A model generated the notes under the pieces. The model did not search any database. It saw only the letters and a program-made list of their open reading frames with translations, and was not told the DNA's origin. 64,000 nt of DNA from Thraustochytrium sp. TN22 (lineage: Eukaryota; Sar; Bigyra; Thraustochytrida; Thraustochytriidae): assembly GCA_013306675.1 (NCBI GenBank), contig JABLUY010000041.1, forward strand, positions 62,001 through 126,000, written 5' to 3'. Of the stretch, positions 1 to 64,000 are shown piece after piece. A program made the position numbers and the translations under genes. The first letter of the stretch is position 1; each line of letters opens with the position of its first letter.

Positions 1-733
1 CGTCACGATACCACGCTCACGGTCCCCGCCTGCACGCCGCTCAAGCCGCACCGCAGGCAGCCATGCGCACAACCTCCTTCATCAGCGCGGACGAGCCCTC
101 CTCTCCCCATGCGCAAGCATCTCTCCCACAAGCTAGCTCTAGCTTAGCAACCACCGCTTCGCCTTTTGCGCGATCCACGTCCAGCACCGCTCGAGCTGCC
201 TGCGCTCGATGGGATCCTCTGCGCCACGGGTACTACGGGTAGGCAGGCTCCAACCCAGGCTTCCTGCTCGCCGCCACCTGCGAGCGTCCCGGGTCGGCCC
301 CACGGACCGGGCCGTTCGTCAGCACTCCACTTGACGTCGCGGCCTCCGCCATCTCGCGCCGCACCATGCGCTGCCCCCGCCCGCGCGCCAGTCTGGCGCT
401 GGTTGTCGGCCTCCTCCGCGTCCTCCTCCTGGTCCTTCCGCGCCGCCGTCGTGACGGCGGTCGGGTGGTGGCGGCCGCGACCGCACCGGACCGGGCGCCT
501 TCGCCGGCGCCGAACCTTCCGCGCGGCCGAATCCTGTGCGGCCGCGGCCGCCGGCGCCACCGCGGTCGCGCAGAGCGCCATCCACGCCGGCCAGAGGGAG
601 CCCGCGCGCGCGGCGGCGGCGGCACGGGGGGGCGGCGGCGGCGCGGGCGGCGGCGGAAGCGCGGCGAAGACCGACCGCCTGGCGGCGCGCTGGGCCGGAA
701 TTTTGGGCTGGTGCGGAGACGAATCGCGCCGCG
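1..733. other. 5' flank of the GARP/Myb gene, no supported gene
   Basis: This is a very GC-rich leader. It holds an AGCTAGCTCTAGCTTAGC block near 131-148, a motif that recurs at other gene borders in the window. A reading frame is open from base 3 to a stop at 240-242, with an ATG at 63. It could be the tail of a gene entering from the left, but nothing in it is recognisable. The long overlapping frames on both strands reflect the base composition. Confidence 0.5.
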
Positions 734-882
734 ATGCCCGGGGCACCCGCTGAGGATGCGGCCGCCAAGAAGCGCGCGCGCAAGGCGGGGGAGGACGAGG
801 CGGACCCGAAGCGCAAGCGCTGCACGGGGTGCACCTCGACGGAGGCCGTGGATTCGTGTGAGAGCGTCTTCCATGAGCGTCC

Positions 883-938
<56 letters not shown>

Positions 939-1603
939 CGCTGGCTTTGCCCGAAGCTGCGGTGGCGGCCGCCGCGGTCCTTGCACAGCAGGAGCGCCTG
1001 CAGCAGCAGCTGCAGCAGCTGCAGCAGCTGCAAAAGCAGTTAAGCGAGCAGGGCGTCAGCGTGGAAATGACGGCGGCAGCGGGCGATGCCAAGGAGGCGA
1101 GCACGAAAGGTGCAAAGGGCGCCAAGGCGAAGCGCGCCGCGAGCGCGAGCGCCAAGGGTGCCAAGGCCAAGGCCTCGGGCGCCGTCAGTGGCGCGCACGA
1201 AAAGAAGGAGCCCTCGCGCCGCCTGGTCTGGAACGAGCGCATGCACATCAAGTTCCTCAGCATCATCTTTGACATCGGCCTGGAGCACGCCTCACCTCGC
1301 AAGATCCTGGACCGCTGGGGCCTCTTTGAGCGCGGCAGCCTCGACAGCGGCCACGTCAAGTCGCACCTGCAAAAGTATCGTGCCAACTCCAAGCGCACCA
1401 AGGAGGTCTTCGAAGACCAGTTGCAGGTGGCGCTCAAGCAGGCTTGCGACGACCAGATCAACGTCCAGCATTCGTATCCGTTTCCACGCGGGGCGGACCA
1501 CCCCATTTCTGCGCTTGACATGAGCGCCATCATGGAGGGGGAGCATGACTGCCCCTTTGCACCTTCTCCCAAGGCGCAGGATCCGCCTGCCCATCGTCAC
1601 CAT

Positions 1604-1662
<59 letters not shown>

Positions 1663-2677
1663 GCAGTGTCAGCAGCATGGGGAGGAAGAGGATGTGGTGG
1701 CTCGCCAAGCTTCGCCGCCGTTGCCGCCTCCTCAGTTCCAGCACATGCATCAGCGTCAGCACCAGCACCAGCACCCACACCAGCACCAGCATGTCTCCCC
1801 CCCTTACGCGCATCCTGGGGCTGTCCATGGCGCCGTGGCTTGGAACTGCGCGTACCCAGCGCCGGCGGCCCCGGATCACCATGCTTGCCATCCTCCGCAC
1901 CACTTTCACCATGGCCATGCACACGTTCAGGCGCATCATGTGCATGCGCACCACGCACACCATGTCCACCATGCGCACCACGCGCACCATGCGCACCCGC
2001 ATGCGCGTGCCCACCCCCACCATCACCATCACCATGGCGACCACGCGCCGGTGCAGTGTCCGCCAAGCCATCCAGGTCACGGCCACACGCACGTTCACGC
2101 CGCGCACGTGCACAGCGGGCACCACCATCACCACCACCACCACCATCACCGCCGTGCGGGCATTAACAGCAGCAGCAGCAGCAGCAGCAGCAATGATGTC
2201 GCTGACGACAGCAACGACGTCAACAGCAGCAACAAGACCGACAACAGCGGCACCGTTAGCAGCAGCGGCGGTGCCCACGGCGACGGCGAGAGCCGCAACG
2301 AGACCGACGCATGCACGCGGGCGCACGGCTGTCACGACCACGTGTTCGCGCCGTATGCCGGAAGTGAGGCCGACGACCTGCCGGACCACTTCCTGGACGA
2401 ATGCTTGGACTGCCTCATGTGCTGCAACAATACCAACGGCTGCGGCGGCAGCAGCGGCAGCAGCAGCAAAAACAACGATGCCTCTGAGGCGCCTGGGGAC
2501 GCGTGTAAGGCAGCCTCGTGCAAGGCGGTCTCTGCCAAGTCGTGCTCTGCGTCCACGTGCACCACGGCCAGGAAGGGCGCATCCAAAATGCCGCCCTCTA
2601 AGAAGGCGCCCAGTGTGGCAGCATCCAAGCACGCGCCAGGGAGCCTGTCCACAGCCTCAGACACGACGTGCGACTGA
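734..2677 (+). CDS. GARP-class (G2-like) Myb-like transcription factor with polyQ and polyHis tracts
   Basis: Predicted nuclear DNA-binding regulator of 647 aa. The start is the first in-frame ATG; the upstream frame stays open only from a GTG. Residues about 164-218 form one Myb-like/GARP domain, with the tryptophan of LVW at 166 and the signature SHLQKYR at 210-216. GARP factors use such a domain to bind DNA, often as dimers or downstream of phosphorelay signalling; no receiver domain is visible here. An 18-residue polyQ run encoded by pure CAG lies at residues 51-68, and a second run of about 22 Q near 291-312. The region between and after them is rich in His, Ser and Asn, including His-Ala-His repeats and a run of consecutive His near 2118-2150. 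A Lys/Ala segment with KGAKGAKAKRAA precedes the Myb domain and could be a nuclear localisation signal. The target genes cannot be told. Confidence 0.85.
884..937 (+). repeat. Pure (CAG)18 microsatellite encoding polyglutamine
   Basis: Eighteen uninterrupted CAG codons lie inside the GARP/Myb gene. Absence of CAA interruptions usually means a length-unstable tract. Confidence 0.95.
1604..1669 (+). repeat. CAG/CAA microsatellite encoding the second polyQ tract
   Basis: About 22 glutamine codons, pure CAG at the 5' part and interspersed with CAA toward the 3' end, inside the GARP/Myb gene. Confidence 0.95.
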
Positions 2678-3516
2678 CAGTCCGTCTGATTGACAGGCGA
2701 GACCCCGAAATTCGGTTCATTCCTCCAGCGACGAGTGGCGACCAGCGACGTCCAAGCTCGTTCCGCACCACCCACCAAGGCATTTTCATTCTTCGTGACT
2801 TTGCGATGGAACGGCAAGAGAGTAGGTAGAGTGAGCAGTCAGACGGACGATGCAATACGAAGCAGTACGATGCGGTTTGATGTCGCGCAATGCGGTGCGG
2901 TGCGATGCGATGCGATACAAAGCAGTGCGACGCGATGCGAACCAGTGCAACACGTCTCGAGATGCGCGAATTGACTCGCCTTGCCTTGCCTTGCCTTGAC
3001 CTGACTTGAAGTCATACGGGCTACCAGCCCAAATGCTCCGTGCCATGCGCGGTCGGCCTGCCGTGCACCAGTGCAGCGTGCAGTCAGTGCAGCGTGCAGG
3101 AGTCGACAACGAGTCCCATGGCATCGTCGGCGCCCGCGCTGGCCACGCTCCAGCATCCATAACATCATTGTGACTCGCAGGCAGGCCCACCTGCGCGGTG
3201 CCAGAGCGGCGGCGCCAGAGCGGCGGCGAAGTGCGGACGGGCGGCGGCGCGCAGCGCGCGGAGGCAGGCCCGCGACCCGAGCCTGCGGCCCGGCCCGGTC
3301 CAGTCCGGGCGGAGCGGCGGCGGCGACCGGCATCGGCGTCAACGGCCGACGGGGCCCTGGCGCTCGTACGACCAAGGACGAGGTCGAAGCGCGCGCGCGT
3401 GTGAGGGAGAGGGCGGCGCGGGCGGCGGAGGGGCAGGCCGCGCGGCCCGCCCGGCGCAAGAGACAGTCAAGACGAGCCGGCAGCAGACGAAAATCGCGGC
3501 GCGAGGCGTGGAGAGC
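2678..3516. other. Intergenic region with pentamer microsatellites
   Basis: This separates two same-strand genes. A degenerate GATGC/GATGCG array spans about 2848-2955, and a CTTGC/CTTGA array spans about 2979-3010. The part from 3190 is GC-rich and is presumably promoter and 5' leader of the next gene. No coding signal is seen. Confidence 0.6.
2848..2955. repeat. Degenerate pentanucleotide (GATGC)n microsatellite
   Basis: Repeated GATGC/GTGCG/GATGCG units in intergenic DNA, visible by eye with several point variants. A short CTTGC array follows at 2979-3010. Confidence 0.75.
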
Positions 3517-4710
3517 ATGGAGGCCGCGCTGGAGGGCGGCCTCGGCGCGGAGCGCGTCAAGATGGGCGCGGGCGAGAAGACCGAGGGCATGGCATTCCGC
3601 ACGAGCGTGGTGAAGAAGGCGGTGCTGGCCGTGCTGGCGTGCGGCGTCGTGCTCATGTGCGGCATGGCGTGGACGTACCGCGACGCGATCGAGCACCGGT
3701 ACGAGTTGTACATGGAGCGGCGCGAGAGCGCGCGCAGCCAGATGCAGGGCGAGGCGCTGGAGATCGCGTCGAAGTTGCAGTTGGAGGCGGCGCTGTCGAT
3801 GCAGCTGGAGTCCAAGGAGGAGGTGATCCGACTGATCCGGCGCATCAAGGGGTTCACGAGCGCGCGCATCGCCGAGGCGACGGCTGCCATCACGGACGAC
3901 GCGGAGCGCAGCAAGGCGCGTCTGGCGCTGAACAATGCGGAGCGCTACATCGAGAGCGAGCTGGCAGACTACATCAAGGAGTTTGAGACCATCGCGGAAC
4001 GCCGGCGCGCGCAGATGAAGCTGTTGCACAAGAGTCAGACGACTGCTCTGCAGAAGCTGCTGGAGCGTGTCACGGACGTGCGCCTGGAGGCGCTCGAGGA
4101 CATGCTGGAGGACCTCTTTGAGCGCATGGATGACTCCATCGAGGTGACGCTGCCCACGTCCAAATGGGCCTCGCTCGAGAGCCTGGTGGACGGCCTGTAC
4201 CAGGAGGAGGTCTCGCTGGAGGACGGCGTGCGCGCTTTCGAGTCGGACTTCACCCCATATTTTGAGGCGCCGGGGCTGCCGCAGGAACTCGTCAACAAGG
4301 TGCACGACGCCGAGAATGCGGGCGACCTGGGCGACGTGCTGGACGAGATCCTCGAGGGCGCCCAGTTCTCGCAGGGCCGCGAACGCCTCAAGGCAATTCG
4401 CGAGTCCTGGACCGCGGCGCGCGAGAAGGCCGACGCCGACAACCTCTCGGCCAAGGCCGCAGCGCGCGCCGAGGAGGAATACACGCGCGCCACCGTGCAG
4501 GCTGTGCTCGCCGTGCAGGAGCTTGTCAATGAGGATAAGATCCCGGAGGACTTCCTCGACTTCTCCGACATGGACTTGGACGACGGCAAGATCGACGCTG
4601 GCGATGACGACGACGACGACGACGACGATGACTCCGTCGTCGACTATCGCGCACGCCGTGAGCAGATGCTCAACGAAAAGTTGGCCTCTGCGCGCAGTGC
4701 CAAGCCCTGA
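3517..4710 (+). CDS. Single-pass membrane protein with coiled coil and acidic tail, function unknown
   Basis: A 397-aa protein, starting at the ATG three codons inside the GTG-initiated open frame. Residues 35-54 (AVLAVLACGVVLMCGMAW) form one hydrophobic segment flanked by lysines. The N-terminus is short and the remaining roughly 340 residues are highly charged and mostly helical, probably coiled coil at 60-165. A polyAsp stretch (about 10 D) lies near residue 367, just before the C-terminus. A type II or tail-out organelle membrane protein is plausible; mitochondrial inner membrane is possible from the position of the segment but no clear presequence is seen. I do not recognise a family. 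Codon choice is G-ending at the start and more C-ending at the end, like its neighbours. Confidence 0.75.
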   Translation: MEAALEGGLGAERVKMGAGEKTEGMAFRTSVVKKAVLAVLACGVVLMCGMAWTYRDAIEHRYELYMERRESARSQMQGEALEIASKLQLEAALSMQLESKEEVIRLIRRIKGFTSARIAEATAAITDDAERSKARLALNNAERYIESELADYIKEFETIAERRRAQMKLLHKSQTTALQKLLERVTDVRLEALEDMLEDLFERMDDSIEVTLPTSKWASLESLVDGLYQEEVSLEDGVRAFESDFTPYFEAPGLPQELVNKVHDAENAGDLGDVLDEILEGAQFSQGRERLKAIRESWTAAREKADADNLSAKAAARAEEEYTRATVQAVLAVQELVNEDKIPEDFLDFSDMDLDDGKIDAGDDDDDDDDDDSVVDYRARREQMLNEKLASARSAKP

Positions 4711-5682
4711 TTTGACAGTGACGAGCCTTTGAGAAGAAACGAAGAGAATCCAAAGTGGTGGTTGGTACCCACCGCAACTCGCAGGCCAGTCGCCTTGCCA
4801 TTGGCCACGTCTGTGTTGCAGACTCTGACGAGAGGACAGAAGAAACGATCCAAGCTGCAGCCGCACGCACAGTGGACAGACACACCTGGCACACCAGAGA
4901 GGTGTGACTTGCGCATCCCGCGGGGACGGGCCTGAGGGCCAAGCCCTGCCAAGCCCTGCCTGCACCATGATGCAAATGTGAGATCTCTCTAGAGCTAGCT
5001 AGCTAGATCGAGCGAGCGAGCGAGCCCTTATCGGCCCGCAGCCCCACCACCCTGACATCCACTCGCTGGCTGTCAGTCACCGCCACGCTCCATTCAAGTT
5101 GGCTGGCCCCCAGCTCTCTTCGCCCAAGCGCAAGCGGCCGACCTCGCCTTGCCTCGAACGCCGCTCTGCCTCACGACACGCCGCTGGTCCCAGGCTTTGT
5201 CCCGGAGACGGCGGAGTTCCTGCAGTGCAGTGCAAGCCTGCAGTCGGCCTTGTACGTCTGCGAAGCGAGGACGCTCGTCTCACTCCACTGCACTGCACTG
5301 CCCGTCACGGTGGCAGAGGCTCGGCTCGGCTCGGACTCCTCCGCCTGCGACGGCGAGCTTGGAGGGGACTTGCTTGAGCTCCGCGGCGCCCGGACTGCGC
5401 TGCGGCTGCGAGCGCACCTCACTGACAGTGACAGACAGACAGTGACCCGGAGTTGGCTCAAGTTCGAGGCCACGGAAGGTTGACTTTGTGCATCGGCGGC
5501 AAGTGGGCGCGCAGGCCGCGCAAGTGCCGTGGCCGGCGGGGTAACTAACTTATAAAATAAAACAGTAGGCCTAAGGCCTACCGCGACGCGTCGCGAGGCG
5601 GCATTGCAGTGCCAGCTGGCCGGCGGGCGCGCGCGGAGGGCGGCGGCAGAGCGGCGCGCGGCGGCGGCGGCGGCGGGGGAGG
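4711..5682. other. Intergenic region and promoter of the mutase gene
   Basis: It contains an AGCTAGCTAGCTAG block at 4994-5006. CTGCAGTGCAGTGCA near 5219 and ACTGCACTGCACTGC near 5287 face each other and could pair as a hairpin. An AT-rich TATA-like element and a palindrome lie near 5551-5581. Short open frames here have no recognisable product. Confidence 0.5.
5551..5581 (+). promoter_or_regulatory. Candidate TATA box followed by a 17-bp palindrome
   Basis: TATAAAATAAAA begins at 5551, in otherwise very GC-rich DNA and 132 nt before the ATG of the mutase gene. It is followed by GTAGGCCTAAGGCCTAC at 5565-5581, two perfect 8-bp arms around one A. The spacing would place the palindrome at or just before the expected transcription start. 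Confidence 0.45.
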
Positions 5683-8079
5683 ATGGCGCGCGGGTCGATG
5701 CTGGACGGGCTGCAGCCCCGGCACGTGCTGGTGCTGCTGGTGGGGCTGGGCGTGGCGATCCTGCTGCTGGAGATGACCCAGGTGGGCTACTACGCGGGCG
5801 ACGGCTGCAACGGGCAGGCCACTGCAGAGCTGCCGCGGCGGTGGCCGTACGAGGGCGGCGGAGGCGCGGTCGGCGGCGCGAAGACGGAGAATGTGCCGGT
5901 GGGGTACACGCCGGTCAAGGCGGCGCCCGGGGAGACGACCATCGACCTGGCGGGCGACCATTTCAAGAACCACCTGGCCATGCACCTGCCGGAGCTGGCC
6001 GAGTACGACGTGCTCATCATCGGCGCCGGCCTGTCCGGCACGGTGCTGGCGGACCTGTACGCGCGCAAGCACGGCATGAAGGTGCTCATTCTGGAGCGCC
6101 GGCCGCACATTGGCGGCAACTGCTACGACTTCCGCGAGGAGACGACGGACATCCTGGTGAACATGTACGGCGCGCACCTGTTCCACACGAGCAAGCCGGA
6201 CGTGTGGAAGTACGTGCATCGCTTTTCGGAGTGGACGCCGTATGAGCACCGCGTGATCGGCCGCGTGGACGGCAAGCTGGTGCCCATCCCGGTGAACATC
6301 GACACGGTGAATGCGCTCCTTGGCGAGGACATCCACAGCGTGGACGACATGGAACGGTGGCTGTCGGAGGAGCGGCGCAACAGCCCGCTGACGGCGGACC
6401 AGATCGAAAACCCGACCAACTCGCGCGAGGTGGGCATGGGCCGCGTCGGCGAGCGCCTCTACATGAAGCTCTTCCGCGAGTACACCAAGAAGCAGTGGAA
6501 CGTCTTCCCCGAGTCGCTGGGCCCGGTCGTGCTGTCGCGCATCCCGGTGCGCGGCGACTGGGACGACCGCTACTTCCCCAACGACGTGCACCAGGCGCTG
6601 CCTGCGGACGGCTACACGCGCTGGTTCGAGGAGGCGCTGCAGCACCCGAACATCCGCATCTTCACGTCAACGGACTATTTCGAGGCGCTCAAGCTGGAGG
6701 GCTTCGCGAAGCTCAAGTTCGAGAAGACCTTCTTCACGGGCCAGATCGACCAGTTCTTCCGCAATCTGCGCGGGTCCAAGCTCAAGCCGCTGCAGTACCG
6801 CTCCATCAAGTTCGAGACCATCGTGCGCGAGGAGCCGGCGGTGAGCCAGCCGGCCTTCGTGGTGAACTTCCCGCAGTTCGCCGACGGCATGCACACGCGG
6901 ACGGCCGAGTACAAGCACATGTACCACCAGGACTCCAAGGCCTCGGTGCTCATTCGCGAGTACTCGACCGACATCGTGGATGACGCCGAGCCGTACTATC
7001 CGTTCCCGACCGAGGAGAACCAGCGCCACTTCGAAGAGTACCGCAAGCTTGCCATCCGCGAGGAGCAAGAGAACAATGTGCACTTCGTTGGCCGCTTGGC
7101 CAACTACAAGTACTTCAACATGGACGATGCCATCCAGAACACGCTCGACCTCTACGTCAAGCTGGAGGGTCGCTCCAAGCTGGACGCCGCGCTGCGCGAG
7201 GCTCACATCCCCAATGAGAACGAGATGGTCGTGCACTACGTCGTGTCGCTGCGCCAGGGCGGCCTGCGCCCGGGCGTCTCCTCGCTCGCCTGGCTTGGCG
7301 ACATTTGCAAGCTGCCGGAGTGGACCCAGGTGGGCTCCACGCTCGTGCGCAACGCTATCTTCATCTACAACTCAGACCGCTCGCGCGACACCGCGGTTCT
7401 GGCCGAGGTTCGCGAGACACTCGAGGCCGCCGGCTGCCACCACGACCTGCGCCTGGGCAAGGGCATTCACGTGCGCAACGTGGCAGCTTCCAACAGCAAC
7501 GAGCTCAACTGGCTTCAGCACATGGCGGCGCACTCCTTCGCTTACGGCGACGCCACGGTCTTTCTGGATGCCGCCACCGCGCCGCAGGTCACGCCGCAGG
7601 TCGCCAAGGCGCTCCGGCTGCAGGCCAAGCACCTCGTCGCCAAGAAGCGCTCGCGCGCCTCGCAGCCCTCCGTCTTCAAGAGCGACATTCGCGCTGTCCC
7701 GATGCCTTCGGGCTCCGACTGGACGCTCGACGGCAAGTTCGCCTCGGTTTCGGGCTCCAGCGTCAACCTGCTCCACGCCTTGCCGCTCCTCTCCGAGGGC
7801 CTCGGCTCCACGTCCACGCAGAAGCTTTCCTCAAGCGCGTCCTCCATTGCCAAGAAGCTTCTGCGGCCGTCCGCTGCCTCGGGCAACGTTGGTTTGCCCG
7901 CGTGCCCGGGTTTGGCGCCCGAGGCCTTTGTCGCTACTGACGCCGGCATCCGTCGCATGCTTGCCGTGCACCGCACCGCCCTGCACGACGACTTCGTGCC
8001 AGGCCTCCGTGGCCGCACCGAGGCCTCGCACCGCGAGGCGCTGCGCAGCATGTGGTACTGCCTCTTCTTCGACTTTTGA
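5683..8079 (+). CDS. GLF: UDP-galactopyranose mutase with N-terminal membrane anchor and C-terminal DUF3431-like domain
   Basis: A 798-aa flavoprotein predicted to convert UDP-galactopyranose to UDP-galactofuranose, the donor for galactofuranose glycans. Residues 14-31 are a hydrophobic segment (VLVLLVGLGVAILLLEM) after a short basic N-terminus, typical of a signal anchor. The mutase domain spans about 108-490: FAD dinucleotide motif GAGLSG at 114-119, HIGGN at 142-146, YGAHLFHT at 162-169, the RYFPND segment in the middle, and the terminal GRLANYKYFNMD motif near 469-480. The C-terminal 300 residues are not part of known mutases. Within them NELNWLQHMAAHSF and YGDATVFLDA resemble DUF3431, a glycosyltransferase-like family, so this may be a two-step Galf enzyme. 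Bacterial and fungal mutases are normally soluble, cytosolic and 380-520 aa, so anchoring would put this one in the ER/Golgi lumen. The mutase call is firm; the second domain is tentative. Confidence 0.9.
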   Translation: MARGSMLDGLQPRHVLVLLVGLGVAILLLEMTQVGYYAGDGCNGQATAELPRRWPYEGGGGAVGGAKTENVPVGYTPVKAAPGETTIDLAGDHFKNHLAMHLPELAEYDVLIIGAGLSGTVLADLYARKHGMKVLILERRPHIGGNCYDFREETTDILVNMYGAHLFHTSKPDVWKYVHRFSEWTPYEHRVIGRVDGKLVPIPVNIDTVNALLGEDIHSVDDMERWLSEERRNSPLTADQIENPTNSREVGMGRVGERLYMKLFREYTKKQWNVFPESLGPVVLSRIPVRGDWDDRYFPNDVHQALPADGYTRWFEEALQHPNIRIFTSTDYFEALKLEGFAKLKFEKTFFTGQIDQFFRNLRGSKLKPLQYRSIKFETIVREEPAVSQPAFVVNFPQFADGMHTRTAEYKHMYHQDSKASVLIREYSTDIVDDAEPYYPFPTEENQRHFEEYRKLAIREEQENNVHFVGRLANYKYFNMDDAIQNTLDLYVKLEGRSKLDAALREAHIPNENEMVVHYVVSLRQGGLRPGVSSLAWLGDICKLPEWTQVGSTLVRNAIFIYNSDRSRDTAVLAEVRETLEAAGCHHDLRLGKGIHVRNVAASNSNELNWLQHMAAHSFAYGDATVFLDAATAPQVTPQVAKALRLQAKHLVAKKRSRASQPSVFKSDIRAVPMPSGSDWTLDGKFASVSGSSVNLLHALPLLSEGLGSTSTQKLSSSASSIAKKLLRPSAASGNVGLPACPGLAPEAFVATDAGIRRMLAVHRTALHDDFVPGLRGRTEASHREALRSMWYCLFFDF

Positions 8080-8435
8080 TTCGAGTTTAACAGGAAACAC
8101 TTTAAAAACTCCTGGATGAGCAAATGTTGCACATTTGGTGGCACCAGGCTTTTCTCTGACTTTGTCTGTTCGTCCCGAACTCGAGACCAGATGGTGGTGG
8201 CAAGTATGTTGTTGCCTTTAGCTAAACACAGGCACCGGCGCCCTGCGTGCGGGACAAGGATGACGAGGTCCACTTGAAGAACATACTAAAGCTCAGTTCG
8301 AATCGGCTCCAATCAAATCACGACGCTCGCCGCGCTACCATCAAGCTTGTCTTCAAGATGCTGCTTACAATTTGCAGGCGAACCACGCTGCATACTCACG
8401 CGGCGCTCCCACGGACGCACACTGGCAGAAGGCCA
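8080..8435. other. Convergent 3' intergenic region
   Basis: Short AT-richer spacer between the stop codons of the mutase and coronin genes. A GTTCGAATC string near 8296 resembles a tRNA B box, but no A box or cloverleaf accompanies it. Nothing else is seen. Confidence 0.5.
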
Positions 8436-11405
8436 TCAATCATCCCACTCTTCATCGGCCACGTCGCCCGTGTCCACATGCTCCTCATCAACACGAACGC
8501 CGAGCGAGCGCGCAATGTTCTGCGGCACGGCGTGGCCGCCGCCGGAGAGATTCGGGTTGTAGGCCTCATGCTGCACGGCCATGAACTGCATGCGCGCGAA
8601 CACGTCGTTCTGCGCCTTTTGGCGCGCCTCTTCCTCCTCTTGTTGCTGCTTGAAGCGACGCGTGTTGTCCTGCGCGCGCTTGAGCGTCTCGTGCGCCAGC
8701 TCCGGGTCGCGCTGCGAGAGGCGCTTGGCGCCCTCGGGTTGCAGGGACATGCGCACGGGGTCAAAGTCTTGGCCGCCAAGCCAGGCATCAATGTCCTTGG
8801 ACGCGGGCTCCGGCGCGCGCGCGTCCGCGTAGATGTCGTCGGCGAAGTACTCGGCAACGTTGCTGGCGCGCGGCACGGTGAACGAGATGGGCTCCAGCGC
8901 GGTTGGGGTAAGGCGCAGCACACGGGCCCACTCGGCCTGGGAGGTGTCGCAGGCGCGGCGCGGCGCGAGCGCGATGGCCGAGGTGGGCTCCCCGCGGGAG
9001 AGGAACTCTTGGCACGGATGCGGGCGGAGCGGCGTTTCGCCGCAGTGGTCCGGCTTGACGGGCGCGCGCGAGAGCGTCTCGATCTCGAAGATGTGCATGG
9101 TGTTCTCGCCGCGCGCCTGCAGCAGCACGACGCCGTTGTCCTCGACGTAGAGCGGCTCGAGCGAGGTGGCACCGTTGCCAATCTTGGCGGTATGCAGCGG
9201 GTCGGCGTCCGGCTTGCGCGCGTCCCAGATGGCGATTTCGCGCGAGCCCATGCGCGCGCAGCCCGAAGTAAGCACGTAGGGCGAGTCGCCGAGCCAGGTG
9301 ACGAAGCACGGCTTGGCGCCCGCGTGCGCCTTGGCTACGGACCAAGCGCCCGACGATGCCTCGGCGTTGCCAGCGCGCGGGTCAACGGCCCGCAGCGCAT
9401 TGGCGCGATCCATGACCGCCAGTAGGCCGCCTGTGTAGCTCCAGGCGATCGAGGTGGGCGCCTCGCTGCCGCGGTGCGCGACGTGCACGCAGGCGGCCTT
9501 GGCTGCGTCCCAGATGCGCACGGTGTTGTCCTGCGCACCAGAGGCCAGGATGCCGTCGACAGACGGATGGAAAAGCAGCTGGCGCACCGAGGACTGGTGC
9601 GCGGCGAGCGACTCGGATGCGCTGGTGGCCGCGTTGTCCGGGTCGAGCTTCCAGACGCGCACGGTGCAGTCGTCGGAGCCGGAGGCCAGCACGCGTTCCT
9701 CGGGGTCGAGAGGGCTCAAGTCGAGGCAGAAGACAGGCCGCGAGTGGCCGTTGAGCAGCGGGACGGACTCCGGCGCCTCCACTTTGCCGACGGCGTCGAG
9801 GTCGCCGACGTAGACCGGCCCGCCTCCGCCGGCCCAGGGCACGGCGAAGCGGCGCGCACCGACGGCCAGGCAGGGCTGCGGACCGACAGTGAGATTGTAC
9901 ACGGTGGCCTCGCGCTTGGCCTGCGCGCCGCGCGCGTACTTGAACTTGGGCACGTAACCGCGGCGTGCGCTGAGGCGCTTATCGAGCGCCGAAGGCTCGT
10001 AGGAGGCATCGCGCGCATGCTGCTCCTGCTCTTGGCGCTCCTTCTCCTGCGCGGCCCGCGCGCTCTCCTCGTCGGCCTGCGCCTCCTCGGCGGCGAGAAT
10101 GGCGCCGACGGCAGCCAGGTCGCTGCGTTCATCGAGGACGTCCTCGCTGCCAAGGTTCAGGTCGGCGCGCAGGTCGCGCACCGGCACCATGGGCTGCGTC
10201 GCGGTCTGGCCCTCGCTCCACCAGGCGTCGGCCGACATGGCGGCCCGCGCAAGGTCGGCGGTGGGCGGGAAGAGGTCGTCGTTGAAGATGGACTTCTTGC
10301 GACGGGGAACCTCGACGCGGATCGGCTCGATGGCTCCTGGCGCGAGCTTGAGCAGGCGCGCAACCTCGCAGCCCATGATGTCGCAGGCCGAGGGCGGCAG
10401 CTGCGCCACGCCGAGCAGCGGCTCGGACGAGGACGCCGTTTGGGAGAGGCTGTACAGAAAGGGCGCCTGGGCGCTCGCCTCGAAGGCGCGCACCGAGGTC
10501 TCGCCCTTGGCCGCGACGAGCAGCAGCTTAAGGTCTGGCACCATGACAGGGATGAGCACTCCCGTGCCGCCGCTGGCCACCTTGTGGCGCGCCACGCACG
10601 ACTTGAGCTGCCGCGCGTCCCAGACGGCCAGCTCGCGGTCGCGCGACATGCTGAACCCTGTGGAGAAGAAGAGATGCGCCAGCTCGCCGTGCGCCGAGGC
10701 GCCGCCGCTCACGATGCGACCCAGCGACCGCCCGCCCTGGTGCGCGTCCGGCGCCGCGGCCACGGCGTCCTCGCCAGCGCGCGGGTCAAAGACCTGCAGC
10801 GATTTGTCGTCCACGAGAGCCGCAAGGATCGCGCCGTCTGGCGTCCAGGCCGCGTCCAGGCCCTTGGCGCTGCCCGGCTTGGCGGCGCCCACGCTCGCCG
10901 CGCGCCACAGGGGCTCGCCTGCGCGCTCCGCGTCCCACACCTCGAGCGCAGTCCCGCGCAGCGCCGCCAGCACGCCCTCTGCGCTCGGGTGCCAGCGCAC
11001 GCCCTGCGCGCGGCCCCCGCCGTCCGCGGCACCCAGCACTTCCACGCTCTCCGCCGCCGCGTCACGCCCACTGCCCGAGACGCGCCACAGCGCCACGGAC
11101 CCATTGCCCGCGCCGCTCGCAAACAGGTCCACGCCGTGCGGCGCGAACGCCAGGTCGTACACGCCGCCCTGCTGACACGAGGCCGTCTCGTGCCCGTGGT
11201 ACTTGCCCGCTGCCGTCACGTCCACCACGCCCACGGCGCTGCCGCCATTCCCCGCCGCCACGTACGCTGCGTAGCGCCCCGACGCCGCCACCAGGTTCCC
11301 GTGCGTCGCCACGTCCCCCGTCGACAGCTCCGTGAACCTCGCGTCCGCCTTGTACGCCTCCACCACCACGTTGCGCAGCTGCGAGTCGCGCACGAACTTG
11401 GACAT
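8436..11405 (-). CDS. CORO7: Coronin-7-type tandem WD40 actin regulator
   Basis: A 989-aa protein with two coronin beta-propellers, the layout of coronin 7/POD-1, which acts in actin dynamics and Golgi-to-endosome traffic. It begins MSKFVRDSQLRN, like the coronin N-terminal signature that leads into blade 1. The first propeller runs to about residue 370 and ends in the coronin-specific extension FNDDLFPPTADL..WW near 372-400. A coil-like linker (QADEESARAAQEKERQEQEQ) follows. The second copy starts near 487 (GYVPKFKYARG), contains SGSDDCTVRVWKL and SGAQDNTVRIWDA, and ends with the matching YFADDIYAD...DAWLGG extension near 845-885. The last residues DEEWDD form an acidic tail with a tryptophan, as in the CA-like tail of coronin 7. 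Single exon; start chosen at the first ATG of the coronin signature. Confidence 0.92.
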   Translation of the reverse strand: MSKFVRDSQLRNVVVEAYKADARFTELSTGDVATHGNLVAASGRYAAYVAAGNGGSAVGVVDVTAAGKYHGHETASCQQGGVYDLAFAPHGVDLFASGAGNGSVALWRVSGSGRDAAAESVEVLGAADGGGRAQGVRWHPSAEGVLAALRGTALEVWDAERAGEPLWRAASVGAAKPGSAKGLDAAWTPDGAILAALVDDKSLQVFDPRAGEDAVAAAPDAHQGGRSLGRIVSGGASAHGELAHLFFSTGFSMSRDRELAVWDARQLKSCVARHKVASGGTGVLIPVMVPDLKLLLVAAKGETSVRAFEASAQAPFLYSLSQTASSSEPLLGVAQLPPSACDIMGCEVARLLKLAPGAIEPIRVEVPRRKKSIFNDDLFPPTADLARAAMSADAWWSEGQTATQPMVPVRDLRADLNLGSEDVLDERSDLAAVGAILAAEEAQADEESARAAQEKERQEQEQHARDASYEPSALDKRLSARRGYVPKFKYARGAQAKREATVYNLTVGPQPCLAVGARRFAVPWAGGGGPVYVGDLDAVGKVEAPESVPLLNGHSRPVFCLDLSPLDPEERVLASGSDDCTVRVWKLDPDNAATSASESLAAHQSSVRQLLFHPSVDGILASGAQDNTVRIWDAAKAACVHVAHRGSEAPTSIAWSYTGGLLAVMDRANALRAVDPRAGNAEASSGAWSVAKAHAGAKPCFVTWLGDSPYVLTSGCARMGSREIAIWDARKPDADPLHTAKIGNGATSLEPLYVEDNGVVLLQARGENTMHIFEIETLSRAPVKPDHCGETPLRPHPCQEFLSRGEPTSAIALAPRRACDTSQAEWARVLRLTPTALEPISFTVPRASNVAEYFADDIYADARAPEPASKDIDAWLGGQDFDPVRMSLQPEGAKRLSQRDPELAHETLKRAQDNTRRFKQQQEEEEARQKAQNDVFARMQFMAVQHEAYNPNLSGGGHAVPQNIARSLGVRVDEEHVDTGDVADEEWDD

Positions 11406-12768
11406 GCTAGCTCGAGAGAGAGCTAGCGACGAGCTAGCGCGAGCTTCTGTTGCGTCTTCGTGCTCTAAGTTAGAGCTAGCTAGCTAGCTAGCTCTCGCCA
11501 GAGCAGCAAGCTCGAGAGCTCTTCTGTTGCGTCCCGGTGTTGCTTGGCTTGGTCTGTCGCCGACGGCCGCCTCGGCAGCCTCTCTTGGCCCCTCGGCTTC
11601 TTCGCTCGCGCGCTCGCAGGCCGCACGGACGCAGCGCAGCGGTGCGGCCGCACCCAAGCTGGCTGTCGATTTGGCCTGGGAGGATGATGATTGATTCTGC
11701 GCCTCGCCGGCCCCGGCCCGGAGTCGTCGAGTCACGCTGTCAACGTCGCGGATCCGGCCTGGCCCTTTTCGGACGTCCGCCTCGCCGTCCGCGACCGTCC
11801 GCGACCGTCCGCGCCGTCCCCGGACACCGCCCCTCCTGCCCGTCAAATTGAGCCCAGGCCGACGCCCCCCCCTCCCGCGGACGCTGGCCAAAATCTAGCG
11901 GGCGGACACAGGGCGGACACAGGGCGGGTGGAAGGGCTGCGCACGAGGCGGTGGCGGCGCTCCGGCGGCGAGAACTCCCGCGGCGCGCCGCCGCGGCCGC
12001 CGCGCGACGACGACTGGCGCTGCGCGCGCGCGCTGCTCCGCGCCACCCGCGCGGCGCGGCGGCGGCTGGCTGCGGCTGCGCGGCGCGCCGCGGCCAGTCG
12101 CTCGCCTCGGAACGGTTGGCGGCGGCGGCGGCGCGACCCACGGCAGCTGTTTGCCGCCCTCCCTGGCCCACGGCAGGCCGCGCGCCGCCGGGTCCCTGCG
12201 GCCCCGGCGCCGCGGGCATGGTGAAATATCGACGATACTCTTCAGGATCTTGTCTTTATTTCCAACTTCCGTTCTCAACTTCTCAGTTGATGACGATAAC
12301 TTCAAAGGGTGATGATGACCTGACCTCGCTGTCAATTTGTGGGAAGCCACGGCTGCGGCCCTCGGCTCTGCCGAGACCGCGCCATTGATGAGCACCTCGC
12401 TCCTTCGGGACGCGAGGCGGCAGCGAGTTGTTTTGAGCCCACGACTTCCGCCTCCTTTCCCCCCTCTCCTCCCTCCACGCGCCCGCCGCCGCTCCTCGCG
12501 CCCCTCGGGGCGCCAGGCGCGGCGGCGGGCGCTTTTTTTTTGGCCGCCCCGAACGGCCTAGGGTTAGGGCTGCGCAGGCACGGCGCGGGGCAGCGCCGGG
12601 CGCCGGCGGGCTGGGCCGGTTGATAGGCCGCGGGAAGAGGCCCAAGAAGAGGCCCAAGAAGAGGCCCAGATGGAGCGGGCATTTGGGATAGACCGCGGCC
12701 CTGCGGCGGCGGCCGCAGCGAAGGCGGGGCAGAGCGGGAAGGGCGCGCGCGCGAGGGCGGGCGGGGCC
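11406..12768. other. Long divergent intergenic region between coronin and PET117-like genes
   Basis: It opens with dense GCTAGC/CTCGAG blocks at 11406-11520, directly upstream of the coronin start. From 11900 to 12200 the sequence is extremely GC-rich. A less GC-rich patch lies at 12225-12330. A telomere-like TAGGGTTAGGG lies at 12559-12569 and a GAGGCCCAAGAA triplication near 12635-12668. Open frames on both strands lack any recognisable domain and I do not call them genes. Confidence 0.5.
12559..12569 (+). promoter_or_regulatory. Telobox-like motif upstream of the PET117-like gene
   Basis: TAGGGTTAGGG, two linked TTAGGG half-units, about 200 nt before the ATG. Its only other copy seen in the window lies upstream of RPL5. 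In plants such teloboxes are common in promoters of translation-related genes. Confidence 0.35.
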
Positions 12769-13080
12769 ATGGCGAGCGCGGGCGCGAAGCTGGCGCTGGG
12801 CGCGTCGTGCGCGTTCACGGCCGGCGCCATGGCGTACGTGCACTGGGCGCAGGAGAACGACCGCTGGGTCATGTACCAGAACGTGCTGCACGACCTGGCG
12901 CAGGAGAAGGCCGAGGAGCTGCAGATGCAGAGGATGAAGGAGCAGCAGGAGCAGCAGCGGGCGGGCGGGGAGGAGTGCGCATCGGGGATCTGTGATTTGA
13001 AGCAGTCCAGGATCGTACAGCCGGAGAAGGAGTGCACGACCGGGCTCTGTGACCTCAAGCAGACGCGCACCGTGGCGTGA
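12769..13080 (+). CDS. PET117: PET117-like cytochrome c oxidase assembly factor
   Basis: A 103-aa protein with a single N-terminal membrane segment (residues 6-24, KLALGASCAFTAGAMAYVHW) followed by a charged helix, NDRWVMYQNVLHDLAQEK. This matches the PET117 pattern of S-K-hydrophobic segment-VH..Q...R..VL.D..R. Family members sit at the mitochondrial inner membrane and help assemble cytochrome c oxidase, interacting with heme A synthase Cox15. The start at 12769 is chosen because family members begin right before the membrane segment; the frame is open upstream to 12670 with another ATG. Unusual for the family is a duplicated tail, ECASGICDLKQSR and ECTTGLCDLKQTR, each with a C-x4-C pair. 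Identity rests on layout and a short motif. Confidence 0.65.
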   Translation: MASAGAKLALGASCAFTAGAMAYVHWAQENDRWVMYQNVLHDLAQEKAEELQMQRMKEQQEQQRAGGEECASGICDLKQSRIVQPEKECTTGLCDLKQTRTVA

Positions 13081-13093
13081 GGGTCGGCGGGCC

Positions 13094-13094
13094 G

Positions 13095-13125
<31 letters not shown>

Positions 13126-13145
13126 GGCGGGCGGGCGGGCAGGCG
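13094..13145. repeat. (GTGC)n/(GGGC)n microsatellite
   Basis: Seven GTGC units followed by GGGC units, just 3' of the PET117-like stop codon. Confidence 0.85.
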
Positions 13146-13315
13146 GCGGCGGCCAGGGGAGAAAGGTGCGAGCGTGCTTAGTCCTAAGTGTGTAAAAGGA
13201 GGAGAGAGTCATGTATCCTATGACCTTTGGATCTGGGCCGGATGCAGGGCGAACCTGCGCACCTGGCGTCGCAGCACCTGGCGTCGCAGCTGGCGAAAGA
13301 AGCTTGATCAATCGA

Positions 13316-13521
13316 GTCCAACAAGTGCTCTCGTTTGTGCTCTAACAAGTGCTCTCGTTTGTGTGCTCTCGATTTTGCTCCAACGAGTGCTCTCGTTTTT
13401 GCTCCAACAAGTGCTCTCGTTTTCGCTCCAACAAGTGCTCTCGTTTTTGCTCCAACGAGTGCTCTCGTTTTTGCTCCAACGAGTGCTCTCGTTTTTGCTC
13501 CAATCTCGTTTTCGCACCAAC
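13316..13521. repeat. 24-bp minisatellite
   Basis: The unit TCCAACGAGTGCTCTCGTTT plus TTGC is repeated about eight times with point variants (CAACAAG/CAACGAG, TTTTTGC/TTTTCGC). The first copies are shortened. It lies between two convergent 3' ends. Confidence 0.9.
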
Positions 13522-13717
13522 GTTCTCGCTGATCGTTTACAGCTGCCCTTCGCCCTCTTCTTGGGTCAAGCTCTTCTCAGGAAAATCAAGTTTACCTATC
13601 TCATTTATGCGTAGATTCATGTGCAGTCAGCAGGCAGCCATGTGACGGCAGTCACGTGAACCATGGCAGTCACGTGAACCATGGTTCAAGTGCGATGGTG
13701 GTTCATTGGCAGTCAAA

Positions 13718-14755
13718 TCAGTCGTCGCGGTAGCGAATGTTCCAGGCCCAAGGCTTGACGTCGGCGAGGATCCAGCGTGTGGACGGCTCAACCTCCTCGG
13801 GGCAGTTCTCGGTACGGATCTTCTTGGCCTCGTTCTCGCGCTTCTCCCAGTCCTGGAGCAGGGCGGCGTAGTTGTAGGCGACGTGAACGAGCGCCGGCGT
13901 GGCGGCGTTGCGCAGGTGCGACTGGCCATTCTGCACGGAGCTGCGCAGCTCCTCGAGGCCCGTGGAGAAGAGGCCCTCGGCCTCGACGGCCTTGCCGTCC
14001 TTGTGCAGCAGGTGGCCGAGCTCGCCGAGTGCGATGCCATAGACGCAGCGCGAGATGTTGCGGCGCACCTTGGCGGCGGCGGCATTGGTGATGATGTTGA
14101 CGGCGGTGTCGTTGGGCGCGGCCGCAAAGGTGCTGTGAATGAGCTTCTCGAGCGCATCGAGCGCCATGGCAAGGCTCTCGTGGTCGCCCTTGACGGTGAG
14201 CGCGCGCGCCACCGCCAGCGCGCGTTCCGGGTCCTCGTCCACACAGGCGCTCAGTGCCTCGCCGTCCTCGAACTCGTCCGCAAGGCTGGCGTCGAGCTCG
14301 GGCGCCTTGGACGCGCTCTCCACAGCGGCGCTGTCCAGGAACTCGAGCCGTTCGCGGGCCTCGTCCACCGAGGCCTTGTCCACGAGCTTGGACGTGGCCA
14401 GCTCCTTGAGCACGGTGCGCCCGGCGCCGAAGTCGCCGGCCGCCACCGTCACCAGGTTGGCGATGGCCAGAGCGTTCACCGTCATCTTGTTATCGCGGCC
14501 CAAGGATGAGCTCATGATGTCTGCCGCAGACCGCGTCAGGCCCACGTGCGCCTGGATCACGTCCCTGCCCTGCTCCAGCATGCGCGCCGCCTCCTGCAGC
14601 TCCGACAGATCGTTCAGCTGCTCCGCGGCCGTGGGCCACGGCACGCGGGCCCACGACGGCAGCGACGGGTGCGTCTCCGTCGCCGCGCCCGCCAGCCCGC
14701 GCGCCGCCGCGCGCCAGCCGCCGCGCTGCGCGCCGCCGCGCATGCCGGCCAGCAT
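13718..14755 (-). CDS. Predicted mitochondrial TPR-like helical protein, function unknown
   Basis: A 345-aa protein. The N-terminus MLAGMRGGAQRGGWRAAARG is rich in Arg, Ala and Gly and free of acids, a good mitochondrial presequence. The rest is alpha-helical with helix pairs that look like degenerate TPR or SEL-like repeats: ALAIANLVTVAAGDFGAGRT, YGIALGELGHLLHKDGKAVE and LVHVAYNYAALLQDWEKREN. Helix pairs of this type usually make protein contacts. I recognise no named family. The 3' end converges on the PET117-like gene and the 5' end faces the upstream PPR-like gene. Confidence 0.7.
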   Translation of the reverse strand: MLAGMRGGAQRGGWRAAARGLAGAATETHPSLPSWARVPWPTAAEQLNDLSELQEAARMLEQGRDVIQAHVGLTRSAADIMSSSLGRDNKMTVNALAIANLVTVAAGDFGAGRTVLKELATSKLVDKASVDEARERLEFLDSAAVESASKAPELDASLADEFEDGEALSACVDEDPERALAVARALTVKGDHESLAMALDALEKLIHSTFAAAPNDTAVNIITNAAAAKVRRNISRCVYGIALGELGHLLHKDGKAVEAEGLFSTGLEELRSSVQNGQSHLRNAATPALVHVAYNYAALLQDWEKRENEAKKIRTENCPEEVEPSTRWILADVKPWAWNIRYRDD

Positions 14756-15628
14756 CCTGATGACTCACAGGCTGCGCTGCGTTGCGCTACGCTGCGCTGC
14801 GCGAGCTCGTGGACGCCGCGCTCCTCCGAGTCCGCCGGCTGCCGGCGCTCCTCTCGCCGCCCGCGCGCTGCGCAGGGCCCTTCGGACTCGAGTGAAGTCA
14901 AGACGTTCGGGTTCTGGACGCTCTTCACCTTGGCGGCCTTCAAGCCGCTCGCAGTGCCTCTCAGGCTGGCCCGAGTCGCCCTCCCTCGCCGAGTCGGCGC
15001 TGACGGCCCCGCCGCTCTGCGCGAGGCTCAGAAGCCGCGCGCAAGCCGTGGGCAAGCGCGCCTTGACGGCCTGGCCCGTCGCGACGGACCTCGGCGTGCG
15101 AGGAGCTTGACGCTTCGGCGCTGCACGAGCTGGGCCCGGGGGATCTTTTATCAGAACAAGTAGTAGTAGCAGGACACGAGCAAGGGCACGGGCACGAGCA
15201 AGAGCAAGAGCCAAAGGAAGTGTAAGAGCAAGAACAAGGGGCAAGGGCAGGCGAACCAAGCGCAGGACGCAAAGGCCGACTTGCAGCGGCATGCCTGCCA
15301 AGGGAGCGAGGCGGTCGCCCAAAACCCGCGGCACGCCAAGCGCGCGAGGCGATCTCCCAGCCTGAGCTACGGTCCGCCGTGTGATGGTCATCATCACCGT
15401 GACAGGCACCGTTCACAGGTCGCCCAGCACCCTCGCATGAAGTTGCATCTCCCTGATCACCATCGCGAGCCTGACAGTGAGCCAGGCCGGGCGCATCATC
15501 TCAGCCTCCACGAGCTGCCCCGCCGCCCATCGTCGCCGCTGCCCTGCCAGCGACCGCCAGGCCAGGCCGCGGTCCGCTCCGCTCCGCGCGCGCCCGCGGC
15601 GGCGCTCCCGGCCTCGCGCGGCGGCGCC
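14756..15628. other. Divergent intergenic region
   Basis: It lies between the TPR-like start and the PPR-like gene. A hexamer-like purine array (GAGCAA/GGGCAC/AAGAGC units) spans about 15176-15256. Several long open frames cross here on both strands, with leucine-rich or arginine-rich translations that only reflect the repeats. The PPR-like 5' leader may begin within it, since the frame is open from 15281. Confidence 0.45.
15176..15256. repeat. Degenerate hexamer (GAGCAA/GGGCAC)n array
   Basis: Purine-rich short tandem array visible as ACGAGCAAGGGCACGGGCAC and onward variants, in intergenic DNA. Confidence 0.65.
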
Positions 15629-16039
15629 ATGGCGGCCATGCCCCCGGTCATGCCGATGGCCGCGTACGAGCCCGCGTACGAGGCCGCGGGCGCGCGCGCG
15701 CGAGCAGAGCCCGGAGCGCGGCGCGCGCGGCGGCGCGCGGCGGCGGCGGCGGCGCGCGGCGGCGGCGGCGCGCGCGGGCGCGCGCGCGCGCGAGTGGACT
15801 GGATCGGATCGCTGGCGCGCGCGGCGCAGCGTGAGCGCGGCTTGGCTTGGGTGGCGGCGGCGCGGCGGCAGAGCGCGAGCGAGCGCGAGGGCGCGCGGCA
15901 GGATGCTGCGCGCGTGGCGGCTGGGCGCGGCGCGCGCGCCGGCGCCGGGCCCGCGCGCGGCGCGCAGCGCGGCGCGCAGCGCGGGCTGGCGTCGGCGGGC
16001 GGGCGCGCGGGCGCGCGGGCAGGCGGCGCGGCTGGCGGC

Positions 16040-18352
16040 ATGGGCAAGCCCCTGGCGATGTCGCCGGAGAAGGGCTTCACGTTCTGGCTGAACAACAGCG
16101 GGCAGCTGACGCGCAAGTACAACCCGCGCATGGGCGTCAAGGCGCTGGACAGCGCGTGGCGCGAGTTCACGAGCACGCTCGGCGGCCCGTGCAAGGTGCC
16201 GGCCATCGCGCTGGACGAGCGCGTCGCGCTCATGGCCAAGGCGTGCGACAGCGAGCAGAAGTGGTCGCCGGCGCTGTCGGCGCGGCTGTTCGCAGCGTGC
16301 GCGCGCGCCACGCGCAACGATGACCGCAGCGCGGCCAAGCGTGACGAGCTGCTGAACCTGGCGCTGCGCGTGGCGGCCAAGCACGAGCCGGAGCGCGTCG
16401 CGGACTGGTTGCGCTGGCGAATAGACACCAACTTCAAGGTCGGCCAGGGCATGGTCCGGGCGGCTCTGGCCGGGATCGCCGAATCGCGCGAGCCGCTCGG
16501 CCCGCAGCACAAGCGTGCGCTCCAGCTGCTCCAGGCGAACGGCGGCGTGGAGCTCTGGGGCTGGCAGCCGGGGGCCGGCACGCGCAAGCGCTCCGCCTGC
16601 CGCTACCTCGCCATGTCCAACGCACTGCAGGTGCTGCGCGACATGCCGGCCGACCTGGCCGCGGCCGCCGACCTGGCCGAGGGCCCGCAGCCGCGCGACT
16701 GGATCCCGGTGCTCCACCTCATGAGCCAGGAGCAGGACATGCCGGCCAAGGAGTTGCTTGACTTCCACGCCAAGACCATGCGCGGTTCTACGAACGCTCA
16801 CGTCGTCAAGGCGCTTCTGCAGGCCGTGGGCAAGGCCCGCCACGACCAGATGACTGCCGTCTACATCGCGCGTCTCGTCAGCGCGCCTTCCTTCGCGGAG
16901 CAGCAGGACGGCGACATTCAGGTGGGCCACATCAACATCTGCTTCGGCGGCGCCATCAACCGCCTCGCCTTTTGGCGCCCGCACGCGCGCACGCGCGTCC
17001 GCGACAAGCTGTCCTACCTCGCGCTCGTGCATGATGCCATCCAGGCCAACCCGCTGCTCGCGGCCGCCGCCGCCGCCAAGGACGACGCCTCTCAGGACCG
17101 CGCCATTGGCACCTCTGCCACCTTCTCCAACTACGACTCCCAGATGCTCATGACCTTTGTGCGCTGCTGCGGCACCGTCCAGGCCAAACTGCTTGCTGGC
17201 CACGCCCGCAACCTCTACCGCGACGCCGCGCAGACCTTCCTCATGGACCGCAACTTCTCGCCCACCGACATGGAGGCCATCTCTTTCCTGCACGCCATCG
17301 CCAATGTTCCCGGCCCCGTCGGGCACCTGCTGCCCGAGGTCCAGCCCTGGCTCGAGGAGAGCCGCTTCCTCAACGACAAGAACCTCAATCTCCTCCTCGC
17401 CTGTGTCAAGTTCGCGCGTGAGGTCGCTGTCAACCAGGGCCTGCAGTTCAACCTCGCCGAGAAGCGCCACCGCCCGGAGAACCTCGTCGCTATCGAGTAC
17501 GAGCTCAAGGCCGCCGTCGACTTCGCTCGCTACTGGGCCGAACAGGCGCGCCACCTCGTCAGCACGGGCGAGGCCGTCGCCTTCGTCGACGACATCGCCG
17601 TCGACGACCCGTCCGAGGACCCGGCCACGCGCCGTAACCGCCACCGCACCAAGGCGCGTGCGCAGTTCGTCCGCGAGGCGCTCGAGGACCCGTCCAAGGC
17701 CAAGAAGATGGTCATGCACAGCCTCGACCTCACCATGGTCGAGATGCTCCACCTCGTTGGCGACTGGGACGCCGCCGTCATCGCCATTCAGGCCAGCGAC
17801 TCCAACCTATGGACCTCGGCGCGCCTCTGGAACTCCTTCCTTACGTTCCACGCGCGCTTCTCTGGCGACTCCAAGGCCGCCGACGCCGTCGTCGAGCGTA
17901 TGGTTGAGTCTGGCGTCAGTCTCAATGCGACCACCCTCACCGCCTACGCTGCCTGCTACCTCGGCGAGCACGACATCTTCTACCTCGGCCCCGGCGGCGA
18001 CCGTGAGGGCGCGCCCGCCGAGGTCGTGCGCGATGCCATCGTCAAGATTGACGCTCTTTGCCGCCGCACCCGTACGGCGCCCTCGCCCAAGCTCCTGCAG
18101 CGCCTTGCCTACAACGTGCGCCGCGTTAAGCTCGGCGAGGAGAGCGAGGCCATCGTGCGCAAGATCGGCGCCGACTTTAACGTCGAGTACTGGGACACCT
18201 TTGTGCACGGCGTTGGCCGCGCCCAGTCGGGTCGCGTCCAGGATGACGACGATCTCGACGCGGACGACCTCCTCGACGACATCACTGACGACGATGACCT
18301 CATGACCGGTCGCAGCCGCACTAAGACCAAGACCTCTTCCACTTCGAGCTGA
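16040..18352 (+). CDS. Mitochondrial PPR-like helical-repeat protein, paralogue A
   Basis: At least 770 aa from the ATG at 16040. It is homologous along its length to the gene at 21428-23941: VADWLRWRIDT matches LDWLKWRISA, RDWIPVLHLMS matches RAWIPVLTLLN, and the C-terminal 130 residues align (LWNSFLTFHARFSGD with YNALMLFHSIFTGD, then an LGP/IGDGY..GAP block). The repeated helix pairs, with G-V-x-x-N-x-x-T-L-T near the end, are PPR-like, pointing to organelle RNA metabolism or a mitoribosomal role. An acidic DDDDLDADDLLDD tail is present. The 5' end is uncertain. The frame is open upstream with an ATG at 15629, but a good presequence (MLRAWRLGAARAPAPGPRAA) starts at 15903 in a different frame. 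It could join only through a 32-nt intron (15991-16022) or a sequence error. Confidence 0.8.
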   Translation: MGKPLAMSPEKGFTFWLNNSGQLTRKYNPRMGVKALDSAWREFTSTLGGPCKVPAIALDERVALMAKACDSEQKWSPALSARLFAACARATRNDDRSAAKRDELLNLALRVAAKHEPERVADWLRWRIDTNFKVGQGMVRAALAGIAESREPLGPQHKRALQLLQANGGVELWGWQPGAGTRKRSACRYLAMSNALQVLRDMPADLAAAADLAEGPQPRDWIPVLHLMSQEQDMPAKELLDFHAKTMRGSTNAHVVKALLQAVGKARHDQMTAVYIARLVSAPSFAEQQDGDIQVGHINICFGGAINRLAFWRPHARTRVRDKLSYLALVHDAIQANPLLAAAAAAKDDASQDRAIGTSATFSNYDSQMLMTFVRCCGTVQAKLLAGHARNLYRDAAQTFLMDRNFSPTDMEAISFLHAIANVPGPVGHLLPEVQPWLEESRFLNDKNLNLLLACVKFAREVAVNQGLQFNLAEKRHRPENLVAIEYELKAAVDFARYWAEQARHLVSTGEAVAFVDDIAVDDPSEDPATRRNRHRTKARAQFVREALEDPSKAKKMVMHSLDLTMVEMLHLVGDWDAAVIAIQASDSNLWTSARLWNSFLTFHARFSGDSKAADAVVERMVESGVSLNATTLTAYAACYLGEHDIFYLGPGGDREGAPAEVVRDAIVKIDALCRRTRTAPSPKLLQRLAYNVRRVKLGEESEAIVRKIGADFNVEYWDTFVHGVGRAQSGRVQDDDDLDADDLLDDITDDDDLMTGRSRTKTKTSSTSS

Positions 18353-19275
18353 TGTCTCATGCCCCACGCTCGGCGAGCAGACATTGGGAACCAGCGAGAG
18401 CGGTCCGCTTGCCGGCTGATGTAGACTTTCCAGCTCGAGCTGGGCGACATTTATGCGATCCGAGCGTCGTCGCGAGCAAGGCAGGGTAGCTAGGCCCTGC
18501 ACTGCGCGCTCTGTGAGAGACAGAGCGCCACTCCGACAGTCCCTTTCGGCGCATCATCTTGGGCCGCATCGTCATGCCAAGAAAAAAAGTAAAGAGGCTG
18601 GGCCCAAGCGGGAGCGCTCCAGTCCAATACCTCGATGGCCTGCGCCTGCCTCGGCTCCAGTCCGATACCTCGGAAGGCCTACGCCTGCCTCGGTTCCACC
18701 AAAGTTTCAGCCCAACCTTTCGCTTCGCCTCGGTCTCTCTCTCGAAGAGTAGAACATGCGGAGGTGGTAGTGCTTGCTGGTGGTGATGATGGTGGTAGTA
18801 GAGAAACAAATAAAGCAAACCTTGGAAAGACACAAGGCTGGCCAACCAGCCTGATCCTGGCCTGTGGCTGCAAGGACGCCCCCCAAAGGGCGCCCGCGCG
18901 ACTTGCGGCCAGAGGAAAAGCATTGCCAGCTTGACTTTGATCAGCCAACGTCCTTGCGACGCACGGGCGCTGTCCCCCATTCTCCGATCGACTTCGACTG
19001 GTCTGGTCTGGTGACAAGGAGCTGGGCGGCACTGGGGCCGAAAGGGAGGCGGCACTGCGGATCGCCGCGGCTGCCGGCGGGCGCGCGCGAGGAAGCGTGG
19101 AGAATGACGAGCACGAGATAAGTTACCATCGCGGCCTTGGTTTTCTGCGTGAATGCCTCCTCAGGCTGCCACCAAAAACTCGAAGCAAGCAAGGCAAGCT
19201 CCGGCCAGACAGACAGAACCGCAAAAGCGCGACGCGCGACGCGCGGCGCGGCGCGGCGCGGCGCTGGCCAGCAGG
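18353..19275. other. Intergenic region between PPR-like gene A and ataxin-10
   Basis: It has a 38-bp sequence repeated twice (about 18617-18692, CTCCAGTCCRATACCTCG start) and an AT-richer patch with CAAATAAAG near 18808 that could serve 3' end formation. The last part before 19276 is GC-rich. No supported gene. Confidence 0.5.
18617..18692. repeat. Two tandem copies of a 38-bp unit
   Basis: CTCCAGTCCAATACCTCG and CTCCAGTCCGATACCTCG begin 38 bases apart and are each followed by a similar CGCCTGCCTCGG segment. Confidence 0.7.
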
Positions 19276-20796
19276 ATGAGCGCGGCGCTGCGCGAAGCGT
19301 GGGCTGGCGGACCCGTGGCCGCGACGGCCGCCGTGGCGACGGCGCTGGGCGGCGGGCCGCCGCAAGAGGTGGCGGCGCGCTGGGTGGCGCAGGAGGACGA
19401 CTTCCTGGGCACCAGCTTCTGCGAGGGCGTGCGCGCGCTGTGCCTGCGCGTGAGGCGCAGCTGCGGCGAGGAGGTGGACGCGGAGGCCCTGGGGTGGGCC
19501 CAGGGCGCCGCCGACGCCGAGGTGGTGGCCGCGCTCACCGAGTGCGCCCGCGCCGTGCGCAACTTGTGCGTGGATGCCACGGCGCAGGAGACGCTCTTCC
19601 AGGGCCTGGCGCAGGACCTGCGCAAGGCACTGCGCGCGCTGCCTCGCCTCCACGAGAGCAGCCCGTTCCCGGCCTGGCAGGACGGAGTTCTGCTCCTGGC
19701 GCGCGTGCTGACACAGGCGCTCGCCAACCTGTGTGTGGGCCGCGCCGACCATGCCGAGGAGCTCTGGGCAGACGCCGCGCTGCTGGACGACGTCGCCGTC
19801 TGCATGCTTCTTGGTCTCTCGCGAACTGATCTCGCGCTGCTGCGCAACCTCGTCGGCCTCGTGTACGGGCTCGTGCTCGTGGACCGCGACTCACGCGCCG
19901 CCGCGCTCGTCGCGCACCACGCACTCCCGGTGCACCTGCTGCACGCCGCTGCGCTCGCGCTCTCGGCGCTCGAGCAGGCCGAACAGGCCGAACACGACGA
20001 GGCGGCCGTGGCGGCGGCCACTGACCTCCACGCGCACCTGGTCTGGCTCGTGGGCGAGGCAATAAACGCGGGCCAGGGCCGCGCTCTGGTGAACGCGGCG
20101 CAGCGCGACGCCGATCAAGTCGCGCAGCTCGAGCCCATCCTCGCCTCGCTCTGGCTCGGGCATCGCCTCGAAGAGGAAAAGACGCCCGAGGACTCGCGCC
20201 CTGAGGCGGACGCCGCCGGCATGGAGGCCAGCTTTGACGCGCTCGCGCGGTACTACCTGGCAGCCGCGGCCGCGCGCCAGGACGACCTCGAGCGTTCCCG
20301 CGCCGAGCAGCTTGCGCTGCGCGCGTTGGGATCCTACACACAGGACGACCGCATCTATGGCGCCGCGCCGGGCAAGCGCGACCTTCTGCACGGCGTGCTC
20401 GCGCAGCTCGACGTCGTGGCCCGCAACAAGGAGCTCGTTGACTTTGGCGTCCGCGTAGACCTCCTCCGCGTCATTGCCAACGCCTGCTACCGCCGCACCG
20501 TCAACCAGGATCACGTGCGCGACTTTCCGCAGGGCCTCTACATCGTGCTCAATCAGTGCAACGTCGATGAGAACAGCCCCTTCCTCCGCGAGTGGGGCAT
20601 CGTCGCCATTCGCAATCTCTGCGAGGGCAACGAGGAGAACCAGCGCGTCATCGCCGACCTCCGTGTTCAGGGCACTGTGCAGACCTCTCTCCTCGACAAG
20701 GCCGGTCTCCGCGTTGAGCTCGGCCCCGACGGCAAGCCCAAGGTCGTCCCCAACAAGGTTGGCGACGACGGTGCCCACGCCGATCATGAACCATGA
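19276..20796 (+). CDS. ATXN10: Ataxin-10 homologue
   Basis: A 506-aa armadillo-like helical protein. The C-terminal ataxin-10 domain is clear at about residues 385-475: LLRVIANACYRRTVNQDHVR, the following LNQCNVDENSPFLREWGIVA, then IRNLCEGNEENQRVI. These match the family pattern of K..L.R.I.N.CY....NQD..R followed by CN.DD.NPF.REWA..AIRN. The N-terminal half is a series of helices with an ARAVRNLCVD segment like an ARM repeat. Ataxin-10 acts in cytokinesis and ciliary or microtubule-linked signalling in animals and is conserved in fungi as Ctr86/Mmd1. The start at the ATG MSAALREAW is preferred; an in-frame ATG lies at 19153 but its extension is basic low-complexity sequence. The gene sits between two PPR-like paralogues on the same strand. 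Confidence 0.88.
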   Translation: MSAALREAWAGGPVAATAAVATALGGGPPQEVAARWVAQEDDFLGTSFCEGVRALCLRVRRSCGEEVDAEALGWAQGAADAEVVAALTECARAVRNLCVDATAQETLFQGLAQDLRKALRALPRLHESSPFPAWQDGVLLLARVLTQALANLCVGRADHAEELWADAALLDDVAVCMLLGLSRTDLALLRNLVGLVYGLVLVDRDSRAAALVAHHALPVHLLHAAALALSALEQAEQAEHDEAAVAAATDLHAHLVWLVGEAINAGQGRALVNAAQRDADQVAQLEPILASLWLGHRLEEEKTPEDSRPEADAAGMEASFDALARYYLAAAAARQDDLERSRAEQLALRALGSYTQDDRIYGAAPGKRDLLHGVLAQLDVVARNKELVDFGVRVDLLRVIANACYRRTVNQDHVRDFPQGLYIVLNQCNVDENSPFLREWGIVAIRNLCEGNEENQRVIADLRVQGTVQTSLLDKAGLRVELGPDGKPKVVPNKVGDDGAHADHEP

Positions 20797-21427
20797 CACA
20801 TTATTCGCCCCTCTTCCCCAAAAAGCATGTTCGCTGCACGGCAGCACCACACCTGAAATCGGGTTGAAGGCAACAAACAGGTCTGCCAGAAGCAACGACT
20901 TGAACGAGAGCAACAGATCGCACCTCAGCAAACCACTTGAATGCGCATCGCTCGCGGATAACTGACCAGCATCTGGATACGCCCAGCTCACCGACACGTG
21001 CAGGAAGAGCGCAAAGGGCAGCTGACCAGCGATCAGCAAACACGAGAGCACTTCCTGCACTCGCTTGATCAAGCTTGTTTCGCCAGCTGGTGAGACCACG
21101 TTACGAGGGTCGCAACCCTAGGCAAGCTAGCACTGCAGCCTCTACTAACGAAGTAGAGGCCTACTCTGTATCTCGCGACTACGACCTATGACGGCATCGC
21201 CTCTGAGTCTGACCAGAAGAAGCCCCGGCCCCGGCGCCGCGGTCGCGGTCGGAGTCCGCGCCGCCCGGCCCGGAGAACGATGTTCCCTGAACATGGCCTC
21301 GTTCCCCACCCGAAAGAACGTTCTTCGGGCTTTGGCTGCGCATGATGACTGTGAGCAGAGCTGCTGCGCGGGCGCGGGCGCGCGCGGAGGCAGCGGCGGC
21401 GCAGGAGTCCGGGCGGCGGGCGCGGCG
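20797..21427. other. Intergenic region between ataxin-10 and PPR-like gene B
   Basis: An 8-bp inverted repeat around a 5-base loop (CCTCTACT/AGTAGAGG) lies at 21139-21159, next to a GCTAGC block at 21126. The frame of the next gene is open from 21188 without a convincing earlier start. Confidence 0.5.
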
Positions 21428-23941
21428 ATGCTGCGCAGAGGGCGAGGCGGGCTGCGCGCGCTGGCCCCGCTGGCCCCGCTGGCGCGCGGGCTGGCGCAGG
21501 GCGCGCGCAACCGGGCGCGGGGCGGCGCGGATGGCGGCAAAATGCAGGCGCCGCAGCAGCAGGGGAAGCAGCAGCAGCAGGCGCGGGCGCAGGCCGGCGC
21601 GCGCGGGCGCGGCGGCAAGGGCCGGCAGAGCCGCGCCAAGAGCCCGCGCGACTTCATGGACCCGAAGCGGTCGCCGGACGTGCGACGCGACGACTGGTGG
21701 ATCAAGAAGATCCTGACTAGGCAGCACCCGTGGGAGCGGCTCGCGCCGGCCAGGAGCGACGTGAGCTTCTTCCAGCCGCGCGAGGCGGCGCTACCTGGGC
21801 TGCGCGCCTGGTGGGCGCAGACGCCGCGGCACCGCGGCACGCCAGAACTCACGCCGGAGGCCGTGCTGGAGAATCACGCCACGCGTGCGCGCAGGCTGGC
21901 GCTCATTGCCGGGGCCACGCGCAGGGAGAACGCAGAGGGTGTGGCACGCATGGCCATGGGCGCGTGCGCGCGCCTCTTTCAGCTGGCGCCCAAATCCGAC
22001 CTGACGCGCGCTGTGCACGACGAGGTGCTCTTTCTGTTGGGCCGGAGGTTACCCGCCCATGTGTTGGACTGGCTGAAGTGGCGCATCAGCGCGGACCGCG
22101 TGCCGGACGACTTCATGTACACGTCGGCCATGGCGGCCATCGTGTCGAGCCCGGATGCGCTCGTTAAGGGGCCCCTTGTCAAGGAGGGCGCGGCGGCCTG
22201 GCGCCAGGCTAACTTTGGCGGCTTCCACATGTCCCAACACATGCCGCTGATGCGTGCCGTGGAGGTGCACCGCCTACAGGCCATCGCCGCGGTGCTCAAT
22301 ACGCGCGCCACCGCTGCTGCCGCCGCCGCCGCCGCCTCCTCGTCCTCCTCATCGCCATCTTCGCCATCGTCCTCCGTAGCTGACCTGGAGCCGCGAGCCT
22401 GGATTCCTGTGCTGACCCTGCTCAACCGCACCAACACCATCGACACACTCACGCTCATCGACTTTTACCTCACTGCCATGAAGTCCAGCCTCTCCCTCGA
22501 CGTTCTGGAGACGCTCGTGCACGGCCTAAGCCGCCGCGATACGGACGCCACGCGCTCCAGGGCCTACTTGCTCGTGCAGGTGCTGCGCCGTCTCGAGTCC
22601 GAATGGAGCTTCGACCAGGAGCAGGCCGCGCAGGCCGGCGACTCTAACCGCGTCGATTCGCCAAGGTTCATCGCCGCGCGCGTACAAAACATCTACTCGG
22701 CCACCTTGCGCGCGCTTCGCGACTACGCGCCCACCAGCGCCGCCGGCCGCGAGTCCAAGCTCGATCTCCTCGCCGAGGTGGACGACCTTCTCTACCACAG
22801 CTCCTTCCTTCCGGAGCTCAAAATGTCGCCCACCACCTGGGACATCAGCACCGTGCCCCCTACCCTCGCCGAGACGTACGAGGACATGCAAAAGGTGCCG
22901 AACATTCTCACCATCGAGCTCCTGCGCGCCTACCTCTCCCTTGGCTCCAACATCAACACCAACGAGGTTGCCTCGGAGCGCCTGCGTTCGCTCACGCTCG
23001 TCATGCAGACTCACCCCGGGCTCGACATGTTGGGCAAGGAGATGCTCACGGCTCTGCACACCATCCGCCACTACCAGTGGAACAAGCTCGAGGTCGCGGC
23101 GCGCATCGATGAGTGGATCCGCGCCAACCCACGGTGCTCCAAGGAGGACCCACGCATAGCCATCGCGGCGCTTTGCATCGTGCGCGACGCGGCGCTTCAG
23201 CAGGGCAAGCGCATCGCACGCATCTCGCTCCTCGGGGCGCGCAACGCCGCCGAGGATACCCAGCTTCAGGAGGAGTGGTGTGAGTCCGCCGCCGAACTCG
23301 CTCAGCTCTGGCACTCGCGCGCATCCGCCCTGCTGCAGATCCACCCGCCCGTTCAGGGCGACAAGGATCAAGATCCCGACAGCAAGCGCGGCCACGGCCA
23401 GGACCAGGCCAGCGAGAGGCCAAAGCACACCGAGAGCCAGTTGCGAACGGCCAACTTCTGCTACATCGAGGCCATCCTCGGCCTAGGCCGCCTGCAAGAT
23501 GGCGTCGCCTTCATCGAGCAGAGAATGGGCGGTCTTCACGACCTCGACACCTACAATGCGCTCATGCTCTTCCACAGCATCTTCACGGGCGACCGGGCCG
23601 CGGCTGTCAGCCTCATCGCGGACATGCAGTCCAAGGGTGTCAAGCCCAACCATATCACGCTCACCAGCTTCCTGAGCACCTTTCTCGGCGTCTCCGACAA
23701 CCTCTACATCGGCGACGGCTACACGGGCGACGGCGCGCCGCGCGACATCACCATGGAGTGCATCGGCCATGTCCTCTCGCTCTGCGAGAATTACAAGATC
23801 CGCCCCACGCGCCGCGCCGTTGAGCGCCTTGTTTGGAACTGCAAGCGCTGCGGCCTCGAGTACGAGGAGATGCGCGTCAAGAAGCTTGCTGCGCGTCACA
23901 ACATCCCCATTTATGACGTGCCCTACCGTGGTAACGTCTGA
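21428..23941 (+). CDS. Mitochondrial PPR-like helical-repeat protein, paralogue B
   Basis: An 837-aa protein. The start at 21428 gives a strong presequence, MLRRGRGGLRALAPLAPLAR, without acidic residues. A low-complexity Gln/Arg/Lys linker follows, then a helical region with WWIKKILTRQHPWERL and a long array of helix pairs. PPR-like units are clearest near the end: YNALMLFHSIFTGDRAAAVS, IADMQSKGVKPNHITLTSFL and KIRPTRRAVERLVWNCKRCG. The homologue at 16040-18352 shares the same order of blocks, so the pair descends from an old duplication. A poly-Ala/poly-Ser insertion (about residues 295-318) is absent from paralogue A. A role in mitochondrial RNA processing or the mitoribosome is inferred from the fold and presequence only. 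Confidence 0.82.
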   Translation: MLRRGRGGLRALAPLAPLARGLAQGARNRARGGADGGKMQAPQQQGKQQQQARAQAGARGRGGKGRQSRAKSPRDFMDPKRSPDVRRDDWWIKKILTRQHPWERLAPARSDVSFFQPREAALPGLRAWWAQTPRHRGTPELTPEAVLENHATRARRLALIAGATRRENAEGVARMAMGACARLFQLAPKSDLTRAVHDEVLFLLGRRLPAHVLDWLKWRISADRVPDDFMYTSAMAAIVSSPDALVKGPLVKEGAAAWRQANFGGFHMSQHMPLMRAVEVHRLQAIAAVLNTRATAAAAAAAASSSSSSPSSPSSSVADLEPRAWIPVLTLLNRTNTIDTLTLIDFYLTAMKSSLSLDVLETLVHGLSRRDTDATRSRAYLLVQVLRRLESEWSFDQEQAAQAGDSNRVDSPRFIAARVQNIYSATLRALRDYAPTSAAGRESKLDLLAEVDDLLYHSSFLPELKMSPTTWDISTVPPTLAETYEDMQKVPNILTIELLRAYLSLGSNINTNEVASERLRSLTLVMQTHPGLDMLGKEMLTALHTIRHYQWNKLEVAARIDEWIRANPRCSKEDPRIAIAALCIVRDAALQQGKRIARISLLGARNAAEDTQLQEEWCESAAELAQLWHSRASALLQIHPPVQGDKDQDPDSKRGHGQDQASERPKHTESQLRTANFCYIEAILGLGRLQDGVAFIEQRMGGLHDLDTYNALMLFHSIFTGDRAAAVSLIADMQSKGVKPNHITLTSFLSTFLGVSDNLYIGDGYTGDGAPRDITMECIGHVLSLCENYKIRPTRRAVERLVWNCKRCGLEYEEMRVKKLAARHNIPIYDVPYRGNV

Positions 23942-24018
23942 GGGCCTATCTGGCTTGCCCGTTCGCGCGCCGCAACTACAGCCACAGGGACGGCCGATGT
24001 GCGGCGCGCTCTCTTCCA

Positions 24019-24056
24019 AGGTAGAGAGAGAGAGAAGGAGAGAGAGAGAGAGAAGG
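24019..24056. repeat. GA-rich microsatellite
   Basis: AGAGAGAGAG-type purine array, 3' of PPR-like gene B. A second one is at 24216-24270. Confidence 0.85.
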
Positions 24057-24108
24057 AAACGCAAAGAATGTGTAGGGACCCGCCAGGCGACAACGACTGC
24101 GGCAACGA

Positions 24109-24139
24109 CTCGCTCGCTCGCTCGCTCGCTCGCTCGCTC
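24109..24139. repeat. (CTCG)n tetranucleotide microsatellite
   Basis: Seven or more perfect CTCG units. Confidence 0.9.
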
Positions 24140-24215
24140 TTGACGAGAACGAAGGCGACAGGTGCATGCAGAAACGTTTTCGTTGGTGCCGGTTGTCCAA
24201 GACCACTTTCGATAC

Positions 24216-24235
24216 CAAGAGGGAGAGAGAGAGAA

Positions 24236-24267
<32 letters not shown>

Positions 24268-24270
24268 TCA
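24216..24270. repeat. GA-rich microsatellite
   Basis: Long GAGAGA/GAAAGA array, just before the 3' end of the coiled-coil gene. Confidence 0.85.
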
Positions 24271-24370
24271 GAGACACAGACAGGAGAAGATGAAGAGTTT
24301 AAAACCTCTTTTCTAGGCCGTAGTACACCAGGATGATGATCACATTTTGCGTCCAGTTTGCCCGGCTCTC

Positions 24371-27079
24371 TCACGCGTGAGTTGGCGTGCCTCCCTGGCC
24401 CTGGTGAAACATGTAGCGCAGCAGGTCCCTGTAACGCGGGAACTTGGCATGCAGTGCAACGATCTGCCAGGTCGGCGTCTTCATGAGCAGCGTGTCCTGC
24501 ATCAGCCCCACCAGAGTCGCGCACGACACCGTCCCAGGTGTCGCGCCCACCTCCTCGTGCGTGCGAAAGAGGTCGAAGAGATCCGCAACCAACAGGCCCT
24601 TGACGCGCTTCGCCCACTCCGCATAGATGGTCTCCGTGTCCACCAGCGCGAACATGGCCTCCGCCGCGGACACGCGACCGCGGAAAAGAGCGCGGACCTG
24701 CGCCGTGGAGAGAACGCCCTCCAACACACCGCGCATAACACTCTTGTCCAGGGCGCGCGCCGAGCTTGCGCTGACCCACGTGCCCGCCTCCTTCGCACTT
24801 GCGTCCCGCTCGTCAAGCCTGGCCCGCGCCAGCGTCACCAGCGTGTCGAGGTCTCCGCCGCTGACATGATTGACCCGAGCGAGACCTGCGGCCTCCGGCC
24901 CAGCAGGGCTCTCAGGCTTGCGCTCAACCACAGTAGGACTTGCCGCCTTGCGCTCGAGGTCTTGCTCCTGAGCGCGAAGCAGCTCTGAGTCCCCTGGCAG
25001 GACGAGGTGGACAGCGGCATCCTCCGGGTCCAGCTCCTCGCCACTGATGCGCACCGTACAATGGAGGAGCACCCAGCGAACGAGGTCGTGCCTCTTGGGC
25101 AGGCGGCCCTGTTGCACCCAGCGACGCATCGACTCCTCGGCTCGGATCGCGGCTTCGAGCTCTGCGCGTGTCCACGCGTCCGGGCCCAGGCTGCGGCAGC
25201 GCTGCCCTCGAAGCACCACGTGGTGGCCGGATCGCGAGAGCTCCATACGTTCCTTCTCGGCATGCCTGGCGTACTGCGCGGTAAGAGCCGCGAGCTCCTC
25301 GATGCCGAGCCGACGCGTGCACTCGAGCCCGCTCCGGAGAAGGTGCACGTGCACGTATAGCCGGAACGGGCTCTGAACCTGTGTTACCTCCACCTCGGCG
25401 CAGATCTCGCGGCTACGTTCCCACTCTTGGTCGGCATGAAGCCAGTCTTGGCGCATGCGCTCGCAGAGCATCCAACAGCGTCCAGCGAAGACCACCTTGT
25501 CGTCGTCGTCCTCGTCGTCCTCGGATGCCTCGTCATCGTTCCCGACAGAGGCAGTCTCCTTTGCGTCCTCGCTCTCGTGAAGCTCGAGGGCAGCGTCGCT
25601 GGCGTCGTCATCAATCGCCTCATCGATGTCCGCATCTAGCACCGAGCTTGCGGCTTCCGCCGACATTTTGGCGAGCCGCGCCTCCAGCTGGCCAATATGT
25701 GTGTCTAAGACCTCGAGATCCGCCGCGGTAGAATGGCCATGAACCGATGGCGGCGAGGCCAGGGCACGCTTCGTCTTTTTCTCGTGTCTCGCCTGTGCAT
25801 CGCCGTCTAAAGCCGCAGTCTGTGGTTGCTTCACCGGCTGCGTGCGCTTCGGCTTGACATGAATCGACTCGTCCTTTTCCTTCGTCTTTTCCTTCGTCTT
25901 GTCCTTCGTCTTCTCCTTCTTCTCATCCATCAGGGCCTTTCCCGCCGCGCCGCCCAGATAGACAACGTCCTTGGCCTCGGGCTGCGCTTGCACGAGGGCA
26001 CGGCGGAGCCAATCTTCGTACTGGGGCCATGAGATGGGCTCGTCCGAGACGCTCCGAAGCGCCGGCAGCGAGACGGCGTTCTGGACGTCGGAAGCTGTGT
26101 GGAGCGCACTGAGGTCCGAGGGTCGCACTTTGCCGGGAAAGCCACTGTGGCGCTCGAGCTCGCGGAAGGAAGCCTCGCAAAGCGCGAACACGTTGCGCAC
26201 CTGCTGGGTTAGTTCGCGCCGCGACTTGGGTGCCGGCTGCAACTGTGGGGCGGACGTCACATGAGGTGCTTCTGCTGAGGGCGCTGAGAGGTGCTCCTGC
26301 AGCGTGGGCCAGGACACCACGCGCAGCCCGGAGGCGCGCAGCGAAGACTTGATGGAGAAGGCAGAGCTTTTCTGCACGAGGCGCTCCGCGTCGGGGACGC
26401 TGAGCAGACCGCCGCTGGCTGCAGACGCCGCGTGGAAGATGCGCTCCAGCTCCTGGAGTGTTGTGGCGAGGTTGCGGCCGCGCAGGCGGCGCGCCTTGTC
26501 GAGCTTGCGCTGTCGGTTCTTTTCGCGCGCGAGGGCCTCCGCGCGCAGGGCGTCCGACTCGCTCTGTTTGGTCTCCTGCTCGAGCCGCTGCAGCGCATCG
26601 GCCTTTCGACGCGCGCGCTGGCGCTTCGCCTCGCGCTGCAGGGCCTCCTCCTTGTAGCGCTGCAGCTCTGCGGTCCCGAGCGGCTGCTGCTGCTGCTGCA
26701 GTTTTTGGCGTGCGGCCTTGGCCTGCACCGCCGCCGCGGTGGGCGCGGGCTGCTTGTCGTCGCGGCGCACGGTCTCGCGCCGGACCGCCTCGTGCTGCGC
26801 CGCCTGCAGGGCCTCCTGCTCGAGCCTGCGCTGGTCGCGGCGCTTCTCCCGCTCGCGGATGACGGCCTCCTTCTTGAGCGCCGCCAGCTCTTCGCGCGAG
26901 AGCTTGGCGCTGCCCAGGCGCAGCACGCGCGCCTTCGGCAACGGCGGCGCTGGTGAGGAGGAGGATGGCGCCCCCCCCGCCGCCGTTGCCACCCCCGTTG
27001 CCGGCTGCCGTGCGCTGTTCTCCTCGTTGAGCGCTCGCAGCCGTGCCTGCGCCAGCCAGTGCAGCTTCGCGCTGGCCAT
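24371..27079 (-). CDS. Large coiled-coil protein, function unknown
   Basis: A 902-aa single-exon protein starting MASAKLHWLAQARLRALNEE. Residues about 60-215 are highly charged helix, with QR/KR-rich heptads such as EALQREAKRQRARRKADALQ. Residues about 215-400 hold two helical modules that each end in SWPTLQEHL or SWPQYEDWL, which looks like an internal duplication with a predicted EF-hand-like helix layout but no calcium loop. A Lys/Glu/Thr repeat (KTKEKTKEKTKEKD type) and an acidic patch (DDEASEDDEDDDD) divide it from a folded C-terminal half. That half includes VFAGRCWMLCERMRQDWLHA and a terminal helical domain ending RYMFHQG. I recognise no family. Location and role are unknown. Confidence 0.7.
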   Translation of the reverse strand: MASAKLHWLAQARLRALNEENSARQPATGVATAAGGAPSSSSPAPPLPKARVLRLGSAKLSREELAALKKEAVIREREKRRDQRRLEQEALQAAQHEAVRRETVRRDDKQPAPTAAAVQAKAARQKLQQQQQPLGTAELQRYKEEALQREAKRQRARRKADALQRLEQETKQSESDALRAEALAREKNRQRKLDKARRLRGRNLATTLQELERIFHAASAASGGLLSVPDAERLVQKSSAFSIKSSLRASGLRVVSWPTLQEHLSAPSAEAPHVTSAPQLQPAPKSRRELTQQVRNVFALCEASFRELERHSGFPGKVRPSDLSALHTASDVQNAVSLPALRSVSDEPISWPQYEDWLRRALVQAQPEAKDVVYLGGAAGKALMDEKKEKTKDKTKEKTKEKDESIHVKPKRTQPVKQPQTAALDGDAQARHEKKTKRALASPPSVHGHSTAADLEVLDTHIGQLEARLAKMSAEAASSVLDADIDEAIDDDASDAALELHESEDAKETASVGNDDEASEDDEDDDDKVVFAGRCWMLCERMRQDWLHADQEWERSREICAEVEVTQVQSPFRLYVHVHLLRSGLECTRRLGIEELAALTAQYARHAEKERMELSRSGHHVVLRGQRCRSLGPDAWTRAELEAAIRAEESMRRWVQQGRLPKRHDLVRWVLLHCTVRISGEELDPEDAAVHLVLPGDSELLRAQEQDLERKAASPTVVERKPESPAGPEAAGLARVNHVSGGDLDTLVTLARARLDERDASAKEAGTWVSASSARALDKSVMRGVLEGVLSTAQVRALFRGRVSAAEAMFALVDTETIYAEWAKRVKGLLVADLFDLFRTHEEVGATPGTVSCATLVGLMQDTLLMKTPTWQIVALHAKFPRYRDLLRYMFHQGQGGTPTHA

Positions 27080-27793
27080 GCTGCGCCGCGCGCGCGCGCG
27101 CAGGGGGCTCTGGGCCGCGCTCTCGACTCGACCGTTTCTGGGTGCCGAGGCCTCGACAGGGGAGCGCCGCGAACCCCCTGCGTCCCTCCAACATGGGAAA
27201 AATCAGAGGCAGGAGGAAACTTCTCCCCTCCCAGCGGGCGCTGGCGGAGGCAGCTCGTTTGGACCTTTGCGCGCGACATTTTGCAGCTGCCCGCGGCGTG
27301 GCCGCGCCTTGGCCGAGGCTTGCGATACGACGTGACGGATTCGCTGTCAATCATCTGCGATCGGCGGAGGACGGTGTGCGTAGAACAGACCGAAGCCTAC
27401 TGGTGGAGGCCAGCAGGCTGCACGCATAGGTTAGTGGCCTTCGAATTGCCGACTTGATGACCCGCAACCCATTTTTCGCTCGCTGCCGCTACGGCTATGG
27501 GCAGTTCGTTCTTCGCACGCGGCAAGCTCCATGAAGTCCTATAAAGAAACCACTTCTCAAAAAGCGGAGCGGATCAGTGACTGGACAACTCTGCCCTTGA
27601 TTGAGATTTTGGACAACTCTGCCTTTGATTGAGATTTTGGACAACTCTGCCCTTGATTGAGATTCACGCAGCAGCACGACTGCATCCGAACACGAAGCAC
27701 AATCTCAACCAGTCGCCACTTTCTTTCTCCTTTTTTCTTCATGTTCTTTTCTTTTTTTTTCGCTCTCGTGGAGTCGGCAGAGGCCAAAGTCAA
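27080..27793. other. Intergenic region between two minus-strand genes
   Basis: It contains the coiled-coil gene's upstream region, three 28-bp tandem repeats at 27583-27664, and a pyrimidine-rich tract (TTTCTTTCTCC...CTTTTTTTTTCG) at 27718-27762 close to the stop of the tandem reductase gene. No gene is supported. Confidence 0.55.
27583..27664. repeat. 28-bp tandem repeat, three copies
   Basis: GGACAACTCTGCCCTTGATT plus GAGATTTT begins at 27583, 27611 and 27639. The middle copy has CCTTTG in place of CCCTTG. Confidence 0.9.
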
Positions 27794-29794
27794 TCAGTAC
27801 CAATAGGGGTGCGGGCGTGGCGGGACAAGACCGGTGCCGGTACGGCCAAAGTAGCCAAAGATGCAGTGGTCGATGTTGGTGGCTTCCATGACGCCCGGAA
27901 TGCGGAGCATGTCTTGGAGCCAGCGATGCAGGTGCGGGCAGTCGAGGACCATGCGGTCGTTGAGCTTCATGCGCGAGTAGTAGACCGGATCGTGGCGCAC
28001 GATGGTGGGGAGCAGGCGCACGTCAGCCTCGGTGGGCGCCTCGCCCGTGAGGAAACGGCGATCGGCGAGCAGGGCGTCGAGGCGGTCAAAGGCAGCGAAG
28101 TAAGCGTGGAATGCCTTCTCATAGGTGGCCTGGTCGCTGCTGAAGCCGGCACGGTATGCGCCGTTGTTGATGTCCGGGTAGATCCAGGCGTTGAGGTCGT
28201 CGATCTCGTGCGCGAGCGCCTGCGGGTAAAGGTCTGGCGCGCCATCGCGGTGAAAGTCTTTGAAGCCGAGGGCGAGCATGCGCACGATCTCAGCGGACTC
28301 GTTGTTGACGATCTCGTTCTCCTGCTTGTCGAAGAGAATGGGAACGGAGCGCTCCTTGGAGTCGAACATCTGGTAGATCTCGGGCGCGTAGCGCAGGCCG
28401 TTGATGGAGTCCTCGGTGCTGATCTTGCCGTCAAGTAGCGTCTTGCGGCGGCGAATCTCGACGTCGCGCAGGTCCGTCTCGTCCGGGAGGAACTGCCAGC
28501 CGCGGTCCGGGTCACGGCGGTAAAAGAAGACGTCGACGGAGATGACGTCCTCGAGGCCGAGCACGGCGCGCGCCAGCATGACGCGGTGGCACCACGGGCA
28601 GTTGTTGGCCACGTAGAGGTGGTACCGGCCGGCCTCGGCGGGCAGTTCTCCCTCGCCGGCGCCGTCGCGCGTGACAATGCGGCGGTGGCCCGATTCGCCG
28701 CGCACGAACTCGCCCTTGGCCTGCCGCGCCGCCTTGTCGGTTTGGTCGTCACCCATGCTGGCGGCAGCCTTGGCAGCGGCGGCGGCGGCTCTCTCCTCTG
28801 CAAGCGCCGCGAAGCGCTCACGGTCGTGCGGGAGCTCGAAGCTGCGCGCGGCAGAGCCCAGCGGGACGACCTGGTTCGGGTTGGCTTCCGTGAAGCTCTT
28901 GTAGTAGCCGTCCCTGCACTGGCGCAGGTCCAGCGTGCGCGACACGCCGGCCAGCTGGTACAGCTCGCGCGTGTAGTTGGTCAGGTGCCGGTACGAGGCA
29001 AGACGGCGCTTGGCACAGCGAAAGAGCACGTGATAGACATCGTCGAAGCGCAGCAGCGTCGGCAGCAGCTGCAGGTCGGCCACGGAGATGCGGTCGTCGC
29101 GTTGCGCGAGGTAACGGTGCTCGGCCAGCTGGCGCTCGAGCTCGTCCAGGCAGTCGAAGAGCGCGTTCAGCGACTCCTCGTAGGCGCTCTGCGAAGGCGC
29201 GCGCCCGCACTTGTACACACCGCTGTTCAGGTTGTCCTGCACCCACATGGCCACCTCGTCAATATCGTGCGCGTCCTCCTCCGGGTAAAGCTCGTACGTG
29301 ATGGCGGCCTTGGGGCCCGGTTCGAAGGCGCGATCCAGGTAGCGCGCAATCTCCCAGGAGTCGCTCGCCACAATTGTACGCTCCTCGCTGTCGTACAGCA
29401 GCGGCGTGGTCACCGGGCCGGTGTACGCCGGGTCGGCGAGCCGATAGACCTCATGCAGGAAGTCCACGCGCTGGCCCGTGGCCTGGTCCGCGGTCGGGGC
29501 TATGGGACTGCCCGCGTATTCGGCCGCCACCTCGGGCGTGGCGAACTTCCAGCCCACCTCCTGGTCAAGCACCGGGTCGACAATGGACAAGGAGATCTCG
29601 TGCAGGCCCTTGAGCTCGCGCACCAGCACGGCACGGTGCGCCCACGGGCACGGCGCGCTGGCCACCAGGTGGTACCTGCCCTTGGGCACCTTGACGCGCT
29701 CCGTCGGCAGCGCCCGTCCGAACTCCGTGCGCCGATGCGCCTCGCTCGCCGGCAGGCTGCCGGGCCTCACCTCGCCATGCACCACGTGCACCAT
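27794..29794 (-). CDS. ECM4: Tandem glutathionyl-hydroquinone reductase (ECM4/Xi-class GST), two domains in one chain
   Basis: A 666-aa protein made of two full glutathionyl-hydroquinone reductase units, each about 310 residues. These enzymes use glutathione to reduce S-glutathionyl-hydroquinones. Unit 1 has the active-site motif CPWAHR with Cys49; unit 2 has CPWCHR with Cys399 and an extra Cys402. Both units keep the helical half: HDIDEVAMWVQDNLNSGVYKCG and EIDDLNAWIYPDINNGAYRAG, followed by ISVADLQLLPTLLRFD and PTEADVRLLPTIVRHDPVYY. The first unit lacks the usual terminal NP motif region, the second ends with IDHCIFGYFGRTG. The ATG at 29794 is chosen because the open frame upstream lacks a nearby ATG and family homology begins here; it leaves open a longer N-terminus for targeting. 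Family members normally act as single-unit homodimers, so this chain may be a covalent dimer. Confidence 0.92.
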   Translation of the reverse strand: MVHVVHGEVRPGSLPASEAHRRTEFGRALPTERVKVPKGRYHLVASAPCPWAHRAVLVRELKGLHEISLSIVDPVLDQEVGWKFATPEVAAEYAGSPIAPTADQATGQRVDFLHEVYRLADPAYTGPVTTPLLYDSEERTIVASDSWEIARYLDRAFEPGPKAAITYELYPEEDAHDIDEVAMWVQDNLNSGVYKCGRAPSQSAYEESLNALFDCLDELERQLAEHRYLAQRDDRISVADLQLLPTLLRFDDVYHVLFRCAKRRLASYRHLTNYTRELYQLAGVSRTLDLRQCRDGYYKSFTEANPNQVVPLGSAARSFELPHDRERFAALAEERAAAAAAKAAASMGDDQTDKAARQAKGEFVRGESGHRRIVTRDGAGEGELPAEAGRYHLYVANNCPWCHRVMLARAVLGLEDVISVDVFFYRRDPDRGWQFLPDETDLRDVEIRRRKTLLDGKISTEDSINGLRYAPEIYQMFDSKERSVPILFDKQENEIVNNESAEIVRMLALGFKDFHRDGAPDLYPQALAHEIDDLNAWIYPDINNGAYRAGFSSDQATYEKAFHAYFAAFDRLDALLADRRFLTGEAPTEADVRLLPTIVRHDPVYYSRMKLNDRMVLDCPHLHRWLQDMLRIPGVMEATNIDHCIFGYFGRTGTGLVPPRPHPYWY

Positions 29795-33130
<3,336 letters not shown>

Positions 33131-33608
33131 GAGAGTAGCACCAGCGCAACCACCTTTGCCTCGCTCCCTCCTTTCACCAACACAAAGTCGTCTCCTGTCC
33201 TATTTTCCCGACTCTGATACAATCCACGCACCCCTCGCTCTCGTGACGAGAAGCAGAACAAACTCGATTTTACGCGGAGCTGATTTGGTGGTCTTGGTGT
33301 GTTTGGGTTCAGGTGGCCATACTTATTACCTGCTCTCTGCCTGCCTGGCCTGGCCTGGGCTTAGTTTAGCTTAAGCTGCGCGGCTCCTGACAGTGGACGC
33401 CAAGCTGTCCTTGACCACGTCAACTTTGTCAAGCCGCGACGTGTTTATTGGACGCGATGGCTTCCTGCAAACGCTCAATCCCTTTTCTGCTTCGTGTGAC
33501 GGCCACGCCGCAATGTGTTTGCTGGACGCGGTGCTTTTTTCCCGTCGTCGGCCACTGCAAAGGCTACCACAATCAAACTTCGTTCCTCCCAATAGCAGGC
33601 GACTGATT
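33131..33608. other. Convergent 3' intergenic region
   Basis: Lower-GC spacer between the HSP60 stop and the next minus-strand stop. It has CTGGCCTGGCCTGGGCTTAG near 33345-33364. No gene. Confidence 0.55.
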
Positions 33609-36323
33609 CTACATGTCCACCACGTGTAATATACCTTCTGCACGCGATAAATGCCATGAGGCAATCAGCGTTCCCAGCTGGACGGTGCGTTCCAAGTCAT
33701 TCAATTCTCGGAGATCCTCCCAGATGGCGCGGGATTCCGCTTCCGGGTACGCAAATGTGCAGGTCTCGCATGAGCCACGCTCGAAAACCTCAAAGGTAAA
33801 GTGTCCCGGCTTGGGAACGCGCACCGAGACCACGCAGTAGGTGTGGTGCTGCGCCCCGCGCACCACTACCTCTGTATCTGCGTCCTTCTCACCGTGCTCA
33901 GCCTCGTGCTCCTCCTCTCCAGTCTTCACGGCGTCGTCCATCTCGTGACCCTGCACAAGCATGCGAAGACGGTGGCCTCGGCGATAGATGGCGCGGTCGA
34001 GCTCCGGGACCCAGCCGGGCCCCAGGGCGATGCGCTCCCGGAGAACGGCGTCACAGAGCGCGTTCTCTGGCTCTCGTGAACGACGAAGGGCATCGGGCGT
34101 GGTCTCCTCCTCCAGGAGTTCAGGTTGGTGTTTGAGGAGCGCCTGCAGCTCGTCGCGAGCTAGCGTGATCTTGTGCGTCTCGCTGGTGCGCACCACGTAA
34201 ATGACCCAGCTCACCAGGTCCGCGTCGGCGCGGCCAGCGAAGAAGCTGACGATGCAGGCCTCGTGCGAGATCACGCGCAGCCCGCGGAAGAGCAGCCGGC
34301 CCTGGCCAATGTCGCGGCGTGAGGTGGCGCGGTCCAGAGCGACCGTGGTCCTGCGGCGCCCGAGCATCGTGCTCTGGCGCACGCGGGCGCCCGACGGCAG
34401 GGCGCCGCCAGGGCCCAGTGAGATGGAAGCTCGCGAGCCTCCGTCCTCGCGCCCTTGTGCCCCGACGCCGAGCGCCACGCGCAGCGATGCTGCGGTGCTC
34501 AGGGTAAGGGCGCGACGGCGACTCTCCTGCTTGCTCGTGCCGAGACCGGGCCGAGCGATGCCGACGCGGTCCTTGAAGGCGAGTGCCATCTCGGTGCCGG
34601 CCACGTTGAGGCTGCGCAGCGAGAGCAAGGGCAACATGGCCTCGCAGTTCGCGCGCCGGTGATCGACGTCCCAGAGATCCGGGTCGAGACGGTCGCCGAG
34701 GCGCCGGCCCAGCTCGCGGACGCTCACGACGAGCTGGAAGACGCGCGAGGTCTCCTGGTCGTACGCGCGCACCACAAGCGCCGTCTTCTTGCGCGCCGGC
34801 GCATGAATGGTGACCACCAGCCGATAGCCGGAGAGCCGTAGCACCGTGGACAGCACAAGGTCCTGGAGCCGCAGCCACGGTCGCTTGCGCCGGCCTGCGG
34901 GTTGCGCAGACGCGGCGCGCGGGGCCGCGGCCACCAGGCCGTCCACGTCCTCTCCCCGGCTGATACGATCCAGGCGCGCCTGATGCAGAGCGCGCGCCTC
35001 GCGTCGCGCCTGGCGCCGTTGCTGCGCGCTAGCCGGCCGCCCTTGGGCGGCTGCGGCCACGGCTGCGGCATCCACCTGCTGCAGGCTCGGATGGACAAGT
35101 CGCAGTTCGCGCAGGTCTTGGTCGTAGATCACCATGGCGAGCAGCTCAGCGCAGAGCTCCTCCTTGTGACCCGGGTCCAGCATGTGCGGCCTGTTCTGGA
35201 AAAGCTGCTCCAGGTCGTCGAGGTTCACGCGCAGCGTGAAGCGCTCGCGCCAGCGCGGGCAGTAGGCTTCCACACTCAGGTGACGCGGGAAGCGCGCCGG
35301 CTTGAGGTAGACGCGGCCGGCGATGCCCATGCCGTACACCGAGAGAACCATGGGCGTAGCTGGCGACCCGAGGAGGGCGCCCTGGCGCAGGATCAGCGTG
35401 CGACTCATGAGCACGCCGTCAATAAAGACTTTGCGGCGCGCGTCCGCATCTCGTGCCGCCTCCTCGGCTGCCTCAGCCACCGCCTGCGCGCGGCGCTCCG
35501 CGAAAGGAACCAGGTTGGGCGCCAGCTCGGTCCACAGTTCCTCCCACCAGTTGCGGTCGCGGCTGCGCACCGGCTCCTCGTAGCCGTGCTTGTGGTCGAA
35601 GTTGTCCAGGAGGAAACCGTCATTGGCGCACGGCATCATGGCGCGTTCCTGGTAGTGGTCTGCGCTGCGCATCAGGTACAGGCGGAGCGGCGTCACGAAG
35701 CGAACGTCCGCGTGCTCGCGCAGCTCCACGTGCGTCTCGCGCAGCACCTGTACCTGACCAAGCTCGTCCAGGACAGCGCGATGCCTGGTCACCACTTCGG
35801 CCTGCAGCCGTGGGAGTCCCGCCACCGCGCGGCCCAGGTTGCCCGGTCCATACTTGCGGACGTGGCGCGCTTCACGAACGGCTGTTGGCGCTTCTGAGCT
35901 TTTTTCTTCATGGTGCTGCTGTTCTGGATGATCCTGTCGTCGTCGCTGTCTTCTTTGTTGTGGATGCAGCAATAGGAGTTGTTGCTGCTGCTGCTGCTGC
36001 GATAGCGGCGCCTGCACAAGCACCTCGTGGAGGTTGAGCAAGTCGCCACGCAGTCGCACGCGGCGTCGTAGTTCCGCGTTCAGGACCGGCGACTCGCCCG
36101 GCGCCAGCAGCGGCGGCAGCACAAGCGCCTGGCTCTCTCCCTGCTGCGCCTCCTCCAGCTCTCTGGCCTCTCCCGACCTCGGTCTCCGCAGGACCTCTCC
36201 TCCCGCCGTCGCCGCCCTCGCCCTCTTCCTCCCTGCCGCCACGGCCCCAATCCCGTGCGCCGCCACGAGCGCCTCCGCCGGCCCGCCCAGGACCAGGCCG
36301 GCGCCCTGCGGCGTCGTCGCCAT
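33609..36323 (-). CDS. Protein with four related beta-rich repeats, function unknown
   Basis: A 904-aa protein from the ATG at 36323 (MATTPQGAGLVLGGP); the frame is open farther upstream but only with arginine-rich sequence. The first 330 residues are low complexity with a short polyQ and an acidic/basic linker. From about 430 four similar modules follow, each a beta-rich stretch then a helix: LSVEAYCPRWRERFTLRVNLDDLEQLF, ALVVRAYDQETSRVFQLVVSVRELGRRL split over two strands, SWVIYVVRTSETHKITLARDEL, and the last, FTFEVFERGSCETCTFAYPEAES. The shared pattern is h-x-V-x-h-Y/V-x(6)-F-x-L-x-V-x-x-x-E-L-x-x-L. Modules 1 to 3 are followed by longer helical spacers. This could be a C2-like or other beta-sandwich tandem, but no calcium or lipid-binding residues are evident. 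No family is recognised. Confidence 0.72.
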   Translation of the reverse strand: MATTPQGAGLVLGGPAEALVAAHGIGAVAAGRKRARAATAGGEVLRRPRSGEARELEEAQQGESQALVLPPLLAPGESPVLNAELRRRVRLRGDLLNLHEVLVQAPLSQQQQQQQLLLLHPQQRRQRRRQDHPEQQHHEEKSSEAPTAVREARHVRKYGPGNLGRAVAGLPRLQAEVVTRHRAVLDELGQVQVLRETHVELREHADVRFVTPLRLYLMRSADHYQERAMMPCANDGFLLDNFDHKHGYEEPVRSRDRNWWEELWTELAPNLVPFAERRAQAVAEAAEEAARDADARRKVFIDGVLMSRTLILRQGALLGSPATPMVLSVYGMGIAGRVYLKPARFPRHLSVEAYCPRWRERFTLRVNLDDLEQLFQNRPHMLDPGHKEELCAELLAMVIYDQDLRELRLVHPSLQQVDAAAVAAAAQGRPASAQQRRQARREARALHQARLDRISRGEDVDGLVAAAPRAASAQPAGRRKRPWLRLQDLVLSTVLRLSGYRLVVTIHAPARKKTALVVRAYDQETSRVFQLVVSVRELGRRLGDRLDPDLWDVDHRRANCEAMLPLLSLRSLNVAGTEMALAFKDRVGIARPGLGTSKQESRRRALTLSTAASLRVALGVGAQGREDGGSRASISLGPGGALPSGARVRQSTMLGRRRTTVALDRATSRRDIGQGRLLFRGLRVISHEACIVSFFAGRADADLVSWVIYVVRTSETHKITLARDELQALLKHQPELLEEETTPDALRRSREPENALCDAVLRERIALGPGWVPELDRAIYRRGHRLRMLVQGHEMDDAVKTGEEEHEAEHGEKDADTEVVVRGAQHHTYCVVSVRVPKPGHFTFEVFERGSCETCTFAYPEAESRAIWEDLRELNDLERTVQLGTLIASWHLSRAEGILHVVDM

Positions 36324-36778
36324 GCGCGCCCGCGCCTCTGCCGCGCCGTCGGCGCCCGCCGTTCGCAGCCGGCCGGCCGCCGGGCTCGCCGCGAGGCGGC
36401 GGCGGCGGCCTGCTCGCGCGGAGGCCGCCGCGAGCGCGCTCGGCCCGCCCCGCCGACTCAGGTCGAGTCCTGATCGTTGCCTCGCCTCGCCTCGCCTCCA
36501 TCGGCGGCGTCGCATCGCCCTCGTCTCGTCGCGCTCGGGGTGTGCGCTCAGACGGTCCCCGCGGGGCGGTCCCCGCGCGCGCCCGCCGCCGCGGGCAGGT
36601 GTGCGCGCCCGTTGCGCGTTGCGCACTGGAACCGCTGGAACGCGGCGGCCAGGGTTAGGGTAGCGGCGGTGGCCGGGAGGAGGCGAGCGGCGGCGGCGGA
36701 CCCGGCGGCGCGGTAGACTTGGTTTGCGCGCGTGTCCGGGCAGGAGTTGGAGCTCGCCGGGGCGGAGAGCTAGGCAAG
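36324..36778. other. Divergent promoter region of RPL5 and the repeat protein
   Basis: GC-rich. A telomere-like AGGGTTAGGGT is at 36651-36661. CCTCGCCTCGCCTCGCCTCC lies near 36480-36497. AGAGCTAGGC precedes the RPL5 ATG. No extra gene. Confidence 0.5.
36651..36661 (+). promoter_or_regulatory. Telobox-like motif upstream of RPL5
   Basis: AGGGTTAGGGT, 118 nt before the RPL5 ATG. In plants the related telobox AAACCCTAA is enriched in ribosomal protein promoters, so a regulatory role is plausible; the motif is short enough for chance. Confidence 0.4.
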
Positions 36779-38010
36779 ATGCCGTTCGTCAAGAAGCAGA
36801 AGACCAACGCGTACTACTCGCGCTAGTAAGTGGGCTCGGGCGACGTGGAGATGGAGAGATGAGATGAGCGCGATGGGGCGCGCGGGCTGGTTGGCTGGCG
36901 GGTGGACATGCACGTGCAGGCGGGAGAGGACGCCGGCGGGGGAGCACGCCACGCCACGCCTCGCCGCGCCGCGACTCGCTGCGCGATGACGCTCGTCGCA
37001 GAGGATGGGAGAACTGACGGGACGCGTGATTGCTGCCGCTGCACAGCCAGGTCAAGTACCGCCGCCGGCGCTCTGGCCAGACGGACTACTACCAGCGCAA
37101 GCGCCTGGTGAAGCAGGCCAAGAACAAGTACAATGCCGCCAAGTACCGCCTGGTGGCCCGCATCACCGGCAAGCAGGTGATCGCCCAGGTCGTGTACTCG
37201 ACCATCGCCGGCGACCACGTGCTCGCGTCGGCCTACTCCAAGGAGCTGGCCCGCTTCGGCTGCAAGGCCGGCTACAAGAACTACGCCGCCGCGTACGCGA
37301 CCGGCCTCCTGTGCGGCCGCCGTGCTCTCAAGAAGGTCGGCCTCTTCGAGCAGTACACCGGTGTCGGTGATGATGAGGAGGACGAGGTCACTGGTGAGAT
37401 CATGTCAGTGTCCTTCAACAAGCGCACTTTCTACGTTGATGAGCTCGACGAGGACCGCCGCCCGCTCCGCGTGAACCTCGATGTCGGTCTGGCCCGCACC
37501 TCGCTCGGCGCCAAGGTCTTCGGCGTGCTCAAGGGCGCCTCGGATGCCGGCCTCGATATCCCGCACAACCACAAGAAGTTCCCCGGCTACGACAAGGATG
37601 AGAAGGAGTACGATGCCTCCGTCCACAAGGAGCTGATCTTCGCCGAGAACATTGCCGAGTACATGCGCATCCTCGAGCAGGAGGATGAGGAGTCCGGCAC
37701 GAAGACTCTTCAGGAGCGCTACGCCTCGTACGTCGCGGCCGGCGTCGGCGCCGACGACCTCGAGGAGATGTGGCTCGCCGTGCACAAGGCCATCCGCGCC
37801 GACCCTAGCTACGCCCACGATGAGCCCAAGCAGGTGCGCGCCAAGAACGAGACGCACGACAAGAAGTACAAGCACCCGGCCCGCAAGACCAAGGAGGAGC
37901 GCGATGCTTCCATCAAGGAGAAGCTCGCCAAGATCGCCGCCATGGAGGGCGATGATGACGAGGAGGAGTTCGAGGAGGAGGAGGACGACGATGAGGAGGA
38001 CGAGGAGTAA
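36779..38010 (+). CDS. RPL5: 60S ribosomal protein L5 (uL18), two exons
   Basis: Cytosolic large-subunit protein that carries 5S rRNA. Exons 36779-36825 and 37047-38010 give 336 aa. The 221-nt intron starts TA/GTAAGT and ends CACAG/C, so that the split tyrosine codon is restored in SRYQVKYRRRRSGQTDYY, the conserved N-terminal block. Other conserved parts: RLVARITGKQVIAQVVYSTI, NYAAAYATGLLCGRRALKK, LDVGLARTSLGAKVFGVLKG, then LDIPHNHKKFPGYD. Compared with human RPL5 (297 aa) it is longer, mostly through the acidic tail that ends with about 25 Asp/Glu. The first exon is only 15 codons long, a common place for introns in ribosomal protein genes. Confidence 0.97.
36826..37046 (+). other. RPL5 intron
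   Basis: 221-nt GT-AG intron with the consensus donor GTAAGT, interrupting codon 16 after its second base. Confidence 0.93.
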
Positions 38011-38455
38011 GTGCTCCGCTGTCCTTATTGCCGTTGCTGCCTTTGCCTACATTTTAAACCATGAAGGTATTGTCAGTGCTTCCCTGAGCATTTGAGTCTT
38101 GCAAGCGGCTTCCGTGGTGCCAGTCTGCACGTGGTGTGATTTTGCGCTGCTGCCTGAGAAGCAGCGTTTTCAGTGATCGGGCTACTCCTTCGCTTGAAAA
38201 AAGGTCAGGTCTTGCCTGCATGAATGGGGGAAATCACGAGGGAAAAATCTACCAAGCTCTCGATGGGAAAACCCTCGCAGTTTCGATCCTTCATCAAGGC
38301 AGAACTCTTTCGCTCGCCGCGCGGCGAGCTGGGAGGGGTGCGGCACGCGGCGCGCTGGCGTTGCGGGAGGGGCGGCGTCGAGGCGGCGGCTGCGGCGGCG
38401 GCGGCGGCGGCCACTCCGCAGGTCGTTGAACGCACGGCGACGCGGCTTCGGCACC
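38011..38455. other. Region between RPL5 and the transposase ORF
   Basis: It includes the RPL5 3' region and the transposase 5' leader. The only TTAA (the PiggyBac target site) is at 38054-38057. No terminal inverted repeat matching the 3' side is visible. Confidence 0.5.
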
Positions 38456-41400
38456 ATGCGCCTCGATTCAGACGAGGGAGATGAGTATGACATCCTCATG
38501 AACGAAGAATATGCAGCTTTCGAGGATGAAGGCATGGTTTTCGACGCTGGTGACGTTGATGGTGAGGCAGCGGCCGAGGCGCCCGAGGCAAGCGCGGCCA
38601 GCGGACTTGATGCCGACGCGGCTCTGTCGCACAGTACACACCAGGAGTCTGCATGGGCATACGTGGATCCTGTGGGCTCTGCAACGGGACGGCGTGTTAG
38701 CCTCTTTGTCGACGATGAAGTCAAGCGCGATGACCTGCTGCGGGACGTGGAGCAAACAATCGAAAATCTCCGCACGGAGCTCCTTGCGGAGGGGGTGCAG
38801 GAGGTGGACGTCGGAGGGTTCGCGCCTGCGCTCGGTCTCTGGCTCAAAAAGACCGAGGTGCTGACAACACTTTACATGCAGGTGAGGACGACGTTGTCTG
38901 CTTGCAATGACAACATCGAAATGGACGAGTTTGGCTTGTTCGTCTACCACTACCTCCGAATGAGCGCGCTCAGGATGAGCCCTCACACCTACTTTACATA
39001 CTTTGGAAGTGCTGCGAGCAGGTCCAAAAACACCTTTCCCACTCTGGCTCAGCCTGTCGAGCCTTTCGATCAGAAGCGCTTCAACCGCATCCTCGGCGCA
39101 CTCGATCCGAAGCCCCAGCCCCCGGGACAAGGGGCTGCTGCATTCGATGATGATGCTCGTGGGCAGCCGTGCGAGTTTCCGACGCCCTCCTCCGGGCAGT
39201 GCGGATATGACCCTGTGTCGCGTCTCATGTCCAGCTTCGCAGAGTTCGCCTCCAAGGTGAGCGTCACGCTCGACTCTGTCCTATTTCTCGATGGTGACGT
39301 TTTTCGCCGTGGTGGCCACCGCGTCGCCGCGTCGTCCGGGATGCACCTGTCCAAGTCAGGGAACAAGTTTGGCACACCCTGCGATTCACTCTGCTCCATC
39401 GGGTCCGGACTCGTCGTGTCCGAGGTGCTTTCTCGGGCACAGACTCGTGAGCCTGAGGCGCATCGCGTGATGCGCTGCCTGGAGCCAGTGCGCGAGCGTC
39501 TCTCTTCGCTGCGACACAACGTGCACGACGCTCCCACCTTGGTCCGTATTCCAGTAGCTCTAGACAGAGGCTACAACTCGCAAGAGCTGACCGATGAGCT
39601 TCTCAAGGCCGGCTTCCACGTGCTCGGCACCCACAAAAGGGAGAAGGGGTTTCCTTTCGCCTTCGCGGAAAATGCGAGCAGCTCCACCCCGCCCGAGGCT
39701 CTCGTTCATTTCGACCAGCCAGCCATGGTCAAGTGGGCCAAGCGAACGATCGCGGGCCAGGCAGAGTGGGCCCTGGGCTACAACGACGGGCGGGGTAATG
39801 GAGTGCTACTTCACACTACCATTCCGGAGCTCGGGCCAGGCAGTTGGGCATCCACTCCTCGCTCAAGGCGGAATGCGCGCAGCACTTTGGTCGATGTTCC
39901 GTCAACGGCGCTGCAGCAGCAGCCTCACACTCCTCCGGCAACCCGTGCAGTGGACGCTGGCGGCGCCAGCTCGAGGCGCCCGACTGAGGAGACCTTGCTC
40001 ACCCCCAACTCTCATGCGGCCGACGACGGCAGCCCCGGCGTTGACGAGGAGGAGCACATCCCCGCGAGCGCAGCATTTGAACACGCACATGCGAGACACG
40101 TCCAGATCACGGCCGGCCAACGGGACCAGGCTTGGTTCTGCCTCCGCTTTGGCAGGATGACTTCGACCTCGTTCCTCCGGCTTCTCGCTGCGTTGTCGAG
40201 CAATCTGAAGCTGCAAGCTGCCTCAGATGTCTCTGGCCCCGCACCGGCTCGCACCTTGGCCGAGATGCATGGGTTCCTGCCTGATGGACTTTCTACGGTG
40301 GCGCACGGACTCATCAGCACGGTCGGCGCCGCCCCGGAGCTGAGTGCATCTACCCTCGGATTCGACGTCACCGACCCAAAAGAGCTCGCCAAGCTGAGCG
40401 ACCAGGATGAGCTCCTCGCCATGACCAAGAAGCAGCTGCACCATCTCGTTACCAGCTTTGGCATCGACAGGTTCAGCATGGCGTCCCTGACCAAGGAGCA
40501 GCTCGTTGACCTCGTGTTGAGCGCCACGGAGAACGACCTCATGCGCTCCTGCCTCTCCGCGGCTGTGCTGAAGCCGCTGAAGGACAACACGTCCCTGGCC
40601 ATTGGCAGAGAGGCCGAAGACAAGGTGCGAGAGCTTCTCCCCAGGTTCCTCGTTGACAACAACTTTGCCTCTCACGCAGTCACCTCGGTCGACATCGGCC
40701 TCGTGCATGCCGTCGGCCTTCAGGGCCACGCTACCTCCATGGACGGCATTGTCGTGCTGCGTGGCTGCCCCTTCCACGGCTCCGACACCGTCCCGGAAAA
40801 GCATTCCGTAGGCGACCTCGCCGGCAGCATGGACAACGTCCTTGCCCAGGACCGTGCCACCTTGCGGAGGCGCCTTGAAGATGTCAACGACGCTGCATTC
40901 CGCCACGCAGAGCGGGCGTGCGAGACCCTCGGAGACATGGTTTGTGCCGCTATCGAGATCAAGACGCACAGCGGCAAGAGCGCCGTGGAGACGGCGCATG
41001 CGCTGGCGGCCCTGCACGGCAGAGTCAACGCGGTCCACCTTGATCCCCGCGCGGATGACTTCGAGGACAACGTGGTCCAGTTCAAGAAGCTCATCCCGGA
41101 CAAAGGACACCGATGCCAAGTTCTGCAGCACTCCGCTGGCGGAGTGCAAAACGTGCTTTACGCAGTCGCAGTCGCAAGCATCGATGGTCGGCAGCAAGGT
41201 ACCTCCATTGCGCGGATTGTTTGGGTGCAAATGGCCCCGCAGCTCATCTACCATCACGCACTCCTCGTGGGCTTCGTCTCTGAGCACTACATGCGTTGGG
41301 CGTACGACCTGTCAAAGAGCCCGCCGGCGGATGATCGACTCTCGTTCTACCGGCCTTGGCGCATCACTGCTGGGCGCACCCTGATGATGCGCGAGTCCGC

Positions 41401-42487
41401 CATCGCCATGCTCTCCGTTCACAGCACGACTGGGGCGCCGGTCGAAGCCATGAAGGCGCTCAAGCCACGCCTTGTTCACTGGTGGACCACGACCAAGTGG
41501 GCCACGGATCGAAAGTGCGAGCGCCTCGAAAGCATCCAGCCAGAGATCTTCAAGTTCTGGCCGTCCCCAACCGCCCGTTGGCTCCTTCGCCTCCTCTCCA
41601 CCTGCGTTCTTAACGCCGCGACAACGGCCCAGCTTTTCCAAGCGACCGAACGCGCCGGGGGTATCGCCAACGTCAAGAGCATGCGCCACCTCGAGAGCTT
41701 GCGCGCGCGTGTGGGAGACGTGACGGACTTCATCCTCCGCCTCAAGTACGAGGAGTTTGTGCGGTGTGCGATCCCTCGCGCCCCGTCCCCTCGCAGCGAA
41801 GCGAGCGTGCGCTGGCACAACGGCACCGCGTCAAAGGATGCGCAAGGCCGCATGTACTTCAAAGAAGAGCTCTGGGACCCGACGAACAACCCCACCCAGC
41901 GCGATCTCCTCAGGAACGCCATGGACGAGCTGCGCACGGCGCAGAAAAGGCCACGTTTCGGCCAGCTTATCGCGCTGCTCGAGACCCAGCCCATCCTGAT
42001 TTTCCTGCGCCAGACCGCGGCACTGAGTCCACACCTTGCACGTAGCGATCTCGGGTCCGCAGCAACCATGCCATGTGTTCTTTGCTGCAAGGCATGCGGC
42101 CGTGAGTCGTCTCGAAAGTCGGCGCACCGCCAGCCGAATCAGTCCGCGTTCGCGTGCAAGGACTGCGTCGGCGTGGTCCTATGCTCCAAGCCTCAGAAGA
42201 TGTGGGGAAACATCTCGTGCTGGGAGCTGTATCACTCGGCCAGCATCGACGCGGTCTGGAAGGGCAAGCTGCGGTTCTGTCGCAACGACGACTTCACCTC
42301 TGGGCAACCGTTCAAAAGGAAGGACAGAGACGATCATCAACCTGCAACCAACGCTCCAGGAACGCCTCCGTTCCTCGTAGATATAGAGACGAACGAGTCC
42401 TTCACCCCCAAGATGCGCGAGGCATCCAACGAGCGTCGCATGTCAACCAGCAAGAAACGCAGGGCCGAGGACAACGACGACAGGTAG
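38456..42487 (+). mobile_element. PiggyBac-superfamily DNA transposon coding region with inserted YqaJ-like nuclease
   Basis: A 1343-aa uninterrupted frame. N-terminal acidic region; then DEFGLFVYHYLRMS..TYFTYFG, matching the PiggyBac pre-catalytic segment. The candidate catalytic aspartates are D273 (VTLDSVLF), D370 (ALDRGYNSQELTDELL..GTHKREKGFP, like D-N-x-Y-T-S..GT.R.NRKG.P) and D444 (GYNDGRGNGVLLHTT). From about 555 to 905 comes a YqaJ-like PD-(D/E)XK exonuclease: R556..W..R.GRMTSTSF, G717-x-E719, D763 (SMDGIVVL), E834-x-K836 (AIEIKT), then QVLQHSAGGVQNVLYAV. A SAP-like helix pair (LLAMTKKQLHHLVTSFGID) sits within it. The PiggyBac helical part resumes (KPRLVHWW...VLNAATTAQLF) and the cysteine-rich C-terminus ends CWELYH at about 1260. 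GC is visibly lower than in the neighbours. No flanking TTAA pair or inverted repeats were found, so it may be a fixed or domesticated copy. Confidence 0.85.
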
Positions 42488-42953
42488 AAAGGCGGTCGCC
42501 ACATAACAGATTGACTCTGTCCCTTGCCCTTTTGGCCTCCAGAGGGTGTCTCCCGATTTTAGGAGGAACGAGTTGGGGGGGGGGCAAATCTAAGCAAAAG
42601 GAGACTCTGGCAGCGTCAGGGATTGCACACGGCCATCACCGCAATGAGCCGGATGGCCGCTGCAAACCTTTCGCGCCCGTGCATCAGTGTCATTTCAATC
42701 AACGAGAGTCTGGTCAGCTGCTTGACGTTTCTTTACAGTCAGATTTCTTCCATTCTAACTAACGAACGAACAGTACCCGTCCTGAGAGCAGCGTTTCCGT
42801 CCCACCAAGGTACATGAGGCTGGCAGTGACGACACTGGCCATGTCATCACTGGCCATGTCATTTCAGGCCACATGTCATCACTGGCCATGCCATCACAGG
42901 GCCACATGTCATCACTGGCCACATGTCATTTGGCCATGTCATCACTGGCCATG
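42488..42953. other. Convergent intergenic region with minisatellite
   Basis: It follows the transposase stop. There is a run of nine G at 42577-42585 and a 15-bp minisatellite from 42832. I looked for TTAA and inverted repeats belonging to the transposon and saw none. Confidence 0.55.
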
Positions 42954-42970
42954 TCATCGCTGGCCATGCA
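42832..42970. repeat. 15-bp minisatellite, GGCCATGTCATCACT unit
   Basis: About nine degenerate copies (GGCCATGTCATCACT, GGCCACATGTCATTT and so on) run through the 3' end of the next minus-strand gene and contribute its last codons and stop. Confidence 0.9.
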
Positions 42971-43937
42971 AATAGGCATCACTGGGATCCTTGACGCGCA
43001 TGATGTGCTGGACACGCGGCGGGTCAGCGTCCGGGGCCCACGAAATCGCCTCGCCGAAGCGCCCCTCGACGCCCTCCACCGAAAAGATGACGCGCGTCGC
43101 CAGGGACGGCGCAGGCATGGCCACCGCGCCTGGCGGCTCCACGGTGATGCGTCCCTCGAGCTTGGCGGACGAGGCGCGTACGACCTTGGATACCTTAGCA
43201 TGGCCGTCGAAGATCTTCTTTTGCACAGTTGTCATGGAGCAGTCGTCCTCGTCCACGAGTGCCAGCGCCTTGTCCACACTGCCCTCGTTGATGTGCCGGA
43301 GCCAGGCCTCGTGCGCCACCTCGCGCGGGTCGCGCGAGGCGTCGTCCGCGGCGGGATTTTCTGACGCGTCCTTGTCTTGCGCGCCAGCCTCGTCCTCCGC
43401 ATCCTCGCCTGCTCCCTCTGCCTCCTCCTCCCCCGTCGGCACGCGCAGGTCTGCGCAATGCTCAGGCACCGCGGCGACGGGCAAGACACGCGGGTCGACT
43501 TTGCTCACGGGCACTTGGATGGCCGGCACGATCCACGTGCCGCAGCTGCACTGCGAGCCGGACCACGAGTAGCTCCCGACGCGGTGGCCGCATTTGGGGC
43601 ACGAAAGTTTGCCCACGACCTGCTCGGCCATGGCCAGCGCGCGCATCCACTCGTTCGGCTCCGACAAGAACAGCGAGCTGCAGTCGCCGCTGCCCGCGCC
43701 GGCCACCGCTGCCGCGCCGCTACCGCTGCTGCTGTTGCTGCTGCCGACACCGTCCTTGGCCTGCTTGAAGTACCCGAAGCTGTGCTTGCCCGCGACGTGC
43801 TGCTTGCTCAGCTGCCGCTCCGTGAAGAGCGCGCACCGGCATCGCTGGCAGCAGTACACGGTCACGCGGTCCTCCTCCGCTTCCTCCGCGGCCGTCGCGG
43901 CGCCTCCCGCCGCCCCTGCTGCCGCTTCGGCCTCCAT
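42954..43937 (-). CDS. Yvh1/DUSP12-type zinc-binding protein without phosphatase domain, plus NTF2-like C-terminus
   Basis: A 327-aa protein from the ATG at 43937 (MEAEAAAGAA); another in-frame ATG is at 44027. Residues 28-148 match the C-terminal zinc module of Yvh1/DUSP12: YCCQRCRCALF with C29/C30/C33/C35, FLSEPNEWM, then GKLSCPKCGHRVGSYSW with C113 and C116, and QCSCGTWIVPAIQV with C130 and C132. In yeast this module alone supports Yvh1's job of releasing Mrt4 from pre-60S ribosomes, without phosphatase activity. No phosphatase signature (HCxxGxxRS) is present here. After an acidic linker, residues about 205-320 (REVAHEAWLRHINEGSVDKA...) look like an NTF2/SnoaL-like fold. The last residues come from a minisatellite, so the C-terminus may vary between strains. 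Confidence 0.8.
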   Translation of the reverse strand: MEAEAAAGAAGGAATAAEEAEEDRVTVYCCQRCRCALFTERQLSKQHVAGKHSFGYFKQAKDGVGSSNSSSGSGAAAVAGAGSGDCSSLFLSEPNEWMRALAMAEQVVGKLSCPKCGHRVGSYSWSGSQCSCGTWIVPAIQVPVSKVDPRVLPVAAVPEHCADLRVPTGEEEAEGAGEDAEDEAGAQDKDASENPAADDASRDPREVAHEAWLRHINEGSVDKALALVDEDDCSMTTVQKKIFDGHAKVSKVVRASSAKLEGRITVEPPGAVAMPAPSLATRVIFSVEGVEGRFGEAISWAPDADPPRVQHIMRVKDPSDAYLHGQR

Positions 43938-45759
43938 CGCGCACGCGCGCGCGAGTGCCGTGCGGTGCGGTGCGAGTCTGGTTGGTCTTGGTGGTGCCCC
44001 GCATCCTTCACAGCATGGCATCATCAAGCGTCGTGGTCAGATCGTCGGCCAACCCACGGCCACCGTGTGCGGCGACTGGGATGGGAACGCGCGGCGAAAG
44101 AACCGCGCTCGACCCTTTACATCACTTCTCGCTGGCAAGCGAGTGGCACCGGGTGTCAGTGCCAGTGAGTGAAGCCATCCGCCCCCGGCCGAAACTCCTG
44201 CGTTTTGGCCGCCTGGCCGCGGTGGCGTCTCCGAGTCGAGGTCCGCCCAAGCCCGGGGCGTACGTTCGAGTCATTCCGGGTCTCTCTGGCAGTGACCATG
44301 CTACAAAACGTAGTAGCCTAGAGGCTCAGCATAAGCGTAGTCGACTCACCTCATAGGCGTCTCCGCAGTAGCAACGTCGTGGTCTTGTTGTCCCGCTCCG
44401 CAAGGGAGCTGACTCGCGAGTCGAGTTGCGCATGCGTGCAGTGAAGTTGATGGATGGCTTTCATTCTCTCTCAGGCTGTCACCGTGACCGTGACGCGCAA
44501 GTGCGCTCGTCCTCGGCTTTGGACATGACACCATCCTGGGTCGCTGTCCGGAGTTTGCTTGCCAAGAACGGACGGCGAGCATTGGCGAGGACGAGGCTGG
44601 GAGGGAGTCTGACATTTGCGCCAAGGCACGAGCCTTTTCAAAGAAACAACTCAAAGAGACGGGCTCTGGACACAACTCGCTAGCAGCATCTCAGAAACCA
44701 CCAGTCATGGCCTCGAGCTCGCGCTCTCTACTTCGCACCCCCATCGCGCTGGGCCTTTCTCTCTTTAGGACGTAAGTTCGAGATTCTCTGCGAGCGCCAC
44801 GGTCTCTTCTCCGCATCCGCATCCGCTCCACACCGCTCCACATCCGCTCCACATCCTTCCTTCACATCCTCCACACGAGCGTCAGATTGCAGCACGCAAG
44901 CAAGCCCTCCGGGCCGGGCCGGTTCGTCCAGTCTCGCACGCAGCCGCCTCCGCCTCCGCCTCCGCCTCCGCCCTGCTCGCTCGCTGCGTTCCGCCTTTGC
45001 CGGCCTGGGCGACCACCTCGCGCTCGTAGCCTCGGTCCCGCGCGCGCTGGCTGCGCTGCGCCCCGGGCCCACTGCGCGGAACTCCAGTGGGGCGCCGGCC
45101 TCGCGTCCCCCCCGCGCGGCCCTCTCGCGCCCGCGGCCTCCCCCTGCGCCTCTGCGGTCCTGCCCCCCCGCCCGCGCGCAGTGGGGGTAGGGGGGGCGTG
45201 GGGGCGGCGCCGCGCAGGGGAGGGAGGCCCAGTGGGGCGGCGCCTGGCCCAGGCCCGCATCCAAGTTCGAATTCGAATTCAAATTCAAATTCAAATCGCG
45301 CCGGCGCCGCGCCAGCAGGCGCGCGGAGGCAGTCGGCGCCGCGCGCGCGCGCGCGGGCGAGCTCGCGCCGCGCCGCGCCGCCGCGCTCGCAGGCGCGCGA
45401 GCGAAACGCCAGCCAGCGGAGTGGCCCGCCGGCGCGCCGCGCAGACCGCAGGCAGGGTCGAAGGGGTCTCCGCCGGGTACGAGCGCGAGAGCGACACGCC
45501 GTCCACGCACGCCCAGGGCGACGCCGCGCCGCGCCGCGCGAGGAAGAGGGCGAGGAGACGCGCGCGGCGCGCGAGAGGCGGCGGCGCGCGCGAGGCGGCC
45601 CGCGCGGGCCCCGGCGCGCGGCGGCGCGAGGCCGAGGCGCGGGCGGGTGATGCGCAGGGGCTGAGGCCGGCGCGACGGGCCCGCAGACGCGCAACCCTGG
45701 CGCGGGCGCGCTCAGGGTCTCGCGCGCGCGGGCGCGGCGCGGGCGCGGGCGCGGGCGCG
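43938..45759. other. Long divergent region upstream of the CEP350/TRM-like gene
   Basis: It contains small palindromes (CTACAAAACGTAG near 44310; TAGCCTAGAGGCT near 44318), a GCTAGC at 44681, and a frame continuous with the large + gene from 44887 but without an ATG until 45760. A hexamer array of AATTCG/AATTCA lies at 45267-45296. I see no supported gene; a non-ATG or spliced 5' extension of the large gene cannot be excluded. Confidence 0.45.
45267..45296. repeat. AT-rich hexamer array (TTCGAA/TTCAAA)
   Basis: GTTCGAATTCGAATTCAAAT followed by TCAAATTCAAAT: five hexamer units of low GC standing inside very GC-rich leader DNA. Confidence 0.8.
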
Positions 45760-48700
45760 ATGGCGGGCGTGGGCGCGGGCGGCGTGCGTGGGCGGCGCGT
45801 GTCGGACGAGGAGGTCGCGGTGCGCGCGCGGGGGCGCGCGGCCGCGGCCGGCGGCGACGGCGGCGCGGCGCCCCACGGGCCCAACGTCGCCGCGGGCTTT
45901 GATGGGGGCAGCGGCGGCGCTTCGCGCGCGACGCGCGGGCCCGCGGCGGCGGCGGCCGGGGAGGTCGCCGCGGCAGCGGCCAGAGCGGAGGCAGCAGCGG
46001 CGGCGACGCGGGACCCGGCGCAGGGGCGGAGGGCCGCCGTGCGCCGCATCCGGTCCGCCAAAGCGCAGGCAAACGCTCTGGAGGCGCGGCGGTTGCGCGC
46101 GCGCGAGGAGAAAGCACGCGCCGCGCGCGCCGCGCGCGAGGAGAAGGAGGCTGCCACGCGCGCGCGCGCAGACGCTGCTCTCCGGCGGACCCAGGCCGAA
46201 GCCCACCGCGCTCGCGTGGAAACGGCAGAGGCCGAGGCGCGCCGCGCGCGACTCCTCGGCGCGCAGCACGACACTGTCCGCAGGCTCAACGCGCCGGCGG
46301 CGCAGGCGCGGCAGACCATGCAACAGCAGCATCAGCAGCAACAACAGCAGCAACAGCAACAGCAACAGCGCCGCCATGCCGCAGCACTTCACCAGCAGCA
46401 CCAGCTTCGTAAGCCCTCGGTGCCGCGCGTCGCGCGACCTGGCCGTGGCGTCAGGCGCGCTCCGCAGCACGAGCACCGGCCCGTGCTGCAAAGCAAGCCG
46501 CCCCTACCGGCGGCGGCTCGCATCCCGGCGCCCGCGCCCGTCGAGCGCCACGAGGACCGCGTCGTTGGCACCCACGCGCAAAAGGCCGTTTCCGAGGAGG
46601 AGCGCCGCGAGCTGCTCTCCTTCATGCGCCGCCAGCGGGCCAAGCGCAAGCAGGAGGAGCAGCGAGAGCAGCTGCGCCGCGACGAGGAGAAGCGCCACCG
46701 CGTTGAGCAGCTGCGCGGCCTGCAGGAGCGCGCCGCGGCCAGCGCAAGTGCCGGCGCCGGCGCCAGCGCCGGTGCTGGCACCACCGCGCAGCGTGCGCAC
46801 CAGCGCAAAGAGCGCGTTCACGCTTCCAGCCCTGTCACGGCGCGCTCGCGCCTGCACTCGCGCTCGCACACACAGTCGCACTCGCACGTACACTCGCACG
46901 TACACTCGCTCTCACACGCGCGGAGCGGCGGTTTGCAGGGGCGCGCGCTCGGCCCGCGCTCCACCATGGCGCTCGACCACGAGGCCTTCATGATGGGCAG
47001 CCCTCGCGCCTTTCCGCACGCGGCCCCGGAGACGGATGAAGACGGCAATGGCGGGCCTGGCGCCTCCATGCACACCTCCATGGCGTCCTCCGAGACGGGC
47101 GATGCCAGCAGCGTCAGCAGCGGTCTCAGCCCTGCCACCATGAACGCTGTCCGCCGCGAGGCGCACAAGGTGGCTCGCGCCATGGTGGCGCAGGCTCAGG
47201 CCAAGCGCGCACTTCTCGCTGCGGGGCCCACCGAGGAAGACGAAGGCGACTCCGAGCAGGAAGACCAGCAGGAGACCGACCCTACAGTGCGCCTTGCACG
47301 CCTCAACGAGGCCGCCCAAATTGCGAGCGCGCGCCTTGACCTCCTGCAAGCCGGCCAAAACGCGAAACCACCCGCTCGGTTCGGCGAGGAAGGCAAGGAA
47401 GGCGAGGAGGACTCCAATGACTCCGACGAGGACTCCCATGACTCGGACGGGAACTCCGGCGACTCCGACGAGGATGTTGAGGATGGTTCCGGGAGTGCTC
47501 CGGCGGTCAATCTGAACGATGGGGCAGACCGCTTCGATGCGAACCTCCCCACGGAGCAGCAGGACCCCATCCCCAGGCTCGAGCGGGACGCTCAGCGTCT
47601 CATGGCGGAGATGCTGCGCGACGCGGTCGCGCGAGACCCCGCTCTTCGTGGTCGTGCTCACGTGCCGGGGACCGACACGCCAGGGAAGCTTCCCATCCCG
47701 CTTCACCCGCCTGTGCTCGCCAACCTGCGTATGGCTGCGGCAACACCGCGCGACGGGACCCACCGTATCCCGGTACCAGATGAACTCGAGCACTACGTCA
47801 AGAAGAAATCCTACGGCATTCTTGACCTGTATGTGGCGCGCAAGGCTGCTGCGCGACGCGCCGCAGCAAATGCTGAGGATGACGACGCAGAGGTCGACTC
47901 CAAGCGTGACGAGCTGGATCGTCTTGCGGCGAACGAGGACTCGGAGCACTACGATGACGACCTCGAGAGGGAGGACGATCTTGGGGCGTCTGTTGACAGC
48001 CACGACCATCACCTGGGCCGAGGATGGCCGGGGCGGACGGAGGACGTCGACGACGAGGGCGATGGCCTCGCACGTGCATCCGTGCAGTCCACGTCCAAGT
48101 GGGACGATGCGCTGCTTGAGGTTCCTGCGGAAGACGCCTGGCCCGTGCTCAACACGACTACGGCCCCGGCCCCGGCTCCGGCCCCGGCTCCGGCTCCGGC
48201 CCCGGCTCCGGCTCCGGCAAGCATTGAGGTCGAGGCGGCTGCGGAGGACGAGATCGACCTTGGCCTTCCTGCGTCGCCCTCAGCCCCGCCCACCCCGCTC
48301 TCGACGGTGGAGGCGCCGGGGGGGGCGCCGAACGCGGCCCACAACACGGAGAACCTGCGCGAGCTCTCGCCTGCCTCGCTGCGCCGCAAGCTCCTCGCGA
48401 ACGTGAATCTGCTCGAGTCGCTGGAGATGACCCACCAGCAGCTCAACGAGCTCGAGCACGCGCAGGCGCTCACTCTGGCGCAGCACGAGACGGCGTCGCT
48501 TGTACAGCAGTGGGACGAGGAGCGCCGGCACGCCGCCGAGGTTGCCAAGCTAGCCACCGTCCATCAGGCGAGCGCGGACCTCGTTGAGGCACGAACGGCC
48601 GAAATTCGCGAACACGTCAACGCCGAGGCGCAGGCGCAGATCCGCGCGGCTGAGGATCGCGCCAATGCCATGGCTGCTGCCGTGGCCGAGGCGCGCCGCC

Positions 48701-51700
48701 ATGAGTCTGCCGTGCAGACCGAGCCCAAGGCCGTGCACGAGGCGGCTTCCGAGGCCGTACCCGTGCCGCAGCGTGACGCTGCGGTCTCTGTCGCAGAGCG
48801 CACGCCCGACTTGGAAACGCATGCTACCTCGCCAATGCCACAGCAAGCTTCGCGCGCCACCTCGCCCGTTGGTCTCATGCATCGCGATGGCGAGCAGGAC
48901 CCGCAGCAGCAGACGCGGGAGCATGGGCGACAGCAGCAGCAGCAGGAGAAGGAGGAGGAGGAGGAGGAGGAGGAGGAGGAGGAGGAGGAGGAGCGCTACG
49001 ACACGGAGTTTAGCGCGAGTGGGTTTCTGGATGCTTCCAGCAGTCACGCGCCCAAAGCACTTGGCACCAGCGCCGCTGGTCGGCACTCAGAAGACGAGAT
49101 GGAAGACGAGGTTGAGGATGAAGTGGAAGATGAGATGGAGGATGTGATTGAAGATGAGGTCGATGATGAGGTCGAAGATGAGGTCGAAGATGAGGTCGAA
49201 GACGAGGCCGAAGATGAGGTCGAAGATGAGGCGGAAGATGACATTGAAGATCAAGTCGAGGAATACTCCAGGGATGACTTCAAAGACGAAATGTCTGCAG
49301 AGTCGGCGGAGTCGGTGCTGGACTCCGGCGAGCTGGATGCGCAGTCTCGCAATACGGAGTTTTTGAATGTACAGCTGCCGGTGGACGAGATGCGCGTCAT
49401 GCGCGAGGTGGTGCCGGACGAGTCGTTCCTGCGAGAGGAGAATGCCTCGGACGAGGACCGGCAGAGCATGGCGTCGGAGGGCTCGTTCCGTCTCTTCACC
49501 AAGAAGCTCCTCAAAACATACCGTGAGGATGCGGTGACGCGCCGCAAGCACGAGCAGGAGCTCCTTCGCATGCGGGAGCAGGCGCTGCGCGAGAAGACAC
49601 GGGAGCAGCTCAAGTGGCTGATCCATCAAAAGAAGCTCATGATCCAGTGGGTGCACGACAAGCGTAAGAAGGAGCTGGCTCAGCAGCAGCAGCAGCAGCA
49701 GCAGTTCATGCTGGCCGAGTCGGCGCACGAGCATGCGATGGTGGCAGGGTCTCCACCTTCGTCGTCGCCGCGTGCCAAGGACATTCGCATGCCGACGCCA
49801 CGCGAGATCGAGGCGAGTCTCGAGATGGAGCGGCGCAAGATCGAGACGGTGTTCAAGATGAACAAGGCAACGATTGAGAGCGAGCGCGCGGCGCTCAACG
49901 AACGCTTCTACAAGGAGGAACTGAACTACCGCACGCACAAGCGCAACCTGCGCCGGCTGTACCAGGAGACGCAGGCCCTGCGCGAGCGGCGCCACGAGGC
50001 GCATGCGCCGCTCTCGTCGCCGGAGCGAGACGCGGTCTTCTTCAAGGCGGCAACCTCGCTGCTTGGGGCGGCTGCTTCGCCCCTGTCGGACTCGCCGTCG
50101 CGGACACCCATCTCGCCGGGCATGCACCTGGACGAGGACCTCCGCGCCATGGCCTCGGCTCTCTCCAGCGCCGTCAAGGAGGTGGAGAAGTCCGGATCGG
50201 ACCGCGCCAGCGACTACGAGGAGGACTTTGAGTTCGCCAGTGAGCCGAGCCCGCGCGCCGCCGTGGTTGTCATCGCGGACGAGGTCGACGACGAGGAAGA
50301 AGTCGAGGAAGAGGTCGAGGAGGACCAGGAGGACCAGGAGATCGCCGAGGAAGTCAGCGGCGGCGACGACGAGGAGGAGAAGAACGAGGTCGCCCTGGAG
50401 GTAGACGACGACCTGACAGGCTCGGTACGCGCGGCCTCGCTTCAGGAGGACTTCTCCGCGGCCGACGACGCGGAGGATGCAGACATGGAGGTTGCCTCGG
50501 ATGAGGAGCTGCAGGAGCGCGAGACGGACGCCGGCACGCGCAGCCTGACGGCCTCAGTCCTGGCATCGGAGCTCGACGAGGATGCGCCTGCGCATGCGCA
50601 TGCGCACGCGGCCTCGGCCTCGGCCTCGGCGAGCGGCGGCGCGACAACCTCCTACGAGGAGACCTTTGAAGACGAAGTCGAGGATGCGCCTGAGGTGGTG
50701 GCGGTGTCCGCGACGCGCGGGTTGGAGCGGCCTGTTTCGCTGGCGTCGGCAGCGTCGGATGCCGAGCCGCAGTCCGCGACTCACGCCCTGCAGCAGAGCG
50801 TGGAGCTGCGCCAGGAGCGCATTTCGGCGCTGGAGGCAGCGCTCGCAGATAAGAAGGCGACCCTGGAGAAGCTACGCGAGAAGCAGACGCTTCGCACGAC
50901 CCACAAGGAGCAGCGCCTGGCGGAGCGCCAGCTGGAAAAGGCCATCGACGAGACAGACCGCGAGATCGCCGCCCTGGAGCAGGCACTGGCGGCGAGCGTA
51001 AGCAGCCTCTACTCGGAGGACTTCGGATCCGGTTCGGCCGTGTCGCCGCTCGTGCAGGACGCCGTGCCAGTGACGGATGACTGGGCGCAGCTGGATGAGC
51101 GTGCTGCGGCGGGTAGCAGCAACTCGGGCGGCGATGGGGACGATGATGGCTTCGACGAATCTTCGGTCGCGCTCCTGGAGGCTGACGCGCCTCCGGTGGC
51201 GGCGAGGGAGGCTGCTGCGGACAATGAGGACGCCCTGCTGCCCGAGGAGGACCGGGACGGAGGCGAGGACCCAGAGGTGGCCGGGATGATTGCGAATCTC
51301 GCAGCAGACTCCTTCGCGAGCGTGGAGGAGCAGGAGCAGGACCCGGGCGATGATGCGCTGCCCCGCGAGCGTGCTCCGAGCCGCGCGGGCGCGGCGGTGG
51401 TGGACCGCGGCGTCGGAACGCAGGATGACGATGAGGAGAGCGCGCGCGCCGCACAGCGCGCGCGCAAGGCGAAGATGGCGGACGACATCACGGCACTCCT
51501 GCTTCCCGAGTTGCTGCAGCAGGCCATGTCGGGCGAAAATGTCGCGCGCCCAGAGTCCGCGAGAGCGGACGAGCAGAATCCCGAGCTGATGCAGCGGGCC
51601 TCGTCGGGCAGCGTCGCGGCGCGCCCGGAGTCCGAAGAGGCGGGCGACCAGCAGCCCGAGACTCGGGACGAAGAAGAGGATGAGGACGAGGACGAGAATG

Positions 51701-52575
51701 ATGCTGCGATGGAGGTGGACGAGCTGGGAGAGGCGCCTGAGAGGGCGGGCCCACACGAAGTGCCGCCGGAGAGCGTGGGTTCGGAGCCGGAGCCGGACCA
51801 CGAGGAATTGGACATGGGCATGCCGATGGAGCAGGACGAGGAGGAGGGCTTCCTCGACTGGACGCCGTACACGGAGATTTATGTGCGGCGGCTCTTGGCG
51901 CTCGTGGAGGAGCGGGACGGGATGGCGATGCTGTCTGAGTGGAAGCAGGCGGCACGCATGCAGGGCTCCGGCGCGGGAGAACCGCTGGATGTGGAGCTGT
52001 ACCTGCACCTGGAGCGCCGGGACGACAACCCGGAGTACCTGCAGATCAACAACAAGATGGTGTTTGACCTGGTGAACAGCGCCTTGGAGGAGATTCTGCT
52101 CGGGAGGCGGCCTGGGGCGGATGCTCCTCCTGACGACGACTCGGCAATGGCTGCGTGGGCGCAGCTTCCGTTCCGGCAGGCGATGCGAGCGCAGGCGCCC
52201 GTGCCGCCCATGGCGGAGCTCACGGACCTCGTGCTGAAGCGGGTGCTGCGCTGGGACCGCCTCGAAGCAGGCCCCAGCGTAGTCCCAGTACTATTGAGCC
52301 GCGGCGGCGAGGGCGGCGCCGTGGCGGGTCTCGAGGCAGCCGGTCCGGGCGGGTACAGCCCGGGTCCGACGCTCTGGACCATGGACGTGTATGAGCGCAT
52401 GGAGCACGTGATTGCCTCGGACCTCATGGACCGAGACGAGGAGTGGGCGCAAAATGAGCGCGAGGAGTTTGACGTGATCGCCAAGGTGGCGGACATCATC
52501 CTCGATGACCTCGTCAAGGAGACGGCGCAGTATTGCGACTCGCTCTTCTCGGCCAGCGCTGCCGCCAAGGAGTGA
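45760..52575 (+). CDS. CEP350/TRM-like giant coiled-coil protein with C-terminal DUF4378-like domain
   Basis: A 2271-aa single-exon protein starting at the first in-frame ATG (MAGVGAGGVRGRRVSDEE). It is mostly charged coiled coil and disordered sequence. Features in order: Ala/Arg/Glu helix, polyQ near 190, His/Ser repeats (SHTQSHSHVHSHVHS), a coil (LRELSPASLRRKLLANVNLL then THQQLNELEHAQALTLAQHE), a Glu run, about 14 EDEVED units near residue 1115-1165, a basic coil (KTYREDAVTRRKHEQELLRM), repeated D/E-rich patches each with a YEEDFE or YEETFE motif, and a C-terminal domain of about 240 residues. In that domain VFDLVNSALEEIL, LVLKRVLRWDRL and VADIILDDLVKET match the DUF4378 pattern of plant TRM and animal CEP350 proteins, which recruit the FOP/TON1 centrosome-cortex machinery. 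The family call rests on this domain and the overall layout; it is not proven. Confidence 0.6.
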   Translation: MAGVGAGGVRGRRVSDEEVAVRARGRAAAAGGDGGAAPHGPNVAAGFDGGSGGASRATRGPAAAAAGEVAAAAARAEAAAAATRDPAQGRRAAVRRIRSAKAQANALEARRLRAREEKARAARAAREEKEAATRARADAALRRTQAEAHRARVETAEAEARRARLLGAQHDTVRRLNAPAAQARQTMQQQHQQQQQQQQQQQQRRHAAALHQQHQLRKPSVPRVARPGRGVRRAPQHEHRPVLQSKPPLPAAARIPAPAPVERHEDRVVGTHAQKAVSEEERRELLSFMRRQRAKRKQEEQREQLRRDEEKRHRVEQLRGLQERAAASASAGAGASAGAGTTAQRAHQRKERVHASSPVTARSRLHSRSHTQSHSHVHSHVHSLSHARSGGLQGRALGPRSTMALDHEAFMMGSPRAFPHAAPETDEDGNGGPGASMHTSMASSETGDASSVSSGLSPATMNAVRREAHKVARAMVAQAQAKRALLAAGPTEEDEGDSEQEDQQETDPTVRLARLNEAAQIASARLDLLQAGQNAKPPARFGEEGKEGEEDSNDSDEDSHDSDGNSGDSDEDVEDGSGSAPAVNLNDGADRFDANLPTEQQDPIPRLERDAQRLMAEMLRDAVARDPALRGRAHVPGTDTPGKLPIPLHPPVLANLRMAAATPRDGTHRIPVPDELEHYVKKKSYGILDLYVARKAAARRAAANAEDDDAEVDSKRDELDRLAANEDSEHYDDDLEREDDLGASVDSHDHHLGRGWPGRTEDVDDEGDGLARASVQSTSKWDDALLEVPAEDAWPVLNTTTAPAPAPAPAPAPAPAPAPASIEVEAAAEDEIDLGLPASPSAPPTPLSTVEAPGGAPNAAHNTENLRELSPASLRRKLLANVNLLESLEMTHQQLNELEHAQALTLAQHETASLVQQWDEERRHAAEVAKLATVHQASADLVEARTAEIREHVNAEAQAQIRAAEDRANAMAAAVAEARRHESAVQTEPKAVHEAASEAVPVPQRDAAVSVAERTPDLETHATSPMPQQASRATSPVGLMHRDGEQDPQQQTREHGRQQQQQEKEEEEEEEEEEEEEERYDTEFSASGFLDASSSHAPKALGTSAAGRHSEDEMEDEVEDEVEDEMEDVIEDEVDDEVEDEVEDEVEDEAEDEVEDEAEDDIEDQVEEYSRDDFKDEMSAESAESVLDSGELDAQSRNTEFLNVQLPVDEMRVMREVVPDESFLREENASDEDRQSMASEGSFRLFTKKLLKTYREDAVTRRKHEQELLRMREQALREKTREQLKWLIHQKKLMIQWVHDKRKKELAQQQQQQQQFMLAESAHEHAMVAGSPPSSSPRAKDIRMPTPREIEASLEMERRKIETVFKMNKATIESERAALNERFYKEELNYRTHKRNLRRLYQETQALRERRHEAHAPLSSPERDAVFFKAATSLLGAAASPLSDSPSRTPISPGMHLDEDLRAMASALSSAVKEVEKSGSDRASDYEEDFEFASEPSPRAAVVVIADEVDDEEEVEEEVEEDQEDQEIAEEVSGGDDEEEKNEVALEVDDDLTGSVRAASLQEDFSAADDAEDADMEVASDEELQERETDAGTRSLTASVLASELDEDAPAHAHAHAASASASASGGATTSYEETFEDEVEDAPEVVAVSATRGLERPVSLASAASDAEPQSATHALQQSVELRQERISALEAALADKKATLEKLREKQTLRTTHKEQRLAERQLEKAIDETDREIAALEQALAASVSSLYSEDFGSGSAVSPLVQDAVPVTDDWAQLDERAAAGSSNSGGDGDDDGFDESSVALLEADAPPVAAREAAADNEDALLPEEDRDGGEDPEVAGMIANLAADSFASVEEQEQDPGDDALPRERAPSRAGAAVVDRGVGTQDDDEESARAAQRARKAKMADDITALLLPELLQQAMSGENVARPESARADEQNPELMQRASSGSVAARPESEEAGDQQPETRDEEEDEDEDENDAAMEVDELGEAPERAGPHEVPPESVGSEPEPDHEELDMGMPMEQDEEEGFLDWTPYTEIYVRRLLALVEERDGMAMLSEWKQAARMQGSGAGEPLDVELYLHLERRDDNPEYLQINNKMVFDLVNSALEEILLGRRPGADAPPDDDSAMAAWAQLPFRQAMRAQAPVPPMAELTDLVLKRVLRWDRLEAGPSVVPVLLSRGGEGGAVAGLEAAGPGGYSPGPTLWTMDVYERMEHVIASDLMDRDEEWAQNEREEFDVIAKVADIILDDLVKETAQYCDSLFSASAAAKE

Positions 52576-52931
52576 AGAGTCGCGCGAACCGGCGAGCACC
52601 CAAAGCGAGCCCGGGGCCACAACATCGCACGCATGCACACGAGAGCCGGCGAGCGAGCTCTCCTGCAACACACGCGGTGGCCGGGCCGGGGAACACACAT
52701 AGGCCCCCCGTGCTTGCTTTCCTCTGCGCACCGGGCTCCAGGAGGTCGCTCTGGCTCTGTCTGACTGGTGCGGGGAGGGACCCCGCGTGCCGGACGTGGC
52801 GACACGAGTGACAAGGAGTGCGCTGCTTCTCTCAAGAGCCCCGCGTAGGCACCATGACCTTGGGAAAGGAACCCATGACTCAGATTTTATCCTTCTCTTT
52901 TTTCACAAATAGGTTGCGTCAAATAAGCCTC
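52576..52931. other. Convergent 3' intergenic region
   Basis: Spacer between the stops of the CEP350/TRM-like and ceramidase genes. A TTTTTTCACAAAT patch lies near 52898-52910. No gene. Confidence 0.55.
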
Positions 52932-53876
52932 TCAGACGATCTGCATGGGCTGCGCCCCCTCCGCCTCACGGCGCTGGTCAGCCACAAAGTTGCAGCAAAC
53001 GCCAATGAGCAGGTAGGCAGTGATGCCAATGAGAATGTGCCAACAGGCGTGGAGCTGCGGCTGGAAGCCAATCATCTCGCGCAAGGCCTGCATGTGCGAG
53101 CACGCGAGGCGGTCTGTGAGCCAGCACGCCCAGGCGGCCACGAAGAAGCGGAGCGCGAGCCCGAAGCGCGCCTTGGCCTTCGCGTTGCGCGAGCGCCGCA
53201 CCGCCTTGACGTGCACGTAGAGGCCGAGCGGCGCGCAGGCCAGCACGAGGACGTGCGAGACGATGGGCAATAGGAGCCCGAGCAGCGTGGAGAAGAGCAC
53301 GTAGCCGATGAAGACGGAAGGCAAAAAGGCTGCCTCCACGAGCAGCGGGTAACTTCCAGGCGGAAGTACAAAGAGCGCCGAGTACTGCACGATCCAGATG
53401 ATGCCCATCTCATCCATGATCTGGCCGAAGACGCTGAGCGTGGCGTGAAAGTACGTGGACCCCACACCAATGATGACAATGAGCGTTAGAATGACGGCCA
53501 TACTGCTGCGCAGCTCGGCCCACACCTTCGGGGGGACGAGCTCCGTCGCCCGAACGAGCGGCGCGACGAGCGCGATGGGGATGGACGAGAGCGAGTTCCA
53601 AAACTCCGCGATGTATGGGTGGACCTCATAGTTAATCTCTGCGGCGCGATGGCGTCAGTCTCTCGCTTCCTTATCCGACGCACGTCGGCCCGGGCCTTGG
53701 CAGGACCTACCGCACCAGTCGATCGGGCTGGAGTCGTAGCTGGCCAGCTCCTGGAGCTCCTCACTGCGTAGCACGACCACCAGGAGGCATGCCGCAACAA
53801 CGAACCAGCCGGCAAAGCTCACGCGTCGCAGCTCTCGGTCCACGAGGCGCTTGCGCGCCGACCCGGGCCGGTACAT
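52932..53876 (-). CDS. ACER: Alkaline ceramidase, two exons
   Basis: Multi-pass ER/Golgi membrane hydrolase that splits ceramide into sphingoid base and fatty acid. Exon 1 is 53711-53876 and exon 2 is 52932-53638, giving 290 aa. The 72-nt intron (53639-53710) reads G/GTAGGT...GCAG/AG, and splicing restores the hallmark PIDWCEINYEVHPYIAEFWN, of which DWCE and the FWN(S/T) block are diagnostic. Other hallmarks: GVGSTYFHATLSVFGQIMDE with the zinc/catalytic His and Asp, and the terminal WLTDRLACSHM then LHACWHILIGITAYL with the HxxxH pair. At least six hydrophobic segments follow the first one (AGWFVVAACLLVVVL). Start at MYRPGSARKR. Which ceramide chain lengths it prefers cannot be told. Confidence 0.93.
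53639..53710 (-). other. Ceramidase intron
   Basis: 72-nt GT-AG intron; the split glutamate codon of DWCE is restored exactly on splicing. Confidence 0.88.
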
Positions 53877-54265
53877 GGCGCTGCCCTGCCCGCCCGCCCT
53901 CTGGCTGCGCCGCGCTGGCCGGCAGGCTGTATCGACTCTGCGGCAAGGGCTGGCGCTGACTGTCCAGACGACACTCGTCTCTCTCGTCACACAGATTCTC
54001 ACTCACGGCTCGAGCCTCCTCCTCCGACTCGAAATCAGGCTGCGGCTCTGCCGACGCTGCTGACCGTCGGTGAACGAGCGCCGCGGCACAGGATGGTCTC
54101 TCCGCGGGACCGGGCGGAGGAACAACAAGGTGAGCGAGCAGTGATAGGGAAACATTGTAAAACTGAGGAGCAAGGTCAAAGCAAAGAGGAAAACAGAACT
54201 AAGAAGAAAGGAGCGGCTCGCGTGGTCGAACGCCTCGTCGCAGGGGATTTGCCACTTGATCGCGC
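53877..54265. other. Intergenic region between ceramidase and pirin genes
   Basis: It lies upstream of the ceramidase ATG and downstream of the pirin stop. The part near 54120-54215 is purine-rich (AACAGAACTAAGAAGAAAGG). No gene. Confidence 0.55.
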
Positions 54266-55087
54266 TCAGGCGAAGCGCGAGGAGCCGTCCTTCTTCATCT
54301 CGACGAGCAGCACGTGGGAGCCAGGGGCCTCGGCGTGGATGGTGAGCTGACGGTCGCCAAAGAGCTCGGCGGCGTCGTGCTGCGTGATCTCGGTCTTCTC
54401 GACGCCACCGTCGGGCGCCTCGGCGCTCACCGAGACGGTGCCCTCGACGCAGAGGAGGTAGGCCTGGCGGTCGTCGCGCAGGTGGAAGTCGAGCTCCCGG
54501 TCGGCGTCAAGCAGCGAGACGTAAATGTTGATGTCCTGGCAGATCTTGACGGGCGTGCGGAAGGAACCATCCGTGTCGGAGACGAGGTGCTGCCACTTGT
54601 TGGTGAGCGCGGCGGCGTCACCCTGGCTGGAGCCGTAGTTGACCGGGAGGTTCATGCGGCGCGGCATGAACCACATCTGGATGAAACGAACGGGCTCCTC
54701 GCCCTCGTTGAACTCGGAGTGCACGACGCCGCGACCGGCCGACATGAACTGCGTGCTGTGGCGGCCCAGGCTCTCCTCGTTGCCAGTGCTGTCGGAGTGA
54801 CTCAGCTGGCCCTGGACCACGTAGGTGACAATCTCCATGTTGGCATGCGGGTGCGCGCCAAAACCGCGCTTGGGCTGCACGAGGTCATCGTTCATGACGC
54901 GCATCTTGCCGAAGCGCGAGTTACGCGAGTTGTGGTACTCGGCGAAACTGAAGTGAAACCTGCTCTTGAGCCAGTTCTTGTTCGTCCACGCCGCCGCGTC
55001 GGGCGTGTTGGCCCGGTTGCCGAACATGTACGGCGACGGCTCCGACACGAAGAGCATGTCCTGCTCCACCTTGCGCACGTCCGCCAT
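54266..55087 (-). CDS. PIR: Pirin-family cupin protein
   Basis: A 273-aa bicupin from the ATG MADVRKVEQDMLF; the open frame upstream begins only at a GTG. The N-terminal cupin has the metal-binding set: GFGAHPHANMEIVTYVVQG with two His and a Glu position, LSHSDSTGNEES, then FMSAGRGVVHSEFNEG with the third His and Glu. The second half includes NIYVSLLDADRELDFHL and ends DRQLTIHAEAPGSHVLLVEM. Pirins bind iron; bacterial relatives act as quercetinase and the human protein is a redox-sensing nuclear cofactor. The family member's substrate or partner here is unknown. Length fits the family (about 230-300 aa). Confidence 0.93.
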   Translation of the reverse strand: MADVRKVEQDMLFVSEPSPYMFGNRANTPDAAAWTNKNWLKSRFHFSFAEYHNSRNSRFGKMRVMNDDLVQPKRGFGAHPHANMEIVTYVVQGQLSHSDSTGNEESLGRHSTQFMSAGRGVVHSEFNEGEEPVRFIQMWFMPRRMNLPVNYGSSQGDAAALTNKWQHLVSDTDGSFRTPVKICQDINIYVSLLDADRELDFHLRDDRQAYLLCVEGTVSVSAEAPDGGVEKTEITQHDAAELFGDRQLTIHAEAPGSHVLLVEMKKDGSSRFA

Positions 55088-56164
55088 CTTGCCGTTCGCT
55101 GCAGCTACGGTTAGCGCCGAGCACTGCGCGCCGCGCGCCAGCCGAACGCCCCCGCCCTCCTCAGCGCCCAGCGCCGCAGCCGCGAGCAGCACGCCGCCGC
55201 TCGCGCGTCGCGCTGCGGAGGCCGCGCCGCCGATCTTTCCTGCCCGACGGTGCCCGAGAGCGCGCCGCTGGCCTCGACCGCGAGCGAGGTGCCGCCCAGC
55301 CGCTGAGTGCAGGCCGTTTGCAGTTTGCTCGCGGCTCTGGGCCGGCCAGCCGCTGCGTCGTCTGCGAGTTGCTTCTGCGAGTCGTCTCGCGGCGTGGCGG
55401 CCTCCGCGGCCTCGGACGCCGGGCTGAGGGATTCCGACTAGGGCCCGTGCGCTATTTCGCCTACCCGCAGTGCCCCACTGTGTACTGCCACGCGCTGCTC
55501 CTTGTGGTGCTTTGGCCTGCCGTCTGCGGCGCTGGACAGCCAGCCTCAGTGAGGCTGCCTTGCTGCGCTGCGCAGTGCCGGGTACTGGCCTACCTGCGCC
55601 GTCAAGATGGGCCCAGGACCGAGGGCGTCGGCCTTCGCGCTAGCGAGCTAGCTAGCTGGAGCCGACTAGCAGGCTCTAGCTCTCTGTACTAAGTTAGCTA
55701 GGCCTGAGGCCGAGTGTGAGGATCCTTTCGGGAGCCTGGTCTGCGCGGCCTCATCAAAGGCCAAGCGAGGTCCAAGCGAGCGCCCGAGCGCGTGAGCGAG
55801 TCCGCTCCTCATCAGGCGCGTCCTGTCATCGCATACGCACCACGGACCACGGCGCAGCCTTTGAGCACATCATGATGAGGCCACATGAGCGTACGTACAT
55901 TGTTCTGACAGTGAGTAACATTCGAGGCTGGCACGCGCGTGCCATGCCACAGCAGCCAGCAGCCTGGACGGCGCAAAAGTCTCGTCAGGCTGTGGCAGAG
56001 GGTGTAGTACTTTCTGATCAAGCTCGAGACTTGGCACGCGCTCAGCTCTGCGCTCCGGCTGCGGCAGCGGCAGACCGTGATCTCCTGAGATCACTGGCTG
56101 CGCAGGAGCCGCGGCAGGCAGCGGAGACGCGCGCGCGCGACGTACGACCTCGCCCAGCTACACC
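55088..56164. other. Divergent intergenic region between pirin and GST-like genes
   Basis: GC-rich near the pirin start and more mixed after 55700. It carries GCTAGCGAGCTAGCTAGCTG at 55639-55658 and further CTAGC/AGCTAGG motifs to 55705. Two open frames (about 55318-55692 and 55716-56528) have no recognisable product. Confidence 0.5.
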
Positions 56165-56962
56165 ATGGCGCCGCAGCAGCAACCCGTGCTCTGCACGATC
56201 AGCGTGTCCCACTTCGCGGAGTCCGGGCGGTGGGCGCTGGAGGCGGCGGAGGTGTCCTTTACGGAGAAGACGGGCTTGCCGGGGCTGCACCAGCTGGTGC
56301 TGCCGGCCAAGCCCGGCACGTCGCGCAAACAGGTGCCGTACCTGCTGCTGCCTGGGGACGAGGCACCGCGGCTGGACTCGTGGAGCGTGCTGGCGTACGC
56401 AACGGAGCACAGCCGCAAGCGCGACCTGGGCCCGGTCCCGAGCGAGGAGCTGCGAGGCCTGCTGGATGAGTACGGCGCCTGCGTGCGCACGGTCGGGTAC
56501 TCGCGGTTGCTCAAGACGCCTGCCATGAAGCAGCTGTCCAAGGAGCTGGTCAAGGACGTGTCGTGGACGCAGGCAATCTTGTGGACGGTCATGTCGAGCA
56601 CGATTCAGAACGGCATGTACAAGCAGCTGGTCAAGTCGGACGAGTACGCCGCTCGCAAGGAGGCGCGTGTGGACGAGCTCATGCCGCAGCTGGAGCGCGA
56701 GCTGGGGATCGAGGACGGCGACACGCACCCAACGGACCTCACCTTGGTCAACATCGCCGCGTGCGCGCTAACCTACCCGCTGGTGAGCCCGCCCAACGTC
56801 TTTGGCAACCATATCCACTTTCCTGCGGAGGAGCTCATGCCAGAGGGCTTTCGCAGTCTGCTGGAGAAGTATCGTGCGACGAACCTGGGCAAGTTCGCGA
56901 TGCGCATGTACGCGGAGAAGCGCCTTTTTGCCGACGATGGGCCGACTGCGGCACTGCGCTAA
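56165..56962 (+). CDS. Glutathione S-transferase-like protein
   Basis: A 265-aa protein. The N-terminal part is thioredoxin-like: LCTISVSHFAESGRWALEAA, in which SHFAESGRW replaces the usual S-x-C/S-R/P-x-x-R site, followed by a strand, KQVPYLLLPGDEAPRLDSWS (the cis-proline VPYL and the D-S acidic/serine pair that bind glutathione), and the helical half from about 95. The C-terminal half includes RTVGYSRLLKTPAMKQLSKE and LTLVNIAACALTYPL, the latter in the place of the folding motif D-x-x-L/A. The overall order fits the GST fold; the class is unclear and the catalytic residue is not obvious. Length is typical for GSTs with a modest extension. Confidence 0.75.
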   Translation: MAPQQQPVLCTISVSHFAESGRWALEAAEVSFTEKTGLPGLHQLVLPAKPGTSRKQVPYLLLPGDEAPRLDSWSVLAYATEHSRKRDLGPVPSEELRGLLDEYGACVRTVGYSRLLKTPAMKQLSKELVKDVSWTQAILWTVMSSTIQNGMYKQLVKSDEYAARKEARVDELMPQLERELGIEDGDTHPTDLTLVNIAACALTYPLVSPPNVFGNHIHFPAEELMPEGFRSLLEKYRATNLGKFAMRMYAEKRLFADDGPTAALR

Positions 56963-57450
56963 CAGAAAGGGGGGAGTCGTGTCACGATGCTGCTACCGGG
57001 TGGTACTACAGATGTAATCGCTGATTTTATTCGTGTTTGTGGTGAAGAAGAGGAAGTTGTTCGACTGTCAATGCGGGGTGGTGCGGATGCCGTGTGCGGA
57101 TGCGCTTATGTCAAGGGTGGGTTGGCCGGGTGCGCCCCAATCCCGTCCACCTTCTCCTTTTTTCCCTCGAGTGTGTCTCTCGGCATTTCGAGCAATCGAT
57201 TATCCGTCTCCCTTGTGAGTCCTTTTGAGATGTCGTGCTACGTCCCCTGTGCGACACTCGTTCTCGCTTTCGATGTGATGGTGATGGCGAAGGTGGAGAT
57301 GGAGGTGGTGGCAAAGTCGCCTCATCCGCGCACCATGCAAGGAGGGCATCCGCTGGCATTCGCTGGCATCCCAACCCACTCATGGACTCCGGTACCACTC
57401 ACACACCCACTCACTCACTCACGCTCAACCAACTCGACGCACTCACTCAC
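56963..57450. other. Convergent 3' intergenic region
   Basis: Lower-GC spacer. A (CACT)n array occupies about 57388-57452, next to the stop of the repeat protein. No gene. Confidence 0.55.
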
Positions 57451-57452
57451 TC
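57388..57452. repeat. (CACT)n microsatellite
   Basis: ACCCACTCACTCACTCACG and CGCACTCACTCACTCAC lie 3' of the repeat protein's stop codon. Confidence 0.8.
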
Positions 57453-60400
57453 ACTTGCGGGCGGCGTTGACCGGAGAGAGGACGCCCTCAAAAGCACGCG
57501 GGCGCGGGTTGGAGCCGCGCACCGGGCTCGTCTTCTGGGCGAGAATGTTGGAGCGGCGCTCGGTGGCGAGGTCGAGCTTGTCGGAGAGGGCCTGACGCGA
57601 GCGCTCGGCGTTGTTGCTCTGGTTCTCCTGAACAGCCTTGGCGACGTCGCGCGCGCGCGCCGAGACCTTGGCGGATCTCTTCTGCGTGTCCTCAAGGTGG
57701 TTGCTGCGCCGGCGCGTGGCACGGTCGAGCTTGTCGTCGATGCGGCCGGCAAGCGCCTCACGCTGGCCGTCGGATGCGCCCTGCACGGCAGCGACGATGG
57801 CCGCAGCCTTTCCAGTGACCTGAGCAGCGCGCGCCTTGCGCTCGCCGACGGCGGCCTCGCGGGAGACGGCGGCCTGCTCGAGGCGCGAGTCCATGTCGCG
57901 GCGGCGCTGGGAGACGTCGTGGGTCTCGTCGCGCTTGCGGGCCTCGCTAGCAGCCTCGATGCGGGCGGCGTGCGAGGAGGCCCGCACCTGCTTGGCGTGA
58001 ATGACGCACTCGCGCGCCGCGGCGGCCTGGTCAAGCTTGCGCACAAGCTCGGCGCGGCGCGTCTCGGCATCCGACTCGAGCGCCTGGACGGCGGCCTTGG
58101 CCTTGTCGCTCTGGAAGGCGGCCTTGGCAGCGACCTCAGCCAAGAGCGCCTCGCGCGCTGCCTCCGCCTGCTCGAGCTTGGCGTCGAGCAGGCGGCGCTT
58201 GGTGGCGCTGAGCTGCGAGGCGCGCTCGCGCAGGGCGGCGCCGGCGCCGGCGACGCGGGCGGTCTGCTGGCCCGCACGCGCCTGCTTGGAGAGGAGGACG
58301 GCCTCGCGAATCTCGGCGGCCACCTCGAGCTTCTGGTCCATGGTGATGCGCATCTCGGCGAGACGCTCCTCGGCGAGCGCCGAGGCCTCATCGACCTTGC
58401 GCGCCTCGGAGGCGGCGCGCGCCGCGACCGAGGCGAGCATGGAGGCGCGGGCGCGCTCGGCGAGGTCCAGGCGCTGCTCGAGCGCCTGGCGGCGCGCGGC
58501 GGCCTCGGCGCGCTCGCGCTCGCGCGAGGCGACGCTGGCGGCGGCCACCTTGGAGAGCTCCTGGCCGGCCTTGGCCTGGCGCTGCGCGACCGAGGTGGTG
58601 CGCTTCTCGGCGGCATCCTCGAGGCGCTGCTGCAGCTGCGAGCGCTTGCGCTCCGTCTCGGCCTCGAGCAGCTGCAGGCGGTCGGCGACGCGGCCCGTGT
58701 CGCGCGCGGCGCGGCCGCGAATGTCGGACAGCAGGGCGCCGCGCTTCTCGGCGGCCTGGCCCAGGCGCTGCTCCAGGAGCTCGCGCGCCTGCTCGGCCTC
58801 GACGCTCTGGCGGCGGCGCACGTCGGCGCCCGCGGCCTCCACCTTTGCGGCCTCGTCGCTGGCGCGCGCCTGGACGATGGCCAGCTGCGCGTGGCGAGCG
58901 GCCTCGGCCTGGGCCAGGCGCTGCTCCATCTCGGCGCGCTTGGCCTCGGCGGCGGCGTCGGCCTGGCGGCGCGCCTCCTCGACGCGGCCGCTGCTCGTCG
59001 CGGCGCGCTCCTGGCGCTCCTTGAGCTGCGAGGACCGCGCCTCGCTGGCGGCGCCCAGGCGCTGCTCCAGGGACTCGCGGCGGCGCGCGCTCGCCTCGGA
59101 GCGCGCCGCCTGGCCCTCGTCCACCTTGCGCGAGGCCTGTGCGGCACGCGCGGCGCGCTCCGAGAGCACGCCGTCGCGCGCCTCGCTGGCGCGCGCCAGA
59201 CGCGACTCGATCGACTGGCGCCGCTGCTGCGCGGCGCCCTGGGCGGACTCCTTGGCCTGGTCCACGCGATCGCTCTGGCGGCGCGCCTTGCGCACCTTGG
59301 CGTCGAGCGCGTCGGCGCGCTTGGTCGCGGCGCCCTCCAGCTTGGCCTGCACCGCGTCGCGCTGCGCCGAGGCGCGGCCCTCGGCCTCGCGCAGCACCTG
59401 CGCGGCGCGCTCCTGCTGGCGGCCGGCGCGCTGGGCCACCTCCTGCAGCGTCTGCTCGCGCTGCTGCGCGGCGGCCTCCAGCTTGGAGTCGACGCTCTGG
59501 CGGCGCGCGGCGCAGGCCGCGGCTGCGGCCTGCGCCGCGCGCTCCACCTTGCCGGTGGACGCCTGCGCGCGCGCCTTCTTGGCCGAGAGCGACTGCGCGC
59601 GCGCCTCCTCGGCGCGCTCGAGCTTGAGCTCGAGCTCCTGGAGCCGAGCCGAGGCGCGAAGCTCCTGCTCCTCGTTGGCGCGCGCCACCTTGCTGGTGGC
59701 CGCCTTGGCCTTGCCGCGCGTCGCGGCCAGGTTCTCCGCGCGCCGCTGGTCCGCCTCCGAGAGGCGGCAGCCCACCTTGGCGCGGCGCAGCTGCGCCTCG
59801 GCCTGCGCCGCGGCGTTGGCCAGCTCCACGCGCTCCGCCAGCCCGTGCGCGCGCCCGCGCACGCCCTCCAGCGTCTCGGCGCGCGCCTCGGCGGCCTGCG
59901 CCAGCCGGCGGTCCAGCGACGCGCGCCGCTCGCGCGCCACCTCGTGCTCGCGGTCCTGCGCGTCCGAGACGCGGCCCGTGGTGGCCGAGGCGCGGCCCGT
60001 CACCTCATCCAGAAAGGACTCGCGCCGCCGGCTCGCCTGCTCCAGCCGGCCCTCCAGCGTCGCCTGCCGCTCCAGCGAGTCCTTGTGCTCCGCGGCGCGC
60101 TTGCTGTGCTGCACCTCCTTGGCGTAGATCACGTTTGCCGCGGCCGACGCCTGCTGCTGCTCCAGCAGCTTGCTGCGCCGCCGCTGCGCCGACTCCAGCT
60201 TGGTCTCCAGCTGCGCGGCCAGCTCCTGGCTCGCGCGCTCCTTGCTCGCCGAGTACCGCCGCTGCCGCTCCGTCGACTGCGCGGCGCGCTCCTTGCGCGC
60301 GCTCAGAATCTCCCCGCGCTTCTCCTGCGCGCGCGCCAGCCTCTCCGCCAGCGCCTCGGGCGTCGCCGTGGACGACCCGCCCACGGACCTCGTCGGGCTC

Positions 60401-60660
60401 AGCAGCGCCGCGAGCCGCGGGCTGCGCAGGCTGCCTGCCGCGGCCGACGCCGCCGACGGCCGCCGCGACCGCGTCGGCGTGAACTGCGCCACGTCCACCT
60501 CAATCACCGCCGCGCCGCCCTCCTTCGCGCCGCCGCTCTCGCTGCCGTTCGCGCTGCCGTCCCCGCCGCCGCCGCCGCCGCCGCCGCGCTTGGGCGTCAC
60601 CGGCGGCTCGCTCGCCGCCGCCAGCGCGCCGCCCTCGCCGCCGTCTGCCGTCATCGGCAT
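57451..60660 (-). CDS. Coiled-coil protein with about 20 stathmin-like helical repeats
   Basis: A 1069-aa protein that begins MPMTADGG after a clear ATG. The first 90 residues are low complexity with RSRRPSAASAAAG and SLRSPRLAALLSPTRS, likely phosphorylated. From about 100 to the end runs one helix divided into roughly 20 units of about 47 residues. A typical unit reads RRxSLEQRLxxAxEARxxxL then SxxxRAAxxxxKVxEA. Good examples start RRESLEQRLGAASEARSSQL, MDQKLEVAAEIREAVLLSKQ and LLDAKLEQAEAAREALLAEV. This resembles the tubulin-binding repeat of stathmins (K.E...E.RE..L....E..R....EV), which has a 51-residue period and lets one helix span tubulin dimers. If the likeness is real, this is a polyvalent tubulin or microtubule binder; it might instead be a simple structural coiled coil. 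No other domain is seen. Confidence 0.75.
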   Translation of the reverse strand: MPMTADGGEGGALAAASEPPVTPKRGGGGGGGGDGSANGSESGGAKEGGAAVIEVDVAQFTPTRSRRPSAASAAAGSLRSPRLAALLSPTRSVGGSSTATPEALAERLARAQEKRGEILSARKERAAQSTERQRRYSASKERASQELAAQLETKLESAQRRRSKLLEQQQASAAANVIYAKEVQHSKRAAEHKDSLERQATLEGRLEQASRRRESFLDEVTGRASATTGRVSDAQDREHEVARERRASLDRRLAQAAEARAETLEGVRGRAHGLAERVELANAAAQAEAQLRRAKVGCRLSEADQRRAENLAATRGKAKAATSKVARANEEQELRASARLQELELKLERAEEARAQSLSAKKARAQASTGKVERAAQAAAAACAARRQSVDSKLEAAAQQREQTLQEVAQRAGRQQERAAQVLREAEGRASAQRDAVQAKLEGAATKRADALDAKVRKARRQSDRVDQAKESAQGAAQQRRQSIESRLARASEARDGVLSERAARAAQASRKVDEGQAARSEASARRRESLEQRLGAASEARSSQLKERQERAATSSGRVEEARRQADAAAEAKRAEMEQRLAQAEAARHAQLAIVQARASDEAAKVEAAGADVRRRQSVEAEQARELLEQRLGQAAEKRGALLSDIRGRAARDTGRVADRLQLLEAETERKRSQLQQRLEDAAEKRTTSVAQRQAKAGQELSKVAAASVASRERERAEAAARRQALEQRLDLAERARASMLASVAARAASEARKVDEASALAEERLAEMRITMDQKLEVAAEIREAVLLSKQARAGQQTARVAGAGAALRERASQLSATKRRLLDAKLEQAEAAREALLAEVAAKAAFQSDKAKAAVQALESDAETRRAELVRKLDQAAAARECVIHAKQVRASSHAARIEAASEARKRDETHDVSQRRRDMDSRLEQAAVSREAAVGERKARAAQVTGKAAAIVAAVQGASDGQREALAGRIDDKLDRATRRRSNHLEDTQKRSAKVSARARDVAKAVQENQSNNAERSRQALSDKLDLATERRSNILAQKTSPVRGSNPRPRAFEGVLSPVNAARK

Positions 60661-61448
60661 CCGCGCCTGCGTGCGCCCGCCCGCCCGCGCGAGCCTCGCT
60701 TCCTCGCTTCGCCGCCTCCTGAGCGCAGAATCCTATTTGCTCTCCGCCTGGATGCGATTTTCAAATTTTCGAGCTAGCCGCCGCGCCGCCGCGCCGCCGC
60801 GCCGCCGCGCCCGCCTAACCGCCGCCGCCGCCGCCGCCGCCGCGAGCTCCGCCACGGGCGCGCGGCGCGGGGGCGGGCCCTGCGATCCTCGACTGCCGCC
60901 GCGCCGCGCGGCCTGCCCGCCCGCCCGCCCGCCCGCCTGCCTGCCTGCCTGCCGGGCTCGCCGCCTCGCCTCGCCTAACTGGGACGCGCCTCTGGCTGCG
61001 CTCCAGGCAGGCCAGGCCCGGCCGGCCGGCGGGCAACGGTTAGGCCTCTGGCCGCGCTGCGGGCGGCTGCGGCCGCCGGACGCGCGCGCGCGGTCCCCGC
61101 TGCGGGCGCCTTATCGGCCGCGCGCCCCCGCGCCCGCGCCCCGCCCGCGCCCCGCAGCGCGCCCGCAGCCGCCGGCCCGCGCGCGGCGCGCGGCCGGGAC
61201 CGCCCCGCAGACGCCCGCAGACGCCCCGCAGAGAAAAACGGAAGCCGCGACACCGTGCACGAAGACGCGGCCGCGAGGAGAGTCGTGCACGAGAACGCGG
61301 ATCGCGCGGCATCGCGGGAAAGAAGAGCAGCGGCGAGGAGGAGACGATGATGGAGGAGGAGGAGGAGGAGGAGGAGGAGGAGCGCGGCGCGGAGGAACGG
61401 GGCAGGCAGACCCGGAGCGCGGCGCGGCGCGGCGCGGCGCAGGGAAGC
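60661..61448. other. Divergent intergenic region
   Basis: Very GC-rich, with (CCGC)n/(CTGC)n repeats at 60903-60953, a GCCGCCGCC run at about 60819-60845, and GAGGAG repeats at 61355-61381. The next gene's frame is open with ATGs from 61347, so translation may begin there. No other gene. Confidence 0.5.
60903..60953. repeat. (CCCG)n and (CTGC)n tetramer microsatellite
   Basis: CCGCCCGCCCGCCCGCCTGC followed by three further CTGC units, in the divergent promoter region. Confidence 0.8.
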
Positions 61449-63154
61449 ATGGCGCAGCGCGTGGCGGACGCCGCCGCGCTCGCCCGCGACGGCGCCAGGG
61501 TGCATGCGGTAGGTTCGGGCTCGCGGCGCGGCGCGGCGCGGCGCGGCTGGCGCTTGTTTTCGAAGCGAGAGGGCGCGAGCGGGCGGCGCGCGGGCGGGCG
61601 GGAGGGAGCTGACGAGGCGGGGAGGCGGGGACGCAGGAGGTCGATGGCAGGTTCGTGACGGTGCTGCGCCACCGCGGGAGCCTGTATTGCATGGATAGCA
61701 CGTGCTACCATGCAGGGGGCCCGCTCGGGAATGGAGATATTGAGGACGTCAATGGGGAGCCCTGCCTCGTGTGCCCGTGGCATCTCTACCAGGTGGCGCT
61801 GGCGGACGGCGGCAAGTACTACAAACCGCTGGTCATGGGGCCCGACCGCAAGATGGTGCCCGGTGGCTGGAAGAAGAAGGATCGCGCGCAGCGCACGCAC
61901 CTTGTCGAGGAGCGCCGCGACGGCATCTACGTCACGCTGGACCGCGAGGGCCGCTACGATAGCGACGAGTACGGCGGCATGTCCACGTGCGGCGGCGCGA
62001 ACGCGTCAAGGAGCAACAAACCCGTGCACTCCAAGCGCAGTTTTGGGCTGCCGCAGCGGAGCGGCCACCTCCTGCGCCAGAACTTGGCCGGCGGGATCCC
62101 GGCGCCGGCGCCTCGCCAGCAGCTTGGTGCCGGCGCTGGCGTCGGCGTCGGCGCTGGCGTCGGCTCGGCAGGCGTGAGCGCGTCGCTCGCGGCGCTCTCC
62201 GCCGGCCAGGCGCCCTCTGGCGGAGCGGACGCTGATTTTGACGAGGAGGACGCGCACGCCTCGACCTCGGCCAGCGACGACTGGCAGCAGCTTGTCGTCG
62301 CGAGCGTGGAGCGCGTGGGCGACGCCTGCCTCTCCCTGTACCTGGACGCCACGGCGCACGAGGCCGCCGATGAGGCCCTGCGTCGCCTGTACCGCCTTGG
62401 CGCAGACTTCGGGGACGGGACCATCGTGGACGTGGACGACATTTTTGACACGCGACATCTCGACGTCGGCCTTTTCGCCGGCCAGGGCGCTGCTGCGGAG
62501 CTCGTCCACCGGCCCTACACGCCCGTGCGCTCGGCCAAGCGCAGCCTGCAGGAGCGTGGCGCGGGCCATCTCGTTCACCTCGAGGTGCGCCTCTACCGTA
62601 ACGGCCAGCTCGGCCCGCGCCTCGCGGCGCTGCGTCGCGGTGACCAGGTCTTTGTCAGACCGGGCACTGCCACGGCCGGCGATTCGCTCTTGGACAAGGC
62701 CTTCCCGCCCCTCGCCTCCCTCACACACGTCTTCCTCTTTGCCGGGGGCAGCGGCATCACGCCCATGCTGCAGGTCATGCAGAACGCCATTGACGCCGGC
62801 TCTCGGGGGTTGCGCATCACGCTCGTCTGCGCCAACAAGAGCCTCTCGCGCGCGCTCGCGGCCGATGCGCTGCATGACCTTGCAAGCCAGGCCCATCGCG
62901 CCGGCGTTCCTGTGCGCGTCATCCACTGCCTTACCGACGTGAGCGCTGCGCCCTCGGATGCCGCGCCGCTGGAGTTTGTCGCCGGGACGCGCGTGGACGA
63001 CCTCAACTTCCTTCGTGACCGGGTAGGGCTCTCGGCCGCGCCTTCTGCCGTCGTGGGGTGCTGCGGCCCACAAGGATTTATGGATGCACTCCGTGCGGCA
63101 CTTGAGGGCCAGCTGGGCGTGCCTGCCTCACGCTGCGTCTTTTACTCGGGGTGA
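61449..63154 (+). CDS. Rieske [2Fe-2S] domain fused to NAD(P)H-cytochrome b5 reductase-type flavoprotein, two exons
   Basis: A 525-aa redox protein. Exon 1 is 61449-61508 and exon 2 is 61637-63154; the 128-nt phase-0 intron reads GCG/GTAGGT...ACGCAG/GAG and joins ARVHA to EVDGRFVTVLRHRGSL. The Rieske site is complete: C43-x-H45 (CYHAGGPLGNGDIED) and C66-x-x-H69 (CLVCPWHLY), most like human RFESD. A 100-residue Ser/Gly/Ala-rich linker follows. The C-terminal half is a ferredoxin-reductase fold: RPYTPV near 313 for FAD, FAGGSGITPMLQVMQ near 387 for NAD(P)H, and GCCGPQGFMDALRAAL near 493. Electrons would pass from NAD(P)H via FAD to the iron-sulfur centre. In-frame ATGs at 61347 and 61350 would add an acidic stretch. 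No membrane anchor is seen, so it looks soluble. Confidence 0.88.
61509..61636 (+). other. Intron of the Rieske/b5-reductase gene
   Basis: 128-nt GT-AG phase-0 intron. It is almost as GC-rich as the exons, and the alternative AG at 61649-61650 would break the reading frame. Confidence 0.8.
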
Positions 63155-63312
63155 GTGTAGTGCGACCAGTGGAAGCAAGGGACGATATGCCTCATGCATG
63201 CAAGGCAACTTGAAGCGATGCAGAGAGCCCAGCCAGCTAAGTTAGTTAGTAAACAGCGTCATCAAAGGTCGGTCTTTTGGGGCCTGCTCCATCTAGGCTA
63301 GCTAGGACTAGG

Positions 63313-63522
63313 TTAGTCTTCCGAGCCGGCCTCACAGTCAGTCGGCGCGACGACGTGCTCGGCATCAACCGCCGCGCCGAGCGCCGCCTTCCAGCGCTGC
63401 ATGACGGCCGCCGACCGCTGCGCGAGCGCCGTCATCTCCGCGAAGCTGTCGCGCGCAGCCTCCAGCTGCGCCGCCACCGCCGCCGACGACGCGCGCAGCG
63501 CCTCCACCTCGCGCGCGTCCAT
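63313..63522 (-). CDS. Small helical protein, possible DASH-complex Dad2 homologue
   Basis: A 69-aa protein starting MDAREVEALRASSAAVAAQL. It is one helical hairpin or coil: LEAARDSFAEMTALAQRSAA followed by VMQRWKAALGAA and an acidic tail EAGSED. The pattern M..L......V...W...L.A after a leucine heptad recalls Dad2 of the kinetochore DASH/DAM complex (..M..G.EAVA.VL.NW..VL.AI). The likeness is short and could also fit other small scaffold subunits such as BLOC-1 members. The frame is open upstream to 63684, but that sequence is not helical and includes the divergent promoter. Short genes like this need independent support. Confidence 0.45.
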   Translation of the reverse strand: MDAREVEALRASSAAVAAQLEAARDSFAEMTALAQRSAAVMQRWKAALGAAVDAEHVVAPTDCEAGSED

Positions 63523-63760
63523 GCTTTTGCTTTCGCGCTTTGCTCGCCGGCGGGCGTTATACGATGGCACCGTGTAAGTTAGGTACCAGGGAAGGGGACC
63601 CTGTCGCGCCAGGAATTCGCCCATTCGCGCCGGTTTTTTCTTCACCCGCGGGGCAAATTCGCGCTGCGTCCATGGCCGCGTCAACGGTACACGCCGCGCA
63701 CGCTGGAGAATGCAGTGCGACGCGACGCAGTGCCATCAGGTCGCGCTCGTGGCGAGTGCC

Positions 63761-64000
63761 ATGAAGCGTGCGAGGGGCGGCGGCTCCGGCGGGGCCGCCG
63801 GCACGGGCAGCTTTAGGTCCAGGTTCGGCCAGCGCATCCTCAAGACCTCGGGCGACGGCTCGTACGTGCGCCTGCACGGGTCGCGAGACGGCTCGGCTGC
63901 GGCCGCTGGGTCCTCGCGTGAGCAGCTCAAGCAGCAGCAGCGCGAGCGCCAGCAGGCTTCGGCCAAGCCGGAGCAGCAGCGCAAGAACTTTGGCACGGCC
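63761..64000 (+). CDS. 5' part of an unrecognised gene, cut by the window end
   Basis: An ATG at 63761 opens a frame with no stop to the window end (80 codons). It begins MKRARGGGSGGAAGTGSFRS, followed by RFGQRILKTSGDGSYVRLHG and a Gln-rich segment SSREQLKQQQRERQQASAKP. The start is low complexity and basic, the next part may begin a domain. It is divergent from the small helical gene, with 238 bases between the two ATGs. No family can be given from this fragment. Confidence 0.55.
   Translation, partial: MKRARGGGSGGAAGTGSFRSRFGQRILKTSGDGSYVRLHGSRDGSAAAAGSSREQLKQQQRERQQASAKPEQQRKNFGTA

Follow-up and report, generated by a model that had tools for sequence, protein, structure and literature searches.

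The window analysed here, a 64,000-nt stretch of a Thraustochytrium sp. TN22 contig, contains an open frame (P0001) that we tentatively explain as a domesticated, single-copy PiggyBac descendant with a divergent YqaJ-type (lambda-exonuclease-like) PD-(D/E)XK nuclease that may lie between the second and third Asp of a split RNase H fold. The frame, its single place in the assembly, the layout that it has in common with a paralog and the statistics of its motifs are direct observations. Counted from the ATG at 38456, P0001 has 1343 aa, and 1429 aa from stop to stop; it is the single unbroken frame described by a sequence-only reading of this DNA. The ribosomal protein gene upstream indicates that the locus is eukaryotic chromosome. 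The features are collected in Table 1.

Table 1. Features of P0001 and its surroundings, in window positions
Feature	Position	Strand	Basis
Upstream neighbour, 60S ribosomal protein L5	37030..38010	+	Pfam Ribosomal_L5e, E=4.1e-64
P0001, whole open frame, 1343 aa	38456..42487	+	sequence; sole full-length match in own genome
Helical part like first half of PiggyBac dimerization/DNA-binding domain, residues 147-268	38894..39259	+	hhalign
Putative RNase H-like catalytic domain, first part, residues 269-480	39260..39895	+	sub-cut-off Pfam matches; block chain test
D273, alternative first Asp (sequence-only reading)	39272-39274	+	favoured by hhalign
D279, possible first catalytic Asp	39290..39292	+	block test, one-residue gap required
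D370, second catalytic Asp, in IPVALDRGYNS...VLGTHKRE	39563..39565	+	block test, hhalign
D444, third Asp of the sequence-only reading, on strand before insert	39785..39787	+	block test, hhalign
Low-complexity linker leading into insert, residues 481-539	39896..40072	+	sequence
YqaJ-like PD-(D/E)XK region, residues 540-945	40073..41290	+	motif chain test; hhalign
YqaJ motif I, QRDQAWFCLRFGRMTS	40118..40165	+	own YqaJ profile, hhalign, chain test (26.7 bits)
Helix pair in nuclease region, earlier called SAP-like, residues 640-695	40373..40540	+	Ish1, E=0.14
E721 of G...E motif	40616..40618	+	chain test, block score just 2.0
D763 of SMDG	40742..40744	+	chain test
E834-I-K836, E-x-K motif	40955..40963	+	chain test
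Probable return to PiggyBac core, third-Asp helix and later helices, residues 1001-1130	41456..41845	+	block test
D1018, likelier third catalytic Asp, opposite piggyBac D447	41507..41509	+	block test, hhalign
Putative PiggyBac-type Cys-rich C-terminal domain, residues 1131-1290	41846..42325	+	alignment with P0002, P0003

Probable PiggyBac-derived regions

Residues 147-463 are collinear with piggyBat in hhalign (P=0.00084), and their helical part carries IEMDEFGLFVYHYL and RFNRILGALD. The score of this N-terminal part is 33.6, against control maxima of 18.1 (79 ORF segments) and 22.3 (100 shuffles); none of the 79 or the 100 equalled it. Adding the paralog P0002 weakened the match to P=0.0061, and against the two solved proteins alone the corresponding values were P=0.0045 and 0.051. 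An ordered chain of six PiggyBac blocks scores higher in P0001 than in any of 300 shuffles, and the four blocks that precede the insert score higher than in any of 500 (chain score -8.6; -17.2 for the best of 85 segments outside the gene), with gap limits that, both here and in the YqaJ chain, were fixed after the spacing was known. In Pfam, DDE_Tnp_1_7 matches residues 293-424 at E=0.011, with 15.5 bits where the cut-off is 22.4; a shorter piece gives E=0.0097 for DDE_Tnp_1_7 and E=0.038 for DDE_Tnp_1, again under the cut-offs, as are all family scores of P0001. The HMM searches proposed in the sequence-only reading yielded this sub-cut-off match for DDE_Tnp_1_7, and none for YqaJ or the Cys-rich domain.

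Beyond the insert, residues 1001-1130 (VHWWTTTKWATD, WLLRLLSTCVLNA) are the top-scoring position in the whole protein for both of the PiggyBac blocks concerned, and the pair was matched by 35 of 2000 shuffles. Under four hhalign settings the post-insert part gave P=0.12, 0.3, 0.43 and 0.82. A PDB search at E<=10 returned no match for residues 969-1300 or for a P0001/P0002 profile, and the AlphaFold model of residues 105-1300, made without an alignment, was unusable (mean pLDDT 35.4). The C-terminal Cys/His block ending in CWELYH is present where it had been placed before. Pfam zf-Tnp_2 has no match in P0001 itself; the aligned paralogs P0003 (E=0.0027) and P0002 (E=0.038) match it below the cut-off. 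The view that P0001 is a very divergent PiggyBac-derived protein is partly supported by these profile and block comparisons.

Three catalytic Asp had been suggested from the letters alone: D273, D370 and D444. D370 can be assigned firmly as the putative second Asp: its block scores 9.3 (the runner-up position in P0001 scores -3.6), and hhalign aligns it to the Asp of piggyBat MDNYYNS. The first Asp is ambiguous between D273 and D279; the ungapped block begins at residue 274, and neither falls exactly opposite Asp. D444 was rejected as the third Asp because it faces a Ser of piggyBat, at a strand position, and because a better candidate, D1018, lies 3' of the insert. D1018 is the likelier third catalytic Asp. 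In piggyBac the triad is D268/D346/D447, and the insertion domain of piggyBac and piggyBat is sited between D2 and D3 (PMC7351741). With D1018 as third Asp, the YqaJ-like region of P0001 likewise comes to stand between Asp 2 and Asp 3, and so likely occupies the PiggyBac insertion-domain site. It would then be inside a split RNase H fold, rather than separating the catalytic core from the C-terminal helices, as first described.

The inserted region

P0001 resembles the YqaJ/lambda exonuclease family in having W..R..TS, G...E, S-x-DG and E-x-K in order, and the elements noted earlier (Q555..W..R..GRMTS, G717..E721, S-M-D763-G, E834-I-K836 and RC-Q888-VLQ) are all in place. The ordered motif chain scores 35.3; 1000 shuffles have a mean of -10.6 (sd 6.0) and a maximum of 10.7, and among 117 window-ORF segments the best one without overlap to the insert reaches 13.3. 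In hhalign, residues 555-580 match YqaJ at P=0.0021. Our own YqaJ profile consists of 39 sequences (36 of 80 loci, 44 having been dropped by eye as near-duplicates, plus 3); with hmmsearch it detected motif I alone (residues 555-580, E=0.011 for 8 targets, under the inclusion threshold).

P0001 differs from this family in its long inter-motif insertions, its transposase-derived surroundings and its lack of a Pfam match: Pfam YqaJ gave none at E<=1 or at E<=10. The separate, stand-alone YqaJ of this genome matches that model at E=1e-21, and its spacing equivalent to D763-E834 is 10 residues, against 71 in P0001. Four of the five YqaJ blocks were recovered in order at the expected residues and the fifth (Q.Q) was missed; with the absent Pfam match, the earlier description as a complete YqaJ is not confirmed. 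The helix pair taken for SAP-like was not confirmed: Pfam SAP has no match on residues 640-715, where Ish1 at E=0.14 is nearest, and the genome's list of 29 SAP places does not include the pair. The AlphaFold model of residues 540-975, again made without an alignment, was unusable (mean pLDDT 36.2). The central claim, a PiggyBac protein interrupted by a YqaJ-like PD-(D/E)XK region, draws support from motif and profile statistics and from the layout shared with P0002, and none from structure.

Paralogs and the fate of the catalytic residues

P0002, on another contig, has the layout of P0001 at 29% identity. The global alignment of the two N-terminal parts was equalled by none of 500 shuffles, the local alignments by 4, 3 and 19 of 500. 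From the common layout and this similarity, the fused PiggyBac/YqaJ-like form probably predates the P0001/P0002 duplication, and both frames have stayed open. So divergent a paralog suggests that the P0001 gene is old; a later arrival would fit the low GC3 of P0001 as well (0.74, lower than 18 of 19 compared frames, which have 0.79-0.95; one has 0.66). P0002 stands among ordinary-looking frames. Pattern searches gave 23 matches in viral_contigs and 22 in genome_contigs, with no relative among them.

Most residues of both catalytic sets are gone from P0002: opposite D763, K836 and D1018 of P0001 it has E, V and V. The persistence of its frame despite this loss is what would be expected if P0001 were a PiggyBac-derived DNA- or chromatin-binding protein whose DDD core does not cut, with an insert that is either an active nuclease or a structural relic; the protein would then work like human PGBD1/PGBD2 or the PgmL subunits. 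Within this genome, non-catalytic use appears to be common, since P0003 retains the Cys-rich end only and the PiggyBac-like genes P0004, P0005 and P0006 lack the second Asp; moreover, the first and third Asp of P0001 are only weakly placed. However, P0001 has Asp at or close to each of the three places together with the nuclease residues E, D, E and K, and their presence where P0002 lost most would be unexpected without use. We consider a non-cutting protein rather unlikely, if less so than any other alternative.

P0002 also lacks the YqaJ motifs (chain score -14.9), which would fit an insert that is some other domain with short motifs resembling the nuclease. The same is true of the strong agreement being limited to motif I, of the long spacings and of the databases, in which nothing weighty appeared. 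In PHROGs the insert had weak matches only (endonuclease VII, 0.14; a function-less family, 0.058), and in NCBIfam a single unrelated one (0.072). Four phage records matched it; the best match (E=0.008) falls in a gene annotated as ATPase, and the rest in virion RNA polymerase. Against this stand four of five blocks in order, equalled by 0 of 1000 shuffles, and the hhalign controls, among which 0 of 79 segments and 0 of 100 shuffles were as good. Such a resemblance by another domain seems unlikely.

Host gene or mobile element

P0001 occurs at one place only in the 37.9 Mb assembly, and its flanks match elsewhere in the genome only through a GC-rich stretch. One TTAA lies on the left at 38054, and there is none downstream of the frame between 42488 and 44900. 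Inverted 10-mers around the gene number 8, where about 4.5 are expected, and none form convincing terminal repeats. Two gene-spanning inverted pairs, I1 (44 nt, 73%) and I13 (13 nt), were rejected as element ends by their positions, which fall within the L5 gene's acidic-codon tail and the opposite neighbour. The TTAA duplication, terminal inverted repeats and several copies of a mobile PiggyBac element are missing; the single copy, intact frame and absence of element ends are those of domesticated genes of the PGBD/Pgm type. Being single copy, and lacking both a TTAA pair and convincing terminal repeats, P0001 looks like a host gene rather than a mobile element.

A live or recent transposon carrying an end-processing nuclease inside its transposase would have a precedent in the ISL2EU transposons (PHIS superfamily), which encode a DDE transposase and, in a second frame, a YqaJ exonuclease (PMC4482050), and of which P0001 would be the one-protein counterpart. 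The intact frame and the low GC3 would agree with this. Unlike P0001, ISL2EU has two separate frames, a PHIS-type transposase, mobility and an AT target duplication. The single place with unrepeated flanks, the missing ends and the old paralog amid its ordinary surroundings make a transposon very improbable. Since no result demonstrates a mobile element, end processing for transposition or the clearing of rival copies, both proposed from the sequence, seem less likely than a host function. KolobokP, another eukaryotic element, has a nuclease alongside its DDD/E transposase (PMC9587614); it differs from P0001 in its mobility, its Kolobok transposase and its downstream His-Me finger nuclease. 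An assembly or frame coincidence that fused unrelated genes is largely refuted by P0002, which keeps the same order on another contig; nothing speaks in its favour, and it hardly deserves consideration.

Comparison with known proteins and possible function

Like piggyBac of T. ni and piggyBat, P0001 has the order helical domain, D1, D2, strand, D3 and Cys-rich end. Unlike them, it holds about 520 residues with the YqaJ-like region at the point where they have the last part of a short beta domain, is single copy without a TTAA pair or terminal repeats, and has very low sequence similarity. Among the papers listed for piggyBac, YqaJ and transposases, no title or beginning of an abstract describes such a fusion.

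Human PGBD1-5 are not known to have a YqaJ domain, in contrast to P0001 with its YqaJ-like region. They resemble it as single-copy host genes of PiggyBac descent, and not all of them have the full triad (PMC6143343). In Paramecium, the domesticated PiggyMac (Pgm) has a full triad and PgmL1-5, several of them decayed, do not (PMC6143343). The pairing of P0001 with the decayed P0002, P0004, P0005 and P0006 is similar. Unlike P0001 with its YqaJ-like region, Pgm appears without mention of a nuclease domain in the part of that source concerned (PMC6143343), and no programmed DNA elimination is known for the host of P0001.

For the domesticated PiggyBac descendant favoured here, we infer both folds, both activities, the partners and the biological process. 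Binding to a DNA site or chromatin mark might fall to the helical domain together with the Cys-rich end, and the DDD core would cut the DNA. The nuclease, kept on the DNA beside the cut, could then resect the ends so exposed, in preparation for recombination or repair. The catalytically decayed paralogs would be possible structural partners, the role that the PgmL proteins have beside PiggyMac in Paramecium. P0001 is thus perhaps a cut-and-resect enzyme. If both domains are active, it would be a DDE/D enzyme with a nuclease as its insertion domain, with cutting and resection in one chain, and the RNase H-fold insertion site of transposases would be able to take an entire second enzyme.

There is a slim chance that this non-ciliate protist has a Pgm/PgmL-like domesticated PiggyBac set, one member catalytic and four or five decayed, whose catalytic member both makes a programmed or induced break and resects it for recombination. 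A decayed paralog set in one genome would allow the Pgm/PgmL idea, a mixture of catalytic with structural subunits, to be tested beyond ciliates. In such a set the resection nuclease would sit in the active-site fold, and sexual development and gene conversion are examples of its possible uses.

The gene and its PiggyBac part

The best-supported reading of P0001 is that of a domesticated PiggyBac-derived protein with a putative nuclease at its insertion site. Its gene is on contig C353, one of the 453 that make up a genome of 37.9 Mb. The frame is uninterrupted, as it had been read from the sequence at the outset, with 1343 codons open from a candidate ATG start and 1429 from stop to stop. The adjoining upstream gene encodes a 60S ribosomal protein, which identifies the host as a eukaryote. 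On the downstream side, a tandem repeat with a unit of about 15 bp (CACTGGCCATGTCAT, 8.7 copies) separates the P0001 gene from the next one.

Locations of the P0001 gene, its surroundings and its relatives in the genome
Feature	Location	Length	Remark
60S ribosomal protein L5 gene	window 37030-38010		adjoins P0001 gene
P0001 frame	window 38456-42487 (+)	1343 aa	YqaJ-like insert
Tandem repeat	window 42833-42968
Long frame	window 44887-52575 (+)	2562 aa	DUF4378 match at C-terminus, E=7.5e-10
P0002, diverged paralog	L014 (C340); longer 1400-aa frame at 4699-8901	1289 aa as taken here	31% identity over 526-1286; full layout
P0003	L003:1378-2526 (-), C436	382 aa	polyglutamine-rich half, then nothing of the P0001/P0002 family but its Cys-rich end
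P0004-P0006, PiggyBac-like without insert	C398 (L004), C16 (L005), C76 (L006)		at least one place each
Fourth DDE_Tnp_1_7 place	L007 (C151:43502-43777, -)		E=0.012, under cut-off
Stand-alone YqaJ gene	L008:1288-2142 (+), C78		Pfam E=2.1e-22

The PiggyBac identity claimed in the sequence-only reading is supported by profile and block statistics that exceed their controls, although Pfam finds only a single weak match, under its cut-off (DDE_Tnp_1_7, E=0.011, residues 293-424; on a shorter piece, DDE_Tnp_1_7 at 0.0097 and DDE_Tnp_1 at 0.038). In hhalign, residues 91-480 match a set of piggyBat, piggyBac and three PiggyBac-like proteins from the same genome with P=0.00084, collinear over 147-463. 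None of 79 other window ORF segments and none of 100 shuffles scored as high (33.6 vs 18.1 and 22.3). The match is weaker against piggyBat and piggyBac alone (P=0.0045) and with P0002 added (0.0061 and 0.051). A chain of six ungapped blocks taken from piggyBat and piggyBac scores -11.3 on P0001 (300 shuffles: mean -39.4, maximum -15.9). The four blocks ahead of the insert score -8.6, against a 500-shuffle maximum of -12.9 and -17.2 for the best of 85 segments outside the P0001 gene.

Catalytic residues and position of the insert

D370 is a firm second catalytic Asp (block score 9.3, next best place -3.6), in agreement with the earlier proposal. For the first Asp, hhalign favours D273, the residue named before, but D279 fits the following RGG if one gap is allowed. 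The third had been placed at D444, ahead of the insert; D1018, beyond it, fits better. The best place for the third-Asp block in the whole of P0001 is 1007-1025, which pairs D1018 with D447 of piggyBac; the PiggyBac block that follows finds its best place directly behind. D1018 is thus the better candidate but not proven, because 35 of 2000 shuffles reach the score of this pair of blocks and hhalign of the third-Asp part by itself yields no P below 0.12.

According to PMC7351741, the piggyBac catalytic domain (263-457) is split: its fifth strand is followed by an insertion domain (372-433), at a topological place common to other DDE/D transposases having such domains, and D447 is on a helix beyond it. 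In P0001, the strand block (440-458) that holds D444 comes after D370, and a linker then leads to the nuclease-like region (540-945), beyond which lies D1018. Should D1018 be the third Asp, this region would fall between it and the second, where the native insertion domain ends, and not after the catalytic core as first described.

The YqaJ-like region

The insert had been called a complete YqaJ exonuclease. Four motif blocks do occur in order, QRDQAWFCLRFGRMTSTSF (26.7), IGREAEDKVRELL (2.0), GHATSMDGIVV (6.1) and AIEIKTH (7.0), but Pfam YqaJ has no match in P0001 at E<=1 or E<=10, and the fifth block is put at 922 (score -6.5), not at QVLQ. The five-block chain totals 35.3, mostly from motif I; 1000 shuffles have a mean of -10.6 (sd 6.0) and a maximum of 10.7. 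The best of 117 window ORF segments not overlapping the insert scores 13.3, and the insert of P0002 -14.9. The gap limits were chosen with the spacing in view and were identical for observed and control sequences. A profile of 39 sequences (36 of 80 loci collected, two solved structures and the stand-alone YqaJ of this genome) matches residues 555-580 only; in hhalign, 0 of 79 segments and 0 of 100 shuffles are as high (29.6 vs 23.0 and 22.8). A PHROGs search returned only weak matches, all to other families. The five positions E, D, E, K and Q of lambda exonuclease would correspond to E721, D763, E834, K836 and Q888. The SAP-like helix pair suggested at 640-695 has no SAP match in Pfam, where Ish1 (0.14) is nearest.

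The Cys-rich end

The C-terminal end (C1207, C1210, C1211, C1214, C1234, C1237, C1243, C1255, H1260, C1275), assigned earlier to the PiggyBac type, aligns with P0002 and P0003. These match zf-Tnp_2 weakly (E=0.038 and 0.0027, both under cut-off), but in P0001 this end has no Pfam match and is absent from the genome's two zf-Tnp_2 places. According to PMC8086355, PiggyBac Cys-rich domains vary in layout and bind DNA or histone H3.

Mobile element or host gene

The P0001 gene is present in one copy. Matches of its 5' flank elsewhere are confined to a GC-rich stretch (query 311-420; 36 rows including its own), and the 3' flank has no match elsewhere in the genome; the search skips simple repeats, so that these results are not proof of uniqueness. 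One TTAA lies to the left of the gene (38054) and none to the right up to 44900. Exact inverted 10-mers number 8 (three being one overlapping run), against about 4.5 expected. It is possible that the gene arrived later than its neighbours, because its GC3 (0.74) is lower than that of 18 of 19 other frames compared (0.66-0.95; several are unverified ORFs). The 29% identity to P0002 speaks against a recent arrival.

Relatives in the genome

A tblastn search of the genome with P0001 finds two relatives, P0002 and P0003. The N-part of P0002 is not recovered by tblastn, which for this part returns the P0001 gene alone. Local alignment of the two N-parts is weak, its score being reached by 4 (1-530), 3 (100-480) and 19 (200-480) of 500 shuffles; the global score is reached by 0 of 500. 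As aligned with P0001, P0002 retains D370 and E834 and has another residue or a gap at D273, D279, E721, D763 (E), K836 (V), Q888 (S) and D1018 (V). Its contig is gene-dense, and we take the frames beside it to be one Lsm14-like and one phospholipase-like. The P0002 frame may have an earlier start, which would extend it to 1400 aa and into the 5' part of a frame on the opposite strand.

P0004, P0006 and P0005 are above the Pfam cut-off (2.4e-35, 7.4e-20 and 5.8e-15). As aligned, all three keep the first Asp and lack the second; only P0004 has Asp at the third position. P0001 is thus the one member found in which all three may be kept. The long frame at the fourth DDE_Tnp_1_7 place is not recognised as a PiggyBac protein.

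Possible function and known systems

The loops of the piggyBac insertion domain line a channel filled by target DNA (PMC7351741). A putative nuclease at this site would therefore be kept close to the DNA that is cut or joined, which suggests that one protein might cut and then resect. Paramecium Pgm works with PgmL proteins without the full triad, and PgmL4 keeps only the first and third Asp (PMC6143343), the same pattern as in P0004. In ISL2EU transposons YqaJ is encoded in a second frame (PMC4482050), whereas in P0001 the YqaJ-like region is within the PiggyBac-derived protein; the nuclease of KolobokP is of the His-Me finger type (PMC9587614). No description of YqaJ inside a PiggyBac protein was found among the titles and abstract openings listed for the literature on piggyBac and YqaJ. 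Such proteins may already be on record unnoticed, since eukaryotic databases were outside the search scope. The stand-alone YqaJ of this genome has tblastn matches in 225 phage records, with 31-39% identity over 56-70% of its length among the 8 matches listed.
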